From: Isoetes taiwanensis
Lineage: Eukaryota; Streptophyta; Lycopodiopsida; Isoetales; Isoetaceae
Direction of reading: 5' to 3'
NCBI GenBank assembly: GCA_021234155.1
Contig: JAJEKV010000052.1
Coordinates: 3,278,254 to 3,342,253, forward strand
DNA: 64,000 bases
Shown here: piece by piece, positions 1 to 64,000 of the stretch
Layout of the letters: each line of letters starts with the position of its first letter
Position numbering within the stretch: the stretch's first letter is position 1
Program-made: the position numbers and the translations under genes
The notes under the pieces: model-generated
What the model saw: the letters and a program-made list of their open reading frames with translations, nothing else
What the model was told of the DNA's origin: nothing
Database searches by the model: none

Positions 1-625
1 TTCTCTAGCTCACCCACGACACCACTGTGATCCTGGAAGGGGACGCCTCCCCGACCTGCCTCATCGGACCAGGTGTCATGAACCTGGAGTAGACTAAAAG
101 GGTGATCCCTGGAGTATGCGTCTCCGGAAGGCTATAGCGAAGCCATAGCGTGAATCGACCCATCTGCAAAGTGTGCACAGGAGGGGCGGATGGAGTGGAC
201 AACCCTAGCCGATGTTCTATGCCAGCCAACGGCATGCCAAGATTCGGTCTGCCAATCCCCTGAGACCCAGCCGTCAGTCGCTCCCCCACTAGAGTCTGAG
301 CCGGGGTAGAACCTGGGTTTTTGGGTGTTTTCTTAGCTTAGATGCATGTTCTTGCCGTCGGTACTTGGATGGATGTGCCACCCCTCGTGGTGGATATTTA
401 TATGTGACTTATGTTGTATGCTAACCTTGTATTCATGCTTCTGCGATGTAGGCGCCCATCGAAGGCGTGGGCCGAATGACCCCTCCGTGTCCTTCACCTG
501 AGCGTCTCTATGTTGACGGCCCGGGTTAGATGGAGGGCCCTGCTCGTGGCGGGATGGTCGTCATGGGAGGGGAAAGTCCCTGTATGTATACGACCGTGGG
601 TCGTATATATTCAGGGAGCGTCACA
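1..625 (+). repeat. 5' LTR of the gypsy element, right part only
   Basis: Positions 1-625 match 13231-13850 almost end to end. The end is set by the TCACA terminus directly before the primer binding site. By eye, mismatches and small indels are dense in the first ~320 bases and sparse after that (about eight in the last ~295, mostly C/T). The full 3' copy is 1579 bp, so roughly 950 bp of this LTR lie left of the window. Confidence 0.93.
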
Positions 626-626
626 G

Positions 627-639
627 TGGTATCAGAGCC
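627..639 (+). promoter_or_regulatory. Primer binding site (initiator tRNA-Met type)
   Basis: TGGTATCAGAGCC begins two bases after the LTR end. It is the usual plant LTR-retrotransposon site pairing with the 3' end of initiator tRNA-Met, where minus-strand DNA synthesis starts. Confidence 0.93.
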
Positions 640-1446
640 GTGATTTCGGTTGCTCGAAATCATAGCACTGGCTAAACACTAACTCGTAGCACGGTAGTTA
701 GGAGGAGGCTAAGTTAATGTGTTGTTAGTCCTCTTTGATGTTTGGTTCGGTGTTAGGTTAAATTAAGAAATTGTAGCTTTAAAGAGGATAGGGCGACTGG
801 AGGGCCCAAGAATTGTAAGAATTGTAAATGTCAGTGGGTAGCTCAAATGACGGAGAAGGTGCGTCCATTGGATCGGACATACTCAAATTACCCTAGAACG
901 GTCGTCTCCAGGCGAAAAATGGTCAAGGGCAGGCCCGAAAACCAACTCGGGCGCCGCTTGCTTTTCATCGTCTTGCAGTCACGGTAGAAGAGCCGAAAAT
1001 GCAGTCGGCGCCCGACCGGTCAGACGGGAGTCAACGCGGCCCCGCCAGGTCAACTCGGGCGCCGCTTGCTTTTCGACGACCCCCAGTCGAGGCGGGACCC
1101 GACCGTATGCCTCGCGTATTTCCGCCGGCGCCCGACCGTATGCAGCCTACGCCCGACCGTATGCCTCGCGTATTTCCGCCGTATAATTGTTTTATAACAA
1201 TAAAATTTAAAAGTTAATAGGAAAATTTTAAAATTTCAAAAGTTATCCGGTCGTTTAAATTTCTTCTTGTTATTTGTTTTGCCTTGCCTTCAGTACCTTC
1301 GACCGCCAGAGCCGCTGCCCGCCATCGCCACCGGACTTGACGTTGCTTCTTCGCCCTTGTGTCTTGGAGGCCCTAGCGCCTCCTTTGCCGCCTTTTCCGC
1401 CACCAGCACCTCACTGTCCGCCTTCGCAGACCTTAGCGCCACAGCT
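640..1446 (+). repeat. Leader of the gypsy element with short GC-rich repeats
   Basis: No convincing gene is seen. The segment CAACTCGGGCGCCGCTTGC occurs twice (about 943 and 1051). CGCCCGACCGTATGC occurs several times between about 1095 and 1180, partly with CTCGCGTATTTCCGCC. The GC-rich block (about 890-1180) contrasts with AT-rich DNA just after it (1190-1270). Confidence 0.6.
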
Positions 1447-1836
1447 ATGGCCAATACCAAGAGCGCCCCTGACCCTTCCACCCTCAGCATAGTGGAAATT
1501 TATGCCATGATTGCCCGGCACATGGTCACAGACCCGGCTTACATCGACATCCTTTTGGATGAGTTGGTGAACCGGTTTGAGAATAACGATAGGATCCCCT
1601 ATCCTATCTATCACTTCTCAGAGCCATTTTTGATCCGGCTAAACCTTCGCCAGCTCTCCTACACCATCGTCGAGCAACATGACATGGTCATGATGCTCAT
1701 TAAGTTCTATCCTCCTGAACAAGAGGGGCATACAGAGGAGGAGGACATCAGGACAGAGGCCGACCGTGTCAGAGGCTTGGCGAGGGGCGGCTCGAGGGAG
1801 GGAGTACCGGTATTTAGGGGACGGACTTGCTGTTAT
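1447..1836 (+). pseudogene. Extra ORF of the gypsy element, N-terminal part
   Basis: The ATG at 1447 opens a frame starting MANTKSAPDPSTLSIVEIYA, which stays open to the MITE insertion at 1837. I do not recognise the domain. It is helical-looking, with an acidic patch (EEED) near the end. The sequence resumes after the MITE at 2510, so 1447-3295 was probably one reading frame before the insertion. The frames on the two sides of the insertion do not match once the MITE and one target duplication are removed, so there is also a small frameshift near 1790-1805. The position between primer site and gag suggests an extra ORF carried by this family. Function is unknown. Confidence 0.5.
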
Positions 1837-2501
1837 CAGGGATAGGTTCAATACGCTGTACGTTTTATACGGAATACGTATGAATTGTATGATACGGCAC
1901 ATATTTGCCGTGATAAAAACGTAAAAAAACGGCAAAAAATTCCCGCTGTCGGAAGATTTTCGCAAGACGCTTGAAAACAACGTGAAAGCCGTGACTGTTT
2001 TTCACAGTCTGCTTAACAACGCTGATGAAAACAGCGTGACGCTGTGACAAAAAAAAATTGGCGTGCGACGCCGAACCCTTACAGACTACGTGCGGCGAAG
2101 TATTTTGCCACAGATGCGAAACTTCTTTCAGATCGCTGCGACGGCGAAGTATTTTACGTGCAGCGTCTGAAAAGGAATGCGTACGCGTAAATTCAAATTT
2201 TTTTTTTTTTGAATTTCGCGTCTGCGAAAACAGCGATGAAAGCGTCTGCGAAAATGTTTTCGCACACAGCGATTTAAGGTTTCGCGGTTTTTTTTTTTTT
2301 TTGCGTCACAGCGGTTTTCAGCGTTTGGCGACGCGAAACAATTTCAGCGTCGCTTTCCGCGAAGCTTCGGCGTCGCCGAAAAATTTTTTTTTCCGTGCAT
2401 GAGGTTTTTATCGCGTTAAATACGTATTTTATTAAAAAATACGTATTTTTTTACTTTATACGTCAGGAATTTTAATTTTGTACGTATAGAACCTATCCCT
2501 G
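1837..2501. mobile_element. hAT-type MITE, 665 bp, with 8-bp target duplication
   Basis: The terminal inverted repeats are CAGGGATAGGTTCAATACG at the left and the complement of CAGGGATAGGTTCTATACG at the right. It is flanked by a perfect 8-bp duplication GCTGTTAT (1829-1836 and 2502-2509). An 8-bp duplication with CAGGG-type ends is characteristic of hAT elements. The interior has no transposase. It has T-runs and repeated TTTCGC/GCGAAA words, as does the larger relative at 18856-21878. It splits the extra ORF of the gypsy element. Confidence 0.93.
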
Positions 2502-2509
2502 GCTGTTAT

Positions 2510-2882
2510 AGATGGCAGGGCAATTGAGGTTCCCCCGTACCAATGGCATGAAGGGTCTCAGAGCTTCATGTGGGGAGCCCCAATCCCTGATATCAGTCTG
2601 GGTTACCTAACGACGATCCAGATTGATATGAACCACCGCCCCAATCGGTACCATGCGGAACTCCTTCGCCGAAGTGCAGCGGAGCATTTCGCCCAAGTCC
2701 AAGAGGACCTGAGGAGAGCCCGGGAGGAACGGGAGAGGCTTGAACAAGAGGAGAGGGATCGGCAGGACCAGCTGAACCCGCAGGACGGAGGGGCATCGGG
2801 GAGTGGCCCGAGCACACGACCATTAAGCACAGGAAGAAGGCCGTGGCACAGAAATCCGGCAGTCAGTATAAGGAAAAACTAA
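2510..2882 (+). pseudogene. Extra ORF of the gypsy element, coiled-coil part
   Basis: This continues the frame broken by the MITE. From the sequence PYQWHEGSQSFMWG at about 2535 the frame is open to 2882. Around 2690-2770 there is a strongly charged Arg/Glu/Gln-rich segment ([19 protein letters not shown]) likely to form a coiled coil, followed by a Gly/Ser linker (GGASGSGP). The histone H3 fold follows in a different frame, so a frameshift near 2800-2830 separates what was probably one protein. Charged coiled coils are common in Gag-like assembly proteins. That role here is inference. Confidence 0.5.
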
Positions 2883-3295
2883 GGACTGTCGGAGCCTTTG
2901 GTAAGAAGGCGAGCTCCGATCGGAGCCAGGAGCGAGTGGATGCATCCCGGCTAGCCGTTGGAGCCAAGACCGTGCCTGGAGCTGCCCCACAAAGGGAGCC
3001 CCATCGGTACCGACCTGGTACCGTGGTCTTGCGGGAAATCCGCAAGTTCCAGAAGTCCACTCAGCTTCTGATACAAAAGCTTCCTTTCCAGAGGCTGGTA
3101 CGGGAGATCGCGCAGGAGTTCAGAACCGACCTCCGTTTCCAGACCTTTGCAATTTTGGCGCTCCAAGAGGCTGCTGAAGCCTACCTGGTGGCACTTTTTG
3201 GTGACGCTAACCTCTGCGCCATCCACGCAAAGAGAGTTACCATTATGCCAAAGGACCTAGCCCTCGCCCGTAGGATTCGGGGGGAGCGTCCTTAG
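2813..3295 (+). CDS. Histone H3-fold domain carried in the gypsy element
   Basis: The 99 residues from about 2996 to 3292 align without gaps to the histone H3 core, from PHRYRPGT through [22 protein letters not shown] and [16 protein letters not shown] to LARRIRGER. By manual alignment I count about 16 differences. The core helices and the two most conserved blocks are intact. The normal H3 tail is replaced by a longer Lys/Ser-rich tail ([12 protein letters not shown] at about 2825; [11 protein letters not shown]) that lacks the ARTKQTARKS tail. The frame is open upstream to 2744 and there is no clear ATG of its own, so it was probably the C-terminal part of a longer protein. It lies between primer site and gag of a chromodomain retrotransposon. 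Capture of a host H3 gene is the simplest origin. A role in nucleosome contact or centromere targeting is speculation. Confidence 0.85.
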
Positions 3296-3786
3296 CATAT
3301 TTTGATGGGCTTCGCATTGTAAATATTTTTTTGTGTTAATGGAAAAAAAAAAACCCTTTTAATTCGTATTAAAAAATTTAAATTCTCTTGTGTTATTGCT
3401 GACGTCAGCTTAAATAAAAAGGACTTAAAAGAACTTTTAAAGTTCATTTCAATTGTTAGGTTGTTTCTCTCCTTCTCACCTCCCTTCTAGCGCTATGGCC
3501 GCTGCTGACCTTATCGCCTGGTACCATGACGGAGAGCAATGGGATCCGCAAGTTCCTTTCGATTGGCCGGCCACAAGAAGCTCCCCTATCGTACGTTTAC
3601 TTATGTACTCGTGCGACGGGATCTTGCTCTGACGGCCTTGGGTCAGGATATTGCACCCTGGATGAGTATCTATATTGCTTAAAACAGTTGTCTATTTTGC
3701 TTCCCATTGTTAGTATATTTTAAGTAAGCATGGTAGTTCCTGGGATCGACCCATGAGCACATGGGTCCAATTTTAGAAGGAGAGAC
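3296..3786 (+). other. Spacer with one tiny ORF and a second polypurine tract
   Basis: After the H3 stop the DNA is AT-rich. An ATG at 3495 opens 45 codons (MAAADLIAWYHDGEQWDPQ...) ending at 3632. I cannot identify it. At 3775-3785 the purine run AGAAGGAGAGA is followed by CTGTAACGG, the usual look of a polypurine tract meeting the TG start of an LTR. This could be a nested or fossil LTR element boundary inside the gypsy leader. I could not find the matching LTR end. Confidence 0.4.
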
Positions 3787-5591
3787 TGTAACGGTCCTGG
3801 CCGCTTGATGGGCCAGTATACGTACTCATGTACGTATATACATGTTTGACATGCATGCAAAATAGAATATGCATGAAGAACTAAAAATAAGCAAAAGCTT
3901 TATAAATTAGTGAGGCAATTGAGAAAGGAATTTTAGAAGCTTTTTGGAGACGTGTAGAGGCCGCGCTTTTTGGAGGAATTGCATCAGAGCTATGGAATCC
4001 AGAGCTTGAAGATTCAGCATCGATTTCTCGATTCAGCATCGATTTCTTTTATCAGGTGGGGTTTTGCTAAGTTAATCTGAGGTACATGGGCTGTTATCAT
4101 TGGATTATGCATGATTTAATAGGAATAATTGGTTGTGTAAGTCTGGGAAAATAAGGCATGCAAAAACTCCCGAGGTAAAATCATGGTTGTTTCTATGCGT
4201 GGATTGTTCAGGCCTTGCTTTGCTTAACAGGGAACAAAGAAACTAAAGAGGAAACTGAATCGATGCATGTGGGATCTTTCCAAGCACTTGGGCATAGCCA
4301 AGAAGGGCCGAAATTGCCCCTGGAAGGCCGTCTTAGAGGAATCAAGGGCCATATAGGCGTAATCAGAGGTCGGAATAAGCATTCTGCAATACTGGCATGC
4401 AACCCAACTGCCTCAGAATGGGCCAAAACTCAGTTGAATCAGGTCGAAATTGATCTAGAAGGGATTTAATGGGGAAGTATGGGCTGCATTAACAGTGTTT
4501 ACCTGCAACAAAGCCATCACATCTGGAGCTAGAACTGCCGGAAATACCTGAGAATGACCTGGAACAGGTCGAAATTGCATAAAAGAGGCTTATTTGAGCC
4601 TGAAAGGGGCTGATTTGCCATGGGCAGCAGGGAATCAAAGGAATTGAGGGCTTTTTAGCGCTGCCAAGACGGCCTTGATACAGGGAGAAATAGGTTGAAA
4701 CAGCTTCTTAAGCACCGATTTGGGAATCTAAAGGGCCGATTTGGGCATGGTGTAGGCCGATTTGGCTGTCGGTCACCTGTATCAGGAGAATGGATGCCAA
4801 GAAAATGATCCGAAAGCAGTCTACGTGCCCTTTGTTTGCTTCCTGTAGCTTTTTGAAGTTTCCTCTTTGCTTTGTTGTTTATATTTGGAATTGATAATTT
4901 GTTGCTTGTTAACCAAATGTTATTTTAGGATACATAAAGATAAGAAAGGGAACATGAAAGTATAAGGTGTTGGGATCTAGCAGGCCATCCATCCAGTAAG
5001 TAAAGGCAAGCTTGGGTAAAACAAAGAGACGAAAATATGTAAGAACTTGTATTGCTTCTAAATTTACGTAATAAGGAATAACATGTAATTTAAGACTAAT
5101 AACTCTAGAACCCTCTTGGCAACTCGGGATCTGGTCTATACTTAAGGCTAGATCTATGTTGTTATGAAAACTTTAGTCAACTATGTTGGAGAAGAATTTA
5201 ATCTTCCAATAAATAATGGAAAATGATTCCCTTCTTACATATAGCTAATATCCAACTATTGTAATATAACTCCAAGAGAAATACATCCATAATAGATTTA
5301 TGCAAAACCAAAGCAAAGATTCATCTTCTAGAAACTCCAACTCAGCCACGATCCTGAGCAGTATTGTTGTTACTGGCCCGAGCACCACCTTGCTCAATCA
5401 CTGCATGCACTCAAAGGGGTTAGTCCTTGTGACTAAGTGGGAATCCCATAGCTGCCTCTGCATGCATAAAACATCTCGAAAGTCTTGAATAACAAACATA
5501 AACAACTCAACGACACAAGAACCTATGGTGCAACGCTAGAAAATGACAACAAAGAAAACAACATAAACATCAACAGCAAAGAATATAACCA
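3787..5591 (+). other. Non-coding stretch, possible fossil LTR
   Basis: I see no gene here. If the tract at 3775-3785 is a true polypurine tract, this may be a long LTR starting TGTAACGGTCC, but no primer site or partner copy is visible. A short direct repeat (ATTCAGCATCGATTTCT) lies at about 4013-4050. The rest is mixed AT-rich sequence. Confidence 0.35.
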
Positions 5592-6016
5592 ATGTACCCA
5601 AACCATCATAAACAAACTCCGGGACAATGGGTAGCTCAGCCAGCCTACATACAGGCCCTGTTAGCAGCATGTTGCCCAGCCAGCTTACATTCCAAGCCCT
5701 GTAGCGGGTGGTGGGGTGAACCTCGTATGCGCATACCCTCTCAGCCCACGTCTGGCCGTGGAGAGCCTCGTTGGAATCAAAGGGAGCGTCAGCTAGAAAG
5801 AAGATGGGATGCAGAAGATAGGACTATTGAGCAAAGGCCACAAAGTGGTGAAGCTAGAGCTGCCACAATACGGCAGCCCCATTGGCCGTTGCCTATCCAC
5901 CAGAGGTTGCGTCTATTGCGGCTGCCACAGTAGACCCCGGGGTGACTCTGCTGCGACACCGACCGCCTCCACCACCTCCTAGGCCTGCGGATGAAAAGGG
6001 AGGACATAGCTCCTAA
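5592..6016 (+). pseudogene. Gag-like leader exon of the gypsy element
   Basis: An open frame runs from an ATG at 5592 to 5933. With a frameshift near 5890 it continues to a stop at about 6016. The protein is Arg/Glu-rich in the middle (QRERQLERRWDAED) and ends in a poly-Pro segment (RPPPPPPRPADEKG). A partial direct repeat (CAGCCAGC(C/T)TACAT) marks its start. It precedes an intron-like stretch with a good 3' splice site at 6240, so it may be an early gag exon. No known domain is recognised. Confidence 0.4.
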
Positions 6017-6240
6017 ATAAATGTACTGCGCAATTTGCTATTGTGCATGATTGTAAAATTTTGGTTTGGCAAATTCTCTAGCCATATTATAATATGATAT
6101 ACCCTTCTCCTCATTAATTATCGTTACTATCTTGATAAATATAAGTACATTGTTCTTTTCCATAATGTCTTCTTCAAATTATTGGCGTTTGGAATATAAT
6201 GGAATTACAGGATGTTCTAAATTCATTTTCATTGCCTTGC

Positions 6241-6699
6241 AGAAGAGATCCTTTGGGAATATGAGGAGAGGATTACCGACATGATCCGGAGGGAGGATCC
6301 AGGGCCGCCAGAGCAGGACTATGGCCAGAGATATGGCGAATATCCCGAATGGGATGAAGGCTATGAAATGGAACCCCCGCCACCAGGAGAACCCTATGAT
6401 GCTGAAAAAGGGTTGGAGATAGTTAACATCCTTAGGGACAGAGCTTTTGAGGACCTAAAGCTGACGCTGTGCCGTACCTGGGACTATTGGAGCATGTCAG
6501 GCACGAGGCTTTCGAGGACGCCAACGACCACCTTTGGCAACTCTTCTATGCTTTGCGAAGGCTTTTCAATCTTCTCATTGTTAGCCCAACATGGGAATAC
6601 CAACCAGTGATTGTCCAAGCCTGGGCACGCTACAAGCTCGTTAGGGCTGTGCGTGAGAGTGTTCGCTATTCAATTCTGTACCCCTTTGCGAACCCCTAG
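6241..6699 (+). pseudogene. Probable gag exon upstream of the main gag-pol frame
   Basis: A polypyrimidine stretch ending TTGCCTTGCAG at 6230-6240 is a strong 3' splice site. The frame that follows reads EEILWEYEERITDMIRRED and then an acidic, Pro-rich part. Near 6455-6470 a one-base shift moves the frame to one reading LLEHVRHEAFEDANDHLW, LFYALRRLFNLL and WARYKLVRAVRESV, with a stop at 6697-6699. Helical, Trp-rich sequence suits the N-terminal part of a Gag. The gag frame resumes at 6942. Confidence 0.5.
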
Positions 6700-6941
6700 G
6701 CCGGGTTTTTCGAGTTTCGTTTTTTTTCTATGCTATTTGTGAGCTCACTCTAAGTTCCAGTTGTATCATGTTATCTTTGTATAATACTCCTATACCGACT
6801 TTTGGTGTGAAACTGTAATAGGAAAGTTTTTCCTCTTATAATAACAAATTCCCTTTGTGTTCTTTCTCTACCCCCTTTGTTCGACATGATACAATTTGTA
6901 AGAATTTATCTGTTATAAATATGCTTATATTTTTTTTTTCC

Positions 6942-9455
6942 ATGCTCGAATTAGACGGTGCCCGTAACGCCGCTTGGCAGACACCCTCCAACGCCAGTAG
7001 GCTGACTCCTGAACAGGAACTGATGTTAATGAAAAGGCAGTTAGGCGAATTATAGGCCTATGTATTGCATGCCAACCCACCGCAACAAACCCAGGAAGAT
7101 GGACCGGGGTTACCTCCACCACCACCGAGTTCACCTGCACAACAGCCATCTCCACCTAGAGCTAGTCCTGTACCTCTACAGAGGAGAACCCATGCTAAGC
7201 GCCACCGAAGCTCCTCTAAGGATAGTGCCACTTCCTCACGGTCAACCACTTCGGTGTCTTCTGGTTCATCGGTATCAGCGGGCGACCATGCAAAGCGCCG
7301 AGACAAAGAGTACCGTAAGACGGTTGACACAGCTATAACTAGTATATGGAAGAATAGGAAACTGGCCCAGTTTGATGGGAAATCCAGAGGCGGCCTAAAT
7401 GCCGAATCCTGGTTGGATGAGATGAAGGAGTTTGGGAAGTCCTATGGAATGACAGAGAAGGATACAGGAAAGGTTGCCACCACCAATCTTACAGGAGCTG
7501 CCCGTATTTGGTGGAAGGGCTATGCCAGGGCTAAGCATCTGGACAGGAGCAGATGCAACTTTAGGAAGTTTGCCAAGGCATTCAAGTCGCATTATGTGCC
7601 TCGTGCGCACAAATGCCAGCAGATCCAGATCTTTTATGGGTTGGAGCAGAAAGGTATGACGGTTCAGGCCTACACTGATGAGTTTATGCGCTTGAGGCTG
7701 TATGTACCAGGTATGAATGAAAAGAGAGCTGTGGAGGGGTATATTGAAGGGTTGGCCCCATCAATCAAACGGATGGTTAAAGCCATAGACCCGAAATCAG
7801 TTGCGGAGGTTGAGGCTAAGGCATTGAGCCTCGAGGAGGACACACCAAGAAACCAGTACCCGCGTCCTGCTCCATACTCGCAGCCCCGGCCATCCACACC
7901 GTATAAACCCCGGTCGCCAAGCCCGGGTCCCTCTCAGCAAAATTCCTATGGCCGCCAGGAAAAGAAAGTTACCTTCACTGCCGCGGATAAACAGAGTAAT
8001 GCCAGAAAGGAGGTACGGAATCTCTTACAGTCAATTCCTAAGGAGGCCCGAGAACAGCTCCGCCGGGATAAGGCATGTTACAGGTGTATGCGACCTGGGC
8101 ACTTTATGCACAATTGTCCTTATGTTACGCAGACTGCCCAGCTGGCCATGGCTGACCTCGATTGGGACGATCTCGAGTCGACCTTACCTGTTGAGGACGA
8201 GGCTCCCGAGTATATTCACGGTGCATCTCATATCTTTGCAGCTATAGAAACTGGCAATGCCGAAAATCAGCCTGCTGTCATTTCCACCATAGGTCAAGTA
8301 GACAGTAAGCCTTTTGTAATTCTTATGGATACGGGCAGTACACATAATTTTGCTTCCCCTAGAATGGCTCAGGTCTTACAGCTTGAAACATTAAGGTCTC
8401 GACCAAGGCCTGTCACTCTAGCCAGTGGTAAGATCAGGCTACCCACCCATGGCCGTCGCATCAATCTTAGGATGCAGTTGCCAGGTGCACCAGTGGCTGT
8501 GGGTGCCGAGTTGATGGACATTGGTAAATATGACCTCATTGTTGGTATGGAATTCCTAGCATCCGCAAAAGCCAACATAGACTGCGAGAAGAGGGAAGTT
8601 ACCTTCAACGCAGCTAATGGAGCCCGCGTGACTATTAAAGGTGAACCCTTCAACCCTATCATGCAGTCTATGTCCATCAGACAGTTAGATAAAGCTATAC
8701 GCAAGGAAAAGCTCCTCTACATCATTTCCCTTGCGTCCATAGAGTCAGATGCTAAACAGAAGCAAGTAATCGATACCTTGCCAGAAGGGATTGCTCGCCT
8801 TCTCCGGGAATTTGGTGACCTTTTCCCAGATGAGATTCAGAAGCTTCCTCCTTTTAGAGGGGTGGAATGTGAAATAGCTTTAGAGCCGGGTACCAAGCCT
8901 ACTAGCAAGGCCCCGTACCGTATGAGCCCTCCAAAATTGGCAGAACTTAAGAAGCAACTTCAGGAGCTACTAAACCTAGGTTTCATCCGGCCTAGTGTTT
9001 CACCTTTTGGCGCTCCTATTCTCTTCGTTAAGAAAAAGGACGGCTCGCTGAGGATGTGTATTGACTATCGGCAACTCAACAAGCATACCATCAAAAATCG
9101 CTATGCTTTGCCCAGGGCAGATGACCTTATGGATCAGTTGCAAGGAGCTCAGTACTTCTCCAAGATTGATCTACGCTCCGGATACCATCAGATAAGGATT
9201 AAAGAAGAGGACATTCATAAGTCTGCTTTTCGCACTAGATATGGGCATTATCAATTTACAGTTATGCCTTTTGGTCTAACCAATGCCCCAGCAACTTTCA
9301 TGCGACTGATGAATGATGTCTTTCGACAGTACCTGGATGATTTCGTTGTTATTTTCTTCGACGACATTCTTATTTACAGTAAGACCCTTGAGGAGCATGA
9401 GAAACATCTCTCTACAAAAGCTAAGACGTCATCAGCTCTATGCCAAGTTTTCTAA
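6942..9455 (+). pseudogene. Gag - protease - reverse transcriptase polyprotein
   Basis: The frame from ATG 6942 has one in-frame TAG at 7053-7055, then is open to 9455. A retrotransposon gag domain lies around 7330-7700 ([28 protein letters not shown]). A CCHC zinc knuckle [15 protein letters not shown] lies at about 8080, and an aspartic protease motif [11 protein letters not shown] at about 8325. The reverse transcriptase starts about 8930 with [33 protein letters not shown] and [12 protein letters not shown]. Its catalytic box reads FFDDILIYS at about 9353, where most gypsy elements have Y(V/L)DD. The frame is lost at about 9410 by a small deletion, and RT continues in another frame. Confidence 0.93.
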
Positions 9456-10173
9456 GTGCAAGTTTGCCACTCCAAAGGTTGAGTATTTAGGCCATGTCAT
9501 CTCGGCAGAGGGAATTGCTACAGACCCGGCAAAAATAGAGGCCGTAAGGGAATGGCCTATTCCAGGAAATGTTTCCGAAGTCCGCAGTTTCTTGGGATTA
9601 GCAGGTTACTATCGAAAATTTGTAAAGAATTTTGCGAAGATTGCAGCTCCCCTTACAAATCTCACAAAGCATGAGAAGGTGAAGGATTGGATGGACCACT
9701 GGAAGACAAAAGTTCAACAAAGTTTCCAGCAGCTTAAAGATGCCCTAACATCAGCACCAGTTCTCACGTTGCCCGATCCTGAACAGAATAAGCTAGTGGC
9801 GACCGATGCCAGTAAAATTGCCACCGGTGGGGTCCTAATGCAGGAGGGGAGGGTTATTGCATACGATTCAAAGAAGATGAACGAGACGGAACAACGATAT
9901 CCCACCCATGATCAGGAACTGTTGGCCGTTGTCCGTGCTCTGCGCATATGGAGACACTACCTTCTTGGTAGAAGATTCCAGTTGGATACGGATCATCAAA
10001 GTCTCCGTTATTTATCCACCCAGCCGAATCTCAAACTCCGTCATAGAAGATGGATGGAATTCCTCGAGGAGTATGATTTTGAGATTATGTACAAGCCTGG
10101 CAAGCACAATGTGGTTGCGGATGCTTTGTCACGCCATCCGTTAGTGACCCGAACCGACCCGAACCCATTGTAA
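9420..10173 (+). pseudogene. Reverse transcriptase C-terminus and RNase H
   Basis: The frame continues pol after the shift at about 9410, reading [28 protein letters not shown] and the connection motif [13 protein letters not shown]. RNase H follows from about 9790 with [30 protein letters not shown] and [12 protein letters not shown], so catalytic acidic residues are visible. It ends with the typical ADALSRHP. The stop at 10171-10173 is a second frameshift rather than a true end, because integrase sequence follows at once. Confidence 0.92.
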
Positions 10174-10864
10174 CGCCATTTCTACACTCACCAGTGAGTT
10201 TGGGAAACAGATAGGGCAGACCTTGGCCACAGATCCGGAGTTCCGTGACATTTGGGACAGTTTGGCTAAGGAAGCTCACACGGATGCAGAACGCGAGGCT
10301 TTTCGTGCATATAAGAAGGAGGGCAACTTGTTATATCACAAGGATAAGTTGTGTGTACCACAGACTTCAGGGGTACGGAACCTTATTCTGCATGACACAC
10401 ACAATAGCCCTATAGCTGGACACGCAGGTTTTATGAAAACCTACTTTAAGATTCGCTCCAGTTATTTCTGGCCTTCTATGAAAAAGGAGATTGCCAAGTA
10501 CATTAGGCAGTGTCAGGTATGCCAGCAAACAAAAGCGGAGCAGTTAAGGATTCTAGGCGAGTTGCAACCTCTGGATGTGCCAAACGCCAAATGGGAAGTG
10601 ATAACCATGGATTTCATTGTGGCCCTTCCAAGAACTCTCCGGGGATATGATGCCTTAATGGTTGTGGTCGACAAACTGTCGAAAATGGCTCACTTCTTGC
10701 CATGTCGGACCACGGATACAGCCTTTGATACCGCTCTGCTATTTACCAAGGAGATCTTCAGATTACACGGAATGCCACGGGTAATTGTGTCGGATAGGGA
10801 CCCCAAATTTGTAAGTGCAACTGGAAAGATTTCTTTGCCACCATTCAGACCAAGCTTGCTATGA
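10174..10864 (+). pseudogene. Integrase N-terminal and catalytic core, first part
   Basis: The frame starts with the usual linker (TSEFGKQIGQTLATDPEF). It then has the HHCC zinc-binding region (LHDTHNSPIAGHAG ... IRQCQVCQQTK) at about 10390-10530. The catalytic core follows with the first Asp in TMDFIVALP (about 10605) and the second in VSDRDPKFVS (about 10790). At about 10815-10825 a frameshift makes the frame end early at 10864. The true continuation is in the frame of the next entry. Confidence 0.92.
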
Positions 10865-11745
10865 GTACATCATATCATCCTCAAACAGACGGTCAGACAG
10901 AACGTACCAATCGTATTATAGAGGATATGCTAAGAAGTTACGTGTGGAGTAAGCAGTCACAATGGGCTGACTATATTTATCTGGTCGCGTTTGCCTATAA
11001 CAGCATGAAACAGGAGTCTTCCAGAATGTCTCCCTTTATGATAAACTATGGTTACCAATGTCTTACTCCAGACACTTGGCATAACCCTGTTTCTAGGGTC
11101 GAGGTTTCTCAAAAACTCCTCCTCGAGATGCAAGCTCTGGTCGAAGAATTTCGGGGTTACTTATTGGCTGCGCGCAGTCGTCAGAAGAGTGTAGCCGATA
11201 AGCACAGAACCCCGTGCGCTTTTCAGGTGGGCGAATCAGTTTGGCTTAAGATTAAAGTGAAGCAGGCCAAACTTAAGATTGGCAACTGCAAAAAGTTGGC
11301 CCCTCGATGGGCGGGACTGTTCAGGATTATTGAGCGCGTTGGCGAACAAGCATATCGCTTAGACTTGCCACCCCGCTTGAAGATCCATAAGGTCTTTCAC
11401 GTGAGTCTTCTGAAACAACAAAACCCTGATCCAGAGGAGGTTTTGGAGACCCCAACCCTCCTAGAAATGACAGAGGAGCAACTCGAGATAGTCCCTGAAG
11501 CTCTTCTTGATCGAGCTTACAAACAAACCAGAAGGACTCAAATGTTGCAATACTTGGTTAAGTGGAAACACTTACCAGTTGAGGATGCTACGTGGGTGAT
11601 GAAGATAGACCTTGACAAGTATTATCCGGATTTCATGCGTGAATCTCAAGGCCGCACCATCAACGATGTTATCAACCCCGCCGTCAACGGTAAGCTTAGA
11701 AACCTAAGTACCAAGGGAGGATGCATCGTAAATAATAACAAGTAA
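10819..11745 (+). pseudogene. Integrase C-terminal half with chromodomain
   Basis: The frame is read before its first ATG at 10861, as WKDFFATIQTKLAMSTSYH, so the real protein crosses the frameshift. The catalytic Glu lies in HPQTDGQTERTNR. The GPY/F-like region follows (LAPRWAGLFRIIERVGEQAY, HKVFHVSLLK). The C-terminus is a chromodomain: LLDRAYKQTRRTQMLQYLVK, WKHLPVEDATW, YYPDF. Chromodomains of chromoviruses bind modified histones and steer integration to heterochromatin. The YLVKWK and ATW signature residues are present. Confidence 0.93.
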
Positions 11746-12257
11746 CCGATGATGAGATCACCTTGTGTTCTCTAGGATGTGGTCTGATATCAATAGCGAC
11801 CTGACCGCAATTTGTTGCAAAAGCATATAGTTGATAGACCGCTTTCCTCTCGGCTACAATGGGGACTTGACCAATCCCTATGCTGCAAGGAACCGCAAAC
11901 CATAGACATGATAGGTTCCCACAATTTCATCATATGTACTGATATACTGACATGTGCAGGCCAGTAAGCAGTACCTGCCCTGCCCATGCTAGAGGGTTAC
12001 TGATGACTCGAACTCTTCAGTTTTGTTTTGCCTACATGTTTTGTTTATCGTTCCACTGATGTTGGTATTGGATTTCGGTCCTTAAACTGTTTGATTATCA
12101 TAATCATGTTGAATGCACCACGGTGCTTGAAATGTTTTGCAAACTTTAAAGTTTGAATATATGTATTACTTTTCGGAAAAATAACGGATTACCTTCCTTC
12201 ATAATGTATTTCTTTGTACATTTCTAACTAACCCCAATGCTGAGGACAACATTGATT
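11746..12257 (+). other. 3' untranslated stretch of the gypsy element
   Basis: Between the pol stop and the polypurine tract I see no gene. The sequence is AT-rich and ends with AATGCTGAGGACAACATTGA just before the purine run. Confidence 0.6.
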
Positions 12258-12271
12258 AGGAGGGGAGAATG
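12258..12271 (+). promoter_or_regulatory. Polypurine tract of the gypsy element
   Basis: The run TAGGAGGGGAGAATG ends immediately before the LTR start TGACGTTCC at 12272. This is the priming site for plus-strand DNA synthesis. Confidence 0.9.
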
Positions 12272-13850
12272 TGACGTTCCAAGTATTTATACGGTGTACG
12301 TATAAATATATGGAACACGTCACAGAGTATAAGGCACGCCACCTGGGGGATGATAACCTAGGGGGTTGGCCACAACGGATTTAATTAGCTATGTTAACCA
12401 AATTATTAAGGATAATTATCTAAAGACATGTGATTAAGTCAATCCATAGTAAGAAGGCGCCATTTGGCATCACCCGGGTGGCCAGCATGAGGGTTGCTAA
12501 ATTAGGCCACCAAAGGGCAGCGCCATCCTCATATCAGGCCAATTTCGACCCAGCAAAGCGCCAGGAGCAGCTGAGCGCTCAGAAAACCGTTGCAGTTCGT
12601 CCCCAGATCGCCAAACACCCTTTCGCTGTTGCTGTTACCCCGGTACAACCATGGAAGCACCCCTTGACAACGGGTCCAGCCGAAACTCTGGTTAGTGGTA
12701 GATAATTTGCAAATTGTAGAATAACACTCTAGGATTCTTTTCTGGATGGTTTTGGGTGAGACTAACCCTTCTCTGGTAATTAGGAATACTTTTCAATTAT
12801 GAATGATATTCTGTTATGGGATGGTCGATGTCTGTATGGGTCAGTTAGTAGTTCCAGTAAATAGGGATTAAGAGGGGGGTAGAGGCCTCTGAGCTTGAGT
12901 TTAGAATGCTCCTAGTGCTTCCTTTAACACTCTAGTAGTTTCGGCCTGTGCACAAGAGCCCACCGGGTCATAGACGCTATGGTCTGGCTTAGCACCAGAC
13001 AAGGGACACAGTGGTGAAGTAGGGGGCGGGGTCTTGCACGAGCATAAAAGGCTCCTGAGACTCCTACAGTGGGCTAGGCACGATAGCTTGGTCACGTGGA
13101 GGGCCGGGTATGGGTCTGAGCACTCCACGGGTGTAGTGGTGTGACTGAGTATGGGGCACCATGCACTTTTGAGTAGAATTAGGGTGAGTAAATTCCGAAT
13201 GCGGATGCGGGGGTCGCCGGCGCGGCACGTATTCTCTAGCTCACCCACGACACCACTGTGATCCGGAAGGGGCGCCTCCCAGAGCCTGCCTCATCGGACG
13301 GTGTCATGAACTGGACTAGACTAAAGGGTGATCCACGGAGTCTGGCGTCTCAGGAAGGCTATAGCCGAAGCCATAGCGTGAATCGACCCATGCAAAGTGT
13401 GCCGTGGGGGGGCGGATGGAGTGGACAACCCTAGCCGATGTTCTATGCCAGCCAGCGCCATGCCAAGATTGGTCTACCAATCCCCTGAGACCCGGCCGTG
13501 GTCGGCGCCCCCACTAGAGTCTCGAGTAGGGGTAGAGCACGGGTTTTGGGTGTTTTCTTAGCTTAGATGCATGTTCTTGCCGTCGGTACTTGGATGGATG
13601 TGCCACCCCTCGTGGTGGATATTTATATGTGACTTATGTTGTATGCTAACCTTGTATTCATGCTTCCGCGACGTAGGCGCCCATCGAAGGCATGGGCCGA
13701 ATGACCCCTCCGTGTCCTTCACCTGAGCGTATCTATGTTGACGGCCCGGGTTAGATGGAGGGCCCTGCTCGTGGCGGGATGGTCGCCATGGGAGGGGAAA
13801 GTCCCCGTATGTATACGACCGGGGGTCGTATATATTCAGGGAGCATCACA
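12272..13850 (+). repeat. 3' LTR of the gypsy element, 1579 bp
   Basis: It begins TGACGTTCCAAG after the polypurine tract and ends GGGAGCATCACA. Its right part matches 1-625. Block-by-block it also resembles the LTR at 38710-40295 (for example the shared GGGGCGGATGGAGTGGAC), so the two elements are sister families. The base after it, 13851, lies inside a coding frame of the transposase-like gene on the - strand. Confidence 0.93.
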
Positions 13851-14615
13851 GCAAGTATCCCTCGACAAATGATTTCCAATCTGCAACTTCATCCATCAAG
13901 AAAGCCATTGGGTTGGGGTCAATGCAGCTCTCAAATACATCCATTAGTTCAGGGAGACTAGTCACGTTTTCTCTCTTGAGCTTCGTAGAGAAAGTTCTGA
14001 AGAATGCATCTATATCATCATGCGTATGCCCAACCATCATGAACCCCACTTTCACAACTTTGAATACTTCCACTGCCGTCAAGTATGACATTGCCCCAAA
14101 CATCCATGTATTCTTGTTTTCTTTCCAACAGTTGTCCAATTGAACACATAGATCCTCTGGCAGTTGTTTCTCAAGTAAGGGGAAACCATCCCAAGTCCTC
14201 CATGATTCACTGGACACCTTGGATGTGAGATTTTTTATCTGCCTTTGGTAACAAAGCGGTTGATCATCCATCAAATCCTCAAAAATGGGGGCTGATGGGG
14301 AATACTTCCTCCCTTCTATCGATCCTTTCTCTAGTGTTCTCAAGCACTTGAAAATAAAGCTCACATGGAAGTTTGGATCATCCCTCCATGGATCAAGCAC
14401 AAAATGACCATAGGTTCCAGTTCCATGCCCATGTGTTAAGACACCCGCCAGACTTACTTTCATCTGAAAAGCATTTTGACAACGCTTGGGTAAAGGATCT
14501 AGCTTTGGCAAGAAAGTCTTGTGTTGGTCCATCTTATCATGAATTATACACAAAAATTTGTCAGGCTGCATCTGAGAAAATGTTCTCCACTGCCAATACA
14601 ACTGTCTACATGATA
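13851..14615 (-). pseudogene. DUF7869-type transposase-like protein, copy 1, C-terminal half
   Basis: Read on the - strand, the frame gives LCIIHDKMDQHKT, then LTHGHGTGTYGHF, VQLDNCWKENKNTWMFG and VGFMMVGHTHDDIDAFF. These are the hallmark blocks of the DUF7869 family. The Asp in HDKMD, LDN and HDDID could be the acidic triad of an RNase H-like transposase fold, which is my inference. It aligns through its length with copy 2 (30235-31000). It is cut on one side by the gypsy LTR, after ...FVEGYL, and on the other by a Helitron. The missing N-terminal parts are at 18366-18855 and 21887-22224. Confidence 0.85.
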
Positions 14616-14729
14616 CTAGGAACGGTGCCCAGCGTTGCTGGGCATAAGCTCATAACCTATAAATGATACACTACAGTGATGAGAGAGGCAAGCATGAATA
14701 ACCTAGAAGTACTCCATTGTTAAAGTAGT

Positions 14730-16437
14730 TGACACCGTTTCTCTTTCCTTTTGCCATTTGCTATACCCCGCTTTTATACTTTTGCTTTTTCCTTTTCCTC
14801 GTACGCGTTTCTTTTTCTTCTTTTCTTTTTTTCCTCTTTTCACTTTCAGTTTTCTTGATAAACTTTTTTCCTTTTTCCCCTTCATTTTCTTTTGACTCTT
14901 CCGTTATAATCTTTCTACACATTTTTCCTCTTTCCTTTTCTCTTGTACCGATTTTCCTTTTTTTCCGACCCTTTCTTTCTTCCCCCTTTTTTTCCCTCTC
15001 CTTTTTTTGCTTCCTTTTTGCCTTTCTTCACTCTTTCTCTCTTCCTCCTTTTCTTGTGACCTTTCGCCCTTCCTTTTTCCCATTTCCCTCTTCCCCTTTT
15101 TCTCTTGCCCTTTTTTCCAGGTTCGCTTTCACCCTTTTCATCTGTCCTTTTCTTTTTCCTTTCCCTTTCTCTTTTTCCCTTCCTTTCTTCCCATCCTTTT
15201 CTTGTTCCCCTTTTGCCCTTCCCGATCCCCATCTTTTCCTTTTTTCTCCTCTCTCAACCCTTTCCCTTTCTGTCTTCCCCTTTCCCAATGCCCTTTCGCT
15301 CCCCTTTTCTTTTTCTTTTTTCCATGCCATTTTTCTCTTTCCTTTTCCTCTTTCCACACCGGTTCACTCTTCCCCTTTCTTCCTTTCCTTTTTCCATGCC
15401 CCTTTTCACTTCCTTTTCCCCCTCTCTTTGCCCTTTCCCGTTCTCTATCCCTATCCCTTTTCTTGATGGACTTTTTTGTCCCTCATTTCCCAACCCTTTT
15501 CCTCTTCTCCTTTTTGTCGTGCCTTTTTTACCTTTCCTTTCCCCTTTCCCCCTTCATTTTCTCTTCACTTCCTTCTTTCCATGCCCTTTTCAACATCTCT
15601 CTTTTCCCTCTTGCCTTTTTTCCTCAGCCTTTTTCCTTTTTTCCCCACCCTTTCTCTCTTCCCCCTCCCCCCCCTTTTTTTTTTCTCTTGCCCTTTTTCC
15701 ATGCTTTTTTTTCACTTTCCTTTTCTTCTTTCTTTTCCTTTTTTTCTTGTACCCTTTTTCCCCTTCCCTTTTCCTTGTCTCTCTTCCCTTTCCCTCATGC
15801 CCTTTTTCTCATGTTCCTTTCCACCTTTTCTCCTGCCTCCCTTTTTTTATTTTCCTTTCTCTTCTCCATTTTCCCATGCTCTCTTTCTATTCCTTCTCCC
15901 CACCCTTTTCTTGTTTCCCTTTTTCCCCTTCCTTTTTCCTCCTTTCCCTTCCCTTTCGTCCTCCCTTTTTCCCTCCTTTTTTCTTTTCCCTTCTTCCATG
16001 CCATTTTTTCCTTCTCTTTTCCCTCTTCTCACCCTTTTCTCTCTTCCCTTTTTTCCACCTTCTTTTTCTTCCTTTTTTTCCATGCTTTTTTTCACTTATC
16101 CTTTTCCCCTTTCTTCACCCTTTCCCGCTTTCCCTTTTTCCCGTGCTCTTTCACCCTTCTCTTTTTCATTTTTCCTTTCCCTCTTCCCTTTTTTTGGTGC
16201 CTTTTTTTCCAGGCTCCCTTTCCTTCTTCCTTTTTTTTTTTTTCATTTCCCTTTTCCCATGCGCTTTTCCCCTTCTCTTTACTCCACCCTTTTTCTATTA
16301 CCCTTTCTCCCTTCTTTTTTCCTCCTTTTTCCACCCTTTGCTTCTTTTTCTTTTTTTCCCCTCGTTTTCCCCTCCGTTTCCTCACCCTTTTCCACCTTTT
16401 TATCATGCCTTTTTACCCTTTCACGTTCCCCTCTCCT
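14730..16437. repeat. Polypyrimidine tract 1
   Basis: About 1.7 kb of almost pure C+T on the + strand, built from irregular words such as CCCTTTTTCC and CATGCCCTTTTTCC. It lies inside Helitron A. The long open frames it creates on both strands result from absent stop codons and are not genes. Confidence 0.95.
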
Positions 16438-16633
16438 CAAGACATCAAAACATGACTAATCATAGTGGTCAAAAGTCTTGCAATAAATCTCTGCCTTTGG
16501 ATGCAATTAGATGATCTCGGTCATTCAAATTAGGGCTTGATATGGGCAAATGTTGGGAACATTTGTGGATGGAAACCTATTCAGCTCAGACTCATTAACC
16601 AAGTTCATCATATCTAGGCTATAAGATGTTTTT

Positions 16634-18230
16634 GTGCATTTGATAACCTTCCCTATCATTTTTTCCTCATTTTCTTACACACTTTCTTTTTTCCCTTTTC
16701 TTATTTTTCCTGCACATTTACTTTTCTCCTTCTCTCTCTTTTTTTTTTCTTTTCTTTTTTACCCTCTTCTCCCTCCTCTTTTCCTTCCTTTTCTCCTTCT
16801 CATTTTTCCCTTTCCCTTTCCCTTTTTTGACGGTTTTTTTCCTTCCCTTTTCACCTTTCTCCACCCTTCCCATTTTTCTCATGCTCTTTTTTCCCTTTCC
16901 TTTTCCTTTTCCCATTTTTGCTTTTCTCTTTTCCCTTCCCTTTTCTCATGTCCTTTTTGCATTCCCTTTTCCCCATCTTTTTTTTATGTTTTTCTTCCTC
17001 TCTTCACCCTCTTCTTCTTTAGCTCATGTCTCTTTTTTCCCATTTTCTTCTTCCTTTTTTCTCATGCCTTTTTTCCTTTCCTTCCCCCCTTTCCGCCTCC
17101 CTTTTTCTTTTTCCCTTTCCTTCTTTTTTCATCATTTCCCCACCCTTTCCCTTTTTCCCGTGCCCTTTTCCTCTTTCCTTCCCCCTTCCTTTTCTCTTTC
17201 CCTTTCCCTTTCCCTTTCCTTTTTCCTTTTTCCTTTTTCCTTTTTCCTTTTTCCTTTTTCCTTTTTCCCATGTATTTTTCCATTCCCTTTTTTCCACTTT
17301 TTTCCACTTTTTTTTACTTGCCTTTTCTTCCGCCTTTCCCTACCCTCTTCCCCTTTTTTCTTTTTCTTTTCCCTTTCCCTATAGATGCTCTTTTTCCCTT
17401 TCCTCACCCTTTCCCTCTTCCAGTTTTTTCTGTGCCCTTTTTCCCTTCCTCTTTTCTATTTTCCCTCCTTATTCCTCGTGTTCTTTTTTCTTTCCCCTTT
17501 TCGCCTCCCATTTCCTTTTTTTTCCTTTTCCTTCTTTTTTTTTTCATCCTTTTCTCTTTTTCCATGCCCTTTTCCTCTTTCCTTTCCACCCTTTTTTTTT
17601 CCTTCTCTCTTTTCCTTTCCATTTTCCCATACCTTTTTCCATTCTATTTTTTCCACCTTTTTCACATGCCCTTTTTCCTCCTTTTCCCACCCTCTTCCCC
17701 TTTTCCCTTTTCCTCTTTTCCTATTCCATGTTTTCTGTTCTCTTTTTGCTTTTCACTTTTCCCTTTTCTCCTTTTCCCTTTCTTTTTTTCCTTTCCTCAC
17801 CCTTTTCCTCTTCTCGTGCCACTTTCTCCTTCCTCTCTCATTTCCCTCTCCCTTTTCCTCATGCCCTTTTCCCTTTTTTGCCTCCTTTTTCCTTCCCTTT
17901 CTATTTTTCCATGCCCTTTTTTCCTTCTCTCCATCATTCTTATCTTCCCCTTTTTCCCTTCCGTCACCATTTCCGTCTTCACCTTTTTCCCGTTGCCCTA
18001 TTTTTCTTCCTTTTCCTCCCTTCCCCTTTTCTTTTCTCTTATTCTGTCCTCACCCTTTCCCCCTTTTCCTTTTCATAGTGTCCTTTTTACCTTCCTTTTT
18101 CTCCCTTTCTTTTTCTTTCCCTTTTTCGTGCTCTTTTCCCTTTCCTTTTCCCGTCTCCGTCTTTCCCTTTTACCCGTGCCTTTTTGCCTCTCACTTTGCC
18201 CTTTTCTCTGCCATTTTCCCTTTCCTCTTA
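16634..18230. repeat. Polypyrimidine tract 2
   Basis: A second ~1.6-kb C+T tract in Helitron A. It includes a clean microsatellite of CTTTTTC units at about 17219-17269, preceded by CTTTCC units. Such homopurine-homopyrimidine DNA can form triplex (H-DNA). Confidence 0.95.
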
Positions 18231-18365
18231 AGAGATCAGAGCATGGCCAATCACGGTGGTGAGAAGTTGTGCGATAAATCTCGGCCTTCGAATGCAATCA
18301 GACGATCTCAACTATCTAAATTAGGGTTTGATTGAAGACATACGCTAAAACTTTATAATATAAGA

Positions 18366-18855
18366 TTTGGTCCCTTTGGTGATCTGCTTGCTCCCTAATT
18401 GCCATTCTTTCTTTCTCTATTGCAGTTGATGCAAGTGTATCCTTGAGTTGAATGCAAGTGTTACACTTTGAGAATGGCATGTGTTGCAGGACACTCACGT
18501 CTGAGAAGTGAGTGCTCCATAACTTGCTGAAATGTGATTGAGAAAGAGGCTTGACCTCTTTAAGGCACTCTTTTTGGATGTAATGTTGTGGCAACACCCT
18601 TTGGACCACTCGCACACCGTGCTCGTTCACCTTCGACTTGTGGGGCATAGATTGAGACATGTATCTCACGAAGCTCTCGAAGACTGCAATGGCCTTCAGA
18701 GTGTTTGCTCTAGGTTTCAAAGTCAGTGCATTGCCATGTTGGAACAACCTGTGCCCTTTTCTAACCTGCTCCCAGTATCTTAAAATGAAGACTTGCTCAC
18801 GCCAAGAATCCATCTCAATGCTCTCATACATACCTTCAGGCCCCTCAATTGATAT
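18366..18855 (-). pseudogene. DUF7869-type transposase-like protein, copy 1, middle part
   Basis: On the - strand the frame reads ISIEGPEGMYESIEMDSW, then RKGHRLFQHGNALTLKPR, then PFSKCNTCIQLKD and REQADHQRDQI, where the Helitron begins. Copy 2 has matching blocks in the same order (AEHGNTGSKKPRSVTL, FSKCNICVVIKQK). The last codons before the Helitron and the first after it (SCRQLYWQW at 14600) join in one frame, as expected for an A|T insertion. The region probably holds a helix-turn-helix and a Cys pair (CNTC). Confidence 0.82.
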
Positions 18856-19679
18856 CAGGGATAGGTTCTGTACGTATGAAATTATTTTTTCAGACGTATA
18901 AAGTCCAAAAATATGTATTTTTAGGTTAAATACGTATTTTTTGTATTTTTCGTATTTTTAACCTACCGGCTGGAAAAAAAAATTCGGTAAGCGAAAACCA
19001 TCATTCAATTATTTTAAGAATATGTCTTAATTTTGGGAGATTTTTTTTGTCTTAGTGACTTTAAGCTTTCTGGCGTTTTTTTTCTTCGGTCTTTTTCTCT
19101 TTTCCCGTCCGCGCCCGTCACTTTCTTAAAAACTTCCCCCCTAATTTATTCACTTTCCCCCTCTTCGTCCTTTTCTTTTTTTCCTTACAGTCCCTTTTTT
19201 CAGTTTTTTTCAGTTTTTTTTTTTTTCCAGTTTTCTTTCCTTCTCTTTCTCTGCGTCCACCCCTCGTCAGTGGTAGCCCGGGCCTATGGTGCCGTTTCTT
19301 GAGGCTATGGCGCCTATTCTTGAGCTCTCACGGCCTCTTCATGCTATAAACCTACTTAGCCCATTTCGGTGAGGCAAGAAAGGAGATACATATTTTGAGG
19401 ATGGTGAGGCCCATTACGGTGACCTAAGGTGCGGCTTATTAGGTATGGAGGCAATAAAGAAGATGGAATACAAAGGAGATGGTCAAATCTTTGTCTGTTG
19501 GCTTGTTTAGCCATAGATTCGTGGCTTAGTTTCTTCCTGAGGCTTGTGCAGCTCTTAACTATTTCAGATGCAGGATACGTATGACTCTATCCTATTTCGT
19601 GCAAACCGAAAAAGCGGTTAGATTTGATAGTTCAACGAAACTTGGATTGGAATGGTGCTTTGAAGGAATGCATGAGGCA

Positions 19680-20215
19680 ACCGGTATGTCGGGGAGGAGC
19701 AAGAGCGAGAAAATTCATGAGGCGATAGTAAAAGCGAGAACAAGGGAATGGGACAAGGTTCGCTCGAGTTTGAAGCCAAGTTGGAGGAAATGGGTACTAA
19801 GCTCATGGAGTCGCAAGCACGTAGAATCTTTGTTTTCTCTAAGTCCCTTCAAGAACGTGCAAAAAGTCTTGCACACATTAGTGAAGAAAGAATGAAAGAG
19901 AGGCAGAGTCTCAGGTGTTTCAAGTCAAGTTAGAGAATGCCACAAGGGAAAATGCGAAGCTGAGGTACGAGCTTCAAGTTTTAACTAAAGAGGTTGAGAT
20001 TAAGAATGATGAAAGAGAATACAGTAAAAGGGCTGCAGAAGCTGCCAATAAACAACAACTTGAGCATGTGAAAAAGATTGCCTGGCTTGAAGGCGAGTGC
20101 CAGAGGCTGAGGGCACTAGTCAGAAGGAAGTTGCCAGGTCCAGCAGCAGTTGCTCAAATGAAATTAGAGGTTGAAGCTAAAGAGGGAGGTGGGGAGACAA
20201 AGAGGAAAAGATCAC
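19680..20215 (+). pseudogene. Captured filament-like plant protein (FPP) fragment
   Basis: Across two or three frames the DNA encodes a coiled-coil segment: EKIHEAIVKARTREWDKV (frame 1), then FEAKLEEMGTKLMESQA and SKSLQERAKSLAHISEERM, then LENATRENAKLRYELQVL, YSKRAAEAANKQQLEHVKKI, LEGECQRLRALVRRKLPGPA and QMKLEVE. The last blocks match the conserved core of plant FPP/DUF869 coiled-coil proteins. Single-base shifts near 19760 and 19910 break it. It lies inside a hAT-like element, so it is a transduplicated gene fragment (Pack-type). FPPs are known from land plants, which supports the assignment of the organism. Confidence 0.85.
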
Positions 20216-20739
20216 TTTCTAGTTGGATGCAAGGGAATCGATTATTGAGCATGCCTTTTCTTTGGGTCTTATCTACAAGATTTATTGTTGCTTTCACTTC
20301 TAGGTTATTGAATTTGGCTTATTAGGCATCGGAACAGCAAGGAGCTTCTCTTTTATTAGAATCCTGGAGTTATTTAGAGTTTTTGATGGGCATAACAGAA
20401 CTGAGGCCTTGATGTGAATTCCTTTTACAACAGGTTTCTTCAAAAGTTAAATTGCTGGTTGGAGTAGATTATCATGGAATTATGAGAAAATGTTCTCTGT
20501 GGTTGCTAAATTGCGACAAAATGTTCTTTGTGATCTGCTAAATTGTAAACTGCTACTGCTTTAGTTCTTTGGAAGGCCTTGGTAGAGTTATTAAACTAAA
20601 GCACATGCCTAGTATGTTGGCTGATAATTAAATGAAAATCAGATGTTGCAACTAGGAAACTAGCAAGAAACATCTGCAGCCAAAAATATTGGAGCCAAGC
20701 TCAGGAAGAAGCTGCCCAGTCGTGCAGATGGAGAATAAC

Positions 20740-20935
20740 TTAGTGCAGATGGAGAATAACTGGAGATGCAGTTATGAGCTTTATTTGTAGCTTTATTTGT
20801 TGAGCTTTATTTGTAGCTTTATTTGTTGCCCACAGCTTTTGAAATCGCCCCAAGCGCGAATTATGAGCTTTATTTGTTGTTCACAGCTTTTGAAATCGCC
20901 CCAAGCGCGATTTCACTTTGTCACACTTTTCTATT
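20740..20935. repeat. Short tandem duplications inside the hAT-like element
   Basis: GTGCAGATGGAGAATAAC is repeated at 20724 and 20743. A ~64-bp unit (GAGCTTTATTTGTTG ... CACAGCTTTTGAAATCGCC) is repeated at about 20800-20930. Confidence 0.75.
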
Positions 20936-21389
20936 TCAAAGCATTTCAAAGCATTTTAGAGGACGTTTTCTTTATTAGTTGTATAGATATCCACCTCTAT
21001 TTGCCTAAAATATCATAACTCCAAATTTAAGATTGTTAAAATTATGTGAATATTTGGAGCAATTTTACTTTTACATATTGTTATATATGCTTGATTTCGA
21101 TAAGTAAATGATTATTTATTATGTGATGTCAATAAAAAATTTGTTATTTTAAGTATATTTGTTGTTTTAATGCTATATTATCTATCGATGTAATTTCAAG
21201 AAAACAAGTCCTTTTTGTGCCTTATTTAATGTAAATACAAATAATTAACCAAATATGCAACATACACTACACTTTTCTAACTGCAAAAAATAGAATTGAA
21301 AAACACTATATGCGCTAAAAATAACGCTTATTCGGCGCGATTTTGGAATAGACATAATCCCAAAATAATTGAATGATGGTTCGAAACCT

Positions 21390-21431
21390 TCAATTTCGTT
21401 TACGCGAAACTTTAGTTTCGCTTACGCGAAA

Positions 21432-21462
<31 letters not shown>

Positions 21463-21770
21463 TTTTATATTTTCGCATAAGCGAAACCTTTCGCGTAAGC
21501 GAAACTGAAGCGTAAGAGTAACCTTTACGTGTAAGCGAAACTATTCGCGAAAGAGAAACCTTTACGCGTAAGCGAAACCTCTATTTCGCTTACGCGAAAA
21601 CTGTTTCGCTTAGTTATTTCGCTTACGCAAAAATAAAAAAAAAAATTCCTTTTTTTTTTAATTTTTGTGTAAGCGAAAGTGAAGGGTTTGCTTACGCAAA
21701 AATATATAAATGTTTTTTTTTTTTTAAGTTTTTTTTTTAGGTTTGCTTACGCGAAAAATTTCCGACGTCG
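21390..21770. repeat. Subterminal GCGAAA/TTTCGC array
   Basis: Many inverted and direct copies of TTTCGCTTACGCGAAA-like words, with an ATTT run (about 21430-21462) and A/T homopolymers. It is next to the right terminus of the hAT-like element. hAT transposases often bind short repeated subterminal motifs, so this may be the binding region. Confidence 0.7.
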
Positions 21771-21886
21771 GAATTTTTTTTTGCCATATTTTGGACGTAT
21801 TATACTTCAAATTAGTGCCGTATTATTCGAATAATACGTATTGAGTATAAAACGTATACAGTATTGAACCTATCCCTGATCGATAT

Positions 21887-22224
21887 AGTAACTTTCCTGT
21901 GTTTTCATCATAGTTGGAATTTCTGCACAAGGAGTAGATGAAATTAATCCTATCTTTCTGAAGTTGTCCAATGTATTGGGACCTTATCAGCACGAGGTCA
22001 TCCACACTGTACTGGACTGTGCAATCTAGGTTGCAACACTCTTGTCCCCTAATTGCCTCTAGGTTTTCTTTGGTTGGGGCCATACTTTCCATCCTTTCTA
22101 AATATTTGTCACTTCTAGCCCTCTTGGGCACCCTTGGCTGCCTTTTATGAAAAATATAGCGCCTCTTCCTTGTGATCAAAGGATGCTCATCCACCACCAA
22201 ATCTTCCACAAAGCACAATTTCAT
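21887..22224 (-). pseudogene. DUF7869-type transposase-like protein, copy 1, N-terminal part
   Basis: The ATG at 22224 (- strand) reads MKLCFVEDLVVDEHP, then a basic segment (TRKRRYIFHKRQPRVPKRAR) that looks like a nuclear localisation signal. A Cys cluster follows (GQECCNLDCTVQYSVDD) with LIRSQYIGQLQKDR. Copy 2 has the same order: KRKRKYTYVKR, CCKDEC, then ALRKEF. The frame just before the hAT-like element (NTGKLLY) must shift by one base to meet the middle part (ISIEGPEG). More N-terminal sequence, as in copy 2 exon 2, is missing here, so this may be an internal exon rather than the true start. Confidence 0.75.
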
Positions 22225-24130
22225 TAAAATGAGAAATTTCGTGATTCCAATTAGGAACGAAAATCCTTTTTAGTCCATTTTATGCCAATTTTTTGAGCAA
22301 TTATGGCGCCATTTAGAAAAAATATGCCTCTAAAACGTCATTTATTGGCGCCATTAAAAATACTAAGAGTGCATATAATGAAGCTAAAGAAACACAACAT
22401 CACAAAATTAGTTAAAAATTCCAAATTCATAGATTTGCATATCAAAAAATTTGCCACAACAGGCAAGGACTCGAAAGAGAGAGTCTGTTTACAAAAGGAT
22501 TATTGTACAATTTAAATTACAATCACACAAAATTCAGGGTTCCGCATCAGGATCAGGTTCCGCATCAGGATCAGGTTCCACATCAGGAGCAGGTTCCTTA
22601 TTGCCAGGGCCATGGCTAGAAGAAGCAACCATAGGATCTCCCTGAAAGCTCGAGCGCCTGTGGCGGTGAAAGTGGGATCACTAAGAAAGTCCGGATCGAA
22701 TTGTGTGTTCTTGATCACATCATAGTCCACATCGGGTGGAGCCGGGCATCTACGGATTAGGTGGATCTCTGACTTCTTCAACAACAGCACCTTTTGTCTC
22801 TGTAGGAACTGCTGCGATGATAGGATTCAGTAGGCGGTCAAGCCTACCAAGAATTCCCCTTAGGCACTCCTGCTTAACCGGGTCACTTTCGAACACAATG
22901 CAAAATCTCTTATTCATCAATGAAGCCCGCCAAAAGAACCACGGGGAGAAGTAATCAAACACCCCCGTTCTGGCGGTACCATTTTACGCGAGGTAGGAAC
23001 ATGTGGCGGGCCCCTGGTTTCTCATGATTATGTCCCACGGCAAGCCTTGCCACCAGACTGAATCTGGCATTTGCGAGCTTTCCTGCCATAGCCTCGCTCT
23101 CCACATCTTCGTCTTCTTCGTTAGGCACAGGAACTAGTGGCAGTTCTTGAGGATGATCGTTGAAGGGAAATTTGAGGTCAATTTCATCGACAGGGTGACC
23201 TGCAGTGGCCTGAATTTTTGTGGCGTACACTAATGCATGGACCTCGAACTCACGGGGGTAGCCGGATTTTTGTATTAGATCCTCATGCGTGCCAATAAAA
23301 ACTCTGGATCTGGAATCCAGATCATCCAACACAGATGAAATCAAAAAGTTATGCTCTGGCCTTGCAAAGACCACTATCCAGAAAGAATCAGCTGTGGTGT
23401 TCTTTACAGCTGTATTAAAGAAATTAGATAGTGTGGTTTTGTCCCACATTGGAAATATCCCTCTAGTGTCCAGGGCAATCAAGGATGCTTTGATGCAGAG
23501 TGCAAACAACTTGCCCCCTGGCGTCGGTAGTTCAACCGCAACGAAAGTCTTCGGTATCCTCTCTGCGCAAGACGACACGTGCGTCTGAATCTTGCCAATG
23601 CTGGTGGCACGTTACCGAAAACGCCTTCCTTGCCCACTCCAGTTTCAACCCACTTACTATGCAAGGTGGCCATAGAAATCAGGTCGGCATCCTCGAAGCC
23701 CGGCACTGCAGTACTGAGATCAGTGAAGGATTTGAACTTCCTCGGAAAATTATCCTTCACGTATTCAAAAATCTCCTTCTTCAAGAAAGATATGGATCTT
23801 AGTGTCTTTGCCCTTGTCTTGAAGAATTGCTTACCTGTATAATCACTGGTGACCTTGACGAAGGTCTTCCCATCCAGCACTTCCTGGAACAAAACCCGAC
23901 GGTCTTCGTAGTCGAGACCCCTCATGCACCTCAGGTAGGTCTGACTGAAGTATCTTGCAGCTTGCAAGATTTCCATAAGTTCCATAGGGACATGAATAAC
24001 TGAAAAATATCCTCTGGCATGAAGACCCACTGGTTGAAATCTTTTGGATGCTTACCACGCATGGTAACCCAGCCAAAGCCAAATACTTATTTGGAAACAA
24101 CAAGAAGTTAGCCTTGAACGACATTTAGTG

Positions 24131-24158
24131 AGCAAATGGCGCCGCGGCGCCATTTGCT
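24131..24158. repeat. 28-bp perfect palindrome in the second intron
   Basis: AGCAAATGGCGCCGC followed by its exact mirror complement. It has the same design as the palindromes of intron 1, but the centre is CCGCGG rather than CCATGG. It lies in the presumed intron between the ParB-like and C-terminal parts of the gene. Confidence 0.9.
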
Positions 24159-25999
24159 AATCTTGCCAAGATTACAACAGTATGTACCTTGTATGGTTCA
24201 GAGCGTGACTGCCCGCGTCCCGATGGATCAGGCTTCCCGCATAGAGCATATTGCTACCGCAGGTGGGTTATGTTATCAATGAAGGGCTCTTTGAAAATAG
24301 TCTTCGCAGTGATATCATTGACTTCAACCGAAATTTTGCGAGGCATTCCTGTTCGTTGATCGTGCGGATAAGACTTCGGCAATTCCGTTGAAGATAAATC
24401 TTTGACATTTGCTCTTGGGACTTTTTTGTCCCCGAGTCTTCTACATAAAGCTGAGCAGCCATAACTGAATGATTGCCATTCACTATATAATAGTGCATCC
24501 CCATGAGGTCATCCTCGGTTTTCCAAGCGACCAGTTTGTTTGTGAGGGGATTGAATGGAATCACATCGGCGGGAGTGAACACTGGATGTGGGTCTCTCTG
24601 AAAGGACTCCACTAATGTTTTGACGTGCTCCATATTCCGTGGTCTAGATGTCAGATTTGCTGGCCCTTGATATAGTTTGAACACGTCTATTTTTTTTATA
24701 AATGTGACACCCAGAGGAAACAGATGCCGGTGATCGTAAATTTTTTGCAGTGTATTCTCTGCCGTCTTTTCCTCTTCTGACCTTTCCACCTTAAGATTTG
24801 AAGGCACCTCTAGCAAGTGCTGAGCGATTCTTAATGTGAGCTTCTTTGGCTCTGGCTTCTTAATGGGGACCCTCTTGGCCGGTGTGTCCGCAGGTTCCTC
24901 GCTATGCCTTGGGCTCGGAGGTTCACCACCACTTGTAGGACTTCCAGCAGGACTTGGAGTCCGAGTCACTCTCCTTTGTTTTTTAGGTGTCCTCTCCTTC
25001 TCAGAGGTCGCCAGCCTGTGCTTCTTCTTCTTTTTCCCATCCATTTCCTCTGTCTCCACTTCCTTTCCCTCCTTTTCCTGTCTCGCCTTTCCTTCCTTCT
25101 GCCCCTTGCCTTCCCTATCCTTTTCTTTCCTTTCCCTTTTCTTTTCCTTCTTTTCCTTCTTTTCTTTCTTTTCTTTCTCTTCCTTCTCTTTCTTCTCTTC
25201 CTTTTCCTTCGCTTGCTTCTTTTCCTTCTTTTCCTTATCTGGATCTTTGTGATCCTTTCTCTTAACTTTCCTCTTGCCTGCCGCCTTTCCTTCCTCAGTT
25301 TCCTGGCCAACATCCTCAGTAGAAGATGAGGAGTCTTTGTCGGCTATAGGTGTCTCCTTAGTTGGTCTTGTCTTCTTCTTGCTAACTGTTTTTAGCCAGG
25401 CCGTGTCCACAATGGCGGGTAGTTTCTGCTGGGCTAATGCCTTGACAACGAATGAAGGCGAGTTTTTCGACTCGTTCAGCCGATTGCGAAGAATCATAAA
25501 GCCCCTCAAGATTTCTTGTGGGCCTTTGATGTCAGCTTCTTCAAAATTTGTTGTGCGATGACGGCGCCGACCTTGCTTCTTCGCCGAACCAGCTACATTT
25601 GCAATGCTAGCAGACATTACAGTGGGATCATAAAACTTCCAGTTCCACATAGTAGACAAGTATTCTCTGCTGCAAAGTATCCTCACATACCACCCGGATC
25701 CAATCCTCGCGACCGCTCTTGGCAACCATCTTCATGTTGACCAAGATACCTGGCTGGTAAATTCCGGCTGTTTCTGGGTCTGTCTCCCTTATAAGGAGGC
25801 AGAGCTCTCTTCTGGAGTCTCCTTTCGAGCCTGTAGCAGTAGAGGGGCTCACCCGCATTACTTCCATGCACCAAGCATGCGCCTCACATCATAGTGCGGG
25901 TCGGATTGAAATTGTGTTTCCGCACGTAACATAGCTGCAACAAAGGGGCATCAGTAACAAAGAGGCATCAGTAAATGGTTTTAACAATCAGTTGTGGCA

Positions 26000-26900
26000 G
26001 CCAAATGGCGTCATGGCGCCATTTGCATCTGAGTCCAGTGCATCACATGCGGCCAGGTTCGTATGCCTTTCACTGCGTTTGGTCGCAGAGGCCTCCACCC
26101 AGTCCAAACCCCTCCCCTTCGCAATATTCGAGGAAGATGGTTCGAAGGAGAGTGGCTCGGACTGGGTGGAGGTACCAGCGACTCGTAGGAGAGAGCACTA
26201 CAGAACGCAACACAACGAGAAGCGAGCAGGCAGACCAGATGACTAGGCAAATGGCGCCATGGCGCCATTTGCATCCGAGTTCAGTGTATAAGCAAATGGA
26301 AGCAGTTCGAATGCATTTCCCTGCGTTTGATCGCAGAGGCCTCCACCCAGTCCGAGCCCCTCCCCTTCCAAATATTCGCGGAAGATGGTTGGAAGGAGAG
26401 TGCTGACTGGGTCGAGGCACCTGCGATTTGCAGGAGAATACATATGCGAATGACTCCATTAGTGTTAATGGACCGGACGCAGATAAAAATGGCGCCATGG
26501 CGCCATTTGCCAACAACAAGTCCCAAATGTATGCTAATAGACATCAAATAGCGCCATGGCGCCATTTGCAAACAACAAGGCCTTATGGTAAGCTAATAGA
26601 CATCAAATGGCGCCATGGCGCCATTTGCCAACAACAAGGCCCTATGGTAAGCTAATAGACATCAAATGGCGCCATGGCGCCATTTGCCAACAACAGGGCC
26701 CTATGGTAAGCTAATAGACATCAAATGGTGCCATGGCGCCATTTGGTAGCAACAAGACCATTTAGTAAGCTACCAGGCATCCTAAAGTAAGTTGACTCCT
26801 AAAGTGCACTCAGTCATTCAAATGGCGCCATTTGTCAACTATAAGACCCTAAAGTGGTTACCAGGCATCTAAATAGCGCGGTGGCGCCATTTAGCCCAAA
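26000..26900. repeat. GGCGCC palindrome array in intron 1
   Basis: The 24-bp palindrome whose half is CAAATGGCGCCA occurs many times, perfectly at 26248-26271 and nearly so at 26002-26025. From about 26540 to 26760 it sits in a 59-bp tandem repeat (starts 26540, 26599, 26658, 26717). Between 26030 and 26460 a longer GC-richer segment (GGCCTCCACCCAGTCC...) also occurs in direct and inverted copies. The whole array falls within the predicted 991-bp first intron. Confidence 0.92.
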
Positions 26901-26992
26901 AAAACAATCCAAGTAGATAACATACCTGTCCCTTGAGGTGCGCTAGCGGCTGTCTCCACGTTCTGAGGAGCTCCAGAATTGTCGATTTCCAT

Positions 26993-27898
26993 TACGAGCG
27001 CCTTGAATTTGGTCCGAAAACTGGTGTGTATCTAGATGCGTTGAGGCGCTGAAATGGCGCTAGAAAACACTAGAAACAGAGGACTCAGAAGGGTTGCTTT
27101 AGGCGCTGGGCGCTAGGCGCTGGCGGCTAAGGTCGAGGCGCTAGGAGCTGGAATCGAAAACGAAAAAACCGAATGAGAAGCTTCAGAAAAACAAACTTTG
27201 GGCTTAACAAACTTTGGGCGCTGGCGCCCATGCCCGTCCAGCCGCCCATGCCCGCCCATTCCCGTGGCGGTCCAGGCGCCCATGCCCGCCCAGCCGCCCA
27301 TGCCCGTGGTGGTCCAGGCGCCCATGCCAGCCCATGCACGTGGCGGTCCAGGCGCCCATGCCTGCCACAATTTGAATTTTGAAATTCGAATTTCCCTTCT
27401 TAACCTAATCGCCCAAATTTGAACATAAAATTCAAAATTCCCGCCCGCCCCTTAATTAACATAAAAGTCAAAATTCACCAGAATTGAAATTTGATGCCAC
27501 ACATCAAATTTGAATCGTCCGCTTTTAAAATTGTACTTTGCATTTAAAGCTCCCTCTTTGTCGTCGTGCTCCCACTTAATGTGACCATGCCCGCGCCGGA
27601 TGTTTAAATCCCGGTTCAGGCGCTTTTCGAATCACTTTGTTTCGTCTCGGTACCTTCGCATAAAGCTTAGCTTCTTTTCTTAGGCGCCTGGGCAAAAACT
27701 TTGCAAGGCGCATGCGTGCTGTCAGGCGCTTTCTTCTTGGCGCTCACAGAAATCCCAGGTGATTCTTGGCGCTTCTTCTTGGCGAATCCTTTGGCACTTT
27801 CTTTTTTGCGAACTCTTCTTGGCGCATTCTTTTGCGAATATATCTGCTGGGATCAGCTTGATTTATTTGTTCCATCTATCTTACTGGGACATACCACT
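26993..27898. promoter_or_regulatory. Divergent intergenic region between two transposon genes
   Basis: It separates the starts of the - strand gene (26992) and the + strand gene (27899). It contains GGCGCT/AGGCGC words (27040-27130 and 27680-27830) and a GC-rich tandem repeat of GGCGCCCATGCCCGCCC type at about 27219-27362. No other gene is seen. It is the natural place for a bidirectional promoter, which is inference. Confidence 0.55.
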
Positions 27899-30800
27899 AT
27901 GGATCTATCTAATATCAAGTAAGTCCCTTTGTTTACGGTATGAATTACGTTCTATTGCTGCCATGTGTATAAGCGTGTTCAAATCTTGATATGAATCTTT
28001 GCTAGGAAACTAAGAACCTTGGTTTCAATTGCAAAGTTGGCATGGGGTGCCCATGTTATGCATGCCTGCTCTTATTGACACATATACAGCAATGGGAGCA
28101 AGAATGCATAACATAGGCACCTCGTATAGATTTTGTGATGGAGCTAAGCCAAATCGCCCCATGTGACCTTGGATCAAATGGCGCCAGGGCGCCATTCTAT
28201 TCCAAATACACCCTTAAAATGGTGGAGCTGGTCTTAATGGCGCCATAGCGCCATTCGGTTGAAAATGGTGCACGGCTGAAATGTAAATTTGGAGCCAAAT
28301 GGAGCCATGGCGCCTTTTGGTCGAAATGGTGCACTTGGATCAAATGGCGCCATGGCGCCATTTTTTCCAAATTCACAACTATGAATTTGTCATAGATGTC
28401 AATTTGAGATCAAATGGCGCCATGGCGCCATTTGGCTCCAAATTTAGACCAAAATTTATTCTTTTGTACTAAATGGCGCCATTTTAGCTTATTTATTGCT
28501 TATTTTTCGTCTATTTCATATGTTCTAAAAAGTGTCGCCTTGCTTGATTGAAACAGGTTCAATTTTCCCCTGTACAACCTATTCGTCGGAAGGACAATTG
28601 TTGCCTGGGGACATATTTTGAATAGAACCACTCTTCATGGGAAGGAAATAGATCCTTCAAATGTAGCTATTGAGGTCACGGAGTCCGTGATCCCATCGAC
28701 CGAGCTTCCAATCCCCTGCGGAGGGGCAGATAACATTGGTGAAGTAGTAGGCACATTCATTCAGTGGCCTAAGAGGGATGTAAAACAAAATGAGTGGCCA
28801 TCAAGTGAAGATACGTCTTCGAGATCCCTCAATTTGCCCTCTTCAGAAGAGGATTCATCTAGTAGTCCACCATCTGTCAGTAGCTTTCGCCATGGGACAT
28901 CGAGTTTCACTTTGCCACCGCGTGGTGAACCAAGCAACACAGCAACAAATGAAGAAGACGAGATAGTAGAGGAGATTGGAGGTCATGAGAATCTAGCTGC
29001 CCGTCTTGGTCTCAGGTTGTTTAAGCCTGAAGAAGAGACAGTCTACTACTCCAGAACAGATCTACTAGGTTTGCCATGCTACATTCTTCATTCCTGCATT
29101 GGATCTAAATATTCGGAGGCGAATATAGTCTTTAGTGATCCTCAGGATGCTATAGACGATGAGTTCTTGGGTGTATCAAAGGTTGGGCTTTCAGTGGGTA
29201 ACATAATAGATCCAACGGGAAACCAAAATATCAGGTCATGTCATGCTTGTGCTGAGAGGCCTATAGCTAACAGTCTAGTAATTTGGGAGACCCATGCGGT
29301 TTTGCTTCATGATGGTAGGACAGTTTCACAACATTTACAAGCTCGAGCTGCTCTCAAAGAGGATGACTTAGAAGTTGAGTGCTTGGAAGCTGATGTTGAG
29401 AAGCAATTCAAGAGGAAAAGGAAATATACATATGTGAAGAGGTGGGGGGAGGGAACCAAAGGGGGATAGCAAGGAGGAGAGGATGTGCGCTTCCAAGTCA
29501 ATCAAGAGTGCTCTAAAATCAACATGCTGCAAGGACGAATGTGTCAAAAAACTGAGCTGAGAGCAAGTATGTGCCTTAAGAAAAGAATTTTAGTCTCAAT
29601 CAAGCAGTGCCAGGATTACGCTTGTTTTTGATGTGTTGAGTGTAACTTATCTGGCAGTGAGGGCGAAAGTAGTGGTCTCTGGAGTGGAGTGCTGTCAATT
29701 CGCATGGCGCGTGGCTTTAGGAGTTGCTCAGTCTACATTTTATAGTTGGAGGAGGAGGTTCGAGTTAGGTGGAAAACGGGCAGAGCATGGTAATACAGGC
29801 TCTAAGAAGCCTAGATCTGTGACACTAGCTACAGAAAGTGTGCTTGATACCTTCATTAGTGAGAATGCGGAGAGCATTCCACATAGAAGCAAAAAAGGAA
29901 AGGATGATATAAGGGAGAATGTTCGAAAACTTCCTTCCATTCTTAATAAGAAGAGCATACATAAGGAAGTGGGTGCCGTGGTGGAAGAATTGACAGGAAA
30001 GAGTGTAACCTTGCCCTCTTTTTACAATATTTGGAAGAAGGAGTTTCCAGACGTCAGCATAGCAAAAAATACAGCATTCTCCAAGTGTAACATATGTGTA
30101 GTCATCAAGCAGAAATTGGAAAGAAAAAAAGATACAAGGGAGAGGCGTAACCTTTCAATTCAACGGCGGGCACATATGTTGGAACAACGTTTCTGTAGGA
30201 GTCAATATTGGCATTGGCGTGCATTATCACATCGTTCGCCAGAAAGTCACCTTTGCATAATACATGATAAGATGGATCAGGTCAAAACACTCACACCAAG
30301 AAGTCACCATCTCGCAAAGTCTGTTTGGAGAGGAGATCGCTTGAAGAGCAGCGGCGGGGAGCATTGACACATGGTCATGGTGGACGGGCTTATGGCCATT
30401 TCTCTCTTGATCTTTGGAAGGATGACTCAAACTTTCATGTTGGATCACTTTCTAGGATCCTACACTATCTTGAGTTGCCGGAAGAAGACAAGTGTGGTGA
30501 TCTGTGTGGAAGCAGAACTACAGATTGCAAATTGATGCAAGCCCTAAAAGATACTCGACCACTGCAGCATAAGCTAGCGCAGACACAAGAGAAGATGCCT
30601 TCATCTTCTAGTGCCAACTTAGAAGGCTTCAATCCTCTTCCTCGAAATCTTTACTTACAGTTGGATAATGCATCGGGTCAAAATAAAAATAGATATGTGT
30701 TCTCCTACCTCTCTTATTTGACATGGCTTAAGGTATTCGATGAGATTCTGGTTGGCTTAATGATGGTTGGGCATACTCGTGACGATATTGATGCATTGTT

Positions 30801-31794
30801 TGGGAACTTTTCGAAGTTAATGAGTTCATCGGATGCTCTAACTTTGCCTGAGTTGCTTTACTTGTTTAGCAAGTGCAATGCAAAGTCTCCTGTTCCATAT
30901 TTTGTGGATGAAGTTCCAGATTGGAAAGACTTTGTCAAGGGATATATCCCTGATAAAGGCCAACGTCTAACAGGCCATACCGACCCATTGCTATTCCGAT
31001 TTAAAATGGATGGGAAATGGCCCATTATGCAATATAAGATGCGGCCAACCCATAAAGAGTGGATTCCAGAAAAAGGAATAAGAATGTGAAAGGAGGATGA
31101 AAATGGTGAGCCAGCGTTACCAGCGGGGTGCCTAAAAATATCCCTCAAGGAAGACATTGAAAGATCTCCCGGCTGGCAGACGACATCAGCAAATTACATA
31201 GCATTATGGAATTCCTTACGCAAAAATCAAGAAGATAGTGTGTTTGCACGGCATTACAAAGCAACTATGGATTCTTTGGAGCGAGATTCTTGTGTGTTTG
31301 GAAGATGTATCTATCCGGACGACCTCAAAATGATAACTTTTGGTTTGCGTACAAGGCAAGAACCTCTACAAAGCTGCATTTATTCAGGAGGTCGATGAAA
31401 CCATTTGTGCTTGTAAGACCTTTGCCTACGTATTGTGGGCGGCGGATGGGCGTCCGGTGTTGCCTATGGATGAGTTTGATCCTCATGCACATATTCTGAA
31501 AGGTATGTTCGTTTTAGTCCGACTTGAGAGCGATGAAACTCCAACGTGGTTGGGCTTTCTGAGAAGAAGATGCCATCCTAGATCCGAGTCTACCAATTAT
31601 GGTCACATTTATGTATCATGGTGGATGCACGTTGGTCGTGACTATCTGATTGCTTAACTAAGCGTTGGCGACCCAATCCATCAGATCCATCAAGGTATGA
31701 GAAGTTAGATGCCATACATTATGCATGGGATGCAAATGGCAAAAGACAGAAGACTGTTGATTCAAAATACATTGTTGACATGTGGGGGACATAG
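27899..31794 (+). pseudogene. DUF8039-DUF7869 transposase-like gene, copy 2
   Basis: Exon 1 (27899-27918, MDLSNIK) has a GTAAGT donor. Intron 1 (27919-28556) ends GAAACAG, and splicing joins the frame to FNFPLYNLFVGRTIVAWG. A DUF8039-like domain follows (TTLHGKEIDPSNVAIEV, ELPIPCGGADNIGEVVGT, FIQWPKRDV). Then come a Ser-rich linker, a DP-D-DE-LG block at about 29130, a basic segment KRKRKYTYVKR (about 29410), a Cys cluster (CCKDEC, about 29525), a helix-turn-helix-like part (GVAQSTFYSWRRRF) and the DUF7869 blocks CIIHDKMDQ, LTHGHGGRAYGHF, LQLDNASGQNKN and VGLMMVGHTRDDIDALF. The C-terminus runs through WAADGRPVLPMDEFDP to a stop at 31794. Breaks: a shift near 29450, in-frame stops near 29550 and 29590, a shift near 30330, a TGA at 31087 and a shift near 31340. 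Probably a DDD-type transposase. Confidence 0.82.
27919..28556 (+). repeat. Intron 1 of copy 2, filled with GGCGCC palindromes
   Basis: The donor GTAAGT and acceptor AAACAG give an in-frame join. Inside are repeats of the same palindrome as in the divergent gene, including a perfect 24-bp copy at 28411-28434 and near-perfect ones at about 28180, 28235 and 28341-28364. Confidence 0.88.
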
Positions 31795-32422
31795 CATTAG
31801 CTAAAAGCTCTCAATCTCAGTCATGTTCTCGATAATCATGTATGTAATTTCTTTTGCTATAATACTTAAGCATTTTGGACAATTAATACATAGTCGATAC
31901 ATCAAATAATATTCCATTATGCTTATACTAACATCCTTACATCTTTTATAATAGGTGTTTAATACACATCATTACATCTGATGCACATATTATTGATGGC
32001 ATACATATAATTTAGATGCACATATTATTGATGGCTTTATAGAGTCGATGATTCACTCATCATCAATCCCTGCTATTGTGATCGCATTCAGCTTTCGTAG
32101 GCATGGCTCGGGGAACCCAAAGAAGATGGATCACAACACGAGTAAGGTCGGGGCAATCACACTCCACGACCTTACGCTTTGGATTGTAAGTAAGGATCCA
32201 GCTTAACACCTTTATGTATGCAGCGATTAATATCATTGTAGCTCATGGAGCAAAGAATGGTCTCAAACTGATCTTCATAAATATTATAAGCCATGGGAGA
32301 TGAATGACTTACCGAATGGAGCTGCTTTTATAGTCGTTGTAGAATTATTGGTATAATACTTCAGCATTATTGGTATTATACGTGAGCATTATTGGTATTA
32401 TACGTCAGCATTATTGGTATTA
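31795..32422 (+). other. Spacer after the transposase gene, with 22-bp tandem repeat
   Basis: No gene is seen. It is AT-rich. From about 32337 a ~22-bp unit (CAGCATTATTGGTATTATACGT) is repeated about four times up to the Helitron insertion, and the same repeat resumes at 36969. GCACATATTATTGATGGC is repeated at about 31983 and 32020. Confidence 0.6.
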
Positions 32423-34270
32423 CTAGAAATGCTGCCCAGCGTTGCTGGGCATAAGTTGGGAACTTGTATGGACAGAAACATGTTCAGCTCAGTCTCCTTT
32501 TCAATAATTTGATATAATAGAAACCAATCACAACTTTTCCGGGCTCTAAGAAATTTTTGTGCATTCGACAATGTTTCCCTTTGCCTCTTGCTCTATCTCG
32601 AGTTTCCCTTTTTCTTTTCTTTTTTTCTTCCTCATTTTTCTATACACTTTCCTTTTACTTTTTTTCCTTTTACTCAGTTTCTCCACACCTTTTCTTTTTT
32701 ACTCAGTTCCTCTTTTTTCTGACGAACGTTTTCCTTCCCTTTTCATCATTTCCCCACCCTTCCCCTTTTCCCCGTGCCCTTGAATTCTTTCCTTTTCCTT
32801 TCCTTTTCCTTTTCTCCTTCCCTTTCCCTCTTCCCTTTTCCTTTTTTCATTCCCTTTCTTCCATCTTTTTCATGTGCCTTTTCTTCCTTTTCCCACCCTC
32901 TTTCCATTTTCACCGTGCCCGTTTCAACTCCCCTTTTTTTCTCTTTTTTCTTTTTTTTATGCTCTTTTTCCCTTCATTTCTCTCCTTTCCTCACCATTTC
33001 TCTCCTTTTCTTTTTCTCGTGCCCCTCTTCCCTTCTCTTTTCACGTTCCCTCTCCTTTTTTTCTCGTGCCCTTTTTCTGTTTTCTTTCTCCCTTTCCGTC
33101 TCCTTTTTTCTTTTTGCTTTCCCTTCTCTTTTCATCCCTTCCCCACCCTTTTCTTTTTTCCCATGCTCTTTTTCCCTTCCTTTTTTCTCCCTTTCCTTTT
33201 CTCTGTCCCTTTTGCTTTTCCCATGCCTTTTTTTCATTTCCTTTTTTATGTTTCCCGTTTTCCCATCCTTTTTTTTTCCTTTCCCCTTTCCTATACTCTT
33301 TTTCTCTTCCCTTTTCTCCTTTCCTCACCGTTCCCCTCTTCTCCTTTTTTCCGTGCCTTTTTCCCTTTATTTTTTCCCATTTTTCTATCCCCTTTTTCTC
33401 GTGCCCTTTCTCCCTTTCCTTTTCCCCTTTTCATCTCTTTTTTTTTCCGCTTTCCCTTCCCATTTCATCCTTTTCCTATCCTTCCCTTTTTCCCAGTGCC
33501 CCTTTTTCATTTCCTTTCTTCTCCTTTCCCCTTTTTCTTTCCCTTTCTTTTCTCTTTTCTGTGCCTTTTTCCCATTCCCTTTTCCCCACCCTTTTCATGT
33601 GCCCCATTTCCTCCTTTCCCCAGGCTCTTCCCCGTTCCCCTCCATTTTTCATTTTCATTTTCCTTTTTTCTATGCTCTTATTCTATTCCCTTTTCTCCTT
33701 TCCTCGTCCTTTTTCTTTTCCCCTTTTTCACATGTCCTTTTGCCGTTCTCTTTTTCCTCATGCACTTTTTTCCTTCTCTTTTCGCCTTTTGCTTCTTTTT
33801 TTCTTTTCCTTTCTCTTTTCCAATGTCCTTTTTCCCTTCCCTTCTCTCCATCGTCTTCCTCTTTCCCTTTATCCCTTTCCTTTCCCTTCTTTCCCCACCA
33901 TTTCACTCTTCTCTCATTCCCCTTTTTTCTATCCCTTTCTCTTTTCTTTTTTCCACCCTTTTCTATTCTCTTTTTTCCCATGCTCGTTTTCACTTCCCTT
34001 TTTCCTTTTCCCTCTTTTCGTTTTTCTAATGCCCCTTTTCCCTTCCCTTTCCCCCTTTCTCTCTTCCCTTTTTTCTCGTGCCTTTTTGCCTTTCGCTTAC
34101 TCCCTTTCGTCCTCCCTTTTTCTTTTCCCTAGCCCCGTAAGAGATCAAAGCATGGCCAATCATGGTGATAGGAAGTCGTGCGATAAATCTCGGCATTTGG
34201 ATGCGATCTAATGATCTCGGCCATTCAAATTAGGGCTTGATACAACACACTAAAACATTATAATATAAGA
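32423..34270 (-). mobile_element. Helitron B with polypyrimidine body
   Basis: The - strand start is TCTTATATTATAATG at 34270. The terminal hairpin is at 32434-32450 and the CTAG end at 32423-32426. The left host base is A. On the other side it touches Helitron C directly. The body is one ~1.55-kb pyrimidine tract (about 32577-34130), and the conserved 5' region (34137-34243) is like both units of Helitron A. No coding capacity. Confidence 0.93.
32577..34130. repeat. Polypyrimidine tract 3
   Basis: About 1.55 kb of nearly pure C+T on the + strand in Helitron B, of the same irregular structure as tracts 1 and 2. Confidence 0.95.
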
Positions 34271-36968
34271 CTAGTACGGGTGCCCAGCGTTGCTGGGCAT
34301 AAGTTGAGAGCCTGTAAATTTTTTGGGTTGCACACTAACAATGTCAATTTTGTAGTGCTACTACTATTGTAGTATCGTTCTAGCAAAATGTAACATCGTC
34401 TTACATTGTAATATTATGTCCAACTTTTTCTACCCTTAAACAAAGTTGGAAACTTCTTAATGATAGAATCAAGTCCCTGTTCCATGCCATTGTGGACTCA
34501 TGTTTGGTAATAGCGCATGTCTAAATGCTCAAAAGTCACACTTGACAATATCATGCATTTGAACTACATTCTAGGTAGTTTGTTGTCTGTAAAGCAACAT
34601 AACTACCACTAGTAACGGTGCCCAGCGTTGCTGGGCATAAGTTAATAACGTGTCAATAATGACCTTAAATACAATGAATAAGACAACAATGGGAACGAAG
34701 AGGATGATAGGCCTTCACTCCATTTGAGGTTGATGTTGCTCAAATATTGTTTATTATGGCTGATTATGGTGTTCAAACTGCTCTAATACGCATGCGCATT
34801 ATATATTATAGTGTGAAAGATTTGAATATATTATTATATTGCTCTGATGTAAGTTGTTATGGCTTGTTAAACGAATGTTGGTATATTGCACTAATGTGCA
34901 TACTTCAAACCTACAAATGCAAACTCTAGTTCGTTTGACATACTAATTTTGAAAAAGAAAGTGCAAATGAGCCTGCCAAAAAACTCCAAAATGTAATAAT
35001 ATCGCATAACAGTCATTTCCTCTAGAACATAATGATAACGTTCAACTCAGATTTCGAAAGTAGCTAAATATGTTAGGCAGTGCTAAAATGCATTATGTTA
35101 TGCAGTTCAAGGGCACAAAGAGATCTGTCTATGAAGGATACATGTCTCTACATCAGGAAAATCTCAGGGATAAAGCTACCGAAGCCTTTTGATCCTTCAT
35201 TATCAATTTTTCCTTGATGTGTCTATGTCACATCTGTCACAACCTTAGTGAATGGTTTAATTAATTTATTGCATATTCGAATTGAGCGTTCTTGCCATGC
35301 CATCCTCTATATTTATATTCCTAATGAATTATTTTCCTAATGAATTATTGCCCATCCATAGGGAGATGTGCTCAAAGCTTGGGGATTGATCAACACCAGA
35401 TCGCCCTCCATAGAAAATAGACTGCAACCTTCTGCCACATTCTAGATCCTTCTAGAATGGGAACTGGCTGTGATCCAGAAATCGTATAGTATAGCTATCT
35501 GGAAAATTGGCTATCAAATTTGACAATAGTTTAAAACGTTCCAAAGCCTTGGCTTTAACAAAAGATCTGAACTGCTCTAAAAGTGTTCAAAGCCTTTATG
35601 AGTGGTGCTCCATGGCAAACCCCCTGCAAAAGGAAGAACAAAATTCAAGAATTTGGCAGGGCAAGAATTGAAATCAATGCAGAGAGGACGACAATTAAAA
35701 GTACCTTACTTCTAAAAGCCTGTAAATTAAGTTAAGAAATTAGTCCGCACACAGGATTAACAATCACTCATCTCTAATCTCTTTGCAGTAGCAAGCCAGG
35801 CAATCTAAGCTCCTAAACTCATCCCATTTAGTCAGCACACAAATCCCATGAGCATTCATAACCACTGCAATATCTCTGTGTGAAGGTGCAAATCTAGGAG
35901 CTGCAGATGAACATGCAGAAGGGTTAGAACGAATCAGAAGTAGAGAAAACGATTAAAGTGGAAGCATTGAAGAGCGAGAAAACTGAGCGAGAAAATGGAC
36001 GAAGAATAACGCAGAAGAAAGAAATAGGAAAAAAGGAAAGAATAAATATACAGACCAGCCTCTCAAATAGGTGAAGCAGAAGCAAAACATATCCATCTCA
36101 CAGAAGATATATCGATTGATTGGCTGTACCCTACATCCTGCCAACACCAAAAGCAACACCTGCAAAAACTTTCTAGCTTAGCCTGCAACAACCTAGCTTC
36201 TTAAGGCTGAAGCACAACTATTTTGTTCTACATCAGCCAAACAAAAAGCCTATGAGCAAGCATATCCATAAACAAAGCCTATCCACAAATATTTACATAT
36301 ATCCTCAGAATGAATATGTACCAAGTCATTTCTACAGCAATTGAACATCACAAACAACCTTAAATCTCCTGCAGTCATGAGTTGCTTGCATTGTTCTTTG
36401 TGAGCTTTCCTCTTGATAGATTCGATTTCTTGGAGGTAGACATCCTGAAGCCACCTCCCCAAATTCAAAATATCAGAACCCCAAATAGTCTAGCATCTTG
36501 CCTATTAGATCACGTAGTTGTAAAATTACCATGGTTTTGAAAGCTTGAGGTCTCATAGCTCGGGTACTGAGGGCAATAGTCACTTGAGGAAGGGAGATGA
36601 AGCGGAAGAGGAAGAGCCTGCACAAAACCGTGCAAGGCACAAATCATTCGGCACAAACCCTCTGCACAGACCAAATCCGGCAGCCCTTTCCAACCGATGC
36701 CATCTGGGGTCGATCTAGAAGTCTTCCTGTGCGCGCCCAATTTAGGGCTCTTCCTAAATCGCTAGAGCCAGAAAGGGCAGGAAAAGAAAATCGAGAAAAG
36801 GCAGAAAAAGACCGTGGGCTATCCGAACCGTCGAACTTTGTTAGATCTGGGCCTTTTTTTTTAGTTAAATCAAATCATGGCCGTCGAATTTAAGGCAAAT
36901 CAAATTCTGGCCGTCGGATTTAGGGCTCGATGCACTACGCACTTACGTCAAAACATTATAATATAAGA
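34271..36968 (-). mobile_element. Helitron C with two terminators
   Basis: The - strand start is TCTTATATTATAATG at 36968. It ends with a hairpin at 34282-34298 and CTAG at 34271-34274, immediately before the TC start of Helitron B. A second intact terminator (hairpin 34620-34636, CTAG 34609-34612) lies 338 bp inside. Only one 5' start is visible for two 3' ends. The interior holds no recognisable Rep/helicase. The 36500-36850 part reads like the 5' UTR and first exon of a captured gene on the - strand, but I cannot name it. Confidence 0.85.
34609..34636 (-). other. Internal Helitron 3' terminus
   Basis: CTAG (34609-34612) and the hairpin GCCCAGC-GTT-GCTGGGC as read on the + strand (34620-34636) are intact. 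They are followed by the usual ATAAGTT and preceded by host-type A. It is either a bypassed terminator of Helitron C or the end of a nested element whose start is lost. Confidence 0.85.
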
Positions 36969-37497
36969 TACTTCAACATTATTGGTATTATACTTCAACA
37001 TTATTGGATTCGTAGTTATAAATTCTTTTACCTTGTTTTCACTTCTCACTTTTCATCCTTGCTTCTTGCTCCTTCATCTTCCTTGTTCCTTGATCTTCTT
37101 GCTACTTGATCTTCCTTGTGCCTTGATCTTCTTGCTACTTGATCTTCCTTGTTCATTGCTTCTTGCTACTTGATCTTGATCCTTGTTCCTTGCTACTTCA
37201 TTCCCGTGCTCCTTGCTACTTTATCTTGTTCCTTGCTCTTGATCTTGCTACTTGATCTTGTTCCTTGCTACTTGATCTTGATCCTTGCTTCTTGCTCCTT
37301 GATCTTCCTTGTTCCTTGATCTTCTTGCTACTTGATCTTCCTTGTTCATTGCATTTTGCTACTTGATCTTGATCCTTGTTCCTTGCTACTTCATTCACGT
37401 GCTCCCTGCTACTTGATCTTGTTGCTTGCTCTTGAACTTGCTACTTGCTCTGCTCCGTGTTCCTTGCTCCGTCGGTGATCCTTGCTTGCTTTTGCAA
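36969..37497 (+). repeat. 22-bp repeat remnant, then CTTG-rich low-complexity DNA
   Basis: 36969-37015 resumes the 22-bp repeat broken by Helitrons B and C. From about 37040 to 37480 the DNA is made of CTTGATCTTCCTTGTTC-like words, with a larger duplication (about 37066-37190 and 37284-37400). No gene is seen. Confidence 0.8.
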
Positions 37498-37992
37498 ATG
37501 ATTGGACCCAATCCTCCCGGGCTACTCCGGAAGGCTGCAAGCATGCGGGCATTACGCGTGCAGCCCGGAATGGATGAGCTATGGGACCATTTCTTGGAGT
37601 GGAGGTTGCGCCACAGTCCCACCAAGGAGCTTACAATGGAGTTGATCAACTTCATTCTGGAGCGATTTGATTGTGGTCATGAGCCACTGATGGAAATTAA
37701 TCCATCTGAATGTTATAGGAGACTTGCAATGAGGGGAATGCTTGAACCCCCTCCTTATCTGGACGAGATGCTACAGCAATTGAGGCCTCTTCTTCGTGCT
37801 GGATATTTAGCACACTCTCTGGATGCATACATATCAGAGTTCATTCATGAAATTTGTAAGGGACAGATGTATGGCCTTATTAGGGTGTACTACAACATTT
37901 ACAACGGTTTTGTGGAGTTGGGTCCGCTCTTCTTCCGTGAGTATTATCCTGTGGAATTACTTTTTCTAATGACTAGGCTGGGAGGAGCGTGA
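37498..37992 (+). CDS. Unrecognised 164-residue protein
   Basis: The ATG at 37498 follows the CTTG-rich repeat and opens an uninterrupted frame. It is mainly helical, with no signal peptide or membrane span. Segments include MDELWDHFLEWRLRHSPTKE, LEPPPYLDEMLQQLRPLLR and YYNIYNGFVELGPLFFREYY. Aromatic and Leu residues are spaced as in a folded domain rather than random translation, and the frame is intact, unlike most others here. I do not recognise a family. It could be a Gag-like N-terminal domain of a retroelement or a fragment of a captured gene. The short spacer after it is GA-rich. Confidence 0.5.
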   Translation: MIGPNPPGLLRKAASMRALRVQPGMDELWDHFLEWRLRHSPTKELTMELINFILERFDCGHEPLMEINPSECYRRLAMRGMLEPPPYLDEMLQQLRPLLRAGYLAHSLDAYISEFIHEICKGQMYGLIRVYYNIYNGFVELGPLFFREYYPVELLFLMTRLGGA

Positions 37993-38149
37993 GCTCTTGA
38001 CTCCTAACCCAGATGCGTGGGTTAGACCTCGCAGGCGAAGGGAAAGGGGAAGGGGAAGGGGTTAGGAACCTGAGGGAAGGTTACTAGGGACATACATAGT
38101 TCATAATTCGGTCTCTATTGTGTTTGGAAGTTGGTATATGATACCGTGT

Positions 38150-38330
38150 TATTATGTTCTCTAAATATTCATGTATGTATGATACACGGGTACTGCACGT
38201 GTATACAACCCCTGCATAAGGTCCATGATACAGGGTACTGTACATGTGTATACAACCCCTGCATACCCCCATAATAAAAAAATTCCAGTTTACTAAAAAT
38301 TTTCCCATTATAATGAAATTGTGCTTCACA
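38150..38330. repeat. Repeat shared with 61.4-61.7 kb
   Basis: GTGTATACAACCCCTGCATA and a ~65-bp block (AAAAAAATTCCAGTTTACTA ... AATGAAATTGTGCTT, about 38270-38327) recur in the same orientation at about 61570-61697. In both places the block adjoins a fragment of the DUF8039 gene family, but on opposite strands relative to the gene. Confidence 0.8.
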
Positions 38331-38339
38331 TGGCCTGGG

Positions 38340-38709
38340 GTGGGCCTTGGGGTATCTAGTTCAGTAGGGCCTTCCAGACTCTCACCATTCTTGTGTGTAA
38401 TATATCTAATTGGCCATCTTAACTGTGTTTGGGACTCCAACAACCCAGAGCACACAATGCAATCACTAGAGCTTCCCTGAGACATGATTGTATCAACTTG
38501 GATAAGAAGCTTCACAATGCCAACTCCAAGATGATCATCTCCCAGCCTTTCATCATTCACACTATCTAAAGGATCAACTGCAGTTATGATGCCCTCTGCA
38601 AATACCGTCTCGTTGCAAGGGTGCAACAATAAGCAGGCCATCTTCCTCCATTGGAGCCTAGGGCAATGTCCTGTGCTGGGCTTCCTTGGCTCCATTTTGC
38701 TCATCTCTG
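38340..38709 (-). pseudogene. Fragment of a DUF8039-DUF7869 family gene
   Basis: On the - strand the frame reads MACLLLHPCNETVFAEGIIT, then AVDPLDSVNDERLGDDHLGV and GIVKLLIQVD. This matches the block of copy 2 at about 29110-29210 (IVFSDPQDAIDDEFLGVSKV, GLSVGNIID). It is only ~120 residues, cut on the upstream side by the LTR element at 38710. The downstream side runs into AT-rich repeat DNA (38150-38330) that is also found at 61400-61697. Confidence 0.65.
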
Positions 38710-40295
38710 TGAGGTTCCAGCACAGTATACGGTCCCAGGACGTATACTGTACTGCCTCGTCACGCGTACACGCCATCCCGACTGACGTGTACGCCAACGT
38801 GTAGCCAAGCAGGTAGCGCCCTAGGGGGCAACTTGCAAGGTGTGTGCACTTATTTATGTGCACATTTACCCATGTGCACATTTATCCATATGTACACATT
38901 TTCCCATGTGGACACTTTATGCCACCTAGTTATTAAAGGCAAGTGGGCCATACCCAATTATCCCACATGCTTAAGGGATAATGGGAAACCCTAGCCCTAA
39001 CCCTTTGTCTATATAGGTAAAGGAAACCTTAACTTGCTATTTTCGTCCATAGCATTCTAGGACTCTGTTTTACTTGCTCCAGGAGCCAAACCCGCCTCCC
39101 AAACTCTGTCTGAGCAGTCTAGCTCATCAGTTTCCCCTTCTAGCTTCATCTTCTAGCAGTTCAGCAGGATGGTCGAGTTCAGAGCAGGAGGAGCGAGCCA
39201 AGGATCAGGTATTTTGTCAATTTAATAGCCTAAACCGCCTCCCAGTCATTGAATAAGTAGGTTTAGCCTATTAAATTGCCCATAGCATCCATCTAGATAT
39301 CGAGCCCTAACTAAAGAACCTAACTCCGTGATTTAGATTAGATCTTGTTCTTTAGTTCTTCTGTGATGTGTATGATGATGTATCTCTGTGGACTCATTGT
39401 ATTGGGAAGGGCGGTAGAGACCTTAAGTACTGGTAGTTGATGCTCCTAGCTAGCCTCTTTAGCACACTGTAAATTCGGCCTGTGTACAAGAGCCACACCG
39501 GGTTGTGGGTCGAGGGGCTAGACCGGCAGAACAATGGGGTACTTGTCCCAACACAGAACGATCCCTCTAGTGTGTAAAGCCTACTGGGGATCCCTGTGGA
39601 CTAGGTCTAATAGCTTGCCACTGCGTGTGGGCAAGGCATGGGCTCAACACCTGTGGAGTGATGCGTCACTCTCCATTGGGTTCAAGTCGAATAAGGGCAG
39701 TGGCCCTCTAGTCACCTGTATTGGGCATGGAAGTCCCTGGAGGGGAGGCAACTCTCTTCCTGCCTCATCAGGGCTGGGGAGATGCAACCCAGTAGTAGCC
39801 CTTTTGGCTATGCACCTGGCAGGCTATGGTCCGATCCCAACACTTTTCAACCCAATCTGCAAAGTGTGCACAGGAGGGGCGGATGGAGTGGACTACCCTA
39901 AGCCATGTTCTTATGCCAGCCAAATCCATTGCCATGAATTGCATGCGCAATGAACTGAACGGAGACCCAAGCCGCCGGGCCATCCCCTTGAGTCTGAGCC
40001 TTGGGTAGGATTCCCATATGTGATGTGCTGATCTTTGTCTATGCAGATATGTGACGAACCATCCCTCGAGATGGTTATGTGCTGTGATCTTGTATACTGA
40101 CATGTATGTTTACGCTTCCGCAGCTAGGTAGGCCCTGAGGGGGACAGGGAAAATGACCCGTTCATTCTTCCCACTGGAACTCATCAAGGTTGCAGTGATA
40201 CGTGGAGGGCCCTGTATCAGTATGGAGCTGGTATGGGGGGATGAACTCCTGTTTCTATACAGTGAGTGCACCGTATATGAGTAGGGGACGTCACA
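38710..40295 (+). repeat. LTR of a second gypsy-like element, 1586 bp
   Basis: It begins TGAGGTTCCAGCACAG and ends GGGGACGTCACA directly before a tRNA-Met primer site. Size, ends and several internal blocks match the LTR at 12272-13850, so it is a related family with many differences. It is inserted in the gene fragment at 38340-38709. No second LTR copy is found downstream in the window. Confidence 0.85.
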
Positions 40296-40296
40296 A

Positions 40297-40308
40297 TGGT
40301 AGCAGAGC
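40297..40308 (+). promoter_or_regulatory. Primer binding site of the second LTR element
   Basis: TGGTAGCAGAGC begins two bases after the LTR end. It is one mismatch from the site at 627. Confidence 0.85.
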
Positions 40309-40616
40309 TATGTTCTTGGTGACCAAGAGCAAAGCACGGACCATGCTCCCAGTAGTACTAACTTAGTAGGATTCTCAAACCTCGAAAAAGTGGGAAATGT
40401 TTTTCTCATTTTTGTAGTATATGCTAAGCTAGTAACAGTTAGGAGAATTGAAAACTAGGAAAAACTAAAAAGTTGAATAAATTTTGACCTAAAGTAGCAG
40501 AGGTCTCACGGTATGCGCCCAGGCCAAAAACCAAAAATTGGTTTTGCCTCCCAGCGCACACCGTGAGACATGGGCCATAATCACCTTGAAACATGATGAA
40601 TTTTAACAAACTAACA
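40309..40616 (+). other. Leader of the second LTR element, with a 67-bp hairpin
   Basis: No gene is seen. 40503-40569 is an imperfect palindrome: GTCTCACGGTATGCGC pairs with GCGCACACCGTGAGAC, and the centre AAAACCAAAAATTGGTTTT is itself self-complementary. The same 67-bp hairpin recurs at 49327-49393, beyond the Helitron insertions. Confidence 0.75.
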
Positions 40617-40986
40617 CTAGTTACGGTGCCCAGCGTTGCTGGGCATAAGTTGAAAAATCAAAGAGATGAAATCAAGCATTCTGTTGTGCACATTGGATTA
40701 ATAAGAAATAGAGAGGATGAGTTATGTCTTCTTCTTAAATTCCAAGCAGTTTCATTGTTCTAGCAAATAAAATGTGCTAAGGGGTGAAATCAGGCATTCC
40801 ACCAGTAAGAAAAAGAGAGGATAAATTATGTTTTCCTTATATTTCTGCTTAAATTGCAAGCAGTTCCATTGGTCTAGCTCCATTGTTCCATTAGTTGCAA
40901 TTGCAAGGACTTCTAATCATCTTTAGTTGATGTCAAAATTTTAAGCTATGTTATCATTGTTGTATAGCCCTCAAATGATGCACACA

Positions 40987-41150
40987 TTTTGCCAAAGTGG
41001 ATGTCTAGAGTTGAAGGAACTCTATCCGTGCATTATCATATTTTGCCAAAGTGGATGTCTAGAGTTGAAGGAACTCTATCCGTGCATTATCATTGTTGTA
41101 TAGTTATGCGCGCATTTTGCCCAAATGGATGTTTCGTGTTAAGGGAACTC
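40987..41150. repeat. 54-bp tandem repeat
   Basis: The unit starting TTTTGCCAAAGTGGATGTCT occurs at 40987 and 41041. A diverged third copy is at about 41116. Confidence 0.88.
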
Positions 41151-41399
41151 TATCCGTATGCATGTTTACATAGATAATTAATAACCTACATGTTTTGTCT
41201 CCATCGTGAACATGCACATAAAATATTTAATAAGCTACATATTTTGCGTCCATTGCGCTGATTTCATCAAATTGTTGGATTATGAGTTTCCAAAAGCATA
41301 AAGGTGATGATCACTTGTAAGAACATCTAAATATATAATTTTTGAAGCAAAATATTCCTTAGGAGTATTCAGAGATGTTTTGTCATTGAATTATTCTAC

Positions 41400-41650
41400 A
41401 AAACCATGTTCAATTGCATGTATCACATGACATGTTCATCCCAATACATAAGTTTCCCCTCCATAAAATACTTATGTCTTATTCAAGTAGTAGCTCTAGG
41501 AGGTCCCAATGCACATGTTCTGTTCAAAACCATGTTCAATTGCATGTATCACATGACATGTTCATCCCAATACATAAGTTTCCCCTCCATAAAATACTTA
41601 TAAATGTCTTATTCAAGTAGTAGCTATAAGAGGTCCCAATGCACATGCTG
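41400..41650. repeat. 126-bp tandem duplication
   Basis: The unit starting AAAACCATGTTCAATTGCAT occurs at 41400 and 41526, nearly identical through GAGGTCCCAATGCACATG. Confidence 0.93.
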
Positions 41651-43297
41651 ATGGTGTATCGGTTACAATGACTACAATGACAAAGGCCTTATCTGTATGT
41701 AAAGTTCGAATTATGCCAACAAATCCGAAGCCTTGTGAATAGCACATACAACATGAAGGTAGCATAAAACATAGAAAGCTTGGTCCTTGACTTCACCGTA
41801 AATAAACCAATATATACCTCTTAACCAAGAGAAATACCCTAGCCACAATATCATACGCAAAGTAAAATTGAATTGGAAAGGATTGTTGGAAATGTCTAAT
41901 CTTAATCTATTTCTTCATGTGCATTAGAAGCATGTTTCGAACATCCTGCTACAAAAGAGATACACACGTTCTTGAAAATAATGGCAAAATATACTGCCAT
42001 TTTATTTGTATTTTTAAGTATATTTTGTGGTGTGCACTGCGATAGATGGATTTCTAATTGTAGCACCTAGAACTTAAATGCGTTTCAAAAATCTACTGGT
42101 GTCTTGCATGTTTGAACATTGCCATTAAAATGTTTCTCTACTTCATCACATAAATGCTGGAGTATAACCACAGTAATCACCACACAGCAGAAATATCTAG
42201 ATAGTATTCAAATTCACAACAAATAATAGAACACCTTTAAATTACAAATAACAATAAAAACTTTAGAGAACATACCTATGCAGATGGGTTTTGTCAGGAA
42301 ACGTTGCTATATGGCCCCAAAAATGAAAAGTTTGATAGAGTTTTTGGGCCAGCCAATCTTACAATGTGATAAGAGGGTGCAGAACAAATTTCAAGAGCTT
42401 GGAAGCCACGTTCTTCTCGGGCAGAGACCAGTGGACCATATTAGTGCCAGCTTTGAGTTCTAGCAGAGCCTCTAATGTTGATATACTTGCACTATGTCAT
42501 CTTCACCATTTTCGAGAAACAAATAAAAAAAAGTTGGTGTTTTTCCAGCTATTCTGCACCGTTAAAAATACTAATGCCCAGTGCTTGGACAATGGTAAGA
42601 TATCATAGTAAGAACTTTTCGTATCACAAAAGTGTAAAGGATTATTTATACCATGTCATCGAGAGTGGTATTTCTTGATGAAGTTCAAACAATCTGAATT
42701 TCTTGATGAAGTTCAAAGCATCTGCTCACAATTGAAATTTGCTGGTTATTCAAAAAGAAATCACAGGTTGACCTTCTATCATGGGTAGCTTGCACATGCA
42801 CCTAGAACAGGTACATAGAAGAAGACACAGCTTCACATATGTAAATTTTGCTGCCTGCACAACAACATAACCTCTGAAATCATCAACAAACTCAACAGAA
42901 ATAAGAACCAAAAGTTAGAATACCTTTCAGTTTGGTTGTCATATTGGTCTATAACAAAACTGCCAAAATCTGTTCACAAATTTCTTCATACTTTATGTCG
43001 TTGGAGAGCCGGATTATGAGTAAATACTTTATCAGTGAGCATGTACTCTGCACTCAAAAGCATCCCTGGGAAAGCCATGTTGACAGTAAATCCCAGCACA
43101 GATAACACTAATTGCCTCGCTTTATGCTGCTCCCATTGGAATACATAAACCTTCTTTCGCCCTCTTCATTCAATCTCTGCACAAAAATCACATAAATCTA
43201 TTAATTTGTAAGTTATAAAAACTCAAATTCTAGAATATACATTTTACTCACTTTGATTGCTATGACCCTGATAGCAGATTTGTCCGTCGTGTATGTC

Positions 43298-43359
43298 AGG
43301 AATAAGGAGCACTTCTGTTTTGTTTCCATACTATCAAAACAGAAGTGCTCCTTATTCCT
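43298..43359. repeat. Perfect 25-bp inverted repeat (hairpin)
   Basis: The arms 43298-43322 and 43335-43359 are exact reverse complements (arm begins AGGAATAAGGAGCACTTCTG), separated by a 12-base loop. A 40-base block containing one arm recurs at 43731-43770. Confidence 0.93.
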
Positions 43360-43876
43360 TATACCAATACAAATAGGTGACAGTATAACTAAAGCGGAAA
43401 CAAAATAGTTGCCTTCACAGTTGTGCACGAAGAACATACCGGATTGGACTCCCAGCAACCCTGTAACACCTCAGTTTGAAACCCTCTTTCAACCTATCTC
43501 AATTTTCATAGTGGCAAAACAGAGCAATTCATTTTCGTAGTGGCAAGACAGAACAATTCGATCTAAGTAAGACCTCTTTAGGTCTAACTCTGGAATACAA
43601 TAGTTGACTAATAGATGGGCTGAGACGTGAAGCCCAAGAACAGCAATATTGCTTCTGTAAATCTACTCCATAGATATAGACCTGCCCAGTTCATGACACA
43701 TCAAATCATGAAATCGTCTCCTCTGCTCTGTATGTCAGGAATAAGGAGCACTTCTGTTTTGTTTCCATACGAAATCAGAAAATGAGCCTATTCTGCCCAT
43801 CACCAAGAGCTAAAAAGAAGATCGTCAGAGCAGGGCCTTCCTTTAGAGCTACATATGCCAAATCCGCTGCCTTCTA

Positions 43877-43996
43877 TCATGTTTTATTGAGAAGCTCCAG
43901 ACGCATCTGCCCCAGCTGCTCCTCTGCTTTTTCTCTATGATTAGTTGCTTTAGAGCCAAGCATCTGCTCGAGGCCCGCAGTGCTCGAAGGTGCCAT
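43877..43996 (-). pseudogene. Possible captured first exon in Helitron E
   Basis: The ATG at 43996 (- strand) follows a plant-like 5' UTR (CTAGGGTTCACGAAGGCGGC) and opens 39 codons beginning MAPSTAGLEQMLGSK and continuing ATNHREKAEEQLGQMRLEL. It is a short charged helix that I cannot assign. Its place near the Helitron 5' end fits gene-fragment capture. Confidence 0.45.
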
Positions 43997-46055
43997 AGCC
44001 GCCTTCGTGAACCCTAGCCAAAAAAAAACCAAGTTATCTCAAATAAACTGACGTGGCATCATCTCCTCCATTGGCTTGATGAGGCGTCCAAATTAGGGCT
44101 GGGTCCAACACTTACACTAAAACATTATTATATAAGACTAGTAATGGTGCCCAGCGTTGCTGGGCATAAGTTTAAAGTATGCAAATCTTTTGACTGCAAT
44201 GGGAAATGCGTGCAGTAATAATCCAATCTTTGTAACCTATTATTATGACAAAAATTCTAAAGATTTAACAACGTTTAAAAGCTTCTTTGTGTTAGATAGT
44301 GTTGCATTCGTATCTCTGAGAGCTTTGAATAGAACAACACGGTGCGTGTTCATAGGAAACCTGAGTGGGAGTATGATTTTTTATCTGAGCAGGTTTTGAG
44401 GTGAGGTTGTACTCTTCGTGAGGTTGGGCATAAGTTGAGACATTGTAAATGATGGAGTTATCATCCTCAGTATAGATAAAGATCATAGCTACATGCTCAA
44501 AATGTTATGATTAAATACTAACGTCAAAATATTAATTCAAAATTTAGTATGTGAATATTTTCCGATCGCATGCGATAATGTCAATGCTAGTCTTTGTTAC
44601 TATTACGGTATCACTTTAGCAAAGCATAATGTCGCCTTACATTTGAATACTATGGTCCTAACTTTTCTAGCCTTACATTTGGATATTATGGTCCAAATTT
44701 TTATGGCCCTTTGTTTTACTTAGGGCAAAGTTGGAATCATGTTATGATTGAACTAAAGCGCCTTTACACTTAGATAATTACGGCCCAATCTTGATTTGCC
44801 TTGTTTACCTAGGCAAAGTTAGAAACCCATTAATGATAGAACCAAGTCCTTTGTTGACACTTTCGACAATATCATGCATTTGAATTGAATAGTACATTCT
44901 ATGCAGGTTTGTTATCTATATAAGTAGGTCTAGCATTAAATTAAGCACCATTCTAAGTCCCCAAACCATTGGAAAAAAGTAGACCACTTTGTTTGATGTG
45001 GCAATGTCATTATTTCTTTGTGGTGAACATAATACAATGGCGAAAAGGGCAATCAACGACCAAGATAATAAAAAGTTGTTCATTTTGATGTTCTCATGTA
45101 CTAAAAGTTTGCTTCTCTATCTTGTCCAATCCTACTATCATAGCACTCCACGATATGACATTATGGGCATGACCAAATTGAGAAAATGGCAAGCACGTTG
45201 TATGTTCCCCACCTACAATAAATACTTATTGTACATATACTGCAATCACTACACCCCATAACACGGCAATGCGCTCTAAAGAACAGGAGCTCATTCTTCT
45301 CCATTTCAATTAACTATGGGATTAATCTTTGCTCGATTCATGTATAACAAATGGTGAAACATTCTGCCATAACTTTGCAAAACTCAAATGGCTGATCTCA
45401 ATGCGTTCAGCATTTTACTATTCCAATGTTAGTGTCTCATGTGAATCTATTATCTATTATGAACTCTTAAAATTTGATTGTGGTGTCATAGCATTCACGT
45501 TTGTCAAAAAAGAAATGGCCTATGGCTCTTACCTCTTATGAAGAGAATCATGTGCTAATTGACAGAAGTTTTATGTGATCGCCTTAGCTTTGCATTCTCG
45601 AGCTGCGACTCGCATGACACAACAACGCCCGATGGATGGGGCTTTTCTATTCATCCCAGCAGTGTAATTACAATGGTAGAGAGTGGGTAGCTGCATATCG
45701 CAAGCTACCCAAAAAACAAAAAATACAGGGAATATCCAGTCATAACACCTGGACCCCAAAATACAAAAATATATCATAGATGTTTGGCTAGTGTACCGCC
45801 TAGGGCTTATCGCGGGGATTAAAAACCCCCCCTTCGGGTTTTCGAGGAAAACCCTAGCGATAAGCCCCAGGCGTTGGGCTTAGACAACCCGGCCGCTAAA
45901 CTTCCCAAAACCCACGCCCAAAAGAAACCAACGTCGTAACACGCCAATACGCATAAGACCACAAAACACAATAGAGAAGAACAAAAACCTCAAAAAGCGA
46001 GGGTTGATTAAAGCGCCGCGCCACGCTTAACAACATATATAAACAAAATACTTAA

Positions 46056-46070
46056 GGGAGGGAGGGAGGG
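46056..46070 (+). other. G-quadruplex-type motif
   Basis: GGGAGGGAGGGAGGG: four G-triplets with single-base loops. Confidence 0.8.
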
Positions 46071-46071
46071 A

Positions 46072-46782
46072 GAGCATAGAACATAACCCGAAACACCGGC
46101 CGGGCTAAGAGAAAGCCGATGAGAAGTCAAGGCTTAATGCAGAAGAAATAGCTTATCCCTTAACCTGATGAGAGGTCCCAAATGCATGCAATGCATGCAG
46201 TAACGATGTAACTCTTTGCATGCTCGTCTGCTCGAGAATCGCGATCCGCTTGATCGATCGATTCTCGAAAGCCGCCGACTGCGATGACACAACAACGCCC
46301 GAAGAAGAGAACTTCCGCCGATCCAGATGAAGGCTCAAGAATTGCCCCATAGTGGAGGAATGCCGAGGTAGAAGCTTTAGACGAGAAGGATAGGAAGAGA
46401 TACGAGAAAGATAGGAAACGCCAGAAGGGATGCGCCAGAAAGGTCAACGAAAAGCCAAGGTAGAAGAGAACCGGAGAACCATAAGAAACGCCGTGAAGGG
46501 ATACGCCAGAAAGGTCGGTCGAAGAGAAACAAGAATGATAGGAAATGCCACGAAAGGTCAACCCATGCAAGAGGAAGCCCCTCCTCTGCATGAGAGCATA
46601 GAACATAACCTGAAACACTGCTGGGCGAAGAGAAAGCGCCGATGAGAAGCTGAAGGCGAATGCAGGAAGAAATAGCGATCCCCTAACCGGATGAGAGGCC
46701 CGAAATGCATGCAATGCATGCAGGCAACGCATGCAACTCTTGCATGCTCGTCTGGCTCGAGAATCGCGATCCGTCGGATCGA
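46072..46782. repeat. Diverged ~180-bp direct repeat
   Basis: 46072-46250 and 46594-46782 align from GAGCATAGAACATAACC to CTCGAGAATCGCGATCCG, including the palindromic AATGCATGCAATGCATGCAG. Between them, and at about 45590-45640, the word GATGACACAACAACGCCCG (or a near copy) recurs. Confidence 0.8.
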
Positions 46783-48949
46783 TCTGCATTAATAGCAAGT
46801 AAGATATGTACTGAAATACTGACAAAATGGAATCAGGTAAAACAATGGATTTAAGTTTACTTTTTCTACGAATAAATTTGCACGCAACCCTCAAGAAACC
46901 TCTGTTACTCTTCAGAATGTTTATATACGCATCCAAACATCTTTACATAGTCTAGATGCATGCATCTTGCCTCACAAATCTTACGCCATATATGAGCAGA
47001 AACAGACCTCCCAATAAATTTTAACATGTTAATCTTTGCTCTATCAAAGTTGAAACATCTTCCAACCATAGTTCAAAAGGTGCTGGCTCATCTGCACCAT
47101 ATATCTGGAGACTACTCCAGCACATCACCATGAAGGGCATCGCCTCCTCAATTGTGTGCTTTAGATCCGCTCAAATGTGTTTCCAAATTGCTAAAAACAG
47201 GCTCTGTCTACAAAATTTATCACAATTGATAAATTTTGTACCAAACTTTAGGCACCCATAGACATTGAAGGCCATAGAAACCAGCCTCAAATTTCCTTAT
47301 TCACAATGGCTTCATCTTTGCCCAAGCCAAAAAAATGCTCAGAATCGAGGTACAAATTTATCACAATTGTGCAAAATTGGTTGATAACATGGTTCAGGAT
47401 TTGCAGATTCTTTAGAAATGTTGAAGATTTATCGGAACCCATGTTTATACAATATGATATAAAGATGTGTATGATCTCAACAAAATGAGCTTATATGTTA
47501 AGCAATATCTTAAGCCCATTATATGAATATAATAAAGTAATGACATGTCATACCAGCAGATCACTATATGTAATGTTTCTAAGCTAGCTGCAGTACCCAT
47601 TCTTCAGTGATCTGCATATATTTGTTGTATGTATCATTGGTATTGCTCGTATCACTTGCATCTCAAATGGGAAATTGTATATGACAACCTCTAAAGCAAT
47701 ACATCCGAGTATCTAGGCTAGCAAGTGAAAGTCGCTTAAGCATGGGTTTGGAACTAAAGAACTCAAAAGTCGACATCCGCACCTCCACTGCAAATAAATA
47801 TTCCACATCCTTACATGGCAAAAATTGAAGCAATAGCGGCAGATGAAGACCGGGTTCATCTAATAGAAAGGCAAACAATTCTAGAAACTACATGAAGGAT
47901 CAAATGGCAGCTCGGGAACTCACCGCATAGTGGAATTCGAGGTTGTTTGTCTCTTGCATAAAGGAATGGAAAATGCCTTGTTTGTTTGCACAAAAGAGAT
48001 CGAGATTACCTGTTTTGCGGTTTGTAAATGCATGCAAGTGATTGGCAATTTCGGACTTTGCATGCCAAAACGAATTGCAAAGGGTCCGCTCATGCAAGAA
48101 AGAAAGAATTGAACTTAGCCATTTTGAAATTCAGAGAATTGTCTGTCTGGTGAGTCCTTTTCACCTAAAGAACTACCCAATGGATCTGCAAACATAGTGT
48201 ATAACCCTTTTTTGAGGCGTAAAGCATGGCTAGGTCTCCAATAACCCGACTCACCAAGTACTCCTTTTTTGGACCCATCTAGATTTACCTTGCCCATTCA
48301 TGTTTTGCAAATCACGGGCTGCAAATCCTAGGATGATCTTGCTCTCCATACTATATAATACATATAAAATGTTAGACTTTTGCATGAAATGATTTACATT
48401 AGACGGTGCTAAAAACTTGATCTTTCCATGCTTCCACATTTTGTGTGCATGTTTTAGTTGTATATATGCAAATCTGCATAAACCAGACCCTTTGCGGATG
48501 CTTGATGTCAACAGGGGTGTATTTATATAACAAAAGAAGAATAAACAGAGCAAAGCTTTAAAATCGCATACCTTGTAACAATCTGTCATGTGGGCTTCAT
48601 ATGCTCTCGCTTTAATCCCTCTGTTTCCCAAGGAGGTTGGGCACAAAAACCCCTCGCACAAAACCCAAATTATTTAGATAGGAAAAATCCGAAATGAAGC
48701 CTTGAGAATAAACTCGGGACTTGAGATATCTTGCCTTCAAAATTGGAGCATGCGAATGGTTGCCGATCCTTGCTTGCTCGCTAAACAAACCCAATCATAT
48801 TCATGATTTTAGGATTTAGTACGATTTTAGAATTTAGAGAAACTCAAAATCATACATTTACCTCTTCTTGCCACAACTCTCTGGAGACTTCAAAAAATTA
48901 GCTTCGACCCTGCATAAATTACAACCAAAACTTATTACAATTCCCATGC

Positions 48950-49087
48950 TCAAGTTTTAAATTCTGCATATCCAAGCTTCCTAATTGGCGTTTCCTTTGC
49001 TTTGTCCAGCAAAACCTGATAGACATCACAGCAATGGGCACACGCAGGAGGTCTACCGGAAGCAGAGCCAGACAAATCCGACGCCAT
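48950..49087 (-). pseudogene. Possible captured first exon in Helitron F
   Basis: The ATG at 49087 (- strand) opens 45 codons: MASDLSGSASGRPPACAHCC, then DVYQVLLDKAKETPIRKLGY. A Cys-rich start (CAHCC) is seen. It lies just inside the Helitron 5' end, as in Helitron E. The gene is not recognised. Confidence 0.45.
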
Positions 49088-49223
49088 CGCCACTTACTTT
49101 GTGTTTTAGGGTAAAAAAAGTGGTGAGTTTCTTAGATCTGAACCGTTTAACTTTTAACTAAAATTTGGGTCGTTGGATCTAGGGCTGGGTCCAACACTTA
49201 CAGAATAACTTTATAAGATAAGA

Positions 49224-51144
49224 TAAGATGCTAAATCGAGTTTTAAGGTAAGAATTAGTTAGATCTGTATGTTATACCCCTAAGAATATGCCTAAAAATC
49301 ATATAATTTAGTCAAGAATGCCAAATGTCTCACGGTATGCGCCCAGACCCAAAACCAAATATTGGTTTTGCCTCCCAGCGCACATCGTGAGACCAATAGG
49401 TTAGAAAAGTCTGAAATAAGCATCTTTTATTACAATGTTATGTAATGGACCACGCCCTAGATCCGATGGTGAGAATTCGATTTTTCGAAGGGACGGTGGA
49501 GATTCAACATAAAAAGAGTGCAATGATTCGTTGCCCTATCGAAACAGAGCAGAGCCTTTACGACATCGCCAAGCTTGATGGCAGGGTCGGAATTGGTTTT
49601 TTATTATGTGGAGGTGCTTGAGAGGCGTGAAAGAGATGATAAAAATTGTTTGCTCGACCCACTTCTATGTATAGCAACAATCGGCCAGAGAGTTACAAAA
49701 TAGGAAAGCCCTTGAGGGAGAATTTGCCATGTTTTTGTTCGTGATTTCTGTTGCCCATGATTCCTCCAGCCACAGTAGCCAAGTGCATGCAACAGGGTTT
49801 TTGATCACAATGCCTAGAGGATCAGATAGCTTGAGACATTTTAGGCCACACTTTTTGTTCTGCATATTCAAAGCCCCATATCTATCTCATGCTATGAACA
49901 TTTTGAGCATGAGAATTATATTAAGTTTCATTGGTTGTGGCAAGAAGGGATCAATATATAAATATGATTGGATTTGCTTGGTAGAGCACATCCAAGGACT
50001 AAGTTAATGCATGCTCAAAATAAGTGGCTTCTTATATTTCATGCACGATTTTGGTAGTGACGTCTCCACAAAGCTCTTCACTGGAAGTAGAGGAAAGTAG
50101 AGGTATGTGAAAGAGTTCATTGTTCATTGTTCATTGTTCATTGTCTGCAAATGATTTGCAAATAGTAAATGGTCTGTCTGAACCACTACGCTTTTGATAA
50201 TGCAGGTCTGCACAAAATAATTGTTTAGAAGTCGTGACTGTAGCAGTGAAGGCAGATCTGTGATGGTAGATTCATGGATACGTGTCTTTTGCATTTCTAA
50301 AGACATCCAGCCAACAATAGATGTTTTCTTGGCTGCGAACTTATCAGCACTCCGAAAGCTTTTAAAGATGAAGGTAGCTTCATAAGCCATTCGATGTTGT
50401 CTTTATCTTATATAACCATGCACCTGCACCTGCAAAAGAAGATTTTCTTTACAGCGATTGTCCACACATTATGTAGATCCTTGGTCATACAAAAAGGATG
50501 GTAACTGTTGCTTGATTCTAGAGATTATGGACAGTTATTGAAAGTCTTCTATAAAAAGGAGGAATCTTGGACAACGACTTCAACTATAAACTTTTATTGT
50601 GCAACGGAGATAGCATTGTAACAAATTATTCCTTTGCCATAAGATTCTATCCTTTAAGCACAATAACGTCCCCCTTTCTGTGCAATTGATCCTTATTTTG
50701 TCAATTCTATGGCAGGTATGGATGTTGGTGGATGATACAAACAGTAGTGTAGAATGCAGATGCTATGTCCAAAGGTATAACTAAATTGCGCATTGACTTT
50801 GCATCAGTAATTGATCAGTTGTAGCAAAGTGATTCCGTATATTCTGTTGTGCGTAATTCAGCATAATCTCCTAGAGATTTCTTAGTAGGAATATATTGCC
50901 ATTGAAGCACATAAATGGTTCCTGTTGTTAGTATTCTCGTCTTGCTGCTAACAATGTAGATACACAGGCCGCCCAGGCATAGAACGCTCCAATGCCAATG
51001 CACCAGCTATGGCAGACCAAGGCAATGACGAGCACCCAACATAAAAAAAGATAGCCCTGTTCTTCTTGCTCTAGCGATTTAGGGGTTCTTCAGCTATGGC
51101 AGAGCAGGTCAAGATCTGCAACACGATTTAGGGGTTCTGCAGCT
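49224..51144. other. Continuation of the second LTR element, then unassigned DNA
   Basis: 49224 to about 49420 carries the second 67-bp hairpin (49327-49393), so it continues the leader of the LTR element. After that I see no gene, only AT-rich sequence with short open frames. Near 51070-51140 the phrase GATTTAGGGGTTCT(T/G)CAGCTATGGC is tandemly duplicated. Confidence 0.5.
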
Positions 51145-51303
51145 ATGGCGGAGCATGCCAAGGTCTGCAAAGCTCGGTATCACGATCCGCTTCCAAGCAT
51201 TATCTGCTTCTTCAAGTTCGGCTCCACAGGGTTCGAATGGAGCTTGGGATGGCACACTCTTGATGATTCATATCTGAATGTACATGGCCGATTTCATGCC
51301 TAA
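51145..51303 (+). CDS. Unrecognised 52-residue ORF
   Basis: The ATG at 51145 is preceded by a plant 5' UTR-like CGATTTAGGGGTTCTGCAGC and opens MAEHAKVCKARYHDPLPSII, followed by an aromatic-rich part (CFFKFGSTGFEWSLGW). The composition is protein-like. It may be the first exon of a captured gene, as with the small ORFs near Helitron starts. No family is recognised. Confidence 0.4.
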   Translation: MAEHAKVCKARYHDPLPSIICFFKFGSTGFEWSLGWHTLDDSYLNVHGRFHA

Positions 51304-51952
51304 ATAGCTTTCTAGCGGATGTTTCTCACAACTGTAGGACGAGAGTTGCTGTGTTGGCTTCTAAGGTGCATTCTCTGCTAGCCCTAGGGTTTAATGTCCA
51401 TTAAGCATGAGTTTAACTTCTGTTTTGCTCAGGTTTTTCTTCTTTGTTCACTTGCATAAACGTTCTTTAAGGCATCTGGGATTATTAACTTGATTACTTG
51501 CTTGAAGAAAATGGCCATCTTAATGTCAATCTCAAGAATATGAATGACTATGCTGTCATCAATTCAAACTCTGATAACTTCATCTCCGAATGCCTGGTTT
51601 AAATGTTGCAACTTTCTACTGTTTAATGCAAGCCCCTTTTAGTCCAAAATTTATAAGGATATATTACAGGCATTGGCAGGTTCATGGTTCTATGGTTGCC
51701 TTTTAGCATGCAATCTTACTTTGCAGTTATCGATGTTTCACAACCTGATATGATACTCCATTAATAGCTGTGAAAAATCCCATTCCGGCAGATTACGACG
51801 TTAAAATGTTATAGTATTTTTGCATTGTCTAACTATTTTGAGTATTAGAAACCTCATCTGCCATGCCTCTGTAACTCATTGTAGACGGTTTATTCTGAGA
51901 TTAGTAGTGATGATGATTTTGTAGTCACTGATATAGTTATTGTTGCCATTAA

Positions 51953-53411
51953 CAACGGGCCGACGTCAATGCCATTTTCCAAGTTTTCCGGAAAGAGATA
52001 GATGTCCAAGCCACTCTGCACACAACCCCAGCCTATAGAGAAGTCATGACCGAGTTCCAAGCTAGAGTAGGACCGTCCTTAGTGCAGCTCCCCCCTTGTA
52101 CAGGCTATTTTGTTCCTAGGCCATCCCTCCAGGCAGCCTTGGGTGATGTTCCCAACATTGCCAAGTATCTGACCAACAAGGCTCAGAGATTGCCAGACTA
52201 CATGGTCTTGACCGTTGACAGGACCAAGTATTTCTCCTACACCGCCGCTCTAGCAATCTTCCTTTCTCACCATGCCCAGAACCCCATTGGGGAGACCTCT
52301 ATTCCTCCCATGGATGTAGACCCCTTAGCCTCCTCAGCAGAAGGTCAGCTCCTTTTGCAGTATCAACAGGAGCAAGAAGGACGAGCCGAAGATGAGGAAT
52401 CTGATGACGAGGACTACGTCGAGCTCGACCCAGAAGAAGAGCGGCAGATAGCAGAGCAGGAGATACCAATTTTCGAACAGGACCGGCAGACACTCAGGAT
52501 CGCTCCCCCGCTCGGGCTAGGTATCACAAGCCTAGCCCCTATCATCATCGACGGCCAGGAGTACCTGCTCCTCAATGACATCCAGAACCTCCCCGAATGC
52601 AGAGACATGGAGTACCGTCTCGATGAGTTGCTGCATCTTCTGCGGCAACAACCAGATCTGGATGATTTCATCGTCCGGGGAGTTTCCGACTTCCCAATTC
52701 AGGTCAGAGAAGCCGACACCTACACCGGAGAGTCAACTTCAGACATCCAAGCCTATAGCAGCATCCGGCAGATGATGGAAGCTAGGGACCTGCCGACTGA
52801 AGAGGAGTTCTACGCCATCCAAGAACGGATAGGAATCCATGGCAAGACCACGAACATTTTGATGCCGAGCTCTTCGACACCAGCCCCCACAGAGAGAAGA
52901 GGCGAGATCGACCTCAGGCAAATCTCATCGACAGTCAGGGACTATAGAGAGTTCACAGAGGTTGACGTCGACGAATATGCCGGAAGACATAGAGCTGGTG
53001 GCCGAGGGGACGACGAGTCTTCAGCAGCAAGTAGGGACATGTCATTGAGGTATTACCTGCCTCTGCTAATGGACGGAAGGATAGCGGTCATACACCGCAA
53101 GTTCAGCCCAATCGGCGAAGAAGGAGTGTTCATGCTCATCGCACTCTCCGGCTTTGGCAGGCATACTCGACTACTCACAACAGTCATCCTAGTCAAGAGA
53201 ATGATGGCACTCGACATCTTCGACTTCGCCACCCTACCGAGGGCAAGGAAGACTAGCAGTGACCGCGGCCTACACGTTCGACCGCAGGGTAGAAGACTTG
53301 GTGCAAGCGTTGCAGGGAGGGTCATCAACGAACATCCTTAGGAACTTCGGACGCTCGGTAGGAACGTCACAAGTTAAGAAGTTTCTTGAGGATAATCCAT
53401 CCTACCGGTGA
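51953..53411 (+). pseudogene. Unrecognised acidic protein of about 485 residues
   Basis: The frame is open from 51953 (ADVNAIFQVFRKEIDVQATL precedes the first Met at 52046). It reads LPPCTGYFVPRPSLQAALG and TVDRTKYFSYTAALAIFLSH, then a very acidic stretch (EDEESDDEDYVELDPEEERQ, about 52390-52450). A repeated motif-poor C-terminal half follows (DMSLRYYLPLLMDGRIAVIH, EGVFMLIALSGFGRHTR). Near 53235 one base shifts the frame. The better continuation (LAVTAAYTFDRRVEDLVQAL, VKKFLEDNPSYR) stops at 53411. No known family is recognised. It is GC-richer than its flanks, which suggests a transposon ORF or captured cDNA. Confidence 0.55.
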
Positions 53412-53597
53412 TTTCAAGAATAGTTAGACTCTTGATCCCGGAGGTATTGTATTTAAGATAGTATATACATATAAATACATTTTCTTTTGCACTTTAAATG
53501 TTTTGGTGATGTATTTTGTTCCAAAACTATATCAACAAACATATATAATGTAATAGAACAAATAAAGCTAACCGTAAGGCCATGATCTACCACAAAC

Positions 53598-53928
53598 ACA
53601 TCGTTCAAGATTGATAGAAAGCCTATTATGTTGAAGGAGTTGAGCAAGGTATATCAGGAATCAAAGGGAGTGTGGAATGAAAAGAATACATTGTTAATAG
53701 ATGATATGTTGTACCATGGTTTCAAAAACAGTCCGCATTCAATGGTATGTCCCAATACTTACCAACCATCTCGAATAGATGGTGACTTCCTCTACGAACA
53801 TTTGACTGGAAGGATTATTAGAAAATGAAAGTGTGGAAGTCTATGCCAAAGCAAATCCATTGACCAACTTTCTGGATAAGGTTTCTAAAAGAGCAGTGGA
53901 CATTCTCAAGAAATATCGGTATCATTGA
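53598..53928 (+). pseudogene. Captured FCP1/NIF-type HAD phosphatase fragment
   Basis: The frame reads FKIDRKPIMLKELSKVYQES, NEKNTLLIDDMLYHGFKN and SPHSMVCPNTYQPSRIDGDF. After a one-base shift near 53800 it continues LLENESVEVYAKANPLTNFL to a stop at 53928. NTLLIDD is the last HAD motif of FCP1/SCP-like (NLI-interacting factor) phosphatases. It is followed by the usual N-P-x-T and P-x-x-Y blocks and the YLEGL-type end. Only the C-terminal third is present, with no catalytic DxDxT motif in the window, so it is not an active enzyme. Confidence 0.8.
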
Positions 53929-54993
53929 CATTGAGTGAGTGGAAGACTATGAAGCTCTGAAGTATTTTGATACGTGTCATTTGTACACGAAGTAAATTGT
54001 TTTAGTTTAATGACTATTACTGTATTTGGCTTTTGCCTTGCATTTTTATCAAATGATGGCTTTTAGCAGATTTTTATGGAAATGCTTTGTTTATAGTGCA
54101 AATGGTAATGTGCAGCTCTGCTTCTTCTTAGAACATAATGTGTATTGATATGAAATTGGCCCTGTAAGTCCCTGCATATTCATTGGACACTGCTGGTATT
54201 GGAAACTGTACTCCAAAACCATGTGCAGAACGAAAGATTGTATAGTATTTACATGGCAACACAAAGCATGTGCATCCTGTAACATCACAGTAGTGACATG
54301 GCTTGCATGATTGTTTGTATGATTTAATGTTATATATTTGCTGAGGCTTTTGCATGCAATTAACTTGCTCTGAATACGCAGATTTAATAGGTAATGTCAT
54401 GATGTAGAAGTCTGAAGTAGAAGTTGTGTTTACAAGTGAAGCATTTCTGAACTTGTATTAAAGAAAACCTTACAGCTACAGATAAGTTATGTGCAGTGAT
54501 TGATTAAGGTTTACATGGTAATCTCATGAACTGAGATATTAGGGTCGAAATGAATAGGTCGAAATTTGCAAGAATGTCACATTTGCCATTTAGAATTAAG
54601 GTTTACATAGCAAGTTTGAACTTGTTTGCATTTGACCGACTTGTTCCCCCCTTGTTCCCTGCTTTAGACTAATAAGGTTGTGCTGCCACTTCAGTGTTTG
54701 CTAGATCAGTGTTTGCATTGCATTTGTTTATGCAGTATGCATTTGTTTCTACACTATCTGTTTCAGATTATGAAGTGATTATGATAAAGCTTCAAATACA
54801 CTTTACAGAAAAGATACCATATTATATTAAAGACTGTTTTTACAAAAAGCTTGTGCAGGAAGAAACCTTGCACGTTTTTACAAAAAGCTCAAAACAGATT
54901 ACAGGATATGACAAGGAACAAACTTTTACAATATTATACATGACATACATACAACCGAGAAAACCAAACTACTTTTTGGGAATTACAGACAAT
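53929..54993. other. No gene seen
   Basis: AT-rich DNA with scattered TTTACA and GTTTGCATTTG words. An open frame at 54694-55116 on the + strand has ordinary composition and overlaps the - strand ORF, and I do not support it as a gene. Confidence 0.5.
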
Positions 54994-55254
54994 TCAATGA
55001 TCTTGCAGGTGGCCTGGAGGAGGCATCTTAAGATGCACTCGAAGAAGAATGCCGTCGGCCTCCATACTCATCTGCAAAAGACGATCATCTTCAAGCCAAT
55101 TCATCACCTTCTCTAAAACGGTAGCTCCCTGTTCCATCAACCGCACCACCTCCAAGCAGGTAAATTTGGCCACAAACATCATCTGCATCCCTGGATGGCT
55201 AGAAGCAGAGGATTCTGCCATAGGCCTCTTGGCAGTAATCTTTGTCCTCGCCAT
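54994..55254 (-). CDS. Small protein starting MARTKITAKR
   Basis: The ATG at 55254 (- strand) opens 86 codons. The first ten residues, MARTKITAKR, copy the histone H3 N-terminus (ARTKQTARK) closely. The next part is a short linker (PMAESSASSHPGMQ). A helical, Met/Leu/Glu-rich part follows (EVVRLMEQGATVLEKVMNWL, EDDRLLQMSMEADG) that could fold like the last histone helices, although identity to H3 is weak. It may be an H3-tail mimic, a degenerate H3 variant or coincidence. It lies in gene-poor DNA next to a minisatellite. Confidence 0.45.
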   Translation of the reverse strand: MARTKITAKRPMAESSASSHPGMQMMFVAKFTCLEVVRLMEQGATVLEKVMNWLEDDRLLQMSMEADGILLRVHLKMPPPGHLQDH

Positions 55255-55474
55255 TGAGCTGCTGCAGGCTGATTTTGTGAGCAAATGGAAGCAAAATAAG
55301 GAGGAAGAGACCCGGAATAGAAGAATACAAGAATGAATCGATCTTCATTGGGACTAAATAGAAGGACAGTGGTGTTAAATCAAATGGTAGGAGCAATTAT
55401 GTGCATGCAGGATCTGCCCCTTTAAATCCGAGCCATGCAGAAATATAACATTCAGCCATGATACGACATTTTAC

Positions 55475-55537
55475 ATTTGCAAGTTAAACAAAGTTTTGTT
55501 TGAATTATATTCCAAACATGACATTAGTGCAATAGTA
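55475..55537 (+). repeat. Left copy of a 63-bp direct repeat flanking the minisatellite
   Basis: ATTTGCAAGTTAAACAAAGT through GCAATAGTA is found again at 58623-58685, and similarity continues ~18 bases beyond. The 47-bp minisatellite lies between the two copies. Confidence 0.9.
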
Positions 55538-55819
55538 TAATGTTGTAGTGGCAAAAATTTTAGAATTACATATTACACTCACATATTACACAACAACTCA
55601 CATTCAAACATCCCAAATCTCTACCCCTGGTATTCGCCAAGTTTTAGCCAACTTTACACAATATTTGTGATTGAACTTGTTCAGTATTTGTTTTGCAGTT
55701 GACGGATTCCTTGACGTATAGCAACTCAATCCATTGGAATTGTTTACAAGTTCAAAATCTATAGATTTATTGCGTAGTTGTGACTCCATATCTAACGACA
55801 TTTCCATTGCTTGGTCACT

Positions 55820-58323
55820 TATAGGTGGGTGCCACCTAGGTTTTAGGGTATCAAAGAGCCAAGTGTGCCAAGTGGGTGCCACCTACGTCTAAGGGTATCA
55901 ACGTGCCACGTGTGCCACGTGTACCAAGTGGGTGCCACCTAGGTCTAAGGGTATCAACGTGCCACGTGTGCCACGTGTGCCAAGTGGGCCAAGTGGGTGC
56001 AAGGCTATAACATGACATTAGGGGATATAACATGTCAAGGCCAAGGCTATAACATGTCACTAGGGGCAAGAAACATATTTGAATGGTTTAAGGGTATCAA
56101 AATGCCACGTGTGCCAATGTGCCACGTGTGCCAATGCGCCAAGTGGGTGCCACGTGTGCCAAAGTGGGTGCCACATGTGCCAGGTGGGTGCCACATGTGC
56201 CACATGTACCAAAGTGGGTGCCACCTAGGCGTAACGGTATCAACGTGCCACGTGTGTGCTGCGGGTGCCACATAGGCCTAAGGGTATCAGCGTGCCCACG
56301 TGTGCCAAGTGGGTGCCACCTAGGTCTAAAAGGGTATCAACGTGTCACGCGTGTGCCAAGTGGGTGCCACCTAGGCCTAAGGGTATCAACGTGCCACGTG
56401 TGCCAAGAGGGTGCCACCTAGGCCTAAGGGTATCAACGTGCCACGTGTGTCAAGTGGGTGCCACCTAGGTCTAAAAGGGTATCAAGCGTGCCGCGTGTGC
56501 CAAGTGGGTGCCACCTGGGCCTAAGGGTATCAACGTGCCCACGTGTGCCAAGTGGGTGCCACCTAGGTCTAAAAGGATATCAACGTGCCACGTGTGCCAA
56601 GTGGGTGCCACCTAGGCCTAGGGGTATCAACGTGCCACGTGTGCCAAGTGGGTGCCACCTAGGTGTAAGGAAGTGCCACGTGTGCCACGTGTGCCAAGTG
56701 GGTGCCACCTAGGCCTAAGGGTATCAACATGCCACGTGTGCCAAGTGGGTGCCACCTAGGCCTAAGGGTATCAACGTGCCACGTGTGCCATGTGGGTGCC
56801 ACCTAGGTCTAAGGAAGTGTCACGTGTGCCACGTGTGCCAAGTGGTTGCCACCTAGCCTTAAGGGTATCAACATGCCACGTGTGCCAAGTCGGTGCCACC
56901 TAGGTCTAAGGGTATCAACGTGCCACGTGTGCCACGTGTACCAAGTGGGTGCCACCTAGGTCTAAGGGTATCAACGTGCCACATGTGCCACGTGTGCCAA
57001 GTGGGTTCCAAATGGGTGCAAGGCTATAACATGACACTAGGGGCTATAACATGTCAAGGCCAAGGCTATAACATGTCACTAGGGGCAAGAAACATATTTG
57101 AATGGTTTAAGGGTATCAAAATGCCACGTGTGCCACGTGTGCCAAGTGTGCCAATGTGCCACGTGTGCCAATGCGCCAAGTGGGTGCCCGCGTGTGCCAA
57201 GTGGGTGCCACCTAGGTCTAAAAGGGTATCAACGTGCCACTTGTGCCAAGTGGGTGCCACCTAGGCCTAAGGGTATCAACGTGCCACATGTGCCAAGTGG
57301 GTGCCACCTAGGTCTAAAAGGGTATCAACGTGCCGCGTGTGCCAAGTGGGTGCCACCTAGGCCTAAGGGTATCAACGTGCCACGTGTGCCAAGTGGGTGC
57401 CACCCAGGCCTAAGGGTATCAACGCGTGCCCACGTGTGCCAAGTGGGTGCCACCCCAGGCCTAAGGGTATCAACGTGCCACGTGTGCCAAGTGGGTGCCA
57501 CCTAGGTCTAAGGAAGTGCCACATGTGCCACATGTGCCAAGTGGGTGCCACATAGGCCTAAGGGTATCAACCTACCACGTGTGCCAAGTGGGTGCCACCT
57601 AGGTTTAAGGAAGTGCCACTTGGGTGATGTTTTCGGGCATTAGGATGCATTGGAGAAAATTAAGCATGTGTAGAAACAACTTTGTTGTTCTGGAAATGCA
57701 TTGGCAAACTTCAAGTGTTAGTAGAAACAACATCAACGTGCCACGTGTGGCACGTGTACCAAGTGGGTGCCACCTAGGTCTAAGGGTATCAACGTGCCAT
57801 ATTTGAATGGTTTAAGGGTATCAAAATGCCACGTGTGCCAAGTGTGCCAATGTGCCACATGTGCCAATGCGCCAAGTGGGTGCCACGTGTGCCAAGTGGG
57901 TGCCACCTAGGTCTAAAAGGGTATCAACGTGCCACGTGTGCCAAGTGGGTGCCACCTAGGCCTAAAGGGTATCAACGTGCCACATGTGCCAAGTGGGTGC
58001 CACCTGGGTCCGAAGGGTATCAACGTGCCCACGTGTGCCAAGTGGGTGCCACCCAGGCCTAAGGGTATCAACGTGCCACGTGTGCCAAGTGGGTGCCACC
58101 TAGGCCTAAGGGTATCAACGTGCCACGTGTGCCAAGTGGGTGCCACCTAGGCCTAAGGGTATAAACGTGCCACGTGTGCCAAGTGGGTGCCACCTAGGTC
58201 TAAGGAAGTGCCACATGTGCCACATGTGCCAAGTGGGTTCCACATAGGCCTAAGGGTATCAACCTGCCACGTGTGCCAAGTGGGTGCCACCTAGGTTTAA
58301 GGAAGTGCCACGTGGGTGATGTT
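55820..58323. repeat. 47-bp CACGTG-rich minisatellite, ~2.5 kb
   Basis: The unit is GTGCCACCTAGGTCTAAGGG + TATCAACGTGCCACGTGTGC + CAAGTGG, about forty copies with variants. Most carry one or two CACGTG (G-box) cores. It is interrupted by two longer inserts that are themselves repeated: TATAACATGTCACTAGGGGC-type (55999-56110 and 57015-57130) and ATGTTTTCGGGCATTAGGAT-type (57618-57732 and 58312-58423). There is therefore a higher-order duplication. Open frames in it are by-products. Confidence 0.95.
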
Positions 58324-59981
58324 TTCGGGCATTAGGATGCATTGGCAAAAATTAAGCATGTGTAGAAACAACTTTGTTGTTCTGGAAATGCATTGGCAAA
58401 CTTCAAGTGTTAGTAGAAACAACATTGATAAAAAATAAGTATGATGAAAACCAAGAGGGCAAAATCCATATATTGCATAGTAGTTGTAGCTTGGAAGCTT
58501 TTGGGATCTGCTACCATTTTAACATTGATGGCAAATTGATGGTGCCTGTTTATACTGTAGACCTAGCAAATGCCTGCGGGTGTGCAAGAGTACATTGTTT
58601 AGGATGCAATTTGCCTAGGTTATTTGCAAGTTAAACAAAGTTTTGTTTGAATTATATTCCAAACATGACATTAGTGCAATAGTATTTCATGTTGTAGTGA
58701 CAACCACGTTTTTGTTTAAAGGACTCATAAAATAAATTTGAATGGTCCTTGAAGAGTGCGCGACCAGACCCTAGTGAACAGTAAATATTTCAAAGGCACG
58801 AAGCTGAAGTTTGATCGATTCCCTTATGTCGCTGAGCAATCCGATTCCCTTGTTCATATATGCAATTGATAGCCCAGGCCTCTTACATTTTGTAAAGCCG
58901 GATTCATTCTAAAATTACAGTGCTCAGTCGTTGTGCTTACTAGTTGTAGATGGCACATGGCCCAATCTATTCTAAGCTCTCTAAGAGACAATTAAAGACC
59001 ATTATAACAATAGTCTAACAATTTACTCGAGATTTGATGCTCCCTAGCAACCATGTCTGTATGAATTTTGACTAATGGAAATGTTCATGTCTGTATGAAT
59101 TTTGACTAATATGAGAATAACAAAATAACAAGCTAATATGAGAACAACAAAAATCTGAGAATTACTAAAATATGAGAACAACAAAGCTGAGTTGAGCTGA
59201 GCTATAGTCATATGTAGATTCAAAGCTTAGGATTAAGAGTATTTATCCTTGTTTGAGCAAATCTGAGCAATTATGATAAATCAAAATCTGAGAGCAATTC
59301 TCAGCAATCATTTATCTGAGTCACATTAGGGCGGATTTGCAATGGCCCTTATCTTGGGTTAAAGATTTCCACGTCAGATTCGCCAGGACCAATCAGGTTT
59401 GCGCCTTTTTTACGAAAGTCAGTATTACTTGGCAGGTAGAAGGATGAGCAGGCTTACTTGGCATCCACATGGCGTATTTTCATAGGGGATGCCTGCGCTT
59501 TTATTGCAACCATTTTAATGGCCCGTATTTTTCGGGAGTCGCTTCGCCGCCCAAAATAATGGTGACTTTGACCGCCTATTGTCAGCGTCACCAACTCCCT
59601 TGTCAAATTTCCGGCGCCTCTACATGCATCCTCTCCGCCTTCACTCCTCATCTGCAATCCATGTCTCCTGTAATTTCTGTGTTTTTGCCCCATTTACAGA
59701 ACTCCCAAGGTCAAGAAGTGGGAGTTTTGTCTCAATAGGTTCGTGGGTGAGTATGCTGCCATCAACGAGGGGCGAGCATAGAGTTAAGCGACAAAAGGCG
59801 ATCGGGCGTCTTGGACACATTGGATAGGTAGGATAAAAGAGTTCAAGTTGAATTCTAGCGGCCGAAAAGTGGAAAGTATAACAATATGACATGCATATAC
59901 CCCTTCTGATATGGCCAAAGAGCTAATCTCCACCAAAAACAGATTTCCAAAATTGCCCGCAAATGGTAACCACCTTAATCG
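58324..59981. other. No gene seen
   Basis: It contains the right 63-bp direct repeat (58623-58685) and AT-rich DNA. ATGTCTGTATGAATTTTGAC is repeated at about 59053 and 59086, and AATATGAGAA(C/T)AACAAA at about 59110-59180. I can support nothing as coding. Confidence 0.5.
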
Positions 59982-60048
59982 GATCACACGACGCGAAGCT
60001 AGCTGTCAGCTACTTAACTGCGTAAAGATAGTTTTGCGTCGTGTGATC
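59982..60048. repeat. 67-bp inverted repeat, ends GATCACACGACGC
   Basis: GATCACACGACGC (59982-59994) and its reverse complement (60036-60048) enclose 41 bases. A third copy in the second orientation lies at 63273-63285. The outermost pair would bound 3.3 kb that holds all the gene fragments of the 60-63 kb region. Confidence 0.8.
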
Positions 60049-60105
60049 TCCTTATCTTTTCATTTCTTTCGTTGACACGTGTTTACAAACAACTTTATTG
60101 TGCAG

Positions 60106-60640
60106 GTTTATGTTTATCAGACGTCGTGGATGTCATTCCGGCCGAAAGTATTAGTAGTGTACTTGTCGTGTATCACATAGACATCGGAATTGTCCTTTTC
60201 CAAGGTATGGATGCCGTGACCTTGCGGGGTATAGGCATCTGGTTTTATGGACATGATTATAACGTAAAGGTCAGGAAACCGAGCTTGAGGCCGGTTGAAT
60301 TGCCCCCTTTAAGTGAACTTTGTAAGCCACAGACTAATGAGAACAATGTAATTGCAATGAAGAAATGCATGGCTGACGAGGTGCAAGCGGGAATGTCTGA
60401 AAACGGAGGCGTGAGGATGAGTTTCAAAATCTTCACACCGTTTGAGGTATTTGCTAACATATTCCAGATGGCGCAGGAAGTTCGAAAACCTCCGAAGACA
60501 TATACGTGCTTTCTCCCCCCTGCCGATTTTGTGGATGGCTTATTTTTGGTTCCGACCTGGGATGTTCGATTCCACGAATCATCCGGTCAACTAACAGAGG
60601 TTTGCGTAGTTAAGTCCTCCTTTAAGTTCAGATACTTTCT
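60106..60640 (+). pseudogene. Unrecognised exon-like ORF
   Basis: A 3' splice-like AACTTTATTGTGCAG ends at 60105. The open frame continues with CLSDVVDVIPAESISSVLVV, GMDAVTLRGIGIWFYGHDYN, RPVELPPLSELCKP and FTPFEVFANIFQMAQEVRKP to about 60640. Repeat DNA with GGCGCC palindromes begins there. It has protein-like composition and balanced hydrophobic spacing, but I do not recognise a family. The palindromes after it, and the DUF8039 fragment 500 bp on, suggest an exon of a gene from the same transposon family as 22.5-31.8 kb. Confidence 0.45.
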
Positions 60641-61192
60641 TCCCTCAAATGGCTTCATGGCGCCATTTGGGGGTGCCAGGGGCAGGTATACCACCCAAAT
60701 GGCGCCATTTGGAGGGTGCCAGAGGGGGTAGGTATACCCCCCAAATGGCGCTATGGAGCCATTTGGGGTGCCATTTGGAGCCCTCAAATGGCTCCATGGC
60801 GCCATTTGGGGGGTGCCAGAGGGGGCAGGTATACCCCTCAAATGGTGCCATTTGGGGGTGCCATGGGGGGCAGGTATACCCCCACATGGCACCTTGAGGA
60901 TGCAAATGGCGCCATAAATGGCGCCATGGCGCCATTTGCATCCGCCAATTTATTTATTTATTTATTTATTTTTTTTATTAATTTTTTTTTTTGGGGTAGG
61001 TATACCCCCAAAATGGCGCCATTTGGGGGGTGGTTTGTGGGAGGGGGGTATACCCCCATTTCGGTTAGTTGCTAGGGGGAGTATATATACCCCCCAAATG
61101 GGGGTTGGGGAAGGGGAGGAGGGGAGGGGGCGGGCATACCCGGGGCATTCCCCATGGAGCCATTTGGGGAGCGCCAACGAGGGCAATTATAC
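60641..61192. repeat. GGCGCC palindromes with GGTATACCCCC repeats
   Basis: AAATGGCGCCATTTGG and related palindromes alternate with GGGGGCAGGTATACCCCCCA about every 60 bases (60650-60950). An AT-rich stretch (60950-60990) and a G-rich, quadruplex-prone stretch (about 61099-61135) follow. The palindrome is the same as in the introns at 26.0-26.9 and 27.9-28.6 kb. Confidence 0.88.
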
Positions 61193-61390
61193 ATGCAATT
61201 TGGGGTAAAGAGAGCCACCCTTCATGGCAAGGATGTTGATCCATTGAATTTAGCAACAGAGATCACGAAATCTGTGGTGCCTATTGAACTTCCAATCATA
61301 TGCTGGGGTGCAGATAACATTGATGAAGCAGCATGTGCATTTATTCAGTTGCCAAAGAAGGATGTAAGACTGGTTGAGGCTTGTATGCTA
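61193..61390 (+). pseudogene. DUF8039-like fragment
   Basis: The frame reads ATLHGKDVDPLNLATEITKS, ELPIICWGADNIDEAACAF and IQLPKKDVRL. This aligns residue by residue with copy 2 at 28620-28790. It stops at 61390 and runs into the AT-rich repeat also seen at 38150-38330. No transposase core follows. DUF8039-like domains accompany plant transposon proteins, and their role is not known to me. Confidence 0.75.
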
Positions 61391-61697
61391 TAAACATATG
61401 TATGATACATGTGTACTACTCACGTGTATCATACACCTGCAGAAGGTCTATAAATCTATTCATGTATCTTAAAAATATATGTATGATACATGGGTGTCAT
61501 ACCTGTGTACCTAACACATGCAGAAGGTGTATGATACCGAGTAAATATGTTTTCTAAATATTTCATGTTGGTGTATACAACCCCTGCATAAGGTCTATGA
61601 TACAGGGTACTCAACCCCTGCATAAGGTCTATACAACCCCCAAAATAAAAAAATTCCAGTTTACTAAAAATTTTCCCATTATAATGAAATTGTGCTT
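61391..61697. repeat. Repeat shared with 38.15-38.33 kb
   Basis: Several copies of ATGTATGATACATG(T/G)GTG and CAACCCCTGCATAAGGTCTA, ending in the block AAAAAAATTCCAGTTTACTA ... AATGAAATTGTGCTT, which is nearly identical to 38270-38327. Confidence 0.8.
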
Positions 61698-62012
61698 TAT
61701 TTATACGTTAATTGTCAACTAGAACGAAGGAAACAGAAAAACAGAGGCTGCACAACTTTTTGGGAGCCGTTTGAGGACCATAACAGACACTCCGATGCGG
61801 TGGATATTCGAGTATGGAGAGGGGAGGAAGTCATTTATACAGCCACCATGGAAAGCGAATGGCCATTATCAGAGCTAAGAGTGCTAATGGAGACAGAGGA
61901 GATTGCTGACGACTTCCATTATTTTATTGATGGCATTAGGGTTGGTTACAGGCAAGAGGAAAATGTAAAGTTTAGTGAGTTCGCGATCAACAAGAAATTG
62001 TCTATCGCCTAG
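61692..62012 (+). CDS. Unrecognised ~100-residue protein, perhaps ubiquitin-like
   Basis: The open frame ends at 62012. The best part reads DAVDIRVWRGEEVIYTATME, SEWPLSELRVLMETEEIADD and FHYFIDGIRVGYRQEENVKF. Its strand-strand-helix-strand pattern with a late E-E-N turn resembles ubiquitin-like or effector N-terminal folds, but I cannot confirm a family. The start lies in repeat DNA, so the true 5' end may be an upstream exon. It stands between a DUF8039 fragment and an H3-like gene. Confidence 0.4.
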   Translation: MLYLYVNCQLERRKQKNRGCTTFWEPFEDHNRHSDAVDIRVWRGEEVIYTATMESEWPLSELRVLMETEEIADDFHYFIDGIRVGYRQEENVKFSEFAINKKLSIA

Positions 62013-62219
62013 CGCTTTGAATCTCGGTTTTTTATTTGTGTTTTTGTCCGATGTTTTTTTAGGGTTCCGTATTTTGTCCGATATTTTTAGGGTTCCGTAC
62101 AATTATTTAAAACGCGTTACCATCATATTTTACTTTAACTACGCTTTTTTACTATTTATCTCTTGCCGGTTGTCTATTTTTGTCGAGAAAGAGTAGTAAA
62201 GCCATCCATTGAGAAGCCA

Positions 62220-63085
62220 TGGCAAGAACTAAGCAAACCGCAAGGACCCATCCGTGGTGTAAGGCCGGTGATTACATTAGTCCGCCTCCTTCATCCGAAT
62301 CTGAAGTCTCGATAGAGATTCTCCTCCTCCCACCATGCCTAATGAAGATCCGAAAAGAAACCGCATGACGTGACGGGCGGGAGAAGCAGCTCCGAGTAAG
62401 TAGGGAGGTGCACTCCTGCTCGGAGGCGGAGGATGGAAATGTGAGAGACCGGCGAGCGTAATATGACGCCGGATTAATTATTGGGCAGCCACCTCTTCTT
62501 GCTCTTATCTTCCTCCCCGCTCCTCCCGTGGATGCGCGTAACCTTCAAATCAAAGGAGGAGGCCCAACGCTAAAAGGGGAAGGCGACCGTGAATGGAGGA
62601 GATCGGCCGGAAGAGTCGGGCCGAGGAAACCGCAAATGTGGGGTGAGGAGACGGCCGGAAGAGTCGGCCGAAAGCAAACAGCTCCAAATGTCGGGTGGGT
62701 GAGGGTAGTGGCCGGAAGCGGAAGACTAAGCCCCGGCATTAAAGCGCTTCACGAGATTAAGAAGTATCGAAGAGCACCGAGATGGTCATTCCGCCTCTCC
62801 CATTTGCCGTGCTCGCGGAAAGAGATTCGCAAGAGTGTGGTGCGATACATCATACCGATTATTAATTCAAGCTAACCGCCTTTAAATGCTCTTCAAATGG
62901 CTTGGAAGCGCTTGGTGTCGGTCTGTTCGAGGACTCGCAGCTTTGCAGCAATACATGCCAAGCTGGTGATATCATGCCTAAGGACATGCGCTCGCGTCTT
63001 ACGCGATAAGGGATCCCGAAGTACTATGGTCAAAATTTTATGGCTGAATACAACAAGAAGAAAGACCCCCAAAAAAAGGCCGTGA
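62220..63085 (+). pseudogene. Histone H3 variant-like gene, frameshifted
   Basis: The ATG at 62220 reads MARTKQTARTHPWCKAGDYI, with the first nine residues identical to H3. After a long variable stretch, the fold follows in three frames. These are SPGIKALHEIKKYRRAP (about 62730, compare RPGTVALREIRKYQKST); EMVIPPLPFAVLAERDSQE (compare [19 protein letters not shown]); and EALGVGLFEDSQLC with DIMPKDM (about 62910-62990, compare EAYLVGLFEDTNLC and TIMPKDI). AAIHAK appears in yet another frame. The blocks are in H3 order and spacing. The long tail and divergent core suit a CENH3-like or other rapidly evolving variant, now a pseudogene, or one with introns or assembly errors that I cannot resolve. 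It is clearly a different gene from the H3 fold at 2813-3295. Confidence 0.7.
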
Positions 63086-63313
63086 AGTGCCTTTGTGTTT
63101 TTTCATATATGTATAATATTTCTTAATGTAATGGCTTTATATTTGAATCTCTTAGTCCATTTCTTTCTTAGAAGCCTAGCTTCGCATTTTGTATTTTTTT
63201 TTTAATGTTATACGTGAGGATCACATCACCCAGCAGCAAGCATTGTGCTTTTTGTTGCACATAGTAGTCTTGGCGTCGTGTGATCCAACCCTAACCCTAA
63301 CCCTAACCCTAGA
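63086..63313. other. Spacer with CCCTAA repeats
   Basis: AT-rich DNA, then GCGTCGTGTGATC (63273-63285) and four tandem CCCTAA units (63288-63311). No gene is seen. Confidence 0.7.
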
Positions 63314-63923
63314 ATGTATACGGACAAATCTCCCCACAACGGCCGTGTCCCCTTTCATAATCGACAATGGCTACTTGAGTTCAAAAGTGGCAGTGCCTTA
63401 CCGCTCCTAAACATCTTGTTTTCGCTGTTTGCCGCCATGGATTGTTATGTGAAGTTCACGGAATGGTATGCATCCGCCCCTCATGACAACGAGGAAGTTG
63501 GCGCCGATTGCGATTTATCCGTTCTATTGCAAGGAGTTGGACATCATGGCAAACCAGAAGCGAGCTTGGATGCTATCGCGAGGTTGCCTTAGCTTTCACC
63601 GGACCGCTTGGTCTCGCCAAGACGCCCTTGCGGATGTCCCCGGCTCGTGGATTCCAAAACCAGCTCTAGAGGATGCGGCTTCCCATTTGCAAACAGGGAA
63701 GATGTTTTTCAAGAATGCCGCAAGAACGGGCTCCTCCCCGGCGGCGTCCTTGTGCTTAAGAAGGTATCTTATTTCTCTTTGCCGTTTGCATTTGCTAGTT
63801 ATTGCATTCTCGCTTTCGGCCAAACCGAAGATACACCTGGAAACAATGAAATCTTTAAGCCAAGGGGGTCGGGTTATGTGTGATGATGCTGACTATGGCG
63901 TAGAAATGGAGATAGATCTATAA
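63314..63923 (+). pseudogene. Unresolved coding-like region
   Basis: The ATG at 63314 opens a frame (FSLFAAMDCYVKFTEWYA) that ends at 63592. Another frame is open from 63468 to 63923 (GCLSFHRTAWSRQDALADVP, ASHLQTGKMFFKNAARTG). A third contains FANREDVFQECRKNGLLP. Protein-like text hops between frames, so this is probably a frameshifted exon. No family is recognised. It continues past the window edge. Confidence 0.35.
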
Positions 63924-64000
63924 GAAGAAGAGCAAGAATGTAGGAGTTTTAGCTTCGACGACTGGCCTTGGGTGAACCGGAGGAGGGAGATGATTTCAAG

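Follow-up and report, generated by a model that had tools for sequence, protein, structure and literature searches.

A two-gene transposon of Isoetes taiwanensis that pairs a DUF7869 gene with a divergent ParB-like and methyltransferase-like gene

The window (the whole 64,000-nucleotide stretch of Isoetes taiwanensis DNA analysed here) contains a genuine transposon whose two genes lie within one set of boundaries. Its terminal inverted repeats, the 4-bp duplications of the target in 7/7 copies with two visible ends and the divergent pairing of the two genes bear out what a sequence-only reading had proposed. We read this element as a Sola1-like DNA transposon and a new land-plant variant, a likeness to Sola1 drawn from description. 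In our main reading, to which we give a probability of roughly 0.7, it moves by cut and paste through a predicted DUF7869 transposase and carries a partner gene whose ParB–methylase product would bind palindromes. The core idea of a ParB–methylase gene paired with a transposon is already known, from the available parts of PMC12477816 and the algal precedents cited there. An arrangement known from one brown algal family and these precedents is thus seen to recur within the genome of a green plant.

Element boundaries and target duplications

Probing the 1.66-Gb genome (1110 contigs) with 1 kb of gene 1, taken towards its 3′ end, gave 443 first-look candidates. Of these, 40 were scored and all matched, the 39 copies outside the window at 86–92% identity. 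Ten of the matching copies were taken with their flanks for boundary alignment, which revealed the terminal repeats and the 4-bp target duplications. On the left, homology begins at 22205–22211 in nine of the ten copies and at 22518 in C7; on the right, the end lies at 38326 or 38327 in the five copies that aligned there, and that of C5 was placed by its end motif. Both ends of the window element (22211 and 38326; Table 1) fall outside the extent of 22534–31794 first assigned to it.

Both ends are visible in 6 of the 11 F1 copies (the window, C4, C5, C8, C9 and C10) and in F3, a subfamily reached through the gene 1 search. All seven carry perfect target duplications: CACA, CTTA, AGTA, GATT, TATA, TATA and GAAC. 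Of the two subfamilies measured, one has a 9.7-kb and the other an 11.6-kb element.

The start codons of the two genes lie 907 bp apart on opposite strands, close to the 900 bp estimated at first, and the splice sites could be read from the sequence. Both genes are frameshifted in the window copy, and longer open copies exist elsewhere in the genome. In one copy (C1066:2340244–2349685; L036 is its gene 1 part), the gene 2 match falls in an open frame of 1136 aa and the gene 1 match in one of 456 aa, the two being divergent. The possible third small ORF has no match in the F3 element; compared with a relative in the C3 copy, it gave a dN/dS of 0.73 with frames partly shifted.

Table 1 Features of the element in window coordinates
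Feature	Position	Strand	Remarks
Whole element	22211..38326	.	11,571 bp once the nested Helitron-like insert is subtracted; flanks CACA
Target duplication CACA, left copy	22207..22210	.	Adjoins left element end
Left terminal inverted repeat AAGCACAATTTCATTAAAATGAGAAATTT	22211..22239	+	26 of the first 29 positions equal the right end
Gene 1 exon 3, altered methyltransferase-like domain	22530..24090 (approximate ends)	-	Frameshifted in window copy; 552-aa open frame in C8
Palindrome in intron after ParB exon	24129..24160	.
Gene 1 exon 2: N-terminal part, Lys-rich linker, ParB-like domain	24188..25934	-	Splice signals; weak ParB profile matches
Palindrome array, gene 1 intron 1	26002..26745	.
Gene 1 exon 1 (MEIDNSGAPQ...)	26926..26992 (26992-26926)	-	ATG, GTATGT donor
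Gene 2 exon 1 (MDLSNIK)	27899..27918	+	GTAAGT donor; splice sites read from sequence
Palindrome array, gene 2 intron 1	28177..28434	.
Gene 2 exon 2	28557..31835	+	Weak HTH-like stretch, CxxC, DUF7869 core, weakly BAH-resembling C-terminal part; frameshifted in window copy
Nested Helitron-like insert, foreign to the element	32423..36968	-	CTAG and hairpin at one end, A|T site
Possible third small ORF	37498..38023	+	Open over 225 aa in C8 and C10; disrupted in window copy
Right terminal inverted repeat	38298..38326	-	29 bp, pairs with left end
Target duplication CACA, right copy	38327..38330	.	Adjoins right element end

Gene 2 encodes a candidate transposase

In a Pfam search, gene 2 matched DUF7869 (PF25273, E=2.2e-37). 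The DUF8039 domain that had also been assigned to it did not reappear, as no Pfam match was found at E ≤ 1 on that exon; the HTH-like stretch gave HTH_29 at E=0.005, under the cutoff of that profile. Homology searches returned 15 proteins at E ≤ 0.001, including four labelled Physcomitrium patens. The Cys cluster (CxxC) and the three acidic blocks, recognized earlier from the sequence, are invariant in all 15 aligned homologs. In P0001 numbering, the conserved residues are C419 and C422; D479; D660-N661; and G695-H696-x-H698-x-D700-x-D702. The diverged families F2 and F4 read GHTHDQIDQ at the third block, with one of its two D residues changed to Q, so the final D is the one common to both sets.

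An RNase H fold had been put forward for structure prediction. Two AlphaFold models of the DUF7869 protein had low mean pLDDT values (49 and 53). Around the conserved residues, both low-confidence models show the order strand-strand-strand-helix-strand-helix-strand-helix, additional helices being inserted ahead of strand 4. Of the acidic residues, the first is at strand 1, the second where strand 4 ends and the third in the final helix. RNase H-like transposases have the same order of strands, helices and acidic residues. The order thus agrees with the prediction, but Foldseek returned no match reaching 0.001 for either model. With the second model, Mos1 ranked first (E=0.031, probability 0.44) and a mitoribosomal protein next, followed by weaker matches in which Hermes, Tn5, retroviral integrases and Argonautes were mixed with unrelated proteins such as methyltransferases and septins. 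With the first, BAH domains and ribosomal proteins were returned (best E 0.1), the C-terminal part resembling BAH weakly. Motif and secondary-structure order in these low-confidence models suggest an RNase H fold, and we infer that the DUF7869 protein is the element's transposase, its activity and fold being predicted.

Relationship to Sola1 and other transposons

We place the element with Sola1 because of its 4-bp duplication, its paired ParB–methylase gene and its occurrence in a plant. Sola1 elements make a 4-bp target duplication, as do all seven two-ended copies here. The pairing of the two genes had been thought to belong to no described superfamily, which does not hold: Sola1-1_Ec32 of Ectocarpus has the same arrangement (PMC12477816, 2025). 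As described in the available parts of that paper, Sola1-1_Ec32 is a DD(E/D) transposon that also encodes, on its opposite strand, a 1104-aa protein that is ParB-like and an N4/N6 methylase. Such proteins are suggested there to bind and modify their own transposon, the role that we also propose, and green and red algal transposons with similar proteins are cited (Iyer 2011; Petroll 2025). Sola1-1_Ec32 represents one Sola-1 family of 21.5 kb in a brown alga, whereas the green plant has several families (9.7 and 11.6 kb in two subfamilies), palindrome arrays and one lineage whose methylase motifs are altered. Neither the available parts of PMC12477816 nor the open-licence literature searched mentions land-plant cases, the altered-methylase lineage or the palindrome arrays.

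The transposase could instead define a superfamily separate from Sola1, given that the likeness is one of description and that the names DUF7869 and DUF8039 appear in no paper in the open-licence literature searched. We consider this rather unlikely, as the 4-bp duplications, the opposite-strand ParB–methylase gene shared with Sola1-1_Ec32 (PMC12477816, available parts) and the DUF7869 homologs in Physcomitrium, where a review lists Sola1, all speak against it.

A CACTA/En-Spm filing was rejected on the AAGCACAA termini and the 4-bp duplications. CACTA/En-Spm elements are two-gene plant elements with one binding protein, and have CACTA-type termini and 2–3-bp duplications; the present element differs from them in its termini, its duplications and its DUF7869 protein. 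A base-modifying enzyme is also carried by the fungal TET/JBP DNA transposons, as presented in the available parts of PMC12730594, but there the enzyme is a dioxygenase rather than a methylase, and the transposases belong to named groups such as hAT, IS3EU, Harbinger, EnSpm, Plavaka and KDZ.

Gene 1 joins ParB-like and methyltransferase-like domains

The assignment of gene 1 to a ParB-like protein with a degenerate N4/N6-methyltransferase-like domain stood by way of diverged families, with motifs altered in the window's lineage and the ParB part recognized through weak matches. The window-lineage protein alone gave no useful Pfam match, a PDB profile search with its methylase-like domain gave no methylase, and profile A1 matched none of the PDB sequences. 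Its domain matched phrog_3008 weakly (three of four members, best E 0.13). Judged by eye in the four A4 members of this lineage, motif I is altered but conserved (DYF(S/T)CGS...KRFC.VFE.D), and an LDTRGIFP-like sequence replaces the DPPY-like motif IV.

The same genome holds two diverged families, F2 (L029 and L030; transposase 23% identical) and F4 (L035; 21–26%). Both have a divergent gene with a ParB-like region beside the transposase, and methylase pieces occur in L030 and L035. The F4 methylase matches PF01555 (Pfam N6_N4_Mtase) at E=5.4e-15, with 56.4 bits against a cutoff of 26.7. The F2 piece in L030 reads LIIADIPYGF at motif IV; alone (L030:816-1277), it matched nothing in Pfam, and no motif I could be placed in it. 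C976, a relative of F2 with an 82% identical ParB region, reads VADLPYGF and DAFSGSGTT by eye. Against the PDB, a profile of F4 and F2 (A2) found MboIIA (3.1e-6), CcrM (5.9e-6) and RsrI (1.6e-4), the CcrM alignment spanning motifs IV to I. In these beta-class adenine methylases, motif IV precedes motif I, as it does in F4 and C976 (motif IV D-I/L-P-Y), and L030 shows motif IV; unlike them, the plant methylase is fused to a ParB-like domain and sits in a transposon of a eukaryote. The marks of a beta-class N4/N6 methyltransferase (a PF01555 profile match, and motif IV followed by motif I) were thus found in the diverged families but not in the window's own lineage. Judged by sequence, the gene 1 family encodes a ParB-like protein with a predicted DNA methyltransferase, its motifs altered in the window lineage and canonical in F4 (by Pfam) and C976 (by motif).

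The window lineage is tied to the intact-methylase families by a ParB profile match, by the same position and orientation of the gene, and by a match at motif I only. The ParB regions of the window lineage and the F4/F2 lineage aligned as profiles at E=0.001 with an hhalign probability of only 22, and the methylase-like domain matched the intact one at motif I only (E=0.15). For the ParB label itself, TIGR03764 reached 5e-4 at best, far under its cutoff, in two of five members, and DUF6551, which we take to be ParB-like, reached E 0.012, also in two of five. Sulfiredoxins followed at E about 1–2, ranked behind two unrelated matches, and the region gave no ParBc Pfam match. These matches are weak but agree on a putative ParB identity. 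None of 6493 candidates was a gene 1 homolog with a window-lineage query; with the F4/F2 alignment as query, one of the 7993 scored was, a protein of the fern Adiantum in which the ParB part was covered.

Between F1 (C8) and F3, dN/dS was 0.135 over 544 codons of the methylase-like exon and 0.08 over 155 codons of the ParB exon, with dS saturated at about 2.3 in both. A gene 2 piece gave 0.19 over 157 codons, and two further gene 2 comparisons of partly misframed pieces gave 0.32 and 0.59. The low gene 1 values between subfamilies indicate that the altered methylase looks conserved rather than randomly decayed.

Palindrome arrays and a proposed mechanism

Consistent with the GGCGCC palindrome that had been noted in both first introns, CAAATGGCGCCATGGCGCCATTTG is present in the first introns of gene 1 and gene 2. 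Counting palindromes with an arm of at least 10 and at most one mismatch, we found 12 in the window element, 11 of them in or beside the first introns and one in a later gene 1 intron, against 0–2 in ten Markov controls. F3 has 14, of which 13 are of the family type (controls 0–2), and the F2 loci have 6 and 7, including 4 and 5 of their own family type (controls 0–2 and 0–1). Over 10.2 kb of the element, GGCGCC occurs 32 times where 1.3 would be expected, and its numbers in the flanks (10 and 9) also exceed expectation (about 2.7 and 2.6). The family repeat is ATGGCGCCATGGCGCCAT in F1/F3, GTGTATTCCGGAATACAC in F2 (4 and 5 sites) and GTATGAATTCATAC in F4, with 5 exact sites and 4 with 1–2 mismatches, counted without a shuffle control. 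In F1/F3, F2 (copy E1) and F4 alike, some sites follow the ParB exon and others fall between the genes or in their first introns, the introns of F2 and F4 being drawn from frames. Three families therefore have different palindrome repeats at corresponding places.

We propose that the DUF7869 transposase recognizes the AAGCACAATTT terminal repeats and inserts by a 4-bp staggered cut; the ends and duplications are observed, and the activity and fold are predicted. The gene 1 product would combine a ParB-like DNA-binding part with a beta-class DNA methyltransferase, probably one acting on adenine, and may bind the palindromes between and inside both genes. In the families with intact motifs it might also methylate them, presumably at adenine, and this methylation could mark or regulate the element's own promoters or shield them from silencing. 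In the window lineage the catalytic motifs are changed, so gene 1 there probably encodes a sequence-specific binder only.

Another possible explanation is that gene 1 encodes an architectural co-transposase of the type represented by TNPA of En/Spm, which binds repeats and assembles the ends, with methylation secondary. The two-gene layout is in keeping with such a role, as are single GGCGCC hexamers some 95 and 137 bp in from the left end. However, the arrays are central and lie in introns, and no GGCGCC occurs between 28475 and the element's right end. Because the palindromes are central rather than terminal, we favour regulation or marking over end assembly and regard a co-transposase as somewhat improbable. 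It is unlikely that the palindromes are RNA hairpins or intron-borne enhancers unlinked to gene 1. Family palindromes do sit in inferred introns or the intergenic stretch, but the three families differ in sequence while keeping the perfect-palindrome form and similar positions, which suggests a protein partner that changes with them.

The preferred reading, a palindrome-binding ParB–methylase partner, can be extended tentatively. Each family may have a private palindrome and its own ParB–adenine-methylase, forming a restriction-like address system that tags the family itself as distinct from non-family DNA, with one branch turned into a pure binder; we hold this as a possible but doubtful idea. 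The family-specific palindromes at corresponding places offer a testable target for the ParB–methylase system. 6mA in plant nuclear DNA is a disputed mark, and the canonical-motif genes, if expressed, would be candidate writers of it.

Genome-wide pairing of the two genes

Pairing was assessed from two independent lists, the best 150 of 9903 first-look candidates in a DUF7869 HMM search and the best 150 of 1443 for N6_N4_Mtase; all 300 scored places were above their cut-offs, and places within 15 kb were taken as a pair. These best-150 lists yielded 24 DUF7869–methylase pairs, with 0.4 expected and 0, 0, 0 and 2 in four shifted controls. Twenty-two of the 24 were divergent and two were not; the spacing was 5.1–6.0 kb in 17. 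Among the 126 unpaired methylase places, eight were sampled at random and 2.5 kb was read at the predicted transposase place, where seven showed DUF7869 similarity on the predicted strand and one (L041) did not. In the window's family, the best 79 of 92 gene 1 rows and the best 100 of 109 gene 2 rows gave 16 pairs, all divergent (0.14 expected; none in four shifted controls); the lower-scoring rows dropped were mostly further pieces of places already counted. The two genes thus occur together in other copies, with one of the eight sampled methylase places as an exception. DUF7869 first-look candidates were about seven times as numerous as methylase ones, so DUF7869 elements without gene 1 may be common. 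Chance proximity of the two genes, or a host gene cluster, is highly improbable in view of the shared ends and duplications and of how far the divergent pairs found genome-wide exceed random expectation.

Nested insert and surrounding DNA

A nested 4.5-kb Helitron-like insert splits the right part of the window element, and its site is empty in 6 of the 10 other copies. Six Helitron-like 3′ ends, in which the hairpin TGCCCAGCGTTGCTGGGCA adjoins CTAG, occur in one orientation at 14626, 32433, 34281, 34619, 40627 and 44148. Long CT-rich low-complexity tracts lie near Helitron-like ends at 14900–18300 and 32500–34200, with GC skew down to −0.75 in 2-kb steps. Beside one of the other loci taken with flanks lies a proteasome alpha gene whose best PDB match is 7qve_j, from spinach (455 bits; 325 for the runner-up), in keeping with a green plant.

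Further pieces of the family had been placed at 13.9–22.2, 38.3–38.7 and 60.1–61.4 kb. The segment at 38.3–38.7 kb is flank and matches no query. That at 13.9–18.8 kb belongs to another DUF7869 family, remnants of which lie left of the element at 13852–14613 and 18385–18756 (minus) with 44% and 33% identity to gene 2; by eye only, 21823–22269 is possibly a DUF7869-family remnant. At 60649–61378 there are four F1-type palindrome sites and a stretch 58% identical to the gene 2 N-terminus (61.2–61.4 kb), likely a piece of a further related element. At 55794–58425, units of about 47 and 97 bp that contain GTGCCACGTGTGCCAAGTGGG are repeated in tandem.
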